A stretch of 64,000 bases of DNA from Owenia fusiformis (Eukaryota > Annelida > Polychaeta > Sabellida > Oweniidae): NCBI GenBank assembly GCA_903813345.2, contig CAIIXF020000002.1, forward strand, positions 15,012,467-15,076,466, written 5' to 3'. Below are positions 1 to 64,000 of this stretch, in pieces. The notes under the pieces were generated by a model. That model had not been told where the DNA came from and did not search any database. It was given only the letters and a program-made list of their open reading frames with translations. The first letter of the stretch is position 1. Each line of letters opens with the position of its first letter. A program made the translations under genes and the position numbers.

Positions 1-1611
1 GTCGTGTCGCAAAAAGGTCTACTAGAGGTTTTCCCCATTTCCTGCAAATTGCATGGAAAATTTGATCTTTCAGACTCCACTCTGTCGACAGAATCTGAGA
101 CTTCCTGGACAGAGCATCTGCCAGAATGTTCAATCTCCCTGGAATATGACGTATTGTCATTTCTATATTGTTGACTTGATTCCATAGCAGAATTCTTTTT
201 GTTACCTTGAATAACTGGTAAGAATGTGTGCCGCCTTGATTTTTCAAATAGGCCACAGTGGATGCATTGTCTGAGGATACTTGTATCCTTTTCCCCTGTA
301 CTTGAGGTTGAAAATGTTTGAGACTTAACTCTACTGCCATCAACTCCTTCATGTTGATGTGCAGGTTCAGATCTTGTTTGGACCACATCTTTGAAACTTC
401 TAGATTTTCTAAATGTGCTCCCCAAGCTGTCATTGAACTGTCTGTGAACAGTTTTAGATCTATTGAATTCTGCATTTGAATTGGAACACCTTTCACAAGA
501 TTGTCCTTGTTTAGCCACCAGACTAAGTCTTGTCTTGTCATTTTGGACCATGGAATCAAAATGTTCATGTCCTTTGAGGCATTCCAATTTCTCTGGAGAT
601 CGTATTGCATCTCCCTCATGAACAATCTCCCTAGTGGCACAATTTTCTCTGTTGCCGCTAGGAGACCCAAAATTCTTTTCCAGAATTTTGCTGTTTGTAA
701 AGGTTTCGCTAGGAAACGCTGTATCTCTGTTTCGAGTAACTCTACTCTGTATTGAGTGGGTAAAATTAGACCTTTCTTTAGGTCGTAAAGTGAGCCCAGG
801 TAAGTAAGTTGCTGAGTTGGATTTAACTCTGACTTCTCCAGATTTAGGAGAAAGCCTAACTTTTTCGTTAAGTTGCACACAGTCTTTGTGTTCTCTGAAC
901 TTACTTGGTGTGATGATGCTATTATCATCCAATCGTCGAGATACTGGAACATCTTTATATTTATTGAATGAAGGAATTTTTTGATCTGAGAAACTATCTC
1001 TGTGAAAATTAAAGGAGCTGTTGCTAGACCAAATGGAAGACATTTCCATTGGAAGACTCCCCGATTTTTCACGGCAAATCTCAGATATTTCTGGTGAGAC
1101 CTGGCGATAGGGACATGCAAATAGGCCTGTCGAAGGTCTATAGAAGTCATGTACATTCCCTTCTCCAGATTTCTTTTGATGATTTCTGGAGTGTCCATCT
1201 TGAATGATGGGACATTCAGAAATAGATTTAGAGTTGACAGGTCTGTCACGGGTCTCCATTTGTCGGATGACTTTTTTGGAACCAGAAATATTCGACTGTA
1301 AAACCCTGGGGAAGAAATGTCTTCTACTTGTTCTATAGCATTCTCCTCTAGGAGAGTGTTGATTAGGTCGAAAACTGCCGCTCTTTTTAGAGGATTGTGG
1401 AATTCTGACCAAAGGGGAGTCTTTTGTAACTTTGGCTTTTCTTTGAATGGAAGATAATAGCCTTCTTTTAAAAGGTTTATCACTTTTGCCGAAGCATTTA
1501 TTTGACTCCATTCCTGCCAGAATTCCATCAACCTCCCACCCACTTTGTCGTTTGACGATGTATGGAGGTAATTTTCGACCTGGAATAAGTCACTGTTTAT
1601 CAGTGGACTTT
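1..1611 (-). CDS. DIRS-like reverse transcriptase / RNase H (partial, runs off the window)
   Basis: Translation of the minus strand gives an RT followed by RNase H. Visible landmarks in order are GFYSRIFLVPKK near 1300, KWRPVTDL near 1260, SIDLRQAYLHVPI near 1125, LPFGLATAP near 1030, and the catalytic YLDDW near 935. RNase H landmarks are LFTDSSMTAWGAH near 440 and ILADALSR near 100. The pattern SIDLxxAYxHVPI with YLDDW is typical of DIRS and Ngaro elements, not of LTR-type or LINE RTs. The frame overlaps the 3' end of the gag-like ORF; the exact start is not clear and 1611 is approximate. It would be translated with or after ORF1 from the same transcript. Confidence 0.8.
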
Positions 1612-3587
1612 CCTCTACCGACAGATTTACCTCTGCCTCTTCCTCGAGAAAAACTCTTTGAACCCCGTCCTTTTCCACGAAAAGAACTGTCTTTGTTCTG
1701 GAACTTATTGGAAGTTTTGGGTTTGTTTTTGTCCTCCTTTTTAGAGGTGTAGTCTAGAATTTGATTCTGCGCTATATCATTTTTAGCTTTCCTCAAATTT
1801 TCTTTCACTTTGGCTAAGTTGTCTTGAAACAACTTCCCAGTTTGGGGCTCAAGAGTCATAAGTTCTTTGAGATCTGCAAAGGGGATATCTTTATCCGCCT
1901 TCATGGAAAGGTAAGAATGTCTCCTGCATGCTACTATTTGATTGAGCAAAAAAGCATTAAGACGATACCCATCCTCAATGCAGTGACCAGCTGCTTTAAT
2001 TAATGTCAAAGCCTGTTCTATTTTCTGACATAAAGAAGGATCCATTTCTTCTTTTAACAGATCCTCAAACAGTGGTTTAACAGAACCAATGAACCATTCA
2101 GTGTGAGAGGAAGTAACTAGATTTTCTCTAGACACACCCTCCCAATCTGTCAATGTCTTCAATGACAGATTCGCAAAATGAGGGTCTAATTTGGCCTTTT
2201 GCGAATCATTCTTCTTGAATGTTTTGGCAATGGACGAAAAATCTTCATCTATTTTGCAGGGTTCAAACTTATCCTCATCTGGTACGATTTGGTATAAGGC
2301 TTTAGGAAGTTTGTATCTTTTCTTACAAAGATTTGGTAAATCTTTGGAAAAGGCATCCTGGGGTAAGTCGTTAAAGATTTTGACTCCTTCAATCAAGTTA
2401 TTCTTTACACCTGGGCAAAGTGGCAGTTGTAAAGAATTAGTCAATACTGAAGGTTTATCTTTCACTAGAGACCAAGATTTGACCTTATTCTTAGGTGTTG
2501 ACATCTCTGCTATCTCAGGGAAAGATTTTTTAACGACTTCAGTGGCTGCCAAAAATTCTAATTTGGCTCTTGCCACCTCATTTGATGGCTTAGTATCAGG
2601 ATCTTCCTGTTCACCATCATTCTCCAACTCTATAGTAACTGAATCATCATCTCTATTAAGAGAAATGGTTCTTGTAAGAGTAGGAGGTGATTTAAATTGT
2701 TGATCATCATTTATTTGAATGTGATCATCCTGTTCTTGTATGTGATCATCATTTACTTGAGTGTGATCATCATTCACAGACCATGGCCTTGACTGTGTTC
2801 TCTTGGAAATATTTTGAGGTATGTATGCAGATGATCCTGCATACATCGCTCTCAGAACTTGCTGGTCTTGCAAGAAATTCTGAAACATTTCCTGTCTTTG
2901 ATCAATTCTCGGATTGATAAATTGATCTCTCTCCCATTGATACTTATCGTACCTGGGTGAATCTTTATCATTTCTGTAACGTCTCCTTTTAGGACTTATA
3001 GAAGGAGATTGTTTACGATAATACCTCTTCTTTGGACTTAAAGAAGGAGATCTATGAGACCTATAAGCAGATCTATGATGTGAAGATTTGTGTCTTTTCC
3101 TCGGACTTGAGGACAAAGACTTTGATCTAGACCTGGACTTTGATCTATGTTTGTACTTGTATCTAGACCTGGACTTAGATCTAGACCTTTTACGATTGTG
3201 AAGTCTATCTTTAGATCTGTATCTCACCCTCGGACTTGAGGAATGAGAACGTGATCTCCTTGATCTAGACCTGGATCTAGACCTGGATCTCGATCTGTAT
3301 CTACCCCTCGGACTTGAGGAAATAGATTTAGTTCTGTGACGTCGCCGTTTAGGAGAAGCCGAATCTCTGTGACGATGTTTTTTACGTCTTTTAAACGAAG
3401 TGTCAGAGTCTGACCCACTTGAAGTTGAATTACTTCGACTTTCTCTACGGCCACGCCGAACTTTTTCTAGAACTTTAGACTTCACAACCGGTGATTTACC
3501 TTTGTCCGAGCGCGCTGGGCTAACTCGCTTATCACCCTGGGTATTAACCCCTTCTGTTGTATCGAACTGCGTTGTATTCGTCGACAT
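1590..3587 (-). CDS. DIRS-like element ORF1, SR-rich gag-like protein
   Basis: This 665-residue ORF probably encodes the structural, nucleic-acid-binding protein of the element. Residues about 45-190 are dense in Arg-Ser dipeptides and basic runs with recurring SSSPR/SLSPK blocks, like the RS domain of splicing factors. Residues about 190-340 are acidic and polar with a short repeat (DDHIQ-type). A more ordinary globular segment follows, and the C-terminus is rich in RGRG and GKGRG. Its end overlaps the RT frame. The RS domain alone could suggest a host SR protein, but the directly following DIRS RT argues for a transposon gag. No zinc knuckle was seen. Confidence 0.75.
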   Translation of the reverse strand: MSTNTTQFDTTEGVNTQGDKRVSPARSDKGKSPVVKSKVLEKVRRGRRESRSNSTSSGSDSDTSFKRRKKHRHRDSASPKRRRHRTKSISSSPRGRYRSRSRSRSRSRSRRSRSHSSSPRVRYRSKDRLHNRKRSRSKSRSRYKYKHRSKSRSRSKSLSSSPRKRHKSSHHRSAYRSHRSPSLSPKKRYYRKQSPSISPKRRRYRNDKDSPRYDKYQWERDQFINPRIDQRQEMFQNFLQDQQVLRAMYAGSSAYIPQNISKRTQSRPWSVNDDHTQVNDDHIQEQDDHIQINDDQQFKSPPTLTRTISLNRDDDSVTIELENDGEQEDPDTKPSNEVARAKLEFLAATEVVKKSFPEIAEMSTPKNKVKSWSLVKDKPSVLTNSLQLPLCPGVKNNLIEGVKIFNDLPQDAFSKDLPNLCKKRYKLPKALYQIVPDEDKFEPCKIDEDFSSIAKTFKKNDSQKAKLDPHFANLSLKTLTDWEGVSRENLVTSSHTEWFIGSVKPLFEDLLKEEMDPSLCQKIEQALTLIKAAGHCIEDGYRLNAFLLNQIVACRRHSYLSMKADKDIPFADLKELMTLEPQTGKLFQDNLAKVKENLRKAKNDIAQNQILDYTSKKEDKNKPKTSNKFQNKDSSFRGKGRGSKSFSRGRGRGKSVGRGKSTDKQ

Positions 3588-3659
3588 AGTAGACTTGTAA
3601 CGCTCGTTTTTGGACCAATTTATCGCACTTTTGAAAATTTTGTGTGACTTTCAAAATGG

Positions 3660-3745
3660 TAGAAAAATGAATGGTGCGCATGCGCAACTATGACGTAAAG
3701 TGGGCGGGGCTTCCGGGAAACCGAAAGTGAAAGTGAAAGTAGAAA
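3660..3745 (-). promoter_or_regulatory. promoter-like motif cluster upstream of the DIRS-like ORF1
   Basis: Within 90 bases directly upstream of the minus-strand ORF1 there are several textbook animal promoter motifs. They are an NRF1 palindrome GCGCATGCGC (3676-3685), a CRE-like TGACGTAA (3691-3698), a GC box GGGCGGGGC (3702-3710), an ETS-like TTCCGGGAA (3711-3719), and three GAAAGT steps (3723-3740) that match the GAAANNGAAA interferon-regulatory-factor pattern. The local GC content is clearly above the surroundings. No TATA box was seen. That it drives the element is an inference from position. Confidence 0.5.
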
Positions 3746-3789
3746 ATAATTGTTCCAATAAAAGGTGACTATGGTAGCTTTTAGCATAT

Positions 3790-4390
3790 TGTAATGACAT
3801 AATTGGTAAGTGATATTAATTTACGTAGTAAAAGCTGACAGCTTTATGTTCAATTTGGTAGATGCGTTTAATATGGAAGCTATAGGATGCTTCGATCAAC
3901 CACATAGCTTGACTTACTGAGATAAAAATCTGTAGGGTTTAGATCTGGCGAATGAGCTCCTCATTTGTTATGCGTTCTGCATCTGATAGGTTGACCACAA
4001 AAGCATAACAATTTCAGCATATCATTTGCAGTGTTGGGGTGTATTGACTTGTTGAAACCATTGCCTATCTGCATACATGCCCTTTCTGGTGCTAAATGAC
4101 CTCCAAGACTTGGTGGGAATTTGAATTTACCGGTCCTTGTCCATGGTGATAGCAAGTCTCAAGTCATCTCCAAACCAAAAAGTATCAATGGTTCCATGTT
4201 TGTTCATTGCCACACAGGCAGTGCATTGTTCAGAATGCAATGGATGCTGTAACACTTCATCAGGAGGATGTAGGCCCCATTAGCAGCTGTTTTTGGAATG
4301 AACTTGCCAATTCAAAAATGAAATGTGTGTAAGAGGATCATTAACAACTTTGTTCACCGGATTGAGTTGTGCATGGAGAGGAGAGGTGGA
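3790..4390. other. intervening sequence with no recognised feature
   Basis: No convincing gene, RNA or repeat was recognised here. A 64-codon minus-strand ORF (3961-4155) has no similarity that I recognise and is not supported. Homology to the downstream macrosatellite begins at about 4385-4395. Confidence 0.5.
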
Positions 4391-4512
4391 CATTTAGGGC
4401 ATGTTTTGTAAGGAGCAGTAGTTTTTTACAACAATGGAATTAGAATCTCAACAATTTGAAAATGTGTCATTTTGGAATAACCATAATGAACCAGAGAGCA
4501 AAATCATCAAAT

Positions 4513-7506
4513 GATAGAACTGATTATGTGTTAGACAGTACCTTTAACAAGATGGTATGTAGATACAAATGCTGCAGATAGGTAGCACAAATTGTAGATT
4601 CTCTGTGGTTTTCCCTTTTTGTTTCTTTTTGGTCTCTCCAAGGTAAGAGGAATGAACCTGAAAGTACATATAAGGAAAAGATCAGCGATGGTTCAATTAA
4701 AAAGAAAGAAAACCCCGAAACCAAGCCCACATTTTTAACATGAAAACCCAAAAGAAAAGACCCTTCAATCTACAACTGTAGCTAAAATGAACACAAGACT
4801 CCAGACTTTCAAAATTAAGATCTGGAGCAGTACTTGGAAGTGAACTTTAAAATTGAATCATTACTGAGTAAGTACATGTATTGGTCAACGAAATACAATA
4901 CAATACAAAACAATACAAAACTATACAATACAATACAATACAATACAATACAATACAATACAATACAATATAATACTAAGCACTAGATCCATGATCTTGG
5001 TCATCTTGTTCGTTGCTTGTCTGGTTCATTAGTTGTTTGGTTCGTTGGATGGAGTGTTGATTAGTTTGTTCATTAATTAGTTAGTTGGTTGGTTAGTTTT
5101 AACCTATTGGGTGGTCTGGTGGTTGTCTGGTTGGTTAGTTGGTTGGTTAGTAAGTAAGTTAGTTAATAGATTAAGCCTATTGGGTCATTGCTTGGTTGGT
5201 TGGATGTTCGGTAAGTTGGTTGGTTGGTTGTCTGGTTGGTTGTCTGGTTGTTTGACTTCCCCCCCCAAAAAACTAGAATAGTACTGGGAGCAGCCCCCCA
5301 CTGCTAATGGGATGCAATTGATTGCAAGAGATAAAAACTGGTCAAAAGCGACATCTACAGTAAGTCCTTGAAACTCAACCTAGTCCCCTAATGGAGACAA
5401 ATGTGATTTCAACAGGACTGTCTTTCTGCCGGAAAACTGAAAAACTACTGGGAGTTCCCCCCCTGCTAATGGGATGCAACTGATTGCAAGATATAATACT
5501 GGTCAAAATGCGACATCTACTGTAAGTCCTTGAAACTCAACCTAGTCCCCTAATGGAGACAAATGTGATTTCAACAGGACTGTCTTTCCGCACGAAAACT
5601 GGAAGAGTACTGGGAGTCCCCCCCTGCTAATGGGATGCAATTGATTGCAAGAGATAAAAACTGGTCAGAGCGACATGTACGGTAGGTCCTTGAAACTCAA
5701 CCTAGTCCCCTTATGGAGACAAATGTGATTTCAACAGGACCGTCCTTCCGCACGAAAGCTGGAATAGTACTGGGAGTTCCCCCCCCCCCCTGCTAATGGG
5801 ATGCAACTGATTGCAAGAGATGAAAACTGGTCAAAAGCGACATCTACGGTAAGTCCTTGAAACTCAACCTAGTCCCCTAATGGAGACAAATGTGATTTCA
5901 ACAGGACTGTCTTTCCGCAGGAAAACTGGAAGAGTACTGGGAGCCCCCCCCCCTGCTAATGGGATGCAATTGATTGCAAGAGATAAAAACTGGTCAGAGC
6001 GACATGTACGGTAGGTCCTTGAAACTCAACCTAGTCCCCTAATGGAGACCAATGTGATTTCAACAGGACCGTCCTTCCGCACGAAAACTGGAATAGTACT
6101 GGGAGTCCCCCCCCCTGCTAATGGGATGCAACTGATTGCAAGAGATGAAAACTGGTCAAAAGCGACATCTACGGTAAGTCCTTGAAACTCAACCTAGTCC
6201 CCTAATGGAGACAAATGTGATTTCAACAGGACTGTCTTTCCACAGGAAAACTGGAATAGTACTGGGAGTTCCCCCCCCCCCTTCTAATGGGATGCAACTG
6301 ATTGCAAGAGATAAAACTGGTCAAAATGCGACATCTACTGTAAGTCCTGGAAACTTGACCTAGTCCCCTCGTGGAAAAATGTGATTCCAACAGGACCGTC
6401 TTTTCGCAGGGACTTCACCATCTGTGCTACAAATAGATAAAACATGTTGTAGTAGTTGTTATTTTACATAAAACTTTACATAAAAACTTTAAATAAAACT
6501 TTACACTATACTTTACACTACACTACTAGCTAAAAATTTACAGAATATTACAAAAGATAAAATTTATTTCTCCCAATTTGATATAAACCAGTAGACTTCC
6601 ATATTTTTGATTTTGAAACATGAACTCTATCCCCCCGGAAACCCAACCACCCCACTCCCACTTTACCTTAGAGTCCAAGTTTCTCCACCAAAAATATGGG
6701 TCGGCCAACAAAAGTCCACAAGTAAATATCAAACTGGGAGGCGCCCCCCATCCCTATGCAAAACCAGGAAGGAATACTTAACTTAGGTAGCAGGAACGCA
6801 GCTGTTGTCTCGGTTGTGTTGTTGGTCATCGGGCTCCTCATCTCCAAGCTGAAAGGGAACCTGAAAACAGAGGAACTAACCTGTTGTAATAATTGAATAG
6901 AAAAAAAAATGTACTTACTTTGGTGCTTTGGTGACAGGAACACGAACACCTCTCGCCCATGATACGTTTACGTGGACCGGACCCGATGGCTCAAAGTTGT
7001 CGAAAGACTGATCCAGCTGTCGCCCTAACTTGGTGTGTTTGCTGCATCTCTCTCATAGTTGTACCTGAAAGATACAAGATAAGAAAATGAAAAATACAAG
7101 GATGCAACTTGGTCGAGTCACTTCCAATACAAGCGGAGGAGGGAATGCAAAGACATTCCTTTCATTGACTCTAGTAAATCTGTCATAGCCTTATACCCCT
7201 CCTGGCTCAAGATTTATATCATCAAGTCAACTAACTGCTTGGGCAGATGTAACTCTGTAGGAAGAATGGAATAGTTGAGCATATGTATATTCTTTAAGAA
7301 CACAGACCACATGTGAAAATAATGAAACATGGCTTCATGGTACATATGTACATTAAGTTAAATCAAGGCAGTCCTCTTTTAGTGTATTTCTTAGAAAAAA
7401 TGTTTGCCAAACATACATGTGCCAACAATGGGATTAGAATCCCAACAATTGAAAAATGTGTCGTTGTGGAATAACCGTACTGAACCAGAGAGCAAAATCA
7501 TCAAAT
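4513..7506. repeat. macrosatellite unit 1 (type A, 7 minisatellite copies)
   Basis: Minisatellite copies begin at about 5301, 5463, 5624, 5791, 5953, 6115 and 6281, with spacing 161-168 bp and a variable C-run in each. A (TACAA)n run lies at about 4895-4975. This unit has only one copy of the ~97-bp repeat near its left end where most units have two. Type A is marked by a minisatellite copy containing CTGAAAAACTACTGGG, shared with units 3 and 5. Confidence 0.88.
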
Positions 7507-7745
7507 GATAGAACTGATTATGTGTTACAGTACCTTTAACAAGATGGTATGTAGATATAAATGCTGCAGATAGGTAGCACAAATTGCAGATTCTCTGTGG
7601 TTTTCCTTCTGTGTTTCTTTTTGTTCTCTCCAAGGCAAGAGGTATGTAGATCACAAATGCTGCAGGTAGGTAGCACAGATTGATGATTCTCTGTGGTTTT
7701 CCCTTTGTGGTTCTTTCTGTTCTCTCCAAGGCAAGAGGACTGCAC
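6667..7745 (-). other. cassette of splice-site-flanked segments repeated in each macrosatellite unit (shown for units 1/2)
   Basis: On the minus strand four segments are bounded by good intron borders. They are 7534-7745 (acceptor TACTTTCAG, donor GGTACTG), 6919-7064 (acceptor ATCTTTCAG, donor CACCAAAG/GTAAGTAC), about 6785-6860 (acceptor CTCTGTTTTCAG, weak donor GTTAAG) and 6667-6753 (acceptor TTGCATAG, donor CTCTAAG/GTAAAG). The same arrangement recurs in the other units. The segments do not give one continuous coding frame, so they may be exons of a non-coding transcript, fragments of an amplified gene, or chance. No protein family was recognised. Confidence 0.4.
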
Positions 7746-10100
7746 CTGAAAGTACATTTAAGGAAAAGATCAGCGATGGTTCAATTAAAAAGAAAGAAAC
7801 CCCGAAACTAAGCCCACAATTTTAACATGAAAACCCAAAAGAAAAGACCCTTCAATCTACAACTGTAGCTAAAATGAACACAAGACTTCAGACCTTCAAA
7901 ATTTAGATCTGGAGTAGTACTTGAAGTCAACTTTAAAATTGAATCATTACTGAGTAAGTACTGGTCAACGAAATACAATACAGTACAAAACAAAACAATA
8001 CAAAACTATACAATACAATACAATACAATACAATACTAAGCACTAGATCCATGATCTTGGTCATCTGGTTCGTTGCTTGTCTGGTTCGTTGCTTGTCTGG
8101 TTCGTTTGGTTGTTTGGTTCGTTGGATGGAGTGTTGATTAGTTTGTTGATTAATTAGTTAGTTGGTTGGTTAGTTTTAACCTATTGGGTGGTCTGGTGGT
8201 TGTCTGGTTGGTTAGTTGGTTGGTTAGTAAGTAAGTTAGTTAATAGATTAAGCCTATTGGGTCATTGGTTGGTCGGTTGGATGTTCGGTAAGTTGGTTGG
8301 TTTGTTGTCTGGTTGGTTGTCTGGTTGTTTGACTTCCCCCCAAGAAAAACTAGAATAGTACTGGGAGCAGCCCCCTGCTAATGGGATGCAACTGATTGCA
8401 AGAGATAAAAACTGGTCAAAAGCGACATCTACAGTAAGTCCTTGAAACTCAACCTAGTCCCCTAATGGAGACAAATGTGATTTCAACAGGACTGTCTTTC
8501 CGCAGGAAAACTGGAAGAGTACTGGGAGTCCCCCCCTGCTAATGGGATGCAATTGATTGCAAGAGATAAAAACTGGTCAGAGCGACATGTACGGTAGGTC
8601 CTTGAAACTCAACCTAGTCCCCTAATGGAGACAAATGTGATTTCAACAGGACCTTCCTTCCGCCCGAAAACTGGAATAGTACTGGGAGTTCCCCCCCCCC
8701 CTGCTAATGGGATGCAACTGATTGCAAGAGATGAAAACTGGTCAAAAGCGACATCTACGGTAAGTCCTTGAAACTCAACCTAGTCCCCTAATGGAGATAA
8801 GTGTGACTTCAACAGGACTGTCATTCCGCAGGAAAACTGGAATAGTACTGGGAGTTCCCCCCCCCCTTCTAATGGGATGCAACTGATTGCAAGAGATAAA
8901 ACTGGTCAAAATGCGACATCTACTGTAAGTCCTGGAAACTTGACCTAGTCCCCTAGTGGAAAAAATGTGATTCCAACAGGACCGTCTTTTCGCAGGTACT
9001 TCACCATCTGTGCTACAAATAGATAAAACATGTTGTAGTACCTGTAGTTGTTATTTTACATAAAACTTTACATAAAATCTTTAAATAAAACTTTACACTA
9101 TACTTTACACTACACTACTAAAAATTTACAGAATATTACAAAAGATAAAATTTATTTCTCCCAATTTGATATAAACCAGTAGACTTCCATATTTTTGATT
9201 TTGAAACATGAACTCTATCCCCCCGGAAACCCAACCACCCCCCTCCCACTTTACCTTAGAGTCCAAGTTTCTCCACCAAAAATATGGGTCGGCCAACAAA
9301 AGTCCACAAGTAAATATCAAACTGGGAGGCGCCCCCATCCCTATGCAAAACCAGGAAGGAATACTTAACTTAGGTAGCAGGAACGCAGGAACGCAGCTGT
9401 TGTCTTGGTTGTGTCGTTGGTCATCGGGCTCCTCATCTCCAAGCTGAAAGGGAACCTGAAAACAGAGGAACTAACCTGTTGTAATAATTGAATAGAAAAA
9501 GAAATGTACTTACTTTGGTGCTTTGGTGACAGGAACACGAACACCTCTCGCCCATGATACTGTTTACGTGGACCGGACCTGATGGCTCAAAGTTGTCGAA
9601 AGACTGATCCAGCTGTCGCCCTAACTTGGTGTGTTTGCTGCATCTCTCTCATAGTTGTACCTGAAAGATACAAGATAAGAAAATGAAAAATACAAGGATG
9701 CAACTTGGTCGAGTCACTTCCAATACAAGCGGAGGAGGGAATGCAAAGACATTCCTTTCATTGACTCTAGTAAATCTGTCATAGCCTTATACCCCTCCTG
9801 GCTCAAGATTTATATCATCAAGTCAACTAACTGCTTGGGCAGATCTAACTCTAGGAAGAATGGAATAGTTGAGCATATGTATATTCTTTAAGAACACAGA
9901 CCACATGTGAAAATAATGAATCATGGCTTCATGGTACATCTGTACATTAAGTGAAATCAAGGCAGTCCTCTTTTAGTGTATTTCTTAGAAAAATTGTTTG
10001 CCAAACATACATGTGCCAACAATGGGATTAGAATCCCAACAATTCAAAAATGTGTCGTTGCGGAATAACCGTACTGAACCAGAGAGCAAAATCATCAAAT
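7507..10100. repeat. macrosatellite unit 2 (type B, 4 minisatellite copies)
   Basis: Minisatellite copies begin at about 8375, 8536, 8701 and 8867. Type B is marked by GATAAGTGTGACTTC and GTCATTCCGCAGG in the last copies and by a doubled CAGGAACG near 9380, all shared with unit 4. The TACAA run lies at about 7975-8037. Confidence 0.88.
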
Positions 10101-13100
10101 GATAGAACTGATTATGTGTTACAGTACCTTTAACAAGATGGTATGTAGATATAAATGCTGCAGATAGGTAGCACAAATTGCAGATTCTCTGTGGTTTTCC
10201 TTCTGTGTTTCTTTTTGTTCTCTCCAAGGCAAGAGGTATGTAGATCACAAATGCTGCAGGTAGGTAGCACAAATTGTAGATTCTCTGTGGTTTTCCCTTT
10301 GTGGTTCTTTCTGTTCTCTCCAAGGCAAGAGGACTGCACCTGAAAGTACATTTAAGGAAAAGATCAGCGATGGTTCAATTAAAAAGAAAGAAACCCGAAA
10401 CTAAGCCCACAATTTTAACATGAAAACCCAAAAGAAAAGACCCTTCAATCTACAACTGTAGCTAAAATGAACACAAGACTTCAGACCTTCAAAATTTAGA
10501 TCTGGAGTAGTACTTGAAGTCAACTTTAAAATTGAATCATTACTGAGTAAGTACTGGTCAACGAAATACAATACAATACAAAACAAAACAATACAAAACT
10601 ATACAATACAATACAATACAATACTAAGCAATAGATCCATGATCTTGGTCATCTGGTTCGTTGCTTGTCTGGTTCGTTGCTTGTCTGGTTCGTTGGTTGT
10701 TTGGTTCGTTGGATGGAGTGTTGATTAGTTTGTTGATTAATTAGTTAGTTGGTTGGTTAGTTTTAACCTATTGGGTGGTCTGGTGGTTGTCTGGTTGGTT
10801 AGTTGGTTGGTTAGTAAGTAAGTTAGTTAATAGATTAAGCCTATTGGGTCATTGCTTGGTTGGTTGGATGTTCGGTAAGTTGGTTGGTTGGTTGTCTGGT
10901 TGGTTGTCTGGTTGTTTGACTTCCCCCCCAAAAAAACTAGAATAGTACTGGGAGCAGCCCCCCACTGCTAATGGGATGCAATTGATTGCAAGAGATAAAA
11001 ACTGGTCAAAAGCGACATCTACAGTAAGTCCTTGAAACTCAACCTAGTCCCCTAATGGAGACAAATGTGATTTCAACAGGACTGTCTTTCTGCCGGAAAA
11101 CTGAAAAACTACTGGGAGTTCCCCCCCTGCTAATGGGATGCAACTGATTGCAAGAGATAATACTGGTCAAAATGCGACATCTACTGTAAGTCCTTGAAAC
11201 TCAACCTAGTCCCCTAATGGAGACAAATGTGATTTCAACAGGACTGTCTTTCCGCAGGAAAACTGGAAGAGTACTGGGAGTCCCCCCCCCCTGCTAATGG
11301 GATGCAATTGATTGCAAGAGATAAAAACTGGTCAGAGCGACATGTACGGTAGGTCCTTGAAACTCAACCTAGTCCCCTAATGGAGACAAATGTGATTTCA
11401 ACAGGACCGTCCTTCCGCACGAAAGCTGGAATAGTACTGGGAGTTCCCCCCCTGCCAATGGGATGCAACTGATTGCAAGAGATGAAAACTGGTCAAAAGC
11501 GACATCTACGGTAAGTCCTTGAAACTCAACCTAGTCCCCTAATGGAGACAAATGTGATTTCAACAGGACTGTCTTTCCGCAGGAAAACTGGAAGAGTACT
11601 GGGAGTCCCCCCCTGCTAATGGGATGCAATTGATTGCAAGAGATAAAAACTGGTCAGAGCGATATGTACGGTAGGTCCTTGAAACTCAACCTAGTCCCCT
11701 AATGGAGACAAATGTGATTTCAACAGGACCGTCCTTCCGCACGAAAACTGGAATAGTACTGGGAGTCCCCCCCCCCTGCTAATGGGATGCAACTGATTGC
11801 AAGAGATGAAAACTGGTCAAAAGCGACATCTACGGTAAGTCCTTGAAACTCAACCTAGTCCCCTAATGGAGACAAATGTGATTTCAACAGGACTGTCTTT
11901 CCGCAGGAAAACTGGAATAGTACTGGGAGTTCCCCCCCCCCCTTCTAATGGGATGCAACTGATTGCAAGAGATAAAACTGGTCAAAATGCGACATCTACT
12001 GTAAGTCCTGGAAACTTGACCTAGTCCCCTCGTGGAAAAATGTGATTCCAACAGGACCGTCTTTTCGCAGGGACTTCACCATCTGTGCTACAAATAGATA
12101 AAACATGTTGTAGTAGTTGTTATTTTACATAAAACTTTACATAAAAACTTTAAATAAAACTTTACACTATACTTTACACTACACTACTAAAAATTTACAG
12201 AATATTACAAAAGATAAAATTTATTTCTCCCAATTTGATATAAACCAGTAGACTTCCATATTTTTGATTTTGAAACATGAACTCTATCCCCCCGGAAACC
12301 CAACCACCCCCCTCCCACTTTACCTTAGAGTCCAAGTTTCTCCACCAAAAATATGGGTCGGCCAACAAAAGTCCACAAGTAAATATCAAACTGGGAGGCG
12401 CCCCCCATCCCTATGCAAAACCAGGAAGGAATACTTAACTTAGGTAGCAGGAACGCAGCTGTTGTCTCGGTTGTGTTGTTGGTCATCGGGCTCCTCATCT
12501 CCAAGCTGAAAGGGAACCTGAAAACAGAGGAACTAACCTGTTGTAATAATTGAATAGAAAAAAATGTACTTACTTTGGTGCTTTGGTGACAGGAACACGA
12601 ACACCTCTCGCCCATGATACGTTTACGTGGACCGGACCTGATGGCTCAAAGTTGTCGAAAGACTGATCCAGCTGTCGCCCTAACTTGGTGTGTTTGCTGC
12701 ATCTCTCTCATAGTTGTACCTGAAAGATACAAGATAAGAAAATGAAAAATACAAGGATGCAACTTGGTCGAGTCACTTCCAATACAAGCGGAGGAGGGAA
12801 TGCAAAGACATTCCTTTCATTGACTCTAGTAAATCTGTCATAGCCTTATACCCCTCCTGGCTCAAGATTTATATCATCAAGTCAACTAACTGCTTGGGCA
12901 GATGTAACTCTGTAGGAAGAATGGAATAGTTGAGCATATGTATATTCTTTAAGAACACAGACCACATGTGAAAATAATGAAACATGGCTTCATGGTACAT
13001 CTGTACATTAAGTGAAATCAAGGCAGTCCTCTTTTAGTGTATTTCTTAGAAAAAATGTTTGCCAAACATACATGTGCCAACAATGGGATTAGAATCCCAA

Positions 13101-13161
13101 CAATTCAAAAATGTGTCGTTGTGGAATTACCGTACTGAACCAGAGAGCAAAATCATCAAAT
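10101..13161. repeat. macrosatellite unit 3 (type A, 7 minisatellite copies)
   Basis: Minisatellite copies begin at about 10966, 11127, 11292, 11455, 11612, 11778 and 11942. Copy number and diagnostic variants match unit 1. The offset from unit 1 is 5588 bp, and from unit 3 to unit 5 is 5654 bp. Confidence 0.88.
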
Positions 13162-15754
13162 GATAGAACTGATTATGTGTTACAGTACCTTTAACAAGAT
13201 GGTATGTAGATATAAATGCTGCAGATAGGTAGCACAAATTGCAGATTCTCTGTGGTTTTCCTTCTGTGTTTCTTTTTGTTCTCTCCAAGGCAAGAGGTAT
13301 GTAGATCACAAATGCTGCAGGTAGGTAGCACAAATTGTAGATTCTCTGTGGTTTTCCCTTTGTGGTTCTTTCTGTTCTCTCCAAGGCAAGAGGACTGCAC
13401 CTGAAAGTACATTTAAGGAAAAGATCAGCGATGGTTCAATTAAAAAGAAAGAAACCCCGAAACTAAGCCCACAATTTTAACATGAAAACCCAAAAGAAAA
13501 GACCCTTCAATCTACAACTGTAGCTAAAATGAACACAAGACTTCAGACCTTCAAAATTTAGATCTGGAGTAGTACTTGAAGTCAACTTTAAAATTGAATC
13601 ATTACTGAGTAAGTACTGGTCAACGAAATACAATACAATACAAAACAAAACAATACAAAACTATACAATACAATACAATACAATACAATACAATACTAAG
13701 CACTAGATCCATGATCTTGGTCATCTGGTTCGTTGCTTGTCTGGTTCGTTGCTTGTCTGGTTCGTTTGGTTGTTTGGTTCGTTGGATGGAGTGTTGATTA
13801 GTTTGTTGATTAATTAGTTAGTTGGTTGGTTAGTTTTAACCTATTGGGTGGTCTGGTGGTTGTCTGGTTGGTTAGTTGGTTGGTTAGTAAGTAAGTTAGT
13901 TAATAGATTAAGCCTATTGGGTCATTGGTTGGTCGGTTGGATGTTCGGTAAGTTGGTTGGTTTGTTGTCTGGTTGGTTGTCTGGTTGTTTGACTTCCCCC
14001 CAAGAAAAACTAGAATAGTACTGGGAGCAGCCCCCTGCTAATGGGATGCAACTGATTGCAAGAGATGAAAACTGGTCAAAAGCGACATCTACAGTAAGTC
14101 CTTGAAACTCAACCTAGTCCCCTTATGGAGACAAATGTGATTTCAACAGGACTGTCTTTCCGCAGGAAAACTGGAAGAGTACTGGGAGTCCCCCCCCCTG
14201 CTAATGGGATGCAATTTATTGCAAGAGATAAAAACTGGTCAGAGCGACATGTACGGTAGGTCCTTGAAACTCAACCTAGTCCCCTAATGGAGACAAATGT
14301 GATTTCAACAGGACCTTCCTTCCGCACGAAAACTGGAATAGTACTGGGAGTTCCCCCCCCCTGCTAATGGGATGCAACTGATTGCAAGAGATGAAAACTG
14401 GTCAAAAGCGACATCTACGGTAAGTCCTTGAAACTCAACCTAGTCCCCTAATGGAGATAAGTGTGACTTCAACAGGACTGTCATTCCGCAGGAAAACTGG
14501 AATAGTACTGGGAGTTCCCCCCCCCCTTCTAATGGGATGCAACTGATTGCAAGAGATAAAACTGGTCAAAATGCGACATCTACTGTAAGTCCTGGAAACT
14601 TGACCTAGTCCCCTAGTGGAAAAAATGTGATTCCAACAGGACTGTCTTTTCGCAGGTACTTCACCATCTGTGCTACAAATAGATAAAGCATGTTGTAGTA
14701 GTTGTTATTTTACATAAAACTTTACATAAAAACTTTAAATAAAACTTTACACTATACTTTACACTACACTACTAAAAATTTACAGAATATTACAAAAGAT
14801 AAAATTTATTTCTCCCAATTTGATATAAACCAGTAGACTTCCATATTTTTGATTTTGAAACATGAACTCTATCCCCCCGGAAACCCAACCACCCCCCTCC
14901 CACTTTACCTTAAAGTCCAAGTTTCTCCACCAAAAATATGGGTCGGCCAACAAAAGTCCACAAGTAAATATCAAACTGGGAGGCGCCCCCATCCCTATGC
15001 AAAACCAGGAAGGAATACTTAACTTAGGTAGCAGGAACGCAGGAACGCAGCTGTTGTCTTGGTTGTGTCGTTGGTCATCGGGCTCCTCATCTCCAAGCTG
15101 AAAGGGAACCTGAAAACAGAGGAACTAACCTGTTGTAATAATTGAATAGAAAAAGAAATGTACTTACTTTGGTGCTTTGGTGACAGGAACACGAACACCT
15201 CTCGCCCATGATACTGTTTACGTGGACCGGACCTGATGGCTCAAAGTTGTCGAAAGACTGATCCAGCTGTCGCCCTAACTTGGTGTGTTTGCTGCATCTC
15301 TCTCATAGTTGTACCTGAAAGATACAAGATAAGAAAATGAAAAATACAAGGATGCAACTTGGTCGAGTCACTTCCAATACAAGCGGAGGAGGGAATGCAA
15401 AGACATTCCTTTCATTGACTCTAGTAAATCTGTCATAGCCTTATACCCCTCCTGGCTCAAGATTTATATCATCAAGTCAACTAACTGCTTGGGCAGATGT
15501 AACTCTAGGAAGAATGGAATAGTTGAGCATATGTATATTCTTTAAGAACACAGACCACATGTGAAAATAATGAATCATGGCTTCATGGTACATCTGTACA
15601 TTAAGTGAAATCAAGGCAGTCCTCTTTTAGTGTATTTCTTAGAAAAATTGTTTGCCAAACATACATGTGCCAACAATGGGATTAGAATCCCAACAATTCA
15701 AAAATGTGTCGTTGCGGAATAACCGTACTGAACCAGAGAGCAAAATCATCAAAT
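13162..15754. repeat. macrosatellite unit 4 (type B, 4 minisatellite copies)
   Basis: Minisatellite copies begin at about 14035, 14199, 14361 and 14527. The unit is almost a copy of unit 2, with the same type-B variants and the same length to within one base, offset by 5655 bp. Confidence 0.88.
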
Positions 15755-18700
15755 GATAGAACTGATTATGTGTTACAGTACCTTTAACAAGATGGTATGT
15801 AGATATAAATGCTGCAGATAGGTAGCACAAATTGCAGATTCTCTGTGGTTTTCCTTCTGTGTTTCTTTTTGTTCTCTCCAAGGCAAGAGGTATGTAGATC
15901 ACAAATGCGGCAGGTAGGTAGCACAAATTTTAGATTCTCTGTGGTTTTCCCTTTGTGGTTCTTTCTGTTCTCTCCAAGGCAAGAGGACTGCACCTGAAAG
16001 TACATTTAAGGAAAAGATCAGCGATGGTTCAATTAAAAAGAAAGAAACCCCGAAACTAAGCCCACAATTTTAACATGAAAACCCAAAAGAAAAGACCCTT
16101 CAATCTACAACTGTAGCTAAAATGAACACAAGACTTCAGACCTTCAAAATTTAGATCTGGAGTAGTACTTGAAGTCAACTTTAAAATTGAATCATTACTG
16201 AGTAAGTACTGGTCAACGAAATACAATACAATACAAAACAAAACAATACAAAACTATACAATACAATACAATACAATACAATACAATACAATACTAAGCA
16301 ATAGATCCATGATCTTGGTCATCTGGTTCGTTGCTTGTCTGGTTCGTTGCTTGTCTGGTTTGTTGGTTGTTTGGTTCGTTGGATGGAGTGTTGATTAGTT
16401 TGTTGATTAATTAGTTAGTTGGTTGGTTAGTTTTAACCTATTGGGTGGTCTGGTGGTTGTCTGGTTGGTTAGTTGGTTGGTTAGTAAGTAAGTTAGTTAA
16501 TAGATTAAGCCTATTGGGTCATTGCTTGGTTGGTTGGATGTTCGGTAAGTTGGTTGGTTGGTTGTCTGGTTGGTTGTCTGGTTGTTTGACTTCCCCCCCA
16601 AAAAAACTAGAATAGTACTGGGAGCAGCCCCCCACTGCTAATGGGATGCAATTGATTGCAAGAGATAAAAACTGGTCAAAAGCGATATCTACAGTAAGTC
16701 CTTGAAACTCAACCCAGTCCCCTAATGGAGACAAATGTGATTTCAACAGGACTGTCTTTCTGCCGGAAAACTGAAAAACTACTGGGAGTTCCCCCCCTGC
16801 TAATGGGATGCAACTGATTGCAAGAGATAATACTGGTCAAAATGCGACATCTACTGTAAGTCCTTGAAACTCAACCTAGTCCCCTAATGGAGACAAATGT
16901 GATTTCAACAGGACTGTCTTTCCGCAGGAAAACTGGAAGAGTACTGGGAGTCCCCCCCTGCTAATGGGATGCAATTGATTGCAAGAGATAAAAACTGGTC
17001 AGAGCGACATGTAAGGTAGGTCCTTGAAACTCAACCTAGTCCCCTAATGGAGACAAATGTGATTTCAACAGGACCGTCCTTCCGCACGAAAACTGGAATA
17101 GTACTGGGAGTTCCCCCCCCCCCTGCTAATGGGATGCAACTGATTGCAAGAGATGAAAACTGGTCAAAAGCGACATCTACGGTAAGTCCTTGAAACTCAA
17201 CCTAGTCCCCTAATGGAGACAAATGTGATTTCAACAGGACTGTCTTTCCGCAGGAAAACTGGAAGAGAACTGGGAGTCCCCCCCCCCTGCTAATGGGATG
17301 CAATTGATTGCAAGAGATAAAAACTGGTCAGAGCGACATGTACGGTAGGTCCTTGAAACTCAACCTAGTCCCCTAATGGAGACAAATGTGATTTCAACAG
17401 GACCGTCCTTCCGCACGAAAACTGGAATAGTTCTGGGAGTTCCCCCCCCCCCGCTAATGGGATGCAACTGATTGCAAGAGATGAAAACTGGTCAAAAGCG
17501 ACATCTACGGTAAGTCCTTGAAACTCAACCTAGTCCCCTAATGGAGACAAATGTGATTTCAACAGGACTGTCTTTCCGCAGGAAAACTGGAAGAGTACTG
17601 GGAGTCCCCCCCCTGCTAATGGGATGCAATTGATTGCAAGAGATAAAAACTGGTCAGAGCGACATGTACGGTAGGTCCTTGAAACTCAACCTAGTCCCCT
17701 AATGGAGACAAATGTGATTTCAACAGGACTGTCATTCCGCAGGAAAACTGGAATAGTACTGGGAGTTCCCCCCCCCCCCCTTCTAATGGGATGCAACTGA
17801 TTGCAAGAGATAAAACTGGTCAAAATGCGACATCTACTGTAAGTCCTGGAAACTTGACCTAGTCCCCTCGTGGAAAAATGTGATTCCAACAGGACCGTCT
17901 TTTCGCAGGGACTTCACCATCTGTGCTACAAATAGATAAAACATGATGTAGTAGTTGTTATTTTACATAAAACTTTACATAAAAACTTTAAATAAAACTT
18001 TAAATAAAACTTTACACTATACTTTACACTACACTACTAAACATTTACAGAATATTACAAAAGACAAAATTTATTTCTCCCAATTTGATATAAACCAGTA
18101 GACTTCCATATTTTTGATTTTGAAACATGAACTCTATCCCCCCGGAAACCCAACCACCCCCCTCCCACTTTACCTTAGAGTCCAAGTTTCTCCACCAAAA
18201 ATATGGGTCGGCCAACAAAAGTCCACAAGTAAATATCAAACTGGGAGGCGCCCCCCATCCCTATGCAAAACCAGGAAGGAATACTTAACTTAGGTAGCAG
18301 GAACGCAGGAACGCAGCTGTTGTCTCGGTTGTGTCGTTGGTCATCGGGCTCCTCATCTCCAAGCTGAAAGAGAACCTGAAAACAGAGGAACTAACCTGTT
18401 GTAATAATTGAATAGAAAAAAAAATTTACTTACTTTGGTGCTTTGGTGACAGGAACACGAACACCTCTCGCCCATGATACTGTTTACGTGGACCGGACCT
18501 GATGGCTCAAAGTTGTCGAAAGACTGATCCAGCTGTCGCCCTAACTTGGTGTGTTTGCTGCATCTCTCTCATAGTTGTACCTGAAAGATACAAGATAAGA
18601 AAATGAAAAATACAAGGATGCAACTTGGTCGAGTCACTTCCAATACAAGCGGAGGAGGGAATGCAAAGACATTCCTTTCATTGACTCTAGTAAATCTGTC

Positions 18701-19022
18701 ATAGCCTTATACCCCTCCTGGCTCAAGATTTATATCATCAAGTCAACTAACTGCTTGGGCAGATGTAACTCTGTAGGAAGAATGGAATAGTTGAGTATAT
18801 GTATATTCTTTAAGAACCCAGACCACATGTGAAAATAATGAAACATGGCTTCATGGTACATCTGTACATTAAGTGAAATCAAGGCAGTCCTCTTTTAGTG
18901 TATTTCTTAGAAAAAATGTTTGCCAAACATACATGTGCCAACAATGGGATTAGAATCCCAACAATTGAAAAATGTGTCGTTGTGGAATAACCGTACTGAA
19001 CCAGAGAGCAAAATCATCAAAT
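15755..19022. repeat. macrosatellite unit 5 (type A start, B-like end, 8 minisatellite copies)
   Basis: Minisatellite copies begin at about 16636, 16797, 16958, 17123, 17288, 17452, 17614 and 17781. The first copies carry the type-A marker (CTGAAAAACTACTGGG near 16770). The last copy carries GTCATTCCGCAGG and the following kilobase has the doubled CAGGAACG, both type B. It therefore looks like an A/B hybrid made by unequal exchange. Confidence 0.82.
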
Positions 19023-21380
19023 GATAGAACTGATTATATGTTACAGTACCTTTAACAAGATGGTATGTAGATATAAATGCTGCAGATAGGTAGCACAAAT
19101 TGCAGATTCTCTGTGGTTTTCCTTCCGTGTTTCTTTTTGTTCTCTCCAAGGCAAGAGGTATGTAGATCACAAATGCTGCAGGTAGGTAGCACAAATTGTA
19201 GATTCTCTGTGGTTTTCCCTTTGTGGTTCTTTCTGTTCTCTCCAAGGCAAGAGGACTGCACCTGAAAGTACATTTAAGGAAAAGATCAGCGATGGTTCAA
19301 TTAAAAAGAAAGAAACCCCGAAACTAAGCCCACAATTTTAACATGAAAACCCAAAAGAAAAGACCCTTCAATCTACAACTGTAGCAAAAATGAACACAAG
19401 ACTTCAGCCCTTCAAAATTTAGATCTGGAGTAGTACTTGAAGTCAACTTTAAATTGAATCATTACTGAGTAAGTATTGGTCAATGGAATAACAGTCAATT
19501 ATAAATCAAAACAATACAATACAAAACAATACAAAACTATACAATACAATACAATACAATACAATACAATACAATACAATACAGTACTAAGCACTAGATC
19601 CATGATCATGTTCGTCTGGTTCGTTTGTTGTCTGGTTCGTTGGTTGTTTGGTTTGTAGGATGGAGTGTTGGTTAGTTGGTTGATTAATTAGTTAGAAGTT
19701 GGTTAGATTTAACCTATTGGGTGGTCTGGTGGTTGTCTGGTTGGTTAGTGTGTTGGTTAGTAAGTAAGTTGGTTAATAGATTAAGCCTATTGGGTCATTG
19801 GTAGGTCGGTTGGATGTCCAGTTGGTTGGTTGGTTGTCTAGATGTTCATACCCCCCCCCCCCCCCCCCCTAAGAAAAACTGGAATAGTACTGAAAGCAGC
19901 CCCCTGCTAATGGGATGCAACTGATTACAAGGGATAAAACTGGTCAAAATGCGACATCTACGGTAAGTCCTGGAAAATCAACCTGATCTCCTCGTTGAGA
20001 AAAATGTGATTTCACCAGGACCGTATTTTCGCAGGAAAACTGGAATAGTACTGGGAGTAGCCGCCTGCTAATGGGATGCAACTGATTGCAAGAGATAAAA
20101 CTGGTCAAAATGCGACATCTACGATAAGTCCTGGAAACTCGGCCTAGTACCCTCGTGGAGAAAATTGTGATTTCAAAAGGACCGTCTTTTCACAGGGACT
20201 TCACCATCTGTGCTACAAATAGATAAAAACATGTTGTAGTAGTTGTTATTTTACATAAAACTTTAAATAAAACTTTACATTATACTTTAGACAGCTTAAA
20301 TCTACACAACTAAAAATTTACAGAATATTACACAAGTTAAAATTTATTTCTCCCAATTTGATATAAACCAGTAGACTTCCATATTTCTGATTTTGAAACA
20401 TGAACTCCATCCCCCCAGAAACCCAACCACCCCCCTCCCACTTTACCTTAGAGTCAAGTTCCTCCACCAAAAATATGGGCTGGCCAACAAAAGTCCTCCA
20501 GTAAATATCAAAATTGGAGGCAAAACCAGGAAGGAATACTTAACTTAGGTAGCAGGAACGTCGGTTGTAGTCCTAGTTGGCACGCAGCTGTTGTCTCCGT
20601 TGTGTCGTTGGTCATCGGGCTCCTCATCTCCAAGCTGAAAGTGAACCTGAAAACAGAGGAACTGAACAGATTTAATAACTGAATAAAAAGAAATGTACTT
20701 ACTTTGGTGCTTTGGTGATGACAGGAACACGAACACCTCTCGCCCATGTTACTGTTTACGTGGACTGGACCTGATGGCTCAAAGTTGTCGAAAGACTGAT
20801 CAAGCTGTCGCCCTAACTTGGTGTGTTCGCTGCATCTCTCTCATAGTTGTACCTGAAAGATACAAGATAAGAAAATGAAAAATACAAGAATGCAACTTGG
20901 TCGAGTCACTTCCAATACAAGCGGAGGAGGGAATGCCAAGACATTCCTTTCGTTGACTCTAGTAAATCTGTCATCACCTTGTACCCCTCCCGGCTCAAGA
21001 TTTATATCATCGAGTCAACTAACTGCATAAGCAGATGTAACTCTGTAGGAAGAATGGAAAAGTGGAGTATATGTATATTCTTTAAGAATAAATTGAAATG
21101 TGTTGTTTCGTTTTTCAAAGAAGTTGCCATCTTGACTTGGCCCAATGTGAAGTAGGAATGATTCAGGCAACTATCACAGACCACATGTGAAAATAATGAA
21201 ACATGGCTTCATGGTACATTTGTACATTAAGTGAAATCAAGGCAGTCATCATTTAGGGCATTTCTTTGAAAAAATGTTTGCCAAACATACATGTGCCAAC
21301 AATGGGATTAGAATCCCAACAATTGAAAAATGTGTCGTTGTGGAACAACTGTACTGAACCAGAGAGCAAAATCATCAAAT
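19023..21380. repeat. macrosatellite unit 6 (diverged edge unit, 2 minisatellite copies)
   Basis: Only two minisatellite copies remain (about 19904 and 20066), preceded by a long C-run. Base differences from the inner units are clearly more frequent. A segment of about 110 bases near 21080-21180 is not present in the other units. Edge divergence is expected where homogenisation is weaker. Confidence 0.8.
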
Positions 21381-22500
21381 GATAGAACAGATTATGCGTT
21401 ACAGTACCTTTAAGGTCTCATGGAAGTTAACAGGAAATGACAAAACAAAAACTGACAAAGCCATGCTGGATTTTGAAAAATTTTTGAACCAAGATAACAG
21501 AGTTCTGTTTGGACCTCCAGTCAGTTTAACTAGTTCCAAATATCATTTACATGACCAGGAACACAATTGAAATGGTCAGAATGACCATAAACATGATAAA
21601 ATAACCTTTTTAGCCCTCTGAAAATGTGACTGAAAAATAGCTAAAAGTAGGTGCTCAGGAAAGGTCAATGAACAGAATCTTTTGATTTTTTCAGAAAATG
21701 TGTCCAATATATTGCTCTAAATGACACAATCTTTGAAATTTTAAAAAATCGTCTGAAACAATAATGGCTGTAGTAAAAAGGAAAATAGATCGATTTTCAA
21801 TTCAGTTTTTTTCAATTTTTTCTTTTTCTAAGAATGATATCAAATTTTTTTGAATTGTATCATTTAGAGCAATATATTGGGCACATTTTCTGAAAAAGTC
21901 AAAATATTCTGTTCAGTGACCTTTCCTGAGCACCTACTCTAAGCTATTTTTTAGTCACATTTTCAGAGGGCTGAAAAGGTTATTCTATCATGTTTATGGT
22001 CATTCTGACCATTTCAACTGTGTTCCCGGTCATGTAAATGATATGTGGAACTAGTTAAACTGACTGGAGGTCCAAACAGAACTCTGTTATCTTGGTTCAA
22101 AAAAATTTCAAAATCCAGCATGGCTTTGTCATTTTTTGTTTTGTCATTTCCTGTTAACTTCCATGAGACCTTAACAAGATGGTATGTAGATATACATGCT
22201 GCAGATAAATAGCACAAATTGTAGATTCTCTGTGGTTTTCCTTTTGTGTTTCATTTTGTTCTCTCCAAGGCAAGAGGTATGTAGATACAAATGCTGCAGA
22301 TAAATTGATGTAATAATTGAATAAAACATGTACTTACTTTGGTGCTTTGATGACAGGAACATGACCTCTCGCCCATGATAATGTTTACGTGGACTGGACC
22401 TGATCGCTCAAAGTTGTCGAAAAACTGATCCAGCCATCGCCTTAAAGTTGGTGTGATCGCTGCATCTCAATCATAGTTGTTCCTGAAAGATACAAGAAAA
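21381..22500. repeat. macrosatellite unit 7 (broken, with internal deletion and an inserted fold-back element)
   Basis: The unit landmark at 21381 is followed by a 757-bp insertion and then resumes at 22171. Near 22300 the sequence jumps from the ~97-bp repeat to the segment that normally lies about 2.2 kb further on, next to ACTTACTTTGGTGC, so most of the unit including the minisatellite is deleted. Homology ends near 22500. Confidence 0.78.
21414..22170. mobile_element. 757-bp fold-back (MITE-like) element at a duplicated TTAA
   Basis: The two ends are inverted repeats starting GGTCTCATGGAAGTTAACAG; the arms extend about 330-350 bases each, with a short AT-rich centre. TTAA stands on both sides (21410-21413 and 22171-22174). 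The equivalent position in the other macrosatellite units reads CCTTTAACAAG, a direct empty-site control showing a single TTAA before insertion. No transposase ORF is present. TTAA targets are typical of piggyBac-mobilised elements; because the junction is palindromic, a TA duplication (Tc1/mariner style) with AGGTCTC ends is also possible. Confidence 0.85.
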
Positions 22501-22516
22501 TGAAAAAAATAAAAAA

Positions 22517-22625
22517 GGTTTCAGACAGTTTTTTAAAATTTCAAAGATTGTATTATTTAGAGCAATACATTGAATACATTTTCTAAAAGGATCTGTTCAG
22601 TGACCTTTCATGAGCATCTACTTTA
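22517..22625. mobile_element. fragment of one arm of the same fold-back family
   Basis: This stretch (GAGCAATACATTGAATACA, then TCTGTTCAGTGACCTTTC) closely matches part of the right arm of the element at 21414-22170. It is an older, truncated copy with no visible ends. Confidence 0.6.
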
Positions 22626-23300
22626 AGGCCAAGGTGCATGATGGGAAATTTTCTGCATCCCTCAATTTGAGTCACATGTTATTTTTCAAACAAGAATCAC
22701 TCCTTCCCCACATTGTTTTTATCTTTCGGTTTTGCACAAAGAGTGCACTTATGTGCCTAGAAAAGACTTGTGAGAAGAATGGTTTGATAAAGTGTATAAA
22801 AAACATGAAAATTCAGTGAAAAAAATAGAAAATTTTCAATACTTTTACAGTGAGAATTTACTGTATGATTTTCGGAAAAATGTTGTTTGGAAAGAATAAC
22901 CTAACCTCTAGAAAATATCCGTACCGTTGTCGTTGTGCTGCATGACACCACCATTCGTACTTTTGTAGTTTACCTATTCCTGGAACCACTGCATGCTTTT
23001 AGACACTTGTTATAGTTTATAATTTTGTCTAGTCCCATACTGGTACTTTTCCCTCATACTTTGTTTTTCCACTTCTTACAATGTGGCTATGGATGTCCAC
23101 TTATGAAATCATCCAGATCGAGCATATGCTGGCATAATAATCCGGGCTCTGCTTATTCATTTTGTCTACAACAACAGCAAATAACAGCAATTTTTATGAT
23201 ATACTGTGTTATTTTCGTTTTTACGTATCGGCATTTTTCAACTTCGAAAATTCCTTTGTTCTTATTTTGTATAATGAATGCTCATGGGGAACTAACCACG
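22626..23300. other. no recognised feature
   Basis: AT-rich sequence with short unsupported ORFs. The 92-codon ORF at 23025 has no recognisable domain. The 5' end of the neighbouring LINE may begin somewhere in this stretch but I cannot place it. Confidence 0.4.
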
Positions 23301-23550
23301 TGATCAGACAAAAGGTGGTCTGTTGAAATTGACCAATGAACACCGCCGAGAAATTGCTGTAATCGAATGCAAGTTCGCATCAGTTTTAAGCGTCTGGTAT
23401 CAGTTCCAAATATAGCTTATTTCCCAAATGGTTTCCCAATCATGCTCGGATTTCACGACGCTAGACATTAAATGCATGCTAGTGTGAATATTGCGTTCTA
23501 TTTATACAACGTTTCAATCACATAAACATAATATATTACCCTTACAAAAT

Positions 23551-24669
23551 ATGGCACCAAAAACACCAAAGAAGCGCAAAAGGGTAAGAAGGAAAACACA
23601 AACTCTTAGGAAATCATGGTCCAACACCCCAAGTTCCTGGGATGATGAGAGTGATGTATTGAATACACCTCCTTCAAAACGCCAAGAACAATCATGTGAC
23701 ACTCCCTTCTACCAGGCAGAAGAATCTCCAACAGAGGACAGTACATCTAAGGGACCAAAACAACACATCTCCACAAATAAAAAACAAGTCCCGGAATTCG
23801 AAACTACAACTGATTCTCTTCAAAATGATATTCTTAATGATATCAAAGACAAACTTATAAATGCAGTCAAGGACGATCTTGTTAAAGCAGTTCGAGCTGA
23901 ATTCCGAAATGAATTAAAATCTATAGGAGAGCGCCTCTCTAATATGGAAATACAAATAAAGGCCGAGCTCGCAAATTACAAGGAAGGTGCTTTGTTATTC
24001 GAGCATACAATGAAAAATCAAGGCAAAGAAATGGAGGATCGTATGAAAGGACTTGAGGAGAACGTTAATAAAATCAAAAGCATACCCCATAAATGTGATC
24101 AACCTGATTATCCACCGAATAGGTCGATAATAGTGCGTAACGTCCCATACTTCTCTGGAGAGAATATTAAGGCAAAGATTGAGACACTAATGTCTGAGGG
24201 GTTAGAGCTTTCAAAGTCAATAATTACAAAGGTGGAAAGAACAAAAAGCAGACGTGAAAATGTTCCTGGGGTAGTTAAAGTGGAACTAACATCAACGGAG
24301 ACAAAGATTCAAGCCTTAAGAAATAAACAACTCCTGAGAAACAAGACAAAATTTCAAAAGGTGTACATCCATTCCGCCAAGTCACACGAAGAACGACTTA
24401 TTGAACTTAATACAAGGGAGCTGCTTCAGAATATTCCAAATGGAGATAAATATACACTAACAGGAAGTGGCCGCCTAGTGAAGAAAAATTATACTACTTA
24501 TACAAAGCAAACTGAAGAAAGTACAGATGGCAATGGAGAATGGAGCGTACCAAGGACCCAAGCAGCAGCAAGCAGTAGAGCACCAAGAGGTGGTGGCAGA
24601 GGACAAAGAGGTAGAGGCAGGGGTAGAGGAAATGGAAATAATGGAGACAGTGGAACATGGAACAGCTAG
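23551..24669 (+). CDS. LINE ORF1 protein, coiled coil plus RNA-binding domain
   Basis: The ORF gives 372 residues from the ATG at 23551 (MAPKTPKKRKRV), chosen over upstream non-ATG codons. The N-terminus is strongly basic. Residues about 90-180 are heptad-like and charged, consistent with a coiled coil for multimerisation. From about residue 190 an RRM-like segment begins (RSIIVRNVPYF, later KVYIHSAKSHEERL). The C-terminus is an RG-rich tail (GRGQRGRGRGRG), likely RNA-binding. The family role is to bind the element's RNA in the RNP. The TAG stop at 24667-24669 is in the same frame as the following endonuclease ORF. Confidence 0.8.
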   Translation: MAPKTPKKRKRVRRKTQTLRKSWSNTPSSWDDESDVLNTPPSKRQEQSCDTPFYQAEESPTEDSTSKGPKQHISTNKKQVPEFETTTDSLQNDILNDIKDKLINAVKDDLVKAVRAEFRNELKSIGERLSNMEIQIKAELANYKEGALLFEHTMKNQGKEMEDRMKGLEENVNKIKSIPHKCDQPDYPPNRSIIVRNVPYFSGENIKAKIETLMSEGLELSKSIITKVERTKSRRENVPGVVKVELTSTETKIQALRNKQLLRNKTKFQKVYIHSAKSHEERLIELNTRELLQNIPNGDKYTLTGSGRLVKKNYTTYTKQTEESTDGNGEWSVPRTQAAASSRAPRGGGRGQRGRGRGRGNGNNGDSGTWNS

Positions 24670-26010
24670 GAAAACACAACCACACCTGGAATTAAGGTGG
24701 GACTTCTCAATATTTGTGGTCTCGCCAATAAGTTAAATTACCCAGAAACCATTGAATTTATTAAACGATGTGATATAGTGATACTAAATGAGACTAAAAC
24801 CGATAAAAGTGATGATGAAAGACTGGATAAAGTATTGATGCAACATGGATACAGACTTAAATTGAAAAACCGCACAGTCTTATCAAACAGAAAATCGGGA
24901 GGGATTGGAATGGTAGTGAAAGAGGACTTATACAATGGAATTAAGTTCCTAGATTCTGATTCTAAATATGTTTTGTGGGCCAATATCCCACACTTGTATA
25001 TAAATTCAAACAATGACCTACTTCTTGGAGCTGTTTATATCCCTCCATATAACACTAAATATTCTAAGCTTGAGGCATTCGATGAGATTGAAATCGATAT
25101 CCATTTACTAAAAAACAATAAAGAATTGTGCTTATGTGGTGACTTTAATGCTCATACTGGAACACTTTCAGATATTCTTGTCAATGATAATGTTAACACA
25201 ATGACTGATAACACGGAATTAACAGATCAATTAGCTATGCTAGATATGTTGACAGAAAGAAACAGCGTCGATCCAAAAGTAGATGGATATGGCACACGAT
25301 TAATTGAGTTATGCAAAATGAACAAACTATTAATTGCGAATGGAAGGTGTGGACAAGACAAAGGAGTTGGTAAATCTACTACCAGAGAAACATCAGTGAT
25401 TGACTATGTGATAACCACTATTTCTATAATGAATCTTCTGAAAGATTTCATAATACATGACTATGATGGAATTATATCAGATATACATTGTGGTATAGAA
25501 TTTACATTAGAGCTACATGTAAATATAAGCGACACTGAAACAGTTACTCCAGCCCCTACTCATATTACCCACAATTCATCACTCTCACCAAGTAATAAAC
25601 CACGCCCTAGATGGAATAATGAGAAATCTGAAGAATTTCACAACTGTATTGATACATCTACAGTAACATCTATAACTAGCAGAATATCAAGAGACGAGCT
25701 GTCAATAGAGGATGCTACAACTGAAATAAGTAAACTTTTTGAGGAAGCAGCATCATCAACATTTGGAATAACTACAAAGAAACCAAGACAATTAGCTTCA
25801 AGATTACCTAAAAAACAATGGTATACACCAGAATGTAGTGACAAAAGAAGAGACTATCAAAGGGCCAAGAGGAAGTTTTATTCAACAAAATCAGATAATA
25901 CGAAAGACAATTTACTAAAAACAAGGGCAGCATACAAGAAAGAAATACGTAAAGCACAGACTTTATTTAAAAGAAGAAAAAATAAAAGAACTAAAAACAT
26001 TGAAAAGTAA
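24670..26010 (+). CDS. LINE ORF2, APE-type endonuclease part
   Basis: Directly after the ORF1 stop, in the same frame, comes an apurinic-like endonuclease. Visible motifs are LLNICGLANK (metal-site Asn), ILNETKTD (catalytic Glu), GAVYIPPYN, CLCGDFNAHTG (Asp/Asn), SVIDYVI, and ISDIHCGI with the terminal His. This enzyme nicks the target to prime reverse transcription. No ATG exists before the domain; the first in-frame Met is about 47 codons in, inside the domain. The frame ends at TAA (26008-26010), just after an A-rich run near 25975-25990, where the RT frame takes over in +1, so the ORF2 of this copy is probably frameshifted. Confidence 0.8.
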   Translation, partial: ENTTTPGIKVGLLNICGLANKLNYPETIEFIKRCDIVILNETKTDKSDDERLDKVLMQHGYRLKLKNRTVLSNRKSGGIGMVVKEDLYNGIKFLDSDSKYVLWANIPHLYINSNNDLLLGAVYIPPYNTKYSKLEAFDEIEIDIHLLKNNKELCLCGDFNAHTGTLSDILVNDNVNTMTDNTELTDQLAMLDMLTERNSVDPKVDGYGTRLIELCKMNKLLIANGRCGQDKGVGKSTTRETSVIDYVITTISIMNLLKDFIIHDYDGIISDIHCGIEFTLELHVNISDTETVTPAPTHITHNSSLSPSNKPRPRWNNEKSEEFHNCIDTSTVTSITSRISRDELSIEDATTEISKLFEEAASSTFGITTKKPRQLASRLPKKQWYTPECSDKRRDYQRAKRKFYSTKSDNTKDNLLKTRAAYKKEIRKAQTLFKRRKNKRTKNIEK

Positions 26011-27702
26011 CAATAGCAAGGACTATTGGGCGATTATCAAGGAACCTAAGAAAAACAATTGCAAAGCATCAATGGACAGCTTATTACATTTCTTCAAATC
26101 TTTTAATTATAAAGAATTGGGTTCGATAGATAATCAGCATTTTAATGAGTCACATCAAATAGATAGTACTTGTTTGGATAATGATATGCTTAATGCTGAA
26201 ATAACAGCAGATGAAATTAAGTTAATAGTAAAAAAACTAAAAAATGGTAAAAGTGCTGGTATAGATGGCATACTCAATGAATATATCAAATGTACTTTTA
26301 ACATTCTTTCTAACCTTTATACTGTTCTATTTAACAAAGTTTTGAATTCAGGCAAAGTGCCAGAATCATGGCTAATTGGAATTATAATACCCATTTTTAA
26401 GAATAAGGGGAGACAAATTGACCCTGAGAATTACAGAGGCATCACATTATTGTCTTGTTTAGGAAAGCTATTTACAGCAGTATTAAACAAACGTTTGTAT
26501 TTATTTGTAGCTAAAAACAATTTAATGAATATTAATCAATCTGGCTTTATGCCAAATCAAGGATGTAATGACCAAATATTCAATTTATATAACATTATTG
26601 ATCTTATGCTTAATATGCAAAAGAAAAAAATATATACAGTGTTTGTAGATTTTAAACAATGTTTCGACAAAATTGATAGAGCAAGTTTGTGGTGCAAATT
26701 ACTGAATTATGGAATAACTGGAAAAATATTGAATTGTATCAAAGATGTATATTCCCATGCAAAATCATGCATTTCTGTTAATGAAGAAGCATCTGAATAT
26801 TTTCTATGTATGAATGGTTTGAGAACTGGCGAAATTTTATCTCCATTACTATTCTCATTATTTGTAAATGATATGGAAGACTTTATTGTAAATAGCCAAG
26901 GTTGTCAATATTTGAAATTGCCTGAATGTATTGATTGCCTTTTTAAAATGTTTATCCTCATGTATGCTGATGACACTGTTATCTTATCAGATACAAAGCA
27001 AGGTCTACAAAGTGGTCTTGATGCGTTAAAATCATATTGCGAGCAAAATAAACTTGTCGTTAATGCTAAAAAGACCAATGTTGTAATATTTTCTAAGAAA
27101 AAAAACAAAGAAACATTTAGATTTTTATATGATGGAGAACAACTCAAAATTGAAGACTCATTCAAGTATTTGGGAGTCTGGTTCTCTTATAATGGGAATT
27201 TTCGCAAAAATGTTAATTTATTATTACGAAATGCAGAAAATGCTATGTATGGTGTCTTAGGCAGATGTACAGAGATGGGCTTGCCACTCGATATACAATT
27301 ACATTTATTTGACTTATTAATTTTGCCAATTTTTACTTATGGTTGTGAGGTATGGGGGTGCTCCAAAGCAATGCTCATGTGTGAAAAACTTCATTTAAAA
27401 TATTGTAAATATATCTTGAGAGTTAAACGAGCAACACCATCGTTTATGATATACAGTGAGTTAGGTAGATACCCCATTGAAGTATCAATAAAAACAAGGA
27501 TAATTAATTTTTGGAGTAAATTAGTCACAAGTGACACTTTAAGTAGCAAAGTATATAAGGCAATGCTAAAACTATACAAGGAGGGTATTTATAAGTCACA
27601 GTGGTTAAGGTGTGTAGAGGATATTTTAAATGAATGTGGTTTTCCAAATATCTGGATATCTCAAAGTTTTGATAGTAGATTTGCACTGAAATTAAGAGTT
27701 AA
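25985..27702 (+). CDS. LINE ORF2, reverse transcriptase part
   Basis: This frame continues ORF2 as ELKTLKSNNSKDYWAIIKE and on into a non-LTR RT. RT motifs seen in order are GKSAGIDGI, IIIPIFKNKG, ENYRGITLLSCLGKLF, NQSGFMPNQGC, VFVDFKQCFDKI, GLRTGEILSPLLFSLF, the catalytic YADDT near 26962, and FKYLGVWFS. The RT copies element RNA at the nicked target. The coding sequence is interrupted by a DNA element at 27703, beyond which a run of unrelated codons ends the frame at 27796. The second half resumes at 29129. Confidence 0.85.
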
Positions 27703-29128
27703 GGTACGTTCACACCAACGGCGAATGCCACGCTTTAAATCGGCGAGCAAAGCGCCGTCATTTTTGTCATTTTTCTTCATACCAACGGCGCTTTGATGGC
27801 GCTTTAAAGCGGCTTGTAAAGCGGCACCAAAGCGTAACAAAGTTTGATTAAAGCGTCGGGGTCGTAATTGGTCGTAGAAAAGCTCAGAGTAAAACGGGAT
27901 ATTCGGCAAGAGCGCTAAAAAATTTTAAACTCTTAAAAAATTTTGGGCGCTCTGTTACGAATCGATTAAGCGCCGAGAGCGTATCAAAGCTTAACAAACC
28001 GTAACAAAGCTCAGAAAAACTTGATCCAAAGCGTAGGAAAGCTTAACATAGCTCTAAAAGGTTCCTCACGCTTTGATCCCGCTTTGATCAGGCTTTGTTA
28101 CGCTTGAAATCACGCTTTGAAAAGCTTTGATAAGCATTATTACGTTTTGATGCGATTATGACGCTTTAAAGCAGGCTCTGATACGATTGCAAAACTCTGT
28201 TGTGCATTGTTGCGCTCTGTTAAGCTCTGTCACGCATTGGAAAATGTCGAGATCGCCGATTCCATGCCGCTTTTGATCCAATGACTGTATAAAGATGCAG
28301 TAGATCCATAAAACCATTGCATCTTTGACTCGAGAACACGATGGCAGAACAACGAGATCCAGAAATTCCAGATGGACCAGAGCATGACCTATCTGAAGAA
28401 GACATGACGTTTGTCGCACGGCGTGATATAGCGTGTGAAAACTTTCAAGCGTAACAAAGCCTAGCAAAGCGTTTCAATCCTTGATTAAAGCGTCTCAATT
28501 CGTTGGAAAGCTTGAGAGTCCCTCAGGAAAGTGTAACAAAGAGTGTCAGATATTGATGAAAGCGTCTGACCTCGTGTCAGATCTTCATGCCAGATCGTAG
28601 CAAATCTTGAGACATCTTAACGAAGCGTGTCAAGTGGTAACAGACCGTGAATAGACTGGGGTCCCCGCTTTGAACCAAGCTGTGTTAAGCTTTCCTACGC
28701 TTTGAGTCAAGCTTTGTTGAGCTTTGTTACGGTTTGTTAAGGTTTGATACGCTCTCGGCGCTTCAATCAATTCGTAACAGAGCGCCCAAAATTTTTAAAC
28801 AGTTTAACATTTTTTGGCGCTCTTGCCGAATATTCCGCTTTACTCCGAACTTTTCTACGACCTATTACGATCCCGACGCTTTAATCAAGCTTTGTTACGC
28901 TTTGGTGCCGCTTTACAATCCGCTTTAAAGCGCCATCAAAGCGCCGTTGGTGCGAACGCTTAAACAGTTTAAATTTTTTAGCGCTCTTGCCGAATATCCC
29001 GCTTTACTCCCGAGCTTTTCTACGACCTATTACGACCCCGACGCTTTAATTAAGCTTTGTTACGCTTTGGTGCCGCTTTACAAGCCGCTTTAAAGCGCCA
29101 TCAAAGCGCCGTTGGTGTGAACGTACCA
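27703..29128. mobile_element. 1426-bp fold-back element inserted in the LINE RT
   Basis: Its ends are inverted: GGTACGTTCACACCAACGGCG at the left and the complement (CGCCGTTGGTGTGAACGTACC) at the right, with long internal arms built of AAAGCG/CGCTTT words. TTAA flanks it at 27699-27702 and 29129-29132, and removal with one TTAA restores the LINE codons. The right arm contains its terminal ~190 bp twice (about 28770-28960 and 28970-29127). No transposase is encoded. The family is either TTAA-type (piggyBac) or TTA-type (Harbinger); one base of asymmetry at the right end keeps this open. Confidence 0.85.
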
Positions 29129-29472
29129 TTAAACGCAAACTAAAAGATCAATTTATTCAAAAATGGAATACAAACCTTCAGGAAAGCACATATCATTTAT
29201 ATAAGGCAATTAAGACCAAAATTAACTTTGAATCTTATCTCCATCACCCATTGAGCATACGTCTGTACATGACAAAATTTAGGATGTCAAATCATAATTT
29301 ACCAATAGAAATTGGAAGGTACAATAATATACCAAGACTTTCAAGAATATGTAAACATTGTAACAAATTAGGTGATGAATATCATTTTATGCTAGAATGC
29401 TTATTATTTAAAGATCAAAGGGAGAAATATTTAAAACCATACTTTCAAACAGGCCAAATATGTATAAATTAA
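29129..29472 (+). CDS. LINE ORF2, C-terminal end with CCHC-type zinc knuckle
   Basis: When the intervening element and one copy of TTAA are skipped, the codons run on in frame (…LRV-KRKLKDQF…). The C-terminus carries CKHCNKLGDEYHFMLEC, a Cys2-His-Cys cluster typical of the end of many invertebrate LINE ORF2 proteins. The stop is TAA at 29470-29472, followed by about 170 bases of 3' UTR. Confidence 0.8.
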
Positions 29473-29689
29473 TTGAACTATTTACAAACAAAACATATAC
29501 AATTCAACTAAGTAAATTTTTACAATGCATTTTGAAAGGATTAAACTAAATAACTGTCATTTGATATTGTATCAATTTTGTATTACATGTATATTGTATA
29601 TGTATTTATACTCACAGGTGTGAGAAATAAATCTAAACTGAACTGAATATAACCGTGAACATAAACTTATTATTGAAAATGCTTACTAA

Positions 29690-30590
29690 CATAAAACATG
29701 TAAAAACGCATCCATTCTTCGTAGATAAAGTTAAAGTCCAATAAAGTTACGTTTTTAAAGCAAAGTAACGTGTTTTAAAATGTTTACATGAAATTCCCAT
29801 CATTTTTCGTGGAGACGAGTTAAAGTCCGATTAAGTTACGTCTTTCAGGCAAAGGAACGTGTTTTGAAAAATGCCTACAAAAAATTCACCCGTTCTTCGT
29901 GGAGAAAAGTTAAAGTCCAATAAAGTTACATTTTTATGACAAAGTAACGTGTTACGAAAATGTTTACATAAAAATTCATCCATTTTTCTTGGAGAAAGTT
30001 AAAGTTCAATAAAGTTACGTTTTTAAGTCAAAGTAACGTGTTTTAAAAATGCCTACATAAAAATTCATCCATTCTTCGTGGAGAACGTTAAAGTCAAATA
30101 AGGTTACATTTTAAGGCAAAGTGACGTGTTTTGAAAATTCCTACATAAAAACTCATCCATTCTTCGTGGATAAAGATAAAGTCTAATAAAGTTACGTTTT
30201 AAAAATAACGTATTTTGGAAATACCTACATAAAAATTCGTCCATTCTTCGTGGAGAGAAGTTAAAGTCCAATAAAGTTACGTTTTAAAGGCAAAGTGACG
30301 TGTTTTGAAAATGCCTACATAGAAAATCATCCATTCTTCGTGGATAAATTTAAAGTCCAATAAAGTTACGTTTTAAAGGCAAAGTGACGTGTTTTGAATA
30401 TGCATACATAAAAATTCATCCATTCTTCGTGGATAAATTTAAAGTCCAATAAAGTTACGTTTTTATGGCAAAATAACGTGTTTTGAATATGCAGTCATAA
30501 AAAAAGCATTCATTCTGTGTGGAGACAAGTCCAAGTCCAACAAAGTAACGTGTTAAATGGAAAGTAACGTGATTTAAAAATGCAAACGTC
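29690..30590. repeat. minisatellite, about 10 copies of a ~90-bp unit
   Basis: The landmark CATTCTTCGTGGA recurs at about 29713, 29800, 29893, 29980, 30070, 30160, 30243, 30330, 30421 and 30510. Each unit also holds GTTAAAGTCCAATAAAGTTA and AAAGTAACGTGTTTT. Copies are moderately diverged. The array begins about 50 bases after the LINE 3' end. Confidence 0.88.
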
Positions 30591-30599
30591 TAAAAGTAT

Positions 30600-31150
30600 A
30601 GATTACTCTTCAAGAAAAATGACATAGTCCAAGTAGCGCTTTTTCGAAAGGATTATCTGACCATTTTTAACAAGTCTTCCTCACATAAATTGTCTTCAAA
30701 TTGTTACTTGTAAAAGAGACGAAAAAGCGTTACTTTTAAAATGTCAATATTTTCTGTCCCTAGACCATGACATATACTCTATAACTACATCTGTATCAAA
30801 TTCCAGGTAAGAATGATAAATATATAATAATAATATTTTCTCGTGAGAAGCTTTCGTGCAAAACTTTTGAAACGACAATTCTACACTTTTGCGATCGCAT
30901 GTGGTTAACTACCAATAAAGTTGCGATCTGCGTTGCGATGAGCGCGTGGTAAGACTCAACTCAGGAGTTGCGCTTGCGCAAATTGTCGATACGCAAACGA
31001 AACGCAGACGAAGATCTTGCGACGAGACATGAGAAGGCCTCAGATCTTAACGGTTTACCGTTTATGTAACTTAAGTGAGGAATTAAATTGACGATTCTGT
31101 TGTCTTCTGAACTATTTGTTCGCAAATATGTACAGTGTGAATGAACCCCT
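30600..31150. other. no recognised feature
   Basis: Unique-looking, moderately AT-rich sequence. Short ORFs have no recognisable domain. Confidence 0.4.
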
Positions 31151-31151
31151 G

Positions 31152-31345
31152 CAGGCCCGTAGCCAGGGGGGGTTCGAGGGGGGGCGAACCCCCCCCCGTG
31201 GCCAAAATTTCTTTCAAAATCATCCAGTTTTTCACCATTCTGACTATTTTTTGAGTGATTTTTGGCCAAATTTGCCAAAGTGAACCCCCCTAGAATTTTT
31301 TGGAAAAGTAAACCCCCCTTGGAAAATTCTGGCTACGGGCCTGCC
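31152..31345. mobile_element. small inverted-repeat element (MITE-like) with GGCCCGTAGCCAG ends
   Basis: The left end GCAGGCCCGTAGCCAG and the right end CTGGCTACGGGCCTGC are perfect inverted copies. The inside has G-runs on the left mirrored by C-runs on the right. No coding capacity. A target duplication could not be fixed with certainty. Confidence 0.7.
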
Positions 31346-31721
31346 CTGCATCGGGCCATATTTCCCTTATTACTAGCAGGAATTCTTTCCTATTTTCACA
31401 TCTCGTAGAGGGAGGTCTAAAATTTATGTTAGTACCACACATTTTTCTTAGTCTTGAAATTTGCAGAAATTATAAGCCCTAACCAAACATTACTGAAAAT
31501 GGATAAAATGTGATTTTCAATATCCTCGATTCTTAGACCCTGGACCCTTCAACACCCTTCCCCTGACTTTTTTAAGCTGCAGTCTTAAAGAACTAATATT
31601 TTATGACTATGTTCAATTTTGAATCCTGCACATTATGGCTTAAAACTAGCATCCTACCCTTGCTGGTTGCAAAGTTATTGTGATCCAAAGAAATGTTCTA
31701 AGCTTCCAGTGAAATACAAAA

Positions 31722-31930
31722 AATGGCACGGCGGCATGGCACCCCCCCCCCCATGCCATAGGCTCTGGGACACTATTTTGAGTCAAATTCTTGCACATTT
31801 ATATGCCTCGTGCCAGTACAAGTTTTCTCAAAAAGCCTCTTACATGAGGCATATAAATCTGCAAGAATTTGACTCCAAATTATGTCCTACAACTTATGGC
31901 ACAGGGGGTGCCATAGCATCTGGCATAGGC
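31722..31930. mobile_element. fold-back sequence of about 200 bp
   Basis: Two arms pair: GAGTCAAATTCTTGCACATT on the left against its near-complement (AATCTGCAAGAATTTGACTC) on the right. The outer parts ATGGCACCCCCC and GGGGGTGCCAT also pair. It is a likely small non-autonomous element; ends and family are unclear. Confidence 0.55.
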
Positions 31931-31959
31931 TATGGTGTGACTAAAATTCAGTATAAATA

Positions 31960-34395
31960 ACAAAAAATGGCGACCATTTTGAAACTTATGGCCATTTTGA
32001 AAAGGGGCTTTTGAGCAAAACTTGTACTGTGCCATTAGTCTTCATGTTTTATACTAACCTGTGATACGGGAAACCTTCCACTTAAATAAAATGTATTACC
32101 ACGAAAACGAAGCTTTTAGGTGATAGATTTCCTGTATCACACGGTGAAACGTATGTTAACTAGCTAGTGATAACTGATAGAACAATATATTCAAACCTGG
32201 AGACAAATTATGTCATATTTCTGACCCTCTTTTGCTCAACTAGTAAAATAAAGAAGTCCTGATACATACAATAATGAAACTATAATACAATAATTGTGTG
32301 TGTTAATACAGTAAATTTATTGAAATAAATTAAGATGTTCATTTTCTATATATACAATATACATATTGCCTTTAACAATAAGATAAATCAATAAAAAATA
32401 TAATGTACAAAGAATTTTACATAACTTGAATAGATATTTGTATAATATTCATGCAATGTGGTGTAACCTTTAACAATAAGTGAACTTGAAATACTGTATG
32501 TAATATTATGCTAACTAAAGAAAATCTACATAGTCTACATGTCACTGGTTAAAATACATAGACCATTATTACTACACTTTTCATAATAAATCAACTACTG
32601 TATGTTTTGTTTCCATTTGTTTAGACCACTTCCCAATGCGATGCAATTCATGTCAACATATTCAGCGGGGCTGGGTCAATATTTCAATGTCCATCAAAAC
32701 CATAATTAATTATGTTAGGGGAGGGAGTAAAACGTTTTTAGGTGAGACATTGTCTTGTAGTTTTCTGGGTTTCGTCTTTTGCACTGGTATGATCATTAAA
32801 TATAAATTAAAAAATCATAAATACTCAACAGAATTTGATGTGTGTTGATTATAGCAATCACAGATATTGTATGCAGAGGTAGTACTTGTACACTACATGC
32901 AAATAAATATTTTTTGACTTATTTACACTGCGCTCGAACCAACTAAATAAGACCTAACTAAATCGATTATGTCTTTTGACAGACTTTGAAATGTTGACAA
33001 AATGTTTGATTCAGAAATCATTGAATCTTGTCTACCATTTTGAAAGAAATCAATGTTCCTTAAGGTGTAAGGTACATAGTTGTATTCTGGCAATAGACAG
33101 CTCAATGCTATAGCATAGGAACTACATGTTTGATTGACAAGTGTTCGGCTATTAAGGTCAAATAGATTTCATGATATCACACTTTTGAAAAATGAAAGTC
33201 TCACTTTATATAAAAAATTCTGTTGTTCCTCAGTTTTTGAGATAATCAATTTTTCCAATCCCCTCCTCTCCTATTCCTTAAACACAGGGGATCAAAATGT
33301 TTTCTAGCTTGAAGCAAAAAACTAAGTACAATATACAGTACAATGTAGGTGACACCAACTTTCATTTGATCATGAAGCAAATAATTATACATTGGTTATT
33401 CTTATATAAAGTTATCATAAAGTTATTTCATTCCTCCTGAATACAACTACCTAAATAGAAACCAGTGAATGCTCAATAAACATACAGGGTGGCCAGAAAA
33501 AACTCTACCAACCTTTAAAGTCAGATTTGAAATTCTCTGAAATTCGTCTAGTCATAGAATAAAGCCAGAATTGCTAATTTGAGTTTTTTATTGTTTGTCA
33601 AAATAGCACTATTCAAAGGCTTGTTAAAAAATCTATGCCAGATTAGGTTTAAATATGTTGGGGATTTGCTAAATGGAATTCTGTGTTTCATTTTATTTAA
33701 TCACTGTATGAGTAACCATGACTTTAGTCTCAGGGGTCCAAAATTCAGCCCAACACATGACAGTGTAATTGTTTGCTTAACTGTGGATGATGATTCACTA
33801 TCTGGTTCCAAATTGAATGATGAGGAGAGTAGTACACCCATAAATACAAGACTGTAATGATGAATTCTTTGAATACCCCAGGAAATAAACATGTTTTAGT
33901 GTAGATTGCTTCTATAGTGAACAAGCATTTTCAATTGCACAATTTTGATGAAGGATGAAATAGAAATGGGAAACAATACTGGCCTTATTTTTTGAGACAA
34001 ATGCTAGACATATGTGAGTGCATTAATACATCTACAATAAATCAGCAAAGACGGAGATTAGATAATCTTAATATTGAACCCTTCAAAGACTGTATCATGC
34101 CCTCGTGGGGACGAGGTACACAATTTTTTATACAAACCCAAGAATAATCATTAAAGGTATTTCCCATACATACAGACATAATAAATAGAGCAGAGGGACG
34201 CATCTAGAAATATAACCATCACACATCAACATATATTCCTGCATGATATCTACCTCAGTAGATAATATTGACACTGGTACATGTAAGCTTCAAAACCTTT
34301 TTAACTTCATATTTTAATTCAAATCAAATACATATACCCTGTAATAAAAAATTAATAATAAAGTGAAAAAATACAAATTAGAATGCAATGTAAAC
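31960..34395. other. long AT-rich stretch with no recognised feature
   Basis: No gene, RNA or clear repeat was recognised. Short ORFs (for example at 32636 and 33579) lack domains and show no splice context. A small hairpin CCTCGT-GGGG-ACGAGG lies near 34102. Confidence 0.4.
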
Positions 34396-34400
34396 AATAA

Positions 34401-35335
34401 CAACAAGGCACAGACGTGAACAATATCGTACCTAAAACACAGCAGTGTGACAGTGAAGAATTTAGGACGGAAAATCCAAAATGGCCACCTTAAAATTTAC
34501 CCAGAATGCCCAAAAACTAATCAGTTCTTAACTTTGATACGTAGAAACATCCCTGAAAATTTCAGATGAATCCATCAAATGGTTTGGCTGGAAACCTGTA
34601 GACAAGTCTTGAAAGTGAAGATTTTAGGACGGAAAATCCAAAATGGCCACTTTAAAATTAACCCAGAATGCCCAAAAACTAATCAGTTGTTAACTTTGAT
34701 ATGTAGAAACATCCCTGTAAATTTCAAATGAATCCGTCAAATGGTTTGGCTGGAAACCTGTAGACAAGTCTTGAAAGTGAAGATTTTAGGACGGAAAATC
34801 CAAAATGGCCACCTTAAATTTTACCCAGAATGCAAAAAAACTAATCAGTTCTTAACTTTGATACGTAGAAACATCCCTGAAAATTTCAGATGAATCCGTC
34901 AAATGGTTTGGCTGGAAACCTGTAGACAAGTCTTGAAAGTGAAGATTTTAGGACGGAAAATCCAAAATGGCCACCTTAAAATTTACCCAGAATGCCCAAA
35001 AACTAATCAGTTGTTAACTTTGATATGTAGAAACATCCCTGTAAATTTCAAATGAATCCGTCAAATGGTTTGGCTGGAAACCTGTAGACAAGTCTTGAAA
35101 GTGAAGATTTTAGGACGGAAAATCCAAAATGGCCACCTTAAATTTTACCCAGAATGCCAAAAAACTAATCAGTTCTTAACTTTGATACGTAGAAACATCC
35201 CTGAAAATTTCAGATGAATCTGTCAAATGGCTTGGCTGGAAACCTGTAGACAAGCTGAAAAGTGAGATGCCGCCCGCCCGCCTGCCGCCTGCCCGTCAAG
35301 CTGACGACAATATCGTACCTTTTATTAGGTACAAT
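34401..35335 (+). mobile_element. Helentron/HINE-like non-autonomous element, 5 tandem core repeats
   Basis: A header (AAGGCACAGACGTGAACAAT) is followed by five copies of a ~162-bp core, each with CCAAAATGGCCACCTT, starting near 34479, 34639, 34802, 34963 and 35124. A GC-rich CCGCC tract comes next, and then a terminal hairpin GTACC-TTTTATTA-GGTAC (35315-35332). Header, tandem core and 3' hairpin is the layout of bivalve 'pearl' and other Helentron-related elements. The motif CAATATCGTACC occurs at both ends. No terminal inverted repeats and no ORF were seen. The class is an inference. Confidence 0.55.
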
Positions 35336-35339
35336 AAAA

Positions 35340-36110
35340 ACATGCACATACACTACATATACATACTGTACAATTGATGTTGATGATGTTTGGAATCTCT
35401 TTGCATGAAACATTATTTATCATATAATGACATGAAATGTAGAATAGTAGGTTTTCCTCAAATTATCTTTTCAGGAAATTTTTGTCCCATATCATTCCTT
35501 ATACTGTTATAATACAAGATGTAGACTGAGTACAGCTAAAAACAATGAAAGCCTATAAAAGAAGGGGACCTCAAAAATTACTTAGCTTCAAAATTTGGAC
35601 ACCAAAATGCCTAGGTCAAACTCATAGTGTTTCCTTATTTTTACGATTCAGACACTACACTTTAATGACTTGCTCCAAAATTTTGTACACAGGTAGCAAA
35701 GAGTGTGCTTATAGTGTTAGCCTTTTGCCGTCATAATACATACAATCAGTAATAGATGAATTAATAAGTTTTTTCGAGAAAATATATGGAATGGTAAACA
35801 ACACACAGGTTGGAAAATCATCTTTCTAACAATACGAACAAAATATATATGGAATTTAACGCCTATTTCGTCAAGAATTAAATAAAAATAAAATTATTCA
35901 TGTACATCTTTTTAATATGACATACTATAATATATAAACATTGAGTTTGAGACAGTCATTTGACAAGTTGCAAGTGTATACAGTAAGAGAATGACATATT
36001 GTATTAGTACATGTACATAATAATGAAATAGCTATAATATTATTTATTATCTCTAACCACAGACATGTATATTTAGCTTGGTCTTTTAAATCAGATGACC
36101 TGATGTCACA
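35340..36110. other. spacer between two related elements, no recognised feature
   Basis: AT-rich DNA without supported genes or repeats. Confidence 0.4.
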
Positions 36111-36117
36111 AAGGGAA

Positions 36118-36802
36118 ACAAGGCACAGACGTGAACAATATCGTACCTAAAACACAGCATTGTGGTCTTGTTGACCAAGAAAGCAAGATGGCCGCAGAAA
36201 AGTTAATCAGCTCTAGAACTTATCACTGTGTAACATATGTAACAAGTCTTGAAAGTGAGGATTTTAAGACGGAAAATCCAAAATGGCCACCTTAAAATTT
36301 ACCCAGAATGCCCAAAAACTAATCAGTTCTTGACGTTGATATGTAGAAACATCCCTGAAAATTTCAGATGAATCCCTCAAATGGTTTGGCTGGAAACCTG
36401 TAGACAAGTCTTGAAAGTAAAGATTTTAGGACGGAAAATCCAAAATGGCCACCTTAAAATTTACCCAGAATGCCCAAAAACTAATCAGTTCTTGACGTTG
36501 ATATGTAGAAACATCCCTGAAAATTTCAGATGAATCCCTCAAATGGTTTGGCTGAAAACCTGTAGACAAGTCTTGAAAGTGAAGATTTTAGGACAGAAAA
36601 TCCAAAATGGCCACCTTTAAATTTACCCAGAATGCCCAAAAACTAATCAGTTCTTGACGTTGATATGTAGAAACATCCCTGAAAATTTCAGATGAATCCC
36701 CTAAATGGTTTGGCTGGAAACCTGTAGACAAGTCTTGAAAGTGAGACGCCGCCCGCTGCCAGTCAAGCTGACTACAATATCGTACCTCTTGTTAGGTACG
36801 GT
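36118..36802 (+). mobile_element. second Helentron/HINE-like element, 3 tandem core repeats
   Basis: The same header, ~162-bp core and tail as the element at 34401. It has three core copies (near 36280, 36442 and 36604) and the same terminal hairpin with a changed loop, GTACC-TCTTGTTA-GGTAC (36782-36799). The two copies in the same orientation differ mainly in core copy number. Confidence 0.55.
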
Positions 36803-36804
36803 AA

Positions 36805-38030
36805 AAAGTATTCAGGATTTAATGGAATAACAATGTTCACAATTTAATCTTCGTCATTTTAGGTAATTACTCCCTGATATTTGGTAGATTTGAACATTGC
36901 TGTTGAGGCAAAGCTGCAGAGTTGTATAGCAATATTAGCCACAGAAAAAATACAGAATTTGGGTTTTTAAAATTTTTTCAGAATTTGATTTTATGGCACG
37001 GAATTTCGCAGAAAACATGATTTTTCCAGTCAACCACCTCATCTCATCTCATATTTGTCACTCACCTTGGCACCTTAGACAGTCAATTCTCGAAATCGTT
37101 GTTCCCTCTTCAAAAGAGAAGACGCGAAAATCTTTCCTTATAAGGGCAAAATATTTCCCATGATGCAGTTCGCGGAGGAACAAATTTATACTTCCTTATT
37201 TTCCCTCATAGTTTAACATGGGGATTTTCACACCTATTTTTCAAACGATATATTTGTTCATATTCCTGTACGAGAGTACAGAAAAAATTATTAGAAACGA
37301 TTGATCTCTCATTAATCTTAATAAAACAGCTATTTTTTTCATTGTATTAATTCATAGCGTGGTGAAAACGATGATTGAAAAGTGAGAAAATATTCCGGAA
37401 TAGAAGGTCACGTGATCAGTAGACTAGTCGCCACATCAGTGACAAGATTTAGGGACAAAAATTTATGTCCTTTTTGAGTGCTTTTTTAGTGCATATTTGC
37501 GAACGTTCTGATTCAAAGAGCGAACCGCGAAAAGGAGAATTGTCACCAAAAACTAGTGTCATGAGGATTTCGAAGGAGAGATGTGAAATCTGCTTAAAAT
37601 CCTCCAACTTCTGGCTTTTGCACTTAAAGATTACGTCTAATATGTCACGAAATTTGAATTCCCTGCAATTTCCTGATAGTTCAAATGAAGCTATTGCTTG
37701 CATAATATATCGAGGAATCTGACGTTTTCATGCAGAATTTCTGCGCAGAATTTGCATTTTTCTCAAGCAGAAAACTAGGCAGGTGTGGCAGTAGTGGCCA
37801 GTAGAAGGCTGTAATCCCGGGGCTGTAACATTATGACTATCAATCTAATGGTCATAATATATAATAGGCCGGTAAAAATTGAATGAAATACAAATATGCC
37901 AAATATCAAGGGGTAATTCTCAAAATTGACAAAGATATGATGAAAATAGCAGAAGGGTTTCCACTTTCCATCATGAAGTACTGCAAATAATAGATCATCT
38001 CTGCAAAAGTATTTCTTTGTTTGATCCAAA
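36805..38030. other. no recognised feature
   Basis: Overlapping short ORFs on both strands (around 37449-37722) show no domain and are probably chance. No splice-bounded exon of the flanking ATPase gene was recognised here. Confidence 0.4.
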
Positions 38031-38310
38031 CAGACTTTAAGCTAAAGGCTACACACCAGACTGACAATAGTTAAAAAGTCAACTCCAAACCTTAGACTTC
38101 AATTTGAAGACTGTATGCCAGACCCTAGACTTTAAGCTAAAGACCATGCATTAGACTTTAACCAAGACCATAGACTTGAAGTTAAAGACTATTATCAGAC
38201 ATTTGAGACAGTAGACTTAAAGTTGAAGACTATAGCCCAGACCATAGACTTTACTACCCAAGACCTCAGGCTAAAGATTATACCACAGGCCCTAGACTTC
38301 AAGCTAGCCA
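38030..38310. repeat. degenerate short tandem repeat (AGACTTTAAGCTAAAGACCA-like)
   Basis: Words such as TAGACTTTAAGCTAAAGAC, TAGACTTGAAGTTAAAGAC and TAGACTTAAAGTTGAAGAC recur every 30-60 bases with irregular spacing. It looks like an old, diverged minisatellite. Confidence 0.55.
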
Positions 38311-38404
38311 AGACATTAGAATTCAATATGCCCTAAAACAATGGACTCATGAATATTCCCAAGATATTGACTGTTACAATACTAAATATTGACTAAATAG
38401 GTTA

Positions 38405-38804
38405 GGCCATAAGAAGTAGATTCTTTGTTTTACGTTCCCTTGCTTGCACAATTTTGAGTAAATCAGAAAAAACAAACACATCCAAATAGCAATCACAAGG
38501 GTCTGAAAGTACCATCGCATTTCATTCAATTAGAATCAGACGAAATGGCGGATAGTTTGATGTTATTGATGCTTTGGCATCCATTGTGTATTTTCTTATT
38601 TTTACTCTAAATGTATAAAATGTATAGATATGTGTTTGTAATCACTACAAATTGGTATGTCATTCCTTTCTATGGCCATAAAATGTATATATTTCTCAGC
38701 AAACAAGTTTGTGTTTTTTCTTGATTTTGTGTTTGTTTTCCTTGTACCTTTGCATGATTTGGATTTTGCCAGGACGCAAAACAAAATATCTACTTCTTAT
38801 GGCC
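38405..38804. mobile_element. 400-bp MITE with GGCCATAAGAAGTAGAT ends
   Basis: The left end GGCCATAAGAAGTAGAT is mirrored at the right as ATCTACTTCTTATGGCC, and pairing extends through adjacent TTTGTTTT/AAAACAAA. TTA flanks both sides, consistent with a 3-bp duplication as made by PIF/Harbinger transposases. There is no coding capacity. Confidence 0.65.
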
Positions 38805-38809
38805 TTAGT

Positions 38810-39477
38810 CATTTGTTCAGGCTATTTAGCCCCTTTTCATATACTTATGCAGTGTATGATAATATGAAAATTTACATTCAGAGTGAATGTTAGTAACAAT
38901 TACAACATATAAAAAAGCACAATGTATAATAACATGACATAATGTACATTACTACATGAATATTAAAAATTCAATGATAATGTGACATTTAATGTCTGTG
39001 AACCTTGGATTATTCACTGTACAATTGAGAAAATGTTATACTTGTATAATGCAATATTGCAACATATAAATATTATAATCATCACATGTAATGAAAAAGG
39101 GTGCGTAAAGAAGAATGAGTTATATGGTGCCTCATACAGCACTGACTTGCTTCTTACTTTAATACTATTGCATGTCATTTCATTCCACAATCTCTCCAAA
39201 ACCACCAAATTGTTAGCCTTTCTTGCTGTCAACACATTTCTGTACAGCATTCCTAACAAACATTCTTTGCATCCTTTGATAATTGTGACATCCTTGTCAA
39301 TTCAAGGTTCAAGTACTGATCTTTTATGGGCATGAATATTTCATCCACTGATTTGTTAAAATCTCCTGTAAAGAGAATTGTAAAATCCACTTGTCTATTG
39401 CTGAGATTCCTGTTTTCTAGTAAGATCTATCATTGATTTCCAATAACCAAACTGCCTTTAATTGCATACATATCACT
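38810..39477. other. 3' flank of the P4-ATPase gene (possible 3' UTR)
   Basis: This lies just downstream of the minus-strand stop codon, so its right-hand part is probably 3' UTR. No clear polyadenylation signal could be fixed. The 117-codon plus-strand ORF at 38982 has no recognisable domain. Confidence 0.4.
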
Positions 39478-39531
39478 TTATAGCCCCTCTGGTTTTTGCT
39501 TGCTTGTGTCATACGCTCGGATGAGTTCTCT
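39478..39531 (-). CDS. ATP8A1: ATP8A1-like terminal exon, RAYDTSKQ and stop
   Basis: This exon has 54 coding bp after acceptor GACTTTCAG and encodes [17 protein letters not shown], then TAA (39478-39480). Vertebrate ATP8A1 ends SEVIRAYDTTKQRPDEW, so this is the true C-terminus. Confidence 0.95.
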   Translation of the reverse strand, partial: RELIRAYDTSKQKPEGL

Positions 39532-42500
39532 CTGAAAGTCAAAACCATTGAAACAAATATGAAGGGTGCAAAGTACATCCATACAAATATACAGTATAGG
39601 CTATTTAAATTTATATATTACTCAATTATTGTTCTTCTAGAACATGAATAAAATGTGTTTTATTTCCAAGTATTGCTTGTGGTTCTCTTCCTACACTGTC
39701 TTCACTTCATGATAATTCACTGTGTTCCTTGATAATTTCCCCTCAATTCTCAACTTTCCTTTCTCTTACTGATTTTACATTTATTAATATGACCCCAAAA
39801 TCATGTTTTAGATTCAATGAAAATGATGCCTTGGCCAGGTTACCTACCTGATGTACTGGGCCAAACTCAGCTTGGGAGAATGCAAATCCATCTGAAATAT
39901 TCAAGTAGAACTGATTAAGATGCTTTGTACTAACTCAACTATGCCAAGCAAACTCTGTGAATTGAAAATCACTTTCAGGTAAAGACAAATCACTGTTAAA
40001 ATACTGAAAACATCTCTGACGGCCAAATTTTATCTAAAGTTTAACATTGTACTAAACAAGCTGCAAGGCAATAACATGCAAAATGTCACCACCTCCCATT
40101 TGTTACGGATGCCAAGCACCGAGCAACAACTGCCAAACACCAACCATCAAACTGTCCACAAAAACGTTGGAGACCATAACAATATGTCACCACTTGTGGT
40201 GGTGACATAAAAACTGGACATATTACCAGTATATTTCACATGGACATGCAGCTATAGGAGGGAGGAAGGTAGTCTTGCCCCAAGCCTCTCTCACTTCCCT
40301 TATGTCACCTTTCCCCAGAGAGAGATACAATAGAACAAGAACTTGGAGCAAGACTAATTTGATAGATGCTGCATTTGACAATTAGAATGCCATGAGGAAG
40401 CAAAATCAAATCATTCATAAACCTCATTATTCCAACCTCTTCCAGGAATAAGATGTCCATACACTCCAAGTCTTTTCCAGGTATATTTGAGCATAAAATA
40501 ATCAGACCTTTAAAAAAACAGGGAAAATAAAGCTCTACAAACCATAATACAAACTAGTAGCCTTCTAATTTCAACACATGCTAGCCCCATCTACATATTT
40601 CACTCCCACAAGAGATGAACAGAATGGGGTAGATAGGGCTCATGACAGAGACATGATGCAAGACTTCCCACATGCCTTCACTTAGGTTAACTATGAATAT
40701 ACACAAAATTGATTTCTAATTGTAGTTCTAATTGTACACTTCCACCACTTTCTAGTATTGGATACATTCATTTAACACACCTTTAAATGGAGGAAAGAGA
40801 GAAAACTTTGAAAGAGCTTTGAAAGTATATTTTTACTAATCCCTGAGCTTTTTCACTATATAGCAGACCTACATGCTACATCAATCATGTCAATGGGAAA
40901 TCCACATTTTCACACTTACGGGGATTTAATTCATATCCTTGATGTACAACAAAAACTGGAATTCAAAGTGATTCATTAAGTGCTTTCTACATACAGACAT
41001 ACAGTGTATATCTACTTGGCTGCTAAGAAAAGTCCTGGTGTTACAAGAAGGAAATAAAGAGTACATCAGATCTTTTAGTAGGGCATTTACATGACAAAAT
41101 GTCACAACCAAAACTCATAGTACATGTAGCCGTATCACCAATCCCAGACACTTTTTATTCTCTTAGCAATGGAAATGGTTCAACAATCGGGCAAAGTGAT
41201 TGCAAATTATGCTTATCATGTTTTCAACCTGTAAAAATGTAGAACTGTGATTGTTTATGTTGCTTAATAAATTGAACGTACGTGTTGGGTCTTCTCTGGA
41301 GGGCACTCTGGTTGTTGACCTCGTGAAGACATTCTTTAACAGCCTTGTTGCCTCAGTCAATCTGAAATATACACAAGAAAATATTAGACTATTTGGATAC
41401 ATGGTGCAATGTATAACACCACAATGTTTATTAAAATAAATACTACAAACATAAGGCTGTATATATATATGTATAACCAAAGCTAGGCAATAAATAATAT
41501 GGTCAATTATACTGTTCAATGTTATTTTATTCAGCAAGTTTATCTGGCATTTACATAGTACTACATCTGTATGTATCCAACTATCTTTACTTCTACCAGA
41601 CAAATTATAATAAAGGACCCACAGTCCTGTGCTCACACAGTTTGGAACCTTCAGAGGAATTTATATCCTGATTTTCAAACAAAATTATTGATTTTGATTT
41701 GTAGTCTCGAACTTTGAGAAACTTAGATAGCACAGTTTGTGGCCTAGTTTGAGGACCTTTGACCTTGAACATTTTACTTATTCAGAGTTCAGTAGGTCTT
41801 TTGTGATTAAGGTGACCAAAAATTACATCCAAAAAAAGTTGATTTTTCAAATTGAGTATTTAGTTACTCAATACTCAGTTTCTCAAGTCAGATTTGCCTA
41901 TCAGTTTCAGCTAGTCAATTGTTCAGTCAGTCAATTTGACTTTTGGACGTCAAAATCGGCAATTTCTCGGAAACCAGGCGAACTTGAGAAATGGCGATGA
42001 TAGGTCAAACAGGCATTATGGATATGCATAAAATGAATGTGAATATAATTCAATACGAATAGCAGTTTTAATTTGTGCAGCCAATGATGATTGACTTTAT
42101 ACATGAGAAAGTCCTACTTTTTGTCAAATTTTACAGAGTAAACACCAAAAACTGTAATTTCAAGAGCTTTGAAATCTTTAGAGAACACAAGTTGCATATA
42201 CAGCAACTGCTACAAGTTATTTGAAAGTTCTACTTCAACAAAGTGTCTAGTATTTACAGAAAATTTGACTTTGTGAGGTCAAAATCAGCAATTTCTTGGA
42301 AACCGGGTGAACTTAGGAATGGCGATGATAGGTCAAATAGGCATTATGGATATGCATAAAATGAATGTGGATATGACTCAATCCGAATAGCAGTTTTAAT
42401 TTGTGCGGCCAATGTTGACGGACAGACGACGGACGGATGGACCAACCAACGGACGGACCAACCAACGGATGGATGCCTGGTCGATCCCATAGGCTCACTG

Positions 42501-45500
42501 TGTGAGCCAAAAAACAACTAGTGCCAACCTTTTTTTGGTGGATTTCAATACAACAGTTGTTGGATCTTCATTGGCCAGTTCTTTCTCTTGGACCTCTTCA
42601 CGCAGAGTTTTAAACAATGTCCTACGTGTTCTGAATATACAAAGCAAACAACAATTAGGCAACTAGTCAAAGCTAACTATAAACCACTGGGATTCAATTC
42701 AAGGGTATGGGCACATTGTACAATAGGGTATGGGCAAGTTGTATGCTAGGGCATGGGCAAGTTGTATGCGAGGGCATGGGTGTTTTATATGAAGTGTAGT
42801 ATATAGCTTTAAGATGATACATTTCCAGTTAAGGCCTTTTATCACTTAAACATAGATTAGCTTCTGGACTATGTTACGTACGAAAATAACAGAAAGTAAA
42901 AACAGCAATTAAAATATGATAACAATATATTTATACTTTGAAAACTAAATAATATAACAATAATATAAAGGAGGTTTAATACTTAAGTGATGTCCAATCA
43001 ATGGTACGGCTTATTCTTGATGTCGATAAATGTCGTTGACGATCCTTGAGAATGATCCAGATCACGAAATGTTTCAATAATCGTTAATAGTTCTCCAATG
43101 TTTGTAATAATCCAATAATGTTTGTTGTAATCCTATAATGTTCGTATCCAATAATGTTTGATGATAATCCACGAATGTATATGATAATCCGTATATAGTG
43201 TGTGTTGTAATATATGTCCATATAAAGTCCTCAGGTTGTATGTTTGTAGTGTTATAAATGTTCCCACAGTAGGTGTCTATAATATTCCGCTAAGAAGATG
43301 TCCTTTTGATAAACTTTGAAATTCTGCTCTATTTAGTTCCTTTGAGATGTCCAGTTATGATGACTTAATTATCTGCTACTGAGTCCACTTTGCAGTTTTA
43401 TTTATAGTGTGAAAGAATCATCTAGAAAGAATCTTCTGGAACTGAGACTACTTGTTGAGTTTTGATTGGACATCTCCAGTCACATGATTAAATTTTAATG
43501 AATGGTTATAATTTCTAGAACTATCTGGATGGTCAAGGGTTAATGAGTCATTCAGTTCAGTTCTGTTTACAAGATACAGTGTATGATGTCATTGTGACCT
43601 TGACCCAAGATCTCTAATGAAGATCAGTTACAGTATATGCATATTGATAAACTAAACTTAATGTGAATATAATAGAATATAATACTGTAACACCTCCCTC
43701 CTTAAAAGAAAAGTTTTGAATACAATGAGAAACTTTTACAATAATATCTGGTGTAGCGAGGGTTACATTTTTTTAAAGATGAGGTTGAGACTTACATAAC
43801 ATTTTTTTACAATAGTCAAATACAATAAAAAACATATTACAATAATATTATCAAATCACACTCTAAGTACAATCCTTTTATTATATCAACACAAAGCCTT
43901 AGGCAATTGCAGTATAAGTCAAATAGCCTCTTAAAAATAGAGACATTACACTCTTGAAAGAGTGTCAGCAATTAAATTATCCTTGCCTTTGATGTGTCTT
44001 ATGTCAAGATTGTACTCTGACAATAACAGACTCCACCTCAACAATCTACGATTCTTGTTCTTCATTCTATGAAGGAATGTCAGCGGATTGTGATCAGTAA
44101 ATACAGTAACTGCATGAACTGGTGCACTAACATATACTTCAAAATGTTGTAATGACAGAAGTAATGCTAGACATTCCTTTTCTATGGTGGAGTAGTTTTT
44201 CTGATGTTTATCAAATTTCTTTGAATAATAACACACTGGATGATCAATACCATCCTTTTCTTGTAATAGGACAGCCCCCATTCCTACATCAGAAGCATCT
44301 ACTTGAATTTTGAATGGCTTGCTAAAATCAGGTGCAACAAGCACTGGTTGTTCACTTAGTATGGCCTTGATTTTATCAAAGGCTGTATGACATTGTTCAG
44401 ACCACACATATTTGATGTTTTTTCCAAGTAAATTGGTCAATGGAAGAGCAATTGAAGAGAAATTTGGACAAAACTTCCTATAAAAGCCAGCCATTCCAAG
44501 ACTTCTCATTAATTCTTTCTTGTTAGTAGGAGCTGGGAGTTGTGTAATTGATTCCACTTTGGCACTCACTGGTTTGACCTGTCCTTGACCTACCACATGG
44601 CCCAGATATTCAACTGTGGCTTTACAAAATTCACTTTTAGCCAAATTGATAGTTAAATTGGCTAAAGAGATTCTTTCAAACAACTTACGCAACAAACACA
44701 TGTGTTCATCAAAAGTGTCGGAATAGACAATTACATCATCGATGTAGACACCAGTGTTTTCAAGATCTGCTAATAAGCCATTCATCATTCTTTGAAATGT
44801 GGCAGGTGCATTTTTCATACCAAATGGCATAACTTTAAATTGGTACAAACCATCAGGAGTAACAAAGGCAGATACCTGTTTTGCTCTTTCAGTTAATGGA
44901 ACCCCTAGGAATCCTTTGAGGAGATCAAATTTACTGACATATTTAGCAGTTCCAATTTTGTCAATACAGTCGTCAATTCGTGGTATGGGATAAGAATCGG
45001 TCTTTGTTACTCGATTCACTTTGATATAATTAACTACTAGCCTACGTCCACCATTTGATTTTGGTACAATGAAAGCTGGTGAACTCCATGGGCTATTGCT
45101 CTTTTCAATTATGTCATTTTCTAACATATAATTGACCTCAGCCCTCAAATCTTCTGATTTTGATGGATTTACTCTGTAAGCATGTTGCTTAATAGGGGTT
45201 ACATCTTGGACTTCAACATCATGATAAGCTATAGATGTCTTAGTCGGTACATCAGAGAAGATATCAGTGAACTCATGAATTAAGTCTGTGACTTGCCGTT
45301 TTTGATCATTTGTCACATGGTGCAATTTATGATCTAAATTTGATAATACTTCAGAGTTCTTTAACCTAGACAAACCTTTGATATCTTCATAGTCTAAATC
45401 AGTACAATTGATATCATCTGAATCTTGTAGAGCATATTCTTTTTCAAGGACAGGTGCCAAAGTGACTACAGGTTTAATTGAGTCATGCTCTTTGTCTGGC

Positions 45501-48500
45501 TCAAAGTACCTTTTCATCATATTGATGTGACACAATTGTGTTTCTTTGCGCCTATCTGGAGTTTTGACAATATAATTGAGGTCATTGACCTTGGAATCCA
45601 CTACATAAGGACCATAGAATTTTGCTTGTAGCGGATTTGTCTGAAGTGGCAGTAATATAAGAACTTTGTCACCCGGCTGGAAAGATCTTTCTTTGACTTT
45701 TCTGTCATACCAAGTTTTCATTTTATCTTGGCTATTGAGCAAATTTTCTTTGGCTATTTCACAAGCCTTTGATAGGCGCTCTTTAAACCCAGTGACATAG
45801 TTCAATAAATTAAACTTTTCAGTTTCTGACAGCCACTTTTCTTTTAGCAATTTAAGTGGACCACGCACAGAATGACCAAATACTAGCTCAAATGGACTGA
45901 ACCCTAATGATTCTTGCTTAGCCTCCCTGGTAGCAAACAGAAGCAAGGGTATACCCTCATCCCAGTCTTTCTCATATTCAAAACAGAAAGCTCTAATCAT
46001 GGTCTTAAGCGTCTGATGGTAACGCTCTAGGGCTCCTTGAGACTCTGGGTGATAGGCACTTGACTTACACTGCTTGATACCCAAGGTATCCATGACTTGT
46101 TGGAATAAGCCTGACATAAAATTTGAGCCCTGATCAGACTGAAGATCTTTTGGCAGTCCAACTAAGGTGAAAAATTTGATGAGTGATTTCACTATATTTT
46201 TGGCTTTGATATTTCTGAGTGGAATCGCTTCTGGAAACCGTGTGGCCATACAAAGAATAGTGAGTAAATATTGATTACCAGATTTTGTTTTTGGTAATGG
46301 ACCAACACAGTCAATAAGAACCTTACTAAATGGTTCATCGAATGCAGGTATAGGGTGTAAAGGAGCAGTTGGAATTTTCTGGTTAGGTTTCCCTACCATT
46401 TGACATGTATGACAAGACCTACAATACTCTTGGACATCTTGTTTTAATTTGGGCCAATAGAAATGATTGAGTATTTTATGGTATGTTTTAGTTACTCCTA
46501 AATGACCTGCCATGGGAGAATCATGAGCTAGACTCAAGATTTCCTTATGATATGATTTTGGGACAACAATTTGATGTACAATTGCCCAATCATCTTCAGG
46601 GGAAGCTTCAGGGGGTCTCCACTTTCGCATTAATATGCCATCCTTTTTGTAGAAACAAACAGGGACCTTGACAGCTTCATCAATAGTAAGACATCTTTTA
46701 TGAAGATCAATGAGTGATGGATCATGCTCTTGTTCATAAATTAACATGTGTTTTGAATGAGGATCATTTTTCAAAGAATCACTATCAGAAATAGAGGATG
46801 AAACCTCAGAACTAGAAGAGGATGTAACCTCAGAACAAGGAGGGGATGAAACCTCATGAACACTAGCAGAAGAAGATGAAACTTCATCAGAACTAGCAAG
46901 AGCGTGCGAAACCGCATTAAAATAGTGATCCTGCTCAGAAGGTGAATCACCCCTGGCAATAGGCTTTTTCAATGAAGAATATGCCTCATTAGATCGCTGC
47001 TTGGCTTGAACAATAGGCTGTTTCAATGAAGAATTTGCCTTTAAAATAGGATAAGGACCATCTTTAACAAGTGGTGAGTGACATTCATCATCAAACAAGG
47101 AGCTTAAAAACCCACTATCAAAGTCATCTCCCACAGACGAATCCCCGCTATTAGCTAACTTTTTAGCCATAGCCCTAGTAACAGCACAAGCAGGATATAT
47201 ATCAGAGTCCTCTTGGACAGAATCCTCAATAGAACAAGGCTGATCAGAAACAATGGGGTCTAATGATACCTTACCCCCAGCTAAATCATTGCCTAAAAGC
47301 AACGCGACTCCTTCAACAGGAAGTTGTGGCCTAACACCAACAATAACTGGCCCTTTGACTAACTCTGATGTGATATGAATACGATGGAGGGGAACTTTAG
47401 TAAATCCTAATTCAATGCCTTGCATTAAAATATGGGTACCTGTGAATGACTCCTCAGATAAAGGAAGGACACCTTCTAATAACAAAGTCTGAGATGCACC
47501 CGTGTCTCTAAGAATCTTAACAGGCTTTGAATTGGTATCATCACTTGACAGTGACACAGATCCTTCCGACATGAAAGGCTTATAATCCTCCATAATATCA
47601 CTATGAGTAGATTTCTCAGTATGAGTATATGAATCCCAAACAATGGGCTTTCTTGAAATGGGAACAGTAGCACAACCATTTGAATGAGCAGAACCAGACA
47701 TCTCTCTTCTATTCTTAATCCTATAGCATTCAGAAATAAGATGACCAGGCTTTTTACAATAATTACAGGTGACATTTGATTTTGGACCTGAAGAATTTGA
47801 TTGATCAGATTTTGAGCTAAAACTCTGTGATGAATTAGACTGGTCTTTTGCTTTGTTTGATGTATTTGATGATGAGGACTGATTTGATTTAGAGTCATAT
47901 GAAGGTTTGTTACCCTGATAACCCCTATAGTTAGGATTGCCCTTGATAAAACTACCCTTATGAGTAAGAGCATAATCATCAGACAGGGTGGCAGCTTGAC
48001 TTAAAGTTTCTACCTTGTGTTCATCTAAGTAAGTTCTAATGTGATACTGAACACAGTTTTTAAATTGTTCTATTAGCATAAGCTCTCTGAGCTTTTTAAA
48101 CTCTTCAGATACATCTTTAGAGACAAGCCACCTGTCAAAAAGCTGCTCTTGCTCTCGAGCAAACTCAACATGGGTTTGGTCACTCTGTTTGTGGGCATTT
48201 CTAAATTTTTGTCTGTAAGCTTCTGGCACTAGTTCATAAGCTTTAAGAATTGCATTTTTAACTAGGTCATAATCAGAGCATACTTCTCCAGAGAGAGAGG
48301 CAAATATTTCACTTGCTTTTCCAATAAATACACTCTGGAGCATAACTGGCCATGCAGATTTAGGCCAGTCTAGGCTCTGAGCGACTTTTTCAAAATGTGT
48401 AAAGTATTTATCAACATTTTTCTCCTGAAATTTAGGTACAAATTTGAGAAATTTTGAAGCGTCAAACCTATTTTCAAAATGTTGATGCATAGTAGCATGT

Positions 48501-51500
48501 TCATCAGATTTGCTTTTAGCTTCTATTTCAAGCCGTTTTAATTCAATTTCTTTTTGAATTTCTTGTTCTCTTATTTCTTTTTCAATTTGCATTTCTTGTT
48601 CTCTTAATCTTATTTCTTTTTCACTCTCTCTTTTTTCTTTTTCATTTTGAATTTCTAATTCTTTTTCTCTCAATTCTCTGATTTCTCTTTCTTTTTGAAT
48701 TTCTAATTCTTTTTCTCTCATTTCTCTTTCATTTTGCAATTCTTTCTCTCTTATTTCAAGCTCTTTAAGCTTAATAGGATCAACAGGGTCAACATGTTGG
48801 GCTGGCTGCTCAGGCAGAAGTGTTTCTGCGACCAAATATTGAAAAACAAAATTTTTAATTGTATCCTTTTTGTATGAGCTTTTGACTGACAGGCCAACAT
48901 GTTTTGCAATTGCCAGAAGTTCAGTTTTCTTTAAATCATCAAATTCCTCCAAAGAGGGCGCTTCTAAAAATGTCTCAACCTCAAAACTCATTTTTCAATT
49001 AATTGCTGTCTTCACAGTTAAAATTTACAAGTTTTAGATTTTGAATTTTGAAATATTTGAATTTTAGCTTGTTGTAGTTGGATCCCGGACGAGCCCCCAA
49101 TTTCTGTTACGTACGAAAATAACAGAAAGTAAAAACAGCAATTAAAATATGATAACAATATATTTATACTTTGAAAACTAAATAATATAACAATAATATA
49201 AAGGAGGTTTAATACTTAAGTGATGTCCAATCAATGGTACGGCTTATTCTTGATGTCGATAAATGTCGTTGACGATCCTTGAGAATGATCCAGATCACGA
49301 AATGTTTCAATAATCGTTAATAGTTCTCCAATGTTTGTAATAATCCAATAATGTTTGTTGTAATCCTATAATGTTCGTATCCAATAATGTTTGATGATAA
49401 TCCACGAATGTATATGATAATCCGTATATAGTGTGTGTTGTAATATATGTCCATATAAAGTCCTCAGGTTGTATGTTTGTAGTGTTATAAATGTTCCCAC
49501 AGTAGGTGTCTATAATATTCCGCTAAGAAGATGTCCTTTTGATAAACTTTGAAATTCTGCTCTATTTAGTTCCTTTGAGATGTCCAGTTATGATGACTTA
49601 ATTATCTGCTACTGAGTCCACTTTGCAGTTTTATTTATAGTGTGAAAGAATCATCTAGAAAGAATCTTCTGGAACTGAGACTACTTGTTGAGTTTTGATT
49701 GGACATCTCCAGTCACATGATTAAATTTTAATGAATGGTTATAATTTCTAGAACTATCTGGATGGTCAAGGGTTAATGAGTCATTCAGTTCAGTTCTGTT
49801 TACAAGATACAGTGTATGATGTCATTGTGACCTTGACCCAAGATCTCTAATGAAGATCAGTTACAGTATATGCATATTGATAAACTAAACTTAATGTGAA
49901 TATAATAGAATATAATACTGTAACAACTAGCTTATGCTTACAGCACTGGTTAAGATAAAGCCTCAAAAGCAAAGCCTATGATCCACACTATTAAGATCAA
50001 AGCTTATTATCCCCAGCCTATTAAGATACTTAGTTAGATCACTTACTTACAAGCTAATTTTAAAATGGGTGTTAGATGAACAATGTTTTGATTGAAGTTA
50101 CATTATCTAGCAAAACAGGCATGCAAATTGTGTTATTGTTGATGTTTATTAGATGACCAAGCACTATTCCCTCCCACCAAAGCATGCGCCACATTAAAAG
50201 CCTACAAAAGAAACTGACAAGTTAGTCACCAAAATAATCTCATAAAAACTGTTTGTAATTTTCATTGTTTTAGGGAAACAAGGGATTTCTATCTGTAAAA
50301 CTTCATATCAACATATTTAAATAAACTTGGGGGTTGACAACTTAGAATTCTTCAAAAATACAACCTCGATGCTTCAAGTGGTTTAATTTGTATGGGTTTT
50401 CTATGTATAACTAACAATAACAATTAATTATATTTAACTAGAGTTTCAGAACACCAAAACAATGAACTCACAAACACCTTCAAAGGAGACAGGAAAAGGT
50501 TTTACCTATTTATTGTCCAATATGGCTTAGGGACCCGCATGATATCATTGTGGTGTGTGTAAGGATCCTCTAATAACAGGTTTTTGAAAAATTAAACCTT
50601 GCAATAAGCAGAGGTGTGAATTCCAAATTAAACCCAGCTGCATTAAGAGAAAATTCAAAATCATATTTATTTATTTATCAAAGTGCATATTGAAATTTTT
50701 TTCCAGATTTGAATTTGTTTTAATATTTCAAAGGTTCTTTATAATAGATATTTTGGTTGGGAGATTATAAAAGCTGGCACCCACCTCCAGTTTTCTCCAA
50801 AGCTTATCCTTAAACAGGCACAATTATACTATGTGTGTCCGGGTCCTGTATTACTATATGCAGGCTGAGCATGCAGAAAACAATCAGTGTGAACAGATGA
50901 ACATGCAGCGGGGAAACAACATTTGTGTGATATTTTTAAAACTAAACCAAGATGGGTCTTGACTTACATGTATTTCCATCTAAAATATCACGCAGAAACT
51001 ATATGACTTTCAAGATGCAACAAAATGCAAGATGAACAAAAGTAATAAATTCATAATTCATAATTTCATTTAAGTGAAGACCCGACACAGCTTAGTTTAT
51101 AAAATATCACAGATTCAAAAATGACCATTGGTTCTGCACCACAAGCTCATGCCATCCACACCGATTGTTTTCTGGTTGTTCAGTGTGCAATAGGATGTGT
51201 ATCCCATGTTAACTTTAGTGTCATGCTTTCTGGCTAGTTATATGTAGGATGAGTAATTTACATTACCAAGATACCAGGGATAGCAGTGAGATTTCACAGC
51301 ATAAATTGCCAGAACATGATACATTAGCATTAGAATCAGTTATGCTGGCAGTTTATTGTTGAATCAAAGTTTTTTTTAAGGTAGAATTCTAGTTTAGGCT
51401 TGATTTTGAAAGGGTTTGCAATAATGTGGTCTCCTAAAGGGGAAAACCAGGTATATGGAAGATGGAACAGCCAAGAACAGTCAATTATGTCTGTTGAAAA

Positions 51501-54500
51501 TGTCTGAATCACTGAAACCAGTAAATTTATTTTGATTTTGCCAATATCATGATTCCTAGGAAGTATCAAAGACCCAATTTTGGTACAGTCCTGTATGAAA
51601 CCATAATGAATACAAATATGAGATCATATACAAGTATTATGTAATACATTTCAAGCAAACTTAAAGTAAATACTTAAAGGTATGATTAAATATGAGCAGT
51701 TGGATGTGAATTTAATTTCAAATTGACCAATAGTCTGCAATGCCCATGTTACATAAGACACCCAGGTGTATCAGTTAACTGAAGTTTTCCTCTTTTAACA
51801 CCATTCAGACCTTTCTCATACACAAAGATAACTGTATATTTCTTAGAAAATAAGATATATTTCTTAAAATAGAAAATATTTAAAAAGTATAAAGATAACG
51901 TATTAAGATTGTTCGATTTATCAAAGTGCACGAATTGTCTTTGCATTATGATATAATGAGAGTGGAGTGTTCCTTTGTCTGGTACACAACAGTTGTACGT
52001 TTCTTTTGAATATGGCGACGTCGGGAAAATCTGAAATAATATAATATGAAGTGGCACATTTAAACTAAGGAGTGTTGTTTGCAACTCTTGCCTGAGAAGA
52101 TAATTTGCGAAACATCTGCCTTACATTCACATCATAGTACCTAAAATAAGAAATAGTGTGTTTGCAATACTTTGAGTAGCAAAGCTGCAAGACAAGAAAG
52201 AGGTTATACGTGAAATATTGGAGCATAAATTATGTGCAAATTACATAACAAAGTCTTACAGTTAGGAAAATCAAAAAGAATGTTAAAACATAATGCAAAA
52301 TCTTATGTTTGGAAGAATGTTAGACATGTCTAGAATGTCCCTGGTTTAACTGTTTAAGGCCTTATTTTAGTTACCCTTTGCATTCGTTTGACTTCACTTC
52401 TTAAAAGAGAGCTTCGTCTTCACTCTTTCAAACTAAAATAAACCTGTGAACTCACCGCGCCAATCAGTGTTCGTCGGCCAAATTTGACCGACGTTCTATA
52501 TATGGTTATTCCTTCTGATGTCATCGTTGAGCCCGAAATTGACCGATGACATGCACATATTTAATTAGAACGCATTTGGCGTATGTTTCTTCAAGCTCGC
52601 CCATTGTAGGAAGAAAGGTCAGCGCGTAAGTCAAAAGTGATTTATTACCCAAACTGTCACCGGCACCCGTCGTGGGGGCGGGGCCACTAAACTGTAATAT
52701 GGTCTCTACTAGGCAGAGTGTAGTTTAACTAGACTCTGCACGCAGGGTATATTTTAGTAAATGTTAATGAAACACAACTTATTATTGAGAGAGAAGTTAT
52801 AATAGATGCTAATTACTAGCCACAACCAGACACTGCAATTAAATCAACATGAACAACTCTTGGCACAGGCGTTCGTTTTTGAATAACCTTAACTTCTGAT
52901 TCATTAACTTGTGAAATGAAAAGACTTGTTACCAAATCAGAAATGATGATGGTTCCAAAAATGAGCCTTTGGGTCATTTGATGAAATGACATGTTCTTGG
53001 TGCATAACAAAAGACAAAGAAACATATGATAATTGATACACTGTAATGTAACAACAGACTTGTCCAAAAATGAATCATTAATCTCAAAGGCCCATGAATT
53101 CATATCAACTCAATATCTTCATCTCAGAAACTCTCAAACTCAAACAAATGCTAATATCTTGAAAATGACTGACAGGATTGTAAGGTCCATTGTTTAACAC
53201 AAACCAGAATTAGCCCTGGGCATCACCATGTTTTATATGTCTCTGAATAAATGAACCAAAATATTGAATTCAGATCCATGTTCATTGTGACACAGTTTCT
53301 ACTATATCTTGAAGAGATCAGAATGGTAAATATTTACTTACACTTTCCAGGCAAAGTCTCTCAAGAGGCAGCTTAGAGGAATAAGAAGTAGTCCCAGCCA
53401 GAATATACTGCAGCCAAACACATACTTGTCCTGCAATTACACAAACATTTCAAAACCAATCTAAACTGTTTTAAAAGGGTTGTTGCTACAGATCAACTGA
53501 CTACATGTTATACCAGATATAAACAAAACAATGAAACGATTCTCATACTTTATTATCATCAACTTGGCTAACCATTAAATCAGCAAAACAATCTGCAGAA
53601 CATAATCAGAAGTATGTAATTTATTAGAAACAATGCTAAGGCAGCTACAATGGAGGGTAAATCGCGATTTTTCTCAGAAATTTTCAGGATCACAATTTTC
53701 AAATATTCAATCGATTGATCATTTTCTAGACTCATTCAAGTTCTAGTCGATAAGCCGAGTCACTTGTTACACCACTACATATATTGTGCTAAAGGATGGA
53801 AGAACAGGTGGATGAGTTGGCAACTGCTTCCCATTTGAGCCAAAAATGATTAGTGAAAGGCTTACCATTCCAACCATCTCAGGTCCTATGTCAACTAAGG
53901 GCCAGATGTGACTGTAGATTGCTAGGAACAGGAACCAGCTTATTATACTTCCCCATATAGCAACATGAGACAACTGAAATAACAACATTATTACATAACT
54001 CAAGTTTAACTTCAGAGTAAAATGATTTACATTGTATTTTCGACATTTGAATTTGATGAATCTACACAGAAACATTACTACACTGTCATATTTGTGAGCA
54101 CCCCAATAATCTGATAATGATTTCGCCACATAACAAAGGTGCCATACCATGAACATGCAGAAACAAGTCAAATGTCATTTAGACTTCAATTTTAAAGTAC
54201 TCAATGCCAGTGTAAAACTTGACAACTTAAGGATTGTGCATTTTCTCTGTGGTCATCTTTAAAATTTACTCTACATATTAGCTAGATTTAAATTTTGCAT
54301 ATTTTTTTCTCGTACCTCTGTAGTATTAACATTTTGCCAGGGTGTGAAACAATATATCTACTATTTATAAGCCAATTACTAATACAACTTACCCATGTCC
54401 AGGCACTGGTCTCCAGCCCTGCCTTTAGACACACTGTAACTACGACATACTGAAACAAACATACAAACAAACATGCATTTGTACTGATTTTTTATTACTT

Positions 54501-57500
54501 CAAATAGGTCTTAAAATTAACCTTACAAGATGCTATTACTAGTAAAACATTTTTGAAACATTCTCGCCTTCAGCTATTCTATTTTACTCGACTACAACAC
54601 CATGCCCATGAAAAGATGATACTTACAGTATATACCATATTGCCCAGGAACAAATAGTCCCCTACTTTACCATCTTTAAATGCTATGTCTGAAAGAGAAA
54701 TAGGCATTAGAACAACACAAATTGAGTGTGTTTCTTGAATGAATTAGAATCTAAACTAAATCATAGCAATGTCACTTGAGCAAATAGATTGGAGAGGCCC
54801 TCATTGCATTCTGCACTTCACTACAATGACCATTCATCAAAGATAAGATCTAGAAGTTTTTATGTTTGTTCTGTATAGATATCTAATAGCAACTTTTTAT
54901 TGTGCTATACATGTACTTCCTTACGGTCTTCCCACATTTTAGTAATTTTACTTCATTCAAGTTTTAAGTTACATGCATTCATTCTGACACTCTTTAGGAG
55001 AAATATGTTTATGAATGAACAACTACAAAAGGTTGTTACCCTGAGTGAGAGCTAACACAGGGAGCCAGAATAGAGCTATGGAATGATAAATGGAGTTGGC
55101 AATCCACATCCAGAACACCTGAAAGAATAATGAAATATGATTTAATCACAGGAACATAAAGTGGCAAATTGGAATGGGCAGAGGATACTCAAAAACCTTG
55201 ATTTGCCATTATAGGACATCTTGACACAATCTGAATATTCAATTTCAATGGGTTTTCTCATGGAAGCCTAATATGTCACATTTATTTGCATTAAGACCAA
55301 TATTTTGCTGAAATAATCCCTAAGCTTAATAGTTTTCACTAGCCATTTGGGATACTTAATCTACTTGGTTGAAGGTGTCTCTCAAACAACTAAATGTCAC
55401 TTGTGTCCCCGCTTATGATAATGACATGTAAAAACATACCTTCACATTGAAGAGCTCTGCATTTTGCGATGACTTGTATAAAGCTGGAAACTTCAGCATG
55501 GTATTTGCACTACAGTGTCTGTCAAACAGACCTAGGACTAGTGGAGGAGCAGCAGTGAAGGCCTACAATGGTAATACAATGTGATTCCCTGTCCTTGTTA
55601 TGGACAAGGATGTTCAAAACAACTTTGTTTCATTTTTGGATAACTTCAACATCTTGCTGTTCATTTCGATCTTCAGTTTTATTTAAAAAAATGAAACCAG
55701 TTAAAATCACTCAATGCCCTCATATTGGCCTCCTTCACCCAAGCATCATATTTATAAAATACATCTACACTAAATGTTGGATGAACTAAATATATTTCTC
55801 ATAAACCTTTAATGTTTTTCCCACTTGGCAATCTTTTTAATATCAAGGTGACACTACTTGAAACAACCAAAAATCAATAAAATCAAATTATTCTGCTACT
55901 TTTCTCTCTACACTAAATCTACTTAAACACAACTTCATGTACTCTAGTGTAGTATGGCATCCTTGGGCCATTCCCCTTTGTCTGAATTCTGTTGGAAAGC
56001 TTAGACCCCTAGTAATTTGAGCCCCATCCTGATAAAACATAGCTACAGGCCTGTCCCCAATAGATTCTTCAAATACAGCAGTACATGAATATACTGGGAG
56101 CAGGCCATGAATTTCTCACAAGACTACACACATAAACCATCTAGTCTACATACCACATTGTACAAGCCTATAGACCACCGCTCAAATAAAATCTGGCCGG
56201 TAAAGCCACTAACCATCGCAAACCAGAACTGAAACATGGAATCAAATGAAAATGCTAATTATGTTCTAATGTCAGCATTTTGTACACAACTAACACAATC
56301 AGTGAGGCTGCACAGTCAGGGGTTAGGAACTATTATATCTAAATCCTAAAATGTAACACATGTTAGGGTGATTTATGAACCTAAAATAAAAAATGTTAGA
56401 ATTAATATTGGTGTGTCAATCAAAGCATAGCTTCAGGTTATGAACCAAAACAAGGTAGATAGTGCCCCATAGTATATTAGAACAACATTAATACCTTGAC
56501 AATTATGGACCAAATGAAATATGGGCCATAATGCTAAAACAAAAATATTTTACAAAACGACAGAACATTCAACAAGACCACTAGGCCAGCTAGCTATAGG
56601 TGGTATCTGGGCAACTAGATCGTAAAATAAACTAGAACTACATTGTAGCCTGAGCACAACAAAAGAGATAAAGTCGGACATTTTGTTTTTACATCACTGT
56701 AACTTTGAACAAAACATATTTTTACAATATTGCTATTGCAGTACAAATGGCCCCAATGGTATTTGAGTTATGACCCGGACGTACGAACGGATGGATGTAT
56801 GGATGGACAGACGTACGGACAGAGGCGTTCCCTATATCCCTCCGAACTTTGTTCTAAATATTAGAATTTATTAAAGATTTAACATCTGAAATGTTGTGTC
56901 CAGGCTACAATTGTTTCTGGAGGTTTCTTAGCAGGCATATTGAGATATTGGGGAGGACATACCACATTGTACAGTCCAATGGTCCACCTCTCAAATAAGA
57001 TCTGACCTGAGTAGCTACTGTACATAGAATACCAAAACTGGAATATTGCACATAATCATTATTCTTCCATAAGACTTTAAGCAATAGATTCCTGGAAACA
57101 ATATTGACATCGCATTGTTTATTTAGAGATTTCTATATTCTTTTCTGTTTTTATCAATTATTCTAGGCATTAGTTTAAATAGTTTAACTTTTAGTGTTAT
57201 CATCGCCATTTATTCTCCTCAATAAAAAATAGAGACATGTATCCCATACCAACTAAGGTTCTTTGTTCTTGGTACATATTGTGCGGGAATATATGTGCTT
57301 CAAAGGAGCAGGTATCTATTCCTATATCTATCCCACCCTGACTGAGGTCCGTATTGATGTTTTTTATAATATTAATCCATGAATTTTAAAAACATTTTTA
57401 CGATCAGAAAATCCATTTTTAAAATTTTGGAACTTTAGAGGGTAAAATGAACCAAGACCCTCAATAGGTATGGGATACATCTATTATGTGTGGTCTGTTA

Positions 57501-58225
57501 TGGATACAGGGTTTATTCTGAGGGAACTATGTGTATTTCCATATTATACATATACATGCATACAGAAATGTATTCTTGTAAAAGTACTCACCTCTATGAC
57601 ATAGAGACATATATTCTTATAGAATGAGTAGAGAATAAGTTTACAGAGTCGGCTGTAGGACCATGCACCATGGACTAGAAGTAGCTTATTGAGGAATCGG
57701 AACTGGAAAAATCACATTACACAATTAGGCCCTCTATAAATTAATCATATGTTTAGCAGGGCTTGGCGAGACATCAAAAAACTCCATGGTCAAATCTTTT
57801 CGTTACATCTTTTAAGATTTTTTTTTTGTTTGCCTCCTCAACGATTTTATGAGTAAAATATTACTAATGTAGTGGTTTATTAAAAGAGTGCCATTTGCAA
57901 ATGAGAACAAAACACATAGTGAAGAACATAAAATGACCACCATAAAATTCAACCAGCATGTCCAAAAACAAATTTCATCTAGTATTCATATCAAGAAATG
58001 TCCCTGAAATTTTCAAATTAATTCTTTGCCAGAAAATGTGCAGATAAGAAAAATGAGACACAAACTCTCAGTAACGAAGAAATATGAGGATCATAATGTA
58101 TTTGATGAATGAGACAAAACCTTTGGTTGTTTTGGAATGTACAGTACCTGTGCTATGGCATAGTCAGCTGCACAAACTGCCTGTAGGCCCTCCTGGCCAC
58201 TAATGCCAACGCCTACATGAGCAGT
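39478..58225 (-). CDS. ATP8A1: phospholipid-transporting P4-ATPase (flippase), ATP8A1/ATP8A2-like, 3' part of gene
   Basis: The product is a P4-ATPase that moves aminophospholipids (mainly phosphatidylserine in this subfamily) from the outer to the cytoplasmic leaflet, working with a CDC50 subunit. At least twelve constitutive exons plus one alternative exon copy, all with GT-AG borders and matching phases, encode the region after the GDGAND hinge: transmembrane segments 5-10 and the cytosolic tail. Diagnostic pieces are [65 protein letters not shown] and [12 protein letters not shown]. The C-tail matches vertebrate ATP8A1 (autoregulatory GYAFS motif). Upstream exons lie beyond the right edge behind a 99-bp tandem array. 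Transposons occupy several introns. Confidence 0.95.
39848..39891 (-). CDS. ATP8A1: ATP8A1-like exon: GFAFSQ autoregulatory motif
   Basis: This exon has 44 bp, enters in phase 1 and ends in phase 0, with acceptor AATATTTCAG and donor GTAGGT. It encodes [15 protein letters not shown] (His split over the junction), equivalent to HGYAFSQ of vertebrate ATP8A1/2. In the family this motif binds the cytosolic domains and inhibits the enzyme. Confidence 0.92.
40084..40210. repeat. small inverted-repeat sequence with ATGTCACCAC ends
   Basis: ATGTCACCAC stands at 40084 and again near 40186, followed at once by its complement GTGGTGACAT, making a 10-bp perfect hairpin. It could be a tiny MITE in the last large intron of the ATPase gene; evidence is thin. 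Confidence 0.35.
41282..41361 (-). CDS. ATP8A1: ATP8A1-like exon: [12 protein letters not shown] tail segment
   Basis: This exon has 80 bp, enters in phase 2 and ends in phase 1, with acceptor TATATTTCAG and donor GTACGT. It encodes [15 protein letters not shown], then RVPSREDPT; the family has LTERAQLLKNVF. A later GT (after TTTTTACAG) would break the frame of the next exon, so GTACGT is preferred. Confidence 0.9.
41880..42521 (+). mobile_element. non-autonomous Helitron-like element with internal tandem duplication
   Basis: The 3' end has a perfect hairpin GGCTCAC-TGT-GTGAGCC (42492-42508), nine bases, then CTAG (42518-42521) and a T, which is the Helitron 3' signature (hairpin, CTRR, T of the target AT). 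Upstream is a GACGGAC/GGATGG-rich tract. Inside, a ~150-bp segment (GGCGATGATAGGTCAAA, GGCATTATGGATATGCATAA) is repeated at about 41935 and 42268. The 5' end, expected to begin TC, could not be placed. No Rep/helicase ORF. Confidence 0.6.
42529..42630 (-). CDS. ATP8A1: ATP8A1-like exon: start of cytosolic C-tail
   Basis: This exon has 102 bp, enters in phase 2 and ends in phase 2, with acceptor GTATATTCAG and donor GTTGGC, which is weak. It encodes [17 protein letters not shown] and DPTTVVLKS, matching RTAFKTLVEEVQELE and GAVVLGKS of vertebrate ATP8A1. A Helitron-like tail begins only 7 bases into the following intron. Confidence 0.93.
42700..42790. repeat. short tandem repeat, about four 27-bp copies
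   Basis: GGGTATGGGCAAGTTGTATG-like units follow each other four times with a few differences, inside an ATPase intron just before the retroelement. Confidence 0.7.
42872..43692 (-). repeat. 3' LTR of the Gmr1-like element
   Basis: 821 bp, same sequence as 49105-49925. Its inner edge abuts a polypurine tract. Confidence 0.93.
43693..43703 (-). other. polypurine tract
   Basis: The minus strand reads AAGGAGGGAGG immediately before the 3' LTR, the expected plus-strand priming site. Confidence 0.85.
43946..48991 (-). CDS. gag-protease-integrase-RT-RNase H polyprotein (Gmr1-like)
   Basis: A single 1681-residue ORF. Residues about 60-140 are a Glu/Lys/Arg-rich coiled coil, and the gag region ends with a CCHC knuckle ([14 protein letters not shown], about 405-420). 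The protease has DTGAS near 497. Integrase follows: an HHCC zinc module (about 822-860), then catalytic core residues in LIDCVGPL (893), QSDQGSNF (953) and ERYHQT (990). RT comes after it, with [16 protein letters not shown] and YIDD near 1417, then RNase H ([12 protein letters not shown] near 1562, FTDHNPL) and the end near DTLSRV. RT sequence is Ty3-like and clearly not Ty1/copia, although the domain order is copia-like. An uninterrupted frame and intact LTRs suggest recent activity. Confidence 0.93.
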   Translation of the reverse strand: MSFEVETFLEAPSLEEFDDLKKTELLAIAKHVGLSVKSSYKKDTIKNFVFQYLVAETLLPEQPAQHVDPVDPIKLKELEIREKELQNEREMREKELEIQKEREIRELREKELEIQNEKEKRESEKEIRLREQEMQIEKEIREQEIQKEIELKRLEIEAKSKSDEHATMHQHFENRFDASKFLKFVPKFQEKNVDKYFTHFEKVAQSLDWPKSAWPVMLQSVFIGKASEIFASLSGEVCSDYDLVKNAILKAYELVPEAYRQKFRNAHKQSDQTHVEFAREQEQLFDRWLVSKDVSEEFKKLRELMLIEQFKNCVQYHIRTYLDEHKVETLSQAATLSDDYALTHKGSFIKGNPNYRGYQGNKPSYDSKSNQSSSSNTSNKAKDQSNSSQSFSSKSDQSNSSGPKSNVTCNYCKKPGHLISECYRIKNRREMSGSAHSNGCATVPISRKPIVWDSYTHTEKSTHSDIMEDYKPFMSEGSVSLSSDDTNSKPVKILRDTGASQTLLLEGVLPLSEESFTGTHILMQGIELGFTKVPLHRIHITSELVKGPVIVGVRPQLPVEGVALLLGNDLAGGKVSLDPIVSDQPCSIEDSVQEDSDIYPACAVTRAMAKKLANSGDSSVGDDFDSGFLSSLFDDECHSPLVKDGPYPILKANSSLKQPIVQAKQRSNEAYSSLKKPIARGDSPSEQDHYFNAVSHALASSDEVSSSSASVHEVSSPPCSEVTSSSSSEVSSSISDSDSLKNDPHSKHMLIYEQEHDPSLIDLHKRCLTIDEAVKVPVCFYKKDGILMRKWRPPEASPEDDWAIVHQIVVPKSYHKEILSLAHDSPMAGHLGVTKTYHKILNHFYWPKLKQDVQEYCRSCHTCQMVGKPNQKIPTAPLHPIPAFDEPFSKVLIDCVGPLPKTKSGNQYLLTILCMATRFPEAIPLRNIKAKNIVKSLIKFFTLVGLPKDLQSDQGSNFMSGLFQQVMDTLGIKQCKSSAYHPESQGALERYHQTLKTMIRAFCFEYEKDWDEGIPLLLFATREAKQESLGFSPFELVFGHSVRGPLKLLKEKWLSETEKFNLLNYVTGFKERLSKACEIAKENLLNSQDKMKTWYDRKVKERSFQPGDKVLILLPLQTNPLQAKFYGPYVVDSKVNDLNYIVKTPDRRKETQLCHINMMKRYFEPDKEHDSIKPVVTLAPVLEKEYALQDSDDINCTDLDYEDIKGLSRLKNSEVLSNLDHKLHHVTNDQKRQVTDLIHEFTDIFSDVPTKTSIAYHDVEVQDVTPIKQHAYRVNPSKSEDLRAEVNYMLENDIIEKSNSPWSSPAFIVPKSNGGRRLVVNYIKVNRVTKTDSYPIPRIDDCIDKIGTAKYVSKFDLLKGFLGVPLTERAKQVSAFVTPDGLYQFKVMPFGMKNAPATFQRMMNGLLADLENTGVYIDDVIVYSDTFDEHMCLLRKLFERISLANLTINLAKSEFCKATVEYLGHVVGQGQVKPVSAKVESITQLPAPTNKKELMRSLGMAGFYRKFCPNFSSIALPLTNLLGKNIKYVWSEQCHTAFDKIKAILSEQPVLVAPDFSKPFKIQVDASDVGMGAVLLQEKDGIDHPVCYYSKKFDKHQKNYSTIEKECLALLLSLQHFEVYVSAPVHAVTVFTDHNPLTFLHRMKNKNRRLLRWSLLLSEYNLDIRHIKGKDNLIADTLSRV
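49082..49099 (-). other. primer-binding site, tRNA-Pro type
   Basis: The minus strand reads TGGGGGCTCGTCCGGGAT five bases inside the 5' LTR. This 18-mer is the same as the well-known tRNA-Pro primer-binding site of murine leukaemia virus. Confidence 0.9.
49105..49925 (-). repeat. 5' LTR of the Gmr1-like element
   Basis: 821 bp, TG…CA ends, matching the other LTR base for base by eye. On the minus strand a TATAAATA box lies near 49629-49639, a plausible promoter core. Short words such as AATAATGTTTG recur inside. Confidence 0.93.
49930..52060. other. ATPase intron sequence with no recognised feature
   Basis: AT-rich intronic DNA. Short ORFs (for example 51749-52084 minus) overlap the possible alternative exon but have no domain of their own. 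Confidence 0.4.
52065..52140 (-). CDS. possible alternative terminal exon of the ATP8A1-like gene
   Basis: An acceptor (CTTATTTTAG) is followed by 76 bp that continue in the correct phase from the TM10 exon and end at TAG (52065-52067), giving [20 protein letters not shown] plus a few residues. It would replace the long regulatory tail by about 25 residues. The phase match could be chance (about one in three), and I recognise no family equivalent. Confidence 0.3.
52440..52745. promoter_or_regulatory. GC-richer intronic island with promoter-like words
   Basis: This stretch stands out from AT-rich surroundings. It has CCAAT (52462), a near-perfect 22-base palindrome CGTCGG…CCGACG (about 52474-52495), TATATATGG (about 52497) and GGGGGCGGGGCC near 52674. 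It could be an internal promoter or a remnant of a mobile element; nothing shows transcription. Confidence 0.25.
53342..53430 (-). CDS. ATP8A1: ATP8A1-like exon: TM10
   Basis: This exon has 89 bp, begins in phase 0 and ends in phase 2, with acceptor TAATTGCAG and donor GTAAGT. It encodes [19 protein letters not shown] and DFAWKV. The next constitutive exon is over 10 kb away because of the inserted retroelement. Confidence 0.94.
53866..53973 (-). CDS. ATP8A1: ATP8A1-like exon: TM9
   Basis: This exon has 108 bp, phase 0 at both ends, acceptor TTATTTCAG and donor GTAAGC. It encodes [20 protein letters not shown] and the following [13 protein letters not shown], matching HIAIWGS and YSSLWP of the family. 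Confidence 0.95.
54290..54380. mobile_element. diverged right end of the 38405-type MITE
   Basis: TTTTGCCAGGGTGTGAAACA followed by ATATCTACTATTTATAAGCC resembles the right end of the MITE at 38405-38804 (TTTTGCCAGGACGCAAAACA, then ATATCTACTTCTTATGGCC). It ends about 15 bp from the TM8 exon's donor. Confidence 0.5.
54393..54449 (-). CDS. ATP8A1: ATP8A1-like exon: TM8, VCLKAGLET motif
   Basis: This exon has 57 bp, phase 0 at both ends, acceptor TTTGTTTCAG and donor GTAAGT. It encodes [19 protein letters not shown], almost identical to vertebrate ATP8A proteins. Confidence 0.96.
54627..54688 (-). CDS. ATP8A1: ATP8A1-like exon: loop and start of TM8
   Basis: This exon has 62 bp, enters in phase 1 and ends in phase 0, with acceptor CTCTTTCAG and donor GTAAGT. 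It encodes [20 protein letters not shown]; the family has SDYLLLGNFVYT here. Confidence 0.94.
55040..55118 (-). CDS. ATP8A1: ATP8A1-like exon: TM7
   Basis: This exon has 79 bp, begins in phase 0 and ends in phase 1, with acceptor TTCTTTCAG and donor GTAACA. It encodes the hydrophobic [13 protein letters not shown] and ALFWLPVLA. Confidence 0.92.
55440..55562 (-). CDS. ATP8A1: ATP8A1-like exon: TM6 to cytosolic loop
   Basis: This exon has 123 bp, phase 0 at both ends, acceptor CATTGTAG and donor GTATGT. It encodes [18 protein letters not shown] and the [17 protein letters not shown] segment, matching the PPLTLGIFER and YKTSQN blocks of the family. Confidence 0.95.
56154..56228 (-). CDS. ATP8A1: ATP8A1-like alternative exon copy a: TM5-loop-TM6
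   Basis: This exon has 75 bp, phase 0 at both ends, acceptor CATGTTTCAG and donor GTATGT. It encodes [12 protein letters not shown], then [13 protein letters not shown]. It is closer to the vertebrate sequence (WFAFVNGFSGQ) than copy b, so it is the more conserved form. Confidence 0.93.
56640..56860. mobile_element. tail of an old element with GGATGG/GGACAGACG tract
   Basis: ACGGATGGATGTATGGATGG and ACAGACGTACGGACAGAGGC form a GGAY-rich tract like that before the Helitron-like 3' end at 42430-42490. It lies between the two alternative ATPase exons. No terminal hairpin was clear. Confidence 0.35.
56963..57037 (-). CDS. ATP8A1: ATP8A1-like alternative exon copy b: TM5-loop-TM6
   Basis: This exon has 75 bp (25 codons), phase 0 at both ends, acceptor CAATATTCCAG and donor GTATGT. 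It encodes [12 protein letters not shown], then [13 protein letters not shown]. It is one of two tandem copies of the same exon; about 18 of 25 residues match copy a at 56154. Confidence 0.9.
57592..57702 (-). CDS. ATP8A1: ATP8A1-like exon: start of transmembrane segment 5
   Basis: This exon has 111 bp, phase 0 at both ends, acceptor ATTTTTCCAG and donor GTGAGT. It encodes [13 protein letters not shown] and [11 protein letters not shown]. The Lys-Asn pair in the FYKN motif lies in TM5 and is known to matter for lipid transport in ATP8A2. Confidence 0.95.
57895..58060. mobile_element. single diverged copy of the 162-bp Helentron-like core
   Basis: AAAATGACCACCATAAAATT, then CATGTCCAAAAACAAATT and AAATGTCCCTGAAATTTTCA follow the same order as the core repeat at 34479-35260, with many changes. 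It is an old remnant in the ATPase intron. Confidence 0.55.
58148..58225 (-). CDS. ATP8A1: ATP8A1-like exon: [10 protein letters not shown] segment after the hinge
   Basis: This exon has 78 bp, phase 0 at both ends, acceptor TTATATTCCAG and donor GTACTG. It encodes [13 protein letters not shown] followed by DYAIAQ, the conserved P4-ATPase stretch directly after GDGANDVxMIQ in the P domain. Confidence 0.95.
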
Positions 58226-58474
58226 CTGGAATATAACATCATAATAAGATTATGAGAGAACCATGGGCTTTCTGTTGAAAACCCATGGAGAGAATTGAGG
58301 ATTTCCTAAGCCTTGCTTCTTGAAACACTTCAGCATGGATAAATTAAAAATAAAACGGGGCAGGAGAGCTCTTTAGCTTTTATCAACAAATGTGCCAAAA
58401 AGATACAGTCTTAAAGGCCTGGAATATATTCTATATTTCAATAGAAAAGTTCTAGCTTTTGGCATGAATGGATA

Positions 58475-61400
58475 TACTAAAGTGAAGCATTGAGTAACTG
58501 TTGAAGTATGATAACCTTAATATTACCTGTATCATCCCTACATCATTAGCACCATCTCCTATTGCAAGTGTGATCATATTAAAGTGAAGCAAGTAACTGT
58601 TGAAGTATGATAACCTTAATATTACCTGTATCATCCCTACATCATTAGCACCATCTCCTATTGCAAGTGTGATCATATTAAAGTGAAGCAAGTAACTGTT
58701 GAAGTATGATAACCTTAATATTACCTGTATCATCCCTACATCATTAGCACCATCTCCTATTGCAAGAGTGATCATATTAAAGTGAAGCAAGTAACTGTTG
58801 AAGTATGATAACCTTAATATTACCTGTATCATCCCTACATCATTAGCACCATCTCCTATTGCAAGAGTGATCATATTAAAGTGAAGCAAGTAACTGTTGA
58901 AGTATGATAACCTTAATATTACCTGTATCATCCCTACATCATTAGCACCATCTCCTATTGCAAGAGTGATCATATTAAAGTGAAGCAAATAACTGTTGAA
59001 GTATGATAACCTTAATATTACCTGTATCATCCCTACATCATTAGCACCATCTCCTATTGCAAGTGTGATCATATTAAAGTGAAGCAAGTAACTGTTGAAG
59101 TATGATAACCTTAATATTACCTGTATCATCCCTACATCATTAGCACCATCTCCTATTGCAAGAGTGATCATATTAAAGTGAAGCAAATAACTGTTGAAGT
59201 ATGATAACCTTAATATTACTTGTATCATCCCTACATCATTAGCACCATCTCCTATTGCAAGTGTGATCATATTAAAGTGAAGCAAGTAACTGTTGAAGTA
59301 TGATAACCTTAATATTACCTGTATCATCCCTACATCATTAGCACCATCTCCTATTGCAAGAGTGATCATATTAAAGTGAAGCAAGTAACTGTTGAAGTAT
59401 GATAACCTTAATATTACCTGTATCATCCCTACATCATTAGCACCATCTCCTATTGCAAGAGTGATCATATTAAAGTGAAGCAAGTAACTGTTGAAGTATG
59501 GTAACCTTAATATTACCTGTATCATCCCTACATCATTAGCACCATCTCCTATTGCAAGTGTGATCATATTAAAGTGAAGCAAGTAACTGTTGAAGTATGA
59601 TAACCTTAATATTACCTGTATCATCCCTACATCATTAGCACCATCTCCTATTGCAAGTGTGATCATATTAAAGTGAAGCAAGTAACTGTTGAAGTATGAT
59701 AACCTTAATATTACCTGTATCATCCCTACATCATTAGCACCATCTCCTATTGCAAGTGTGATCATATTAAAGTGAAGCAAATAACTGTTGAAGTATGATA
59801 ACCTTAATATTACCTGTATCATCCCTACATCATTAGCACCATCTCCTATTGCAAGAGTGATCATATTAAAGTGAAGCAAGTAACTGTTGAAGTATGGTAA
59901 CCTTAATATTACCTGTATCATCCCTACATCATTAGCACCATCTCCTATTGCAAGTGTGATCATATTAAAGTGAAGCAAATAACTGTTGTAACTGTTGAAG
60001 TATGATAACCTTAATATTACCTGTATCATCCCTACATCATTAGCACCATCTCCTATTGCAAGTGTGATCATATTAAAGTGAAGCAAATAACTGTTGAAGT
60101 ATGATAACCTTAATATTACCTGTATCATCCCTACATCATTAGCACCATCTCCTATTGCAAGTGTGATCATATTAAAGTGAAGCAAGTAACTGTTGAAGTA
60201 TGATAACCTTAATATTACCTGTATCATCCCTACATCATTAGCATCATCTCCTATTGCGAGAGTGATCATATTAAAGTGAAGCAAATAACTGTTGAAGTAT
60301 GATAACCTTAATATTACCTGTATCATCCCTACATCATTAGCACCATCTCCTATTGCAAGTGTGATCATATTAAAGTGAAGCAAGTAACTGTTGAAGTATG
60401 ATAACCTTAATATTACCTGTATCATCCCTACATCATTAGCACCATCTCCTATTGCAAGAGTGATCATATTAAAGTGAAGCAAGTAACTGTTGAAGTATGA
60501 TAACCTTAATATTGGCTGTATCATCCCTACATCATTAGCACCATCTCCTATTGCAAGAGTGATCATATTAAAGTGAAGCAAATAACTGTTGAAGTATGAT
60601 AACCTTAATATTACCTGTATCATCCCTACATCATTAGCACCATCTCCTATTGCAAGTGTGATCATATTAAAGTGAAGCAAGTAACTGTTGAAGTATGATA
60701 ACCTTAATATTACCTGTATCATCCCTACATCATTAGCACCATCTCCTATTGCAAGTGTGATCATATTAAAGTGAAGCAAATAACTGTTGAAGTATGATAA
60801 CCTTAATATTACCTGTATCATCCCTACATCATTAGCACCATCTCCTATTGCAAGTGTGATCATATTAAAGTGAAGCAAGTAACTGTTGAAGTATGATAAC
60901 CTTAATATTACCTGTATCATCCCTACATCATTAGCACCATCTCCTATTGCAAGAGTGATCATATTAAAGTGAAGCAAGTAACTGTTGAAGTATGATAACC
61001 TTAATATTACCTGTATCATCCCTACATCATTAGCACCATCTCCTATTGCAAGTGTGATCATATTAAAGTGAAGCAAGTAACTGTTGAAGTATGATAACCT
61101 TAATATTACCTGTATCATCCCTACATCATTAGCACCATCTCCTATTGCAAGAGTGATCATATTAAAGTGAAGCAAGTAACTGTTGAAGTATGATAACCTT
61201 AATATTACCTGTATCATCCCTACATCATTAGCACCATCTCCTATTGCAAGTGTGATCATATTAAAGTGAAGCAAGTAACTGTTGAAGTATGATAACCTTA
61301 ATATTACCTGTATCATCCCTACATCATTAGCACCATCTCCTATTGCGAGAGTGATCATATTAAAGTGAAGCAAATAACTGTTGAAGTATGATAACCTTAA

Positions 61401-64000
61401 TATTACCTGTATCATCCCTACATCATTAGCACCATCTCCTATTGCAAGTGTGATCATATTAAAGTGAAGCAAGTAACTGTTGAAGTATGATAACCTTAAT
61501 ATTACCTGTATCATCCCTACATCATTAGCACCATCTCCTATTGCAAGTGTGATCATATTAAAGTGAAGCAAATAACTGTTGAAGTATGATAACCTTAATA
61601 TTACCTGTATCATCCCTACATCATTAGCACCATCTCCTATTGCAAGTGTGATCATATTAAAGTGAAGCAAATAACTGTTGAAGTATGATAACCTTAATAT
61701 TACCTGTATCATCCCTACATCATTAGCACCATCTCCTATTGCAAGAGTGATCATATTAAAGTGAAGCAAGTAACTGTTGAAGTATGATAACCTTAATATT
61801 ACCTGTATCATCCCTACATCATTAGCACCATCTCCTATTGCAAGTGTGATCATATTAAAGTGAAGCAAATAACTGTTGAAGTATGATAACCTTAATATTA
61901 CCTGTATCATCCCTACATCATTAGCACCATCTCCTATTGCAAGTGTGATCATATTAAAGTGAAGCAAATAACTGTTGAAGTATGATAACCTTAATATTAC
62001 CTGTATCATCCCTACATCATTAGCACCATCTCCTATTGCAAGTGTGATCATATTAAAGTGAACCAAGTAACTGTTGAAGTATGGTAACCTTAATATTACC
62101 TGTATCATCCCTACATCATTAGCACCATCTCCTATTGCGAGAGTGATCATATTAAAGTGAAGCAAGTAACTGTTCAAGTATGATAACCTTAATATTACCT
62201 GTATCATCCCTACATCATTAGCACCATCTCCTATTGCAAGAGTGATCATATTAAAGTGAAGCAAGTAACTGTTGAAGTTTGATAACCTTAATATTACCTG
62301 TATCATCCCTACATCATTAGCACCATCTCCTATTGCAAGAGTGATCATATTAAAGTGAAGCAAGTAACTGTTGAAGTATGATAACCTTAATATTACCTGT
62401 ATCATCCCTACATCATTAGCACCATCTCCTATTGCAAGAGTGATCATATTAAAGTGAAGCAAGTAACTAGCTGTTGAAGTATGATAACCTTAATATTACC
62501 TGTATCATCCCTACATCATTAGCACCATCTCCTATTGCGAGAGTGATCATATTAAAGTGAAGCAAGTAACTGTTGAAGTATGATAACCTTAATATTACCT
62601 GTATCATCCCTACATCATTAGCACCATCTCCTATTGCGAGAGTGATCATATTAAAGTGAAGCAAGTAACTGTTGAAGTATGATAACCTTAATATTACCTG
62701 TATCATCCCTACATCATTAGCACCATCTCCTATTGCAAGTGTGATCATATTAAAGTGAAGCAAGTAACTGTTGAAGTATGATAACCTTAATATTACCTGT
62801 ATCATCCCTACATCATTAGCACCATCTCCTATTGCAAGAGTGATCATATTAAAGTGAAGCAAATAACTGTTGAAGTATGATAACCTTAATATTACCTGTA
62901 TCATCCCTACATCATTAGCACCATCTCCTATTGCAAGAGTGATCATATTAAAGTGAAGCAAATAACTGTTGAAGTATGATAACCTTAATATTACCTGTAT
63001 CATCCCTACATCATTAGCACCATCTCCTATTGCAAGTGTGATCATATTAAAGTGAAGCAAGTAACTGTTGAAGTATGATAACCTTAATATTACCTGTATC
63101 ATCCCTACATCATTAGCACCATCTCCTATTGCAAGTGTGATCATATTAAAGTGAAGCAAATAACTGTTGAAGTATGATAACCTTAATATTACCTGTATCA
63201 TCCCTACATCATTAGCACCATCTCCTATTGCAAGTGTGATCATATTAAAGTGAAGCAAGTAACTGTTGAAGTATGATAACCTTAATATTACCTGTATCAT
63301 CCCTACATCATTAGCCCCATCTCCTATTGCAAGAGTGATCATATTAAAGTGAAGCAAATAACTGTTGAAGTATGATAACCTTAATATTACCTGTATCATC
63401 CCTACATCATTAGCACCATCTCCTATTGCAAGTGTGATCATACTAAAGTGAAGCAAGTAACTGTTGAAGTATGATAACCTTAATATTACCTGTATCATCC
63501 CTACATCATTAGCACCATCTCCTATTGCAAGAGTGATCATATTAAAGTGAAGCAAGTAACTGTTGAAGTATGATAACCTTAATATTACCTGTATCATCCC
63601 TACATCATTAGCACCATCTCCTATTGCAAGAGTGATCATATTAAAGTGAAGCAAGTAACTGTTGAAGTATGATAACCTTAATATTACCTGTATCATCCCT
63701 ACATCATTAGCACCATCTCCTATTGCAAGTGTGATCATATTAAAGTGAAGCAAATAACTGTTGAAGTATGATAACCTTAATATTACCTGTATCATCCCTA
63801 CATCATTAGCACCATCTCCTATTGCAAGTGTGATCATATTAAAGTGAAGCAAATAACTGTTGAAGTATGATAACCTTAATATTACCTGTATCATCCCTAC
63901 ATCATTAGCACCATCTCCTATTGCAAGTGTGATCATATTAAAGTGAAGCAAATAACTGTTGAAGTATGATAACCTTAATATTACCTGTATCATCCCTACA
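58475..64000 (-). repeat. 99-bp tandem array of a P4-ATPase exon end plus 5' splice site, 55 complete units in window
   Basis: Each 99-bp unit reads on the minus strand as the end of the hinge exon (ITLAIGDGANDVGMIQ), a donor CAG/GTAATATT, and about 45 intron-like bases. From 58525 to 63983 the unit is repeated 55 times with only two length changes (9 extra bases near 59985, 4 near 62470). Because 99 is 33 codons and the unit has no stop in this frame, ORFs of 1336 and 508 codons result; they are a property of the repeat, not evidence of a protein. GDGAND is the Mg-binding hinge motif of P-type ATPases. The array continues past the window edge; the full upstream exon is not visible. Confidence 0.95.

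Follow-up and report, generated by a model that had tools for sequence, protein, structure and literature searches.

Tandem arrays across exon-intron borders in an ATP8A-type gene of Owenia fusiformis, including one of 64 units

Tandem repeats at exon borders are already known, for example in humans, where internal tandem repeats have been described at the exon-intron boundaries of duplicated genes (PMC2812944). The units in that description average 30 bp in four copies, the genes lie in segmental duplications, and their transcripts are changed. Intron gain has also been described as arising from tandem duplications that cross a border or copy an AGGT segment, as in a potato RdRp gene (PMC4974935) and in Drosophila (PMC2891723). 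For identical donors that compete in minigenes, an exon-centric proximity rule has been described (PMC9225289; Reed and Maniatis as described there).

The locus considered here lies on the reverse strand of the window, by which we mean the whole 64,000-nucleotide stretch of Owenia fusiformis DNA that was analyzed. The product of the host gene is 100% identical to the public Owenia fusiformis protein P0001, the next-best matches are phospholipid-transporting ATPase IA of molluscs (Mizuhopecten among them) and of a nemertean, and PF16212 was matched. Judged by protein matches, the gene is an ATP8A-type P4-ATPase (lipid flippase), in agreement with the initial annotation, which had called it ATP8A1-like. 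TRF placed array 1 at positions 58474 to 64000 of the window (period 99, 55.7 copies, 97% matches), and cutting at the donor gave 56 donors and 55 complete units, the number of units that had been claimed. The array stands, as had also been stated, directly before the next true exon: the last exon-derived base before the 3'-most donor is at 58527, with true intron beyond it, and the next exon (26 residues, aa 785 to 810 of P0001) occupies 58225 to 58148. The gene continues with a 37-residue exon (57592 to 57702), an alternative exon A (56963 to 57037; 75 bp, 25 residues) that is absent from P0001, an exon B (56154 to 56228; 75 bp, 25 residues) that P0001 uses, and the remaining 3' exons (39481 to 55562; aa 873 to 1149), which run to the stop codon.

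Array 1 continues for 876 bp past the window edge, up to a complete exon of 189 nt at 65064 to 64876 in continued window coordinates (C2:15077530-15077342), and the expectation that the full exon would be found only beyond the window was borne out. This is the sole full copy, at the 5' end of the array, which as a whole comprises 64 complete units and 65 donors. Each unit consists of 54 bp derived from the exon (NMITLAIGDGANDVGMIQ) and about 45 bp derived from the intron, and it includes neither the acceptor nor the first 135 of the exon's 189 nt. The array overlaps the border of the exon for aa 722 to 784, whose donor it contains; its units are not duplications of a complete exon with both splice sites in each copy. 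An identical 9-base donor, CAGGTAATA (CAG/GTAATA), is present at 63 of the 65 donors, with AG/GT at the unit borders. This donor had been claimed for every unit, which holds for 54 of the 56 donors in the window; the two exceptions are a destroyed donor, CAG/CCAATA (60514 to 60515), and one with a changed last exon base, CAA/GTAATA (59220). Among the 55 complete window units, 53 are 99 bp long (15 distinct sequences), one is 103 bp (+4 bp; 62397 to 62499), and one is 108 bp (+9 bp; 59913 to 60020). The period of ubiquitin repeats is a multiple of 3, as in array 1.

No higher-order structure was seen in the array when 20 lags and the runs of unit types were compared with shuffles: only lag 18 stood out, at a value reached by 1.4% of 500 shuffles, and a repeated run of four unit types, the longest present, was ordinary. 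That the 45-bp intron-derived piece is open is likewise ordinary, since this was the case in 48% of shuffles and in 45% of the 45-base pieces of the window. Four of six variable exon sites in the array are synonymous (P 0.022 to 0.030), a weak excess that is unexpected for neutral intron and that we count as little; selection on the repeated codons was set aside as a reading because the variable sites are few and the units share ancestry. Across the genome, all 65 matches listed for the array sequence were at its own locus, with counts that are lower bounds.

Array 1 is best read, by comparison with the public protein, as intron behind the first donor, because P0001 contains GDGAND once and proceeds from the full exon straight into TAHVGVG. 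The initial annotation had preferred the same reading, and the presence of the full exon and the single GDGAND of P0001 support it. The annotated intron across the array runs from 64875 to 58226 (6650 nt), and P0001, a gene model marked partial, keeps no repeat unit and has no new intron position. The Owenia genome paper reports RNA-seq support for 99.29% of filtered transcripts (PMC9977687).

The same gene contains six more arrays of like design: two lie at donors, the other four at acceptors. In each, the unit takes in part of an exon together with the splice site and some of the neighboring intron, and the complete exon stands at the outer end of the array. The consensus periods of the seven arrays are 99, 87, 67, 99, 136, 133, and 69; three of the seven are not multiples of 3, and no reading-frame rule is seen. 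An exon border lies inside 7 of the 14 arrays of the gene, where random placement predicts 0.93 (P 1e-5), and all seven arrays with at least 90% matches lie on an exon border (0.41 expected); with array 1 left out, the count is 6 of 13 (0.87 expected, P 9.4e-5), all of these being values for a single gene that was chosen because it holds an array, under thresholds that we set ourselves. Array 5, on the donor side, and array 4, on the acceptor side, share one intron, across which P0001 joins the outermost sites.

Such arrays were also found in four other Owenia genes: a P4-ATPase paralogue, a zinc-finger gene, a kinesin, and an EXOSC9-like gene, whose array is interrupted by a stretch of about 580 bp that does not belong to it and is probably an inserted element. 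For the kinesin, inspection by eye showed that 18 of the 144 matches listed form one array with steps of 158 to 159 bp. Among the scored candidates inspected by eye, no evenly spaced exon array was seen in the 92 matches listed for the myosin head or in the 83 listed for the ABC membrane domain, in lists that expose an array only if its exon part is long. A set of 17 chunks of 10 kb, placed arbitrarily, contained five arrays with at least 90% matches, of which only one was shown to lie on a border.

The Owenia arrays resemble the repeats described in human duplicated genes (PMC2812944) in that minisatellite units lie over an exon-intron border and affect gene structure, whereas the Owenia units are of 31 to 159 bp in up to 64 copies, seven arrays occur in one gene, and no use is seen in the public protein. 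They share with the described cases of intron gain a tandem duplication across an intron-exon border and AG/GT at the unit border (PMC4974935, PMC2891723); unlike those cases, the Owenia protein has no new intron position, and the copies are swallowed by an existing intron. The repeats of the UBC array are, like those of array 1, bounded by AG/GT (PMC10809524), but they are coding monomers, whereas the Owenia unit is part exon and part intron, and the annotated Owenia intron does not divide evenly into units. The minigenes (PMC9225289) also present identical donors competing behind one acceptor; the construct has two donors, and the natural Owenia gene has 65. Among the matches listed, the literature contained nothing on border arrays in Owenia, and border arrays of this number, size, and clustering were not found in it; a word search of the main text of the Owenia genome paper (e.g., tandem, minisatellite, splice) likewise gave nothing on border arrays.

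We propose a mutational bias at exon borders that is tolerable through exon definition. A short tandem duplication would have linked two breakpoints, one about 45 bp inside the intron and the other 54 bp short of the exon end. Unequal exchange or slippage would presumably then have expanded it to 64 units. The 189-nt full exon, the only copy with its own acceptor, would be recognized by exon definition; its own donor would therefore be used, in keeping with the exon-centric proximity rule for identical donors (PMC9225289), and the 64 repeated donors would be removed within the 6650-nt intron. Exon borders in Owenia, and in this gene above all, may be preferred for the formation or the keeping of short tandem duplications, which exon definition would render nearly harmless. 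Taken as a whole, this account of duplication, expansion, splicing past the array by exon definition, and border preference is in our judgment the probable one, and we hold it with good confidence. More tentatively, we suggest that a border-tied process (cotranscriptional splicing, R-loops, or a chromatin step) may repeatedly copy junctions, up to dozens of units and at donors and acceptors alike, so that borders would be hotspots in Owenia. Exon definition would shield the mRNA, and introns would therefore lengthen as they take in copies of their own splice sites.

Several donors of array 1 might be in use, in which case some flippases would carry extra 33-residue blocks with GDGAND, but we regard this as very improbable. 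The initial annotation had noted that any donor would keep the frame. The unit is indeed a multiple of 3, and the read-through is open for up to 24 extra units; the frame is kept for the first 25 donors only, as the 103-bp unit then shifts it, and translation begun at the start of the full exon yields 865 residues, with 25 copies of the motif, before a stop. The 9 bases shared by 63 of the 65 donors agree with the U1 consensus in 7 of 9 places, against 5 to 7 for the other 11 donors listed for the gene (one border being about 1 base off), and intron-definition logic as described for the minigenes would favor the 3'-most donor (PMC9225289). Against this stand the single copy in P0001, the array periods that are not divisible by 3, and the probability that an extra copy of the P-domain motif would spoil the fold. 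GDGAND occurs once in 238 of 241 proteins, twice in two, and 39 times in one, the read-through ORF of the array itself. With about three read-through units as the query, no listed protein carried the intron-derived peptide (best E 0.27; best 120 of 147 hits; 7980 scored candidates of 740 to 2354 aa). The in-frame repeats of a catalytic motif that had been envisaged are not supported, and an in-frame repeat protein was rejected as the main reading on the frameshift after unit 24, the single-copy protein, and periods not bound to multiples of 3. Minor isoforms may occur. Somewhat less improbable, though still quite unlikely, is that the units act as dual-specific splice sites, with whole units removed stepwise and the last donor then spliced to the next exon, a course that would be invisible in the mRNA. 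Each unit runs GT...AG and ends in AG/GT, so that whole-unit removal would restore the same junction, and a tandem array of such sites is used in human UBC (PMC10809524); however, the AG at the unit end has pyrimidines at 4 of 15 upstream positions, compared with 8 to 13 at 11 acceptors of the gene, the 6650 nt of the annotated intron are not divisible by 99, and the idea is superfluous for the acceptor-type arrays. Mini-exons within the unit also seem unlikely. The AG at unit position 29, 70 nt before the donor, has 9 of 15 pyrimidines, inside the range of true acceptors, so its context is compatible with such exons, but the closest donor would leave an intron of 29 nt, or of 128 nt with one unit skipped, and a 70-nt exon would shift the frame and is not present in P0001.

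An error of assembly is hardly credible to us as the source of array 1. If this is the published assembly, it rests on noisy PacBio reads, and the copy numbers of long arrays can be off; the units, however, carry private variants and two different length variants, the read N50 of 25.75 to 30.75 kb (PMC9977687) compares with a 6.4-kb array, the EXOSC9-like array is split by other sequence, and a like design is found in five genes. A more serious contender, which we still consider on the unlikely side, is that there is no hotspot, that arrays arise everywhere, and that the ATP8A gene either gathered its arrays by chance or tolerates them. One gene only was studied in full, four of the five young arrays in the 17 chunks were not shown to touch an exon, and the myosin-head and ABC-membrane matches listed held no evenly spaced exon arrays. 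Yet P is about 1e-5 to 1e-4 within the gene, four more genes with arrays of this design turned up in a small sample, and match lists reveal only those arrays whose exon part is long.

If the arrays are real and unused, they are natural contests among dozens of near-identical splice sites within one gene, with 65 donors in one intron and 18 donors against 11 or 12 acceptors in another. If it is true that only the site of the complete exon wins, this would be a direct test of exon versus intron definition in an invertebrate. If borders favor tandem duplication, this would be a new way for introns to lengthen and would supply raw material from which new introns could arise; it would also set a trap for gene prediction and short-read splice mapping.

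The gene for an ATP8A-type P4-ATPase flippase carries, at the right end of the window, a tandem array of 99-bp units on the minus strand (array 1; 58474-64000, delimited by TRF). Each unit, read on that strand, combines the 3'-terminal part of an exon of this P4-ATPase gene (NMITLAIGDGANDVGMIQ) with the donor CAG/GTAATA and about 45 bp of intron. The 55 complete units claimed by the initial annotation are borne out, with 56 donors within the window (54 of them intact); 53 units are exactly 99 bp, comprising 15 distinct sequences, and the others measure 103 and 108 bp. A complete exon had been predicted past the window, and the array does run on through nine further donors to the sole complete exon, which is 189 nt long, has an acceptor of its own and lies at 65064-64876 in continued window coordinates (C2:15077342-15077530 of contig CAIIXF020000002.1). 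In total there are 65 donors, 63 of which read CAGGTAATA, and 64 complete units. A probe for the array matched the Owenia fusiformis assembly at least 65 times, and the 65 matches listed are all at this locus. The published assembly used PacBio reads with an N50 of 25.75-30.75 kb (PMC9977687). As far as the sequence tells, array 1 is real and not an artefact, and the initial annotation had read it well.

The next exon (TAHVGVG..., 58225-58148, minus strand) lies 6,650 nt from the first donor and 301 nt from the last, and the gene continues downstream to a stop near 39481. A protein search with the C-terminal exons returned, at 100% identity, the public Owenia fusiformis protein of this gene (P0001; 1,149 aa, marked partial), in which the full exon is joined to TAHVGVG and GDGAND is present once. 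The accompanying annotation used RNA-seq, with RNA support for 99.29% of filtered transcripts (PMC9977687). It had been proposed that any donor would keep the frame; this holds for 25 motif copies, over which a reading frame begun at the full exon and continued through the array meets no stop for 865 residues, and fails beyond them, where the frameshift introduced by the 103-bp unit is followed by a stop. The open intron-derived part of the unit is unsurprising, since 48% of shuffles and 45% of the window's 45-base pieces are also open. A search with about three read-through units, covering 7,980 candidates of 740-2,354 aa, found no intron-derived peptide in the proteins listed (best E value 0.27; best 120 of 147 matches).

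The window has other features. Two 75-bp exons (56963-57037 and 56154-56228) share phase and encode peptides 72% identical, the second being used in P0001; they are likely mutually exclusive exons for a flippase membrane segment. An intron holds a Ty3-type retrotransposon on the same strand (43946-48994) whose uninterrupted 1,682-aa open reading frame has Pfam reverse transcriptase, RNase H, integrase and SCAN domains. Retroelement-like frames were recognized by eye at 1-3650 (minus strand, reverse transcriptase-like) and 23488-27796 (plus strand, endonuclease and reverse transcriptase-like), and large blocks, about 2.6-3.3 kb long, are repeated across 5269-20289, each with inner arrays of 162-bp, 96-bp, 16-bp and AATAC repeats.

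Retrieval of the adjoining DNA and exon-by-exon mapping of P0001 showed that the design of array 1 recurs six more times in the gene, each unit again comprising part exon, splice site and part intron, and each outer end being the complete exon. In continued coordinates, acceptor arrays are present at 69781-71718 (array 2; 87-bp units, 22 copies; GYACRLLTSG exon), 81448-82913 (array 3; 67 bp, 21.9 copies; DNVIYDRLSK exon) and 97241-98391 (array 4; 99 bp, 11.6 copies; DEAALVKGAC exon), and donor arrays at 98575-101027 (array 5; 136 bp, 18 copies; ...DEDIIYQASSP exon) and 103178-103581 (array 6; 133 bp, 3 copies, 99% matches; ...VRFIQAIFINW exon). Array 7, on a further Owenia stretch (L015:2631-4080; 69 bp, 20.8 copies), is an acceptor array of the DYQPMGKIPASET exon. 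Arrays 5 and 4 form opposite ends of one intron, whose outermost sites are joined in P0001.

With founding units placed randomly across the 86.9-kb gene and its 36 exons (the two on L015 with approximate borders), 0.93 border-holding arrays were expected, versus 7 of 14 observed (P = 1e-5; period of at least 40 and at least 2.5 copies, thresholds of our own applied to one gene). All seven arrays with at least 90% matches lay on a border, versus 0.41 expected. Leaving out array 1, which led to the gene, gave 6 of 13 versus 0.87 expected (P = 9.4e-5); a test predating the discovery of array 7 had given 6 of 13 (P = 4.5e-5).

The border arrays found number 11 (six donor, five acceptor) across five Owenia genes. 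A C2H2 zinc-finger exon has a donor array (119 bp, 8.8 copies, 99% matches), found in a single chunk of a set of 17, each 10 kb long and sampled at an arbitrary position, with the unit's intron part agreeing with the flanking intron over the first bases only. A P4-ATPase paralogue has a donor array (31 bp, 3.8 copies), and in a kinesin gene a 159-bp unit that includes an acceptor is present in 18 copies; there the array's upstream end was seen and not the complete exon. On the opposite strand, some 23 kb upstream of the ATP8A exons that were mapped, a gene that we take to be EXOSC9-like (a 54-aa piece had no Pfam match) has a 55-bp donor array in two blocks, of 10.0 and 5.3 copies; the roughly 580 bp between them do not belong to the array and are probably an inserted element. 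A 78-bp, seven-copy array, open as a 26-residue repeat (KPQANSRSATIAKHIGT...), lies 2-4 kb past it on the same strand (L017:8883-9429). Against a general rule count the myosin-head (92) and ABC-membrane (83) match lists, which reveal long-exon-part arrays only and held no border array, and the finding of exon contact for only one of five young arrays (at least 90% matches) in the 17 chunks. Elsewhere, a single myosin-head segment (positions ~18-84) is matched 12 times at irregular spacing (C9:37986009-37994334), probably by alternative exons of a muscle myosin gene, and 285-bp repeats at L032:3422-5065, each with a thrombospondin type 1-like exon followed by GTATGT (by eye), may be ordinary domain duplication.

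The most likely course would begin with a short tandem duplication spanning an exon border, with growth through slippage or unequal exchange. At the array 6 breakpoint a 5-bp word, CAACT, is common to exon and intron, which we read as what would be expected of microhomology-mediated duplication; the remaining arrays are less clear. The mRNA would be unaffected, since the complete exon alone retains its own acceptor together with its own donor. Among identical competing donors, exon definition favors upstream and intron definition downstream use, according to minigene and genome data (PMC9225289), and the annotated product of array 1's long intron fits the exon-centric rule. Stepwise removal of units through dual-specific AG/GT sites would yield an identical mRNA and has a precedent in human UBC (PMC10809524), but the AG at the unit end of array 1 has a poor acceptor context, and we consider this route improbable.

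The nearest known kinds are human exon-intron boundary tandem repeats (PMC2812944), intron gain by tandem duplication (PMC4974935; PMC2891723) and dual-specific arrays as in UBC (PMC10809524). In the available parts of these sources, none has seven arrays in a gene, as Owenia ATP8A does, or dozens of part-exon, part-intron copies; our literature searches found no publication on Owenia border arrays. The wider pattern raises the interest of array 1; that such arrays are preferred at borders, and not simply tolerated there, is a step we infer.
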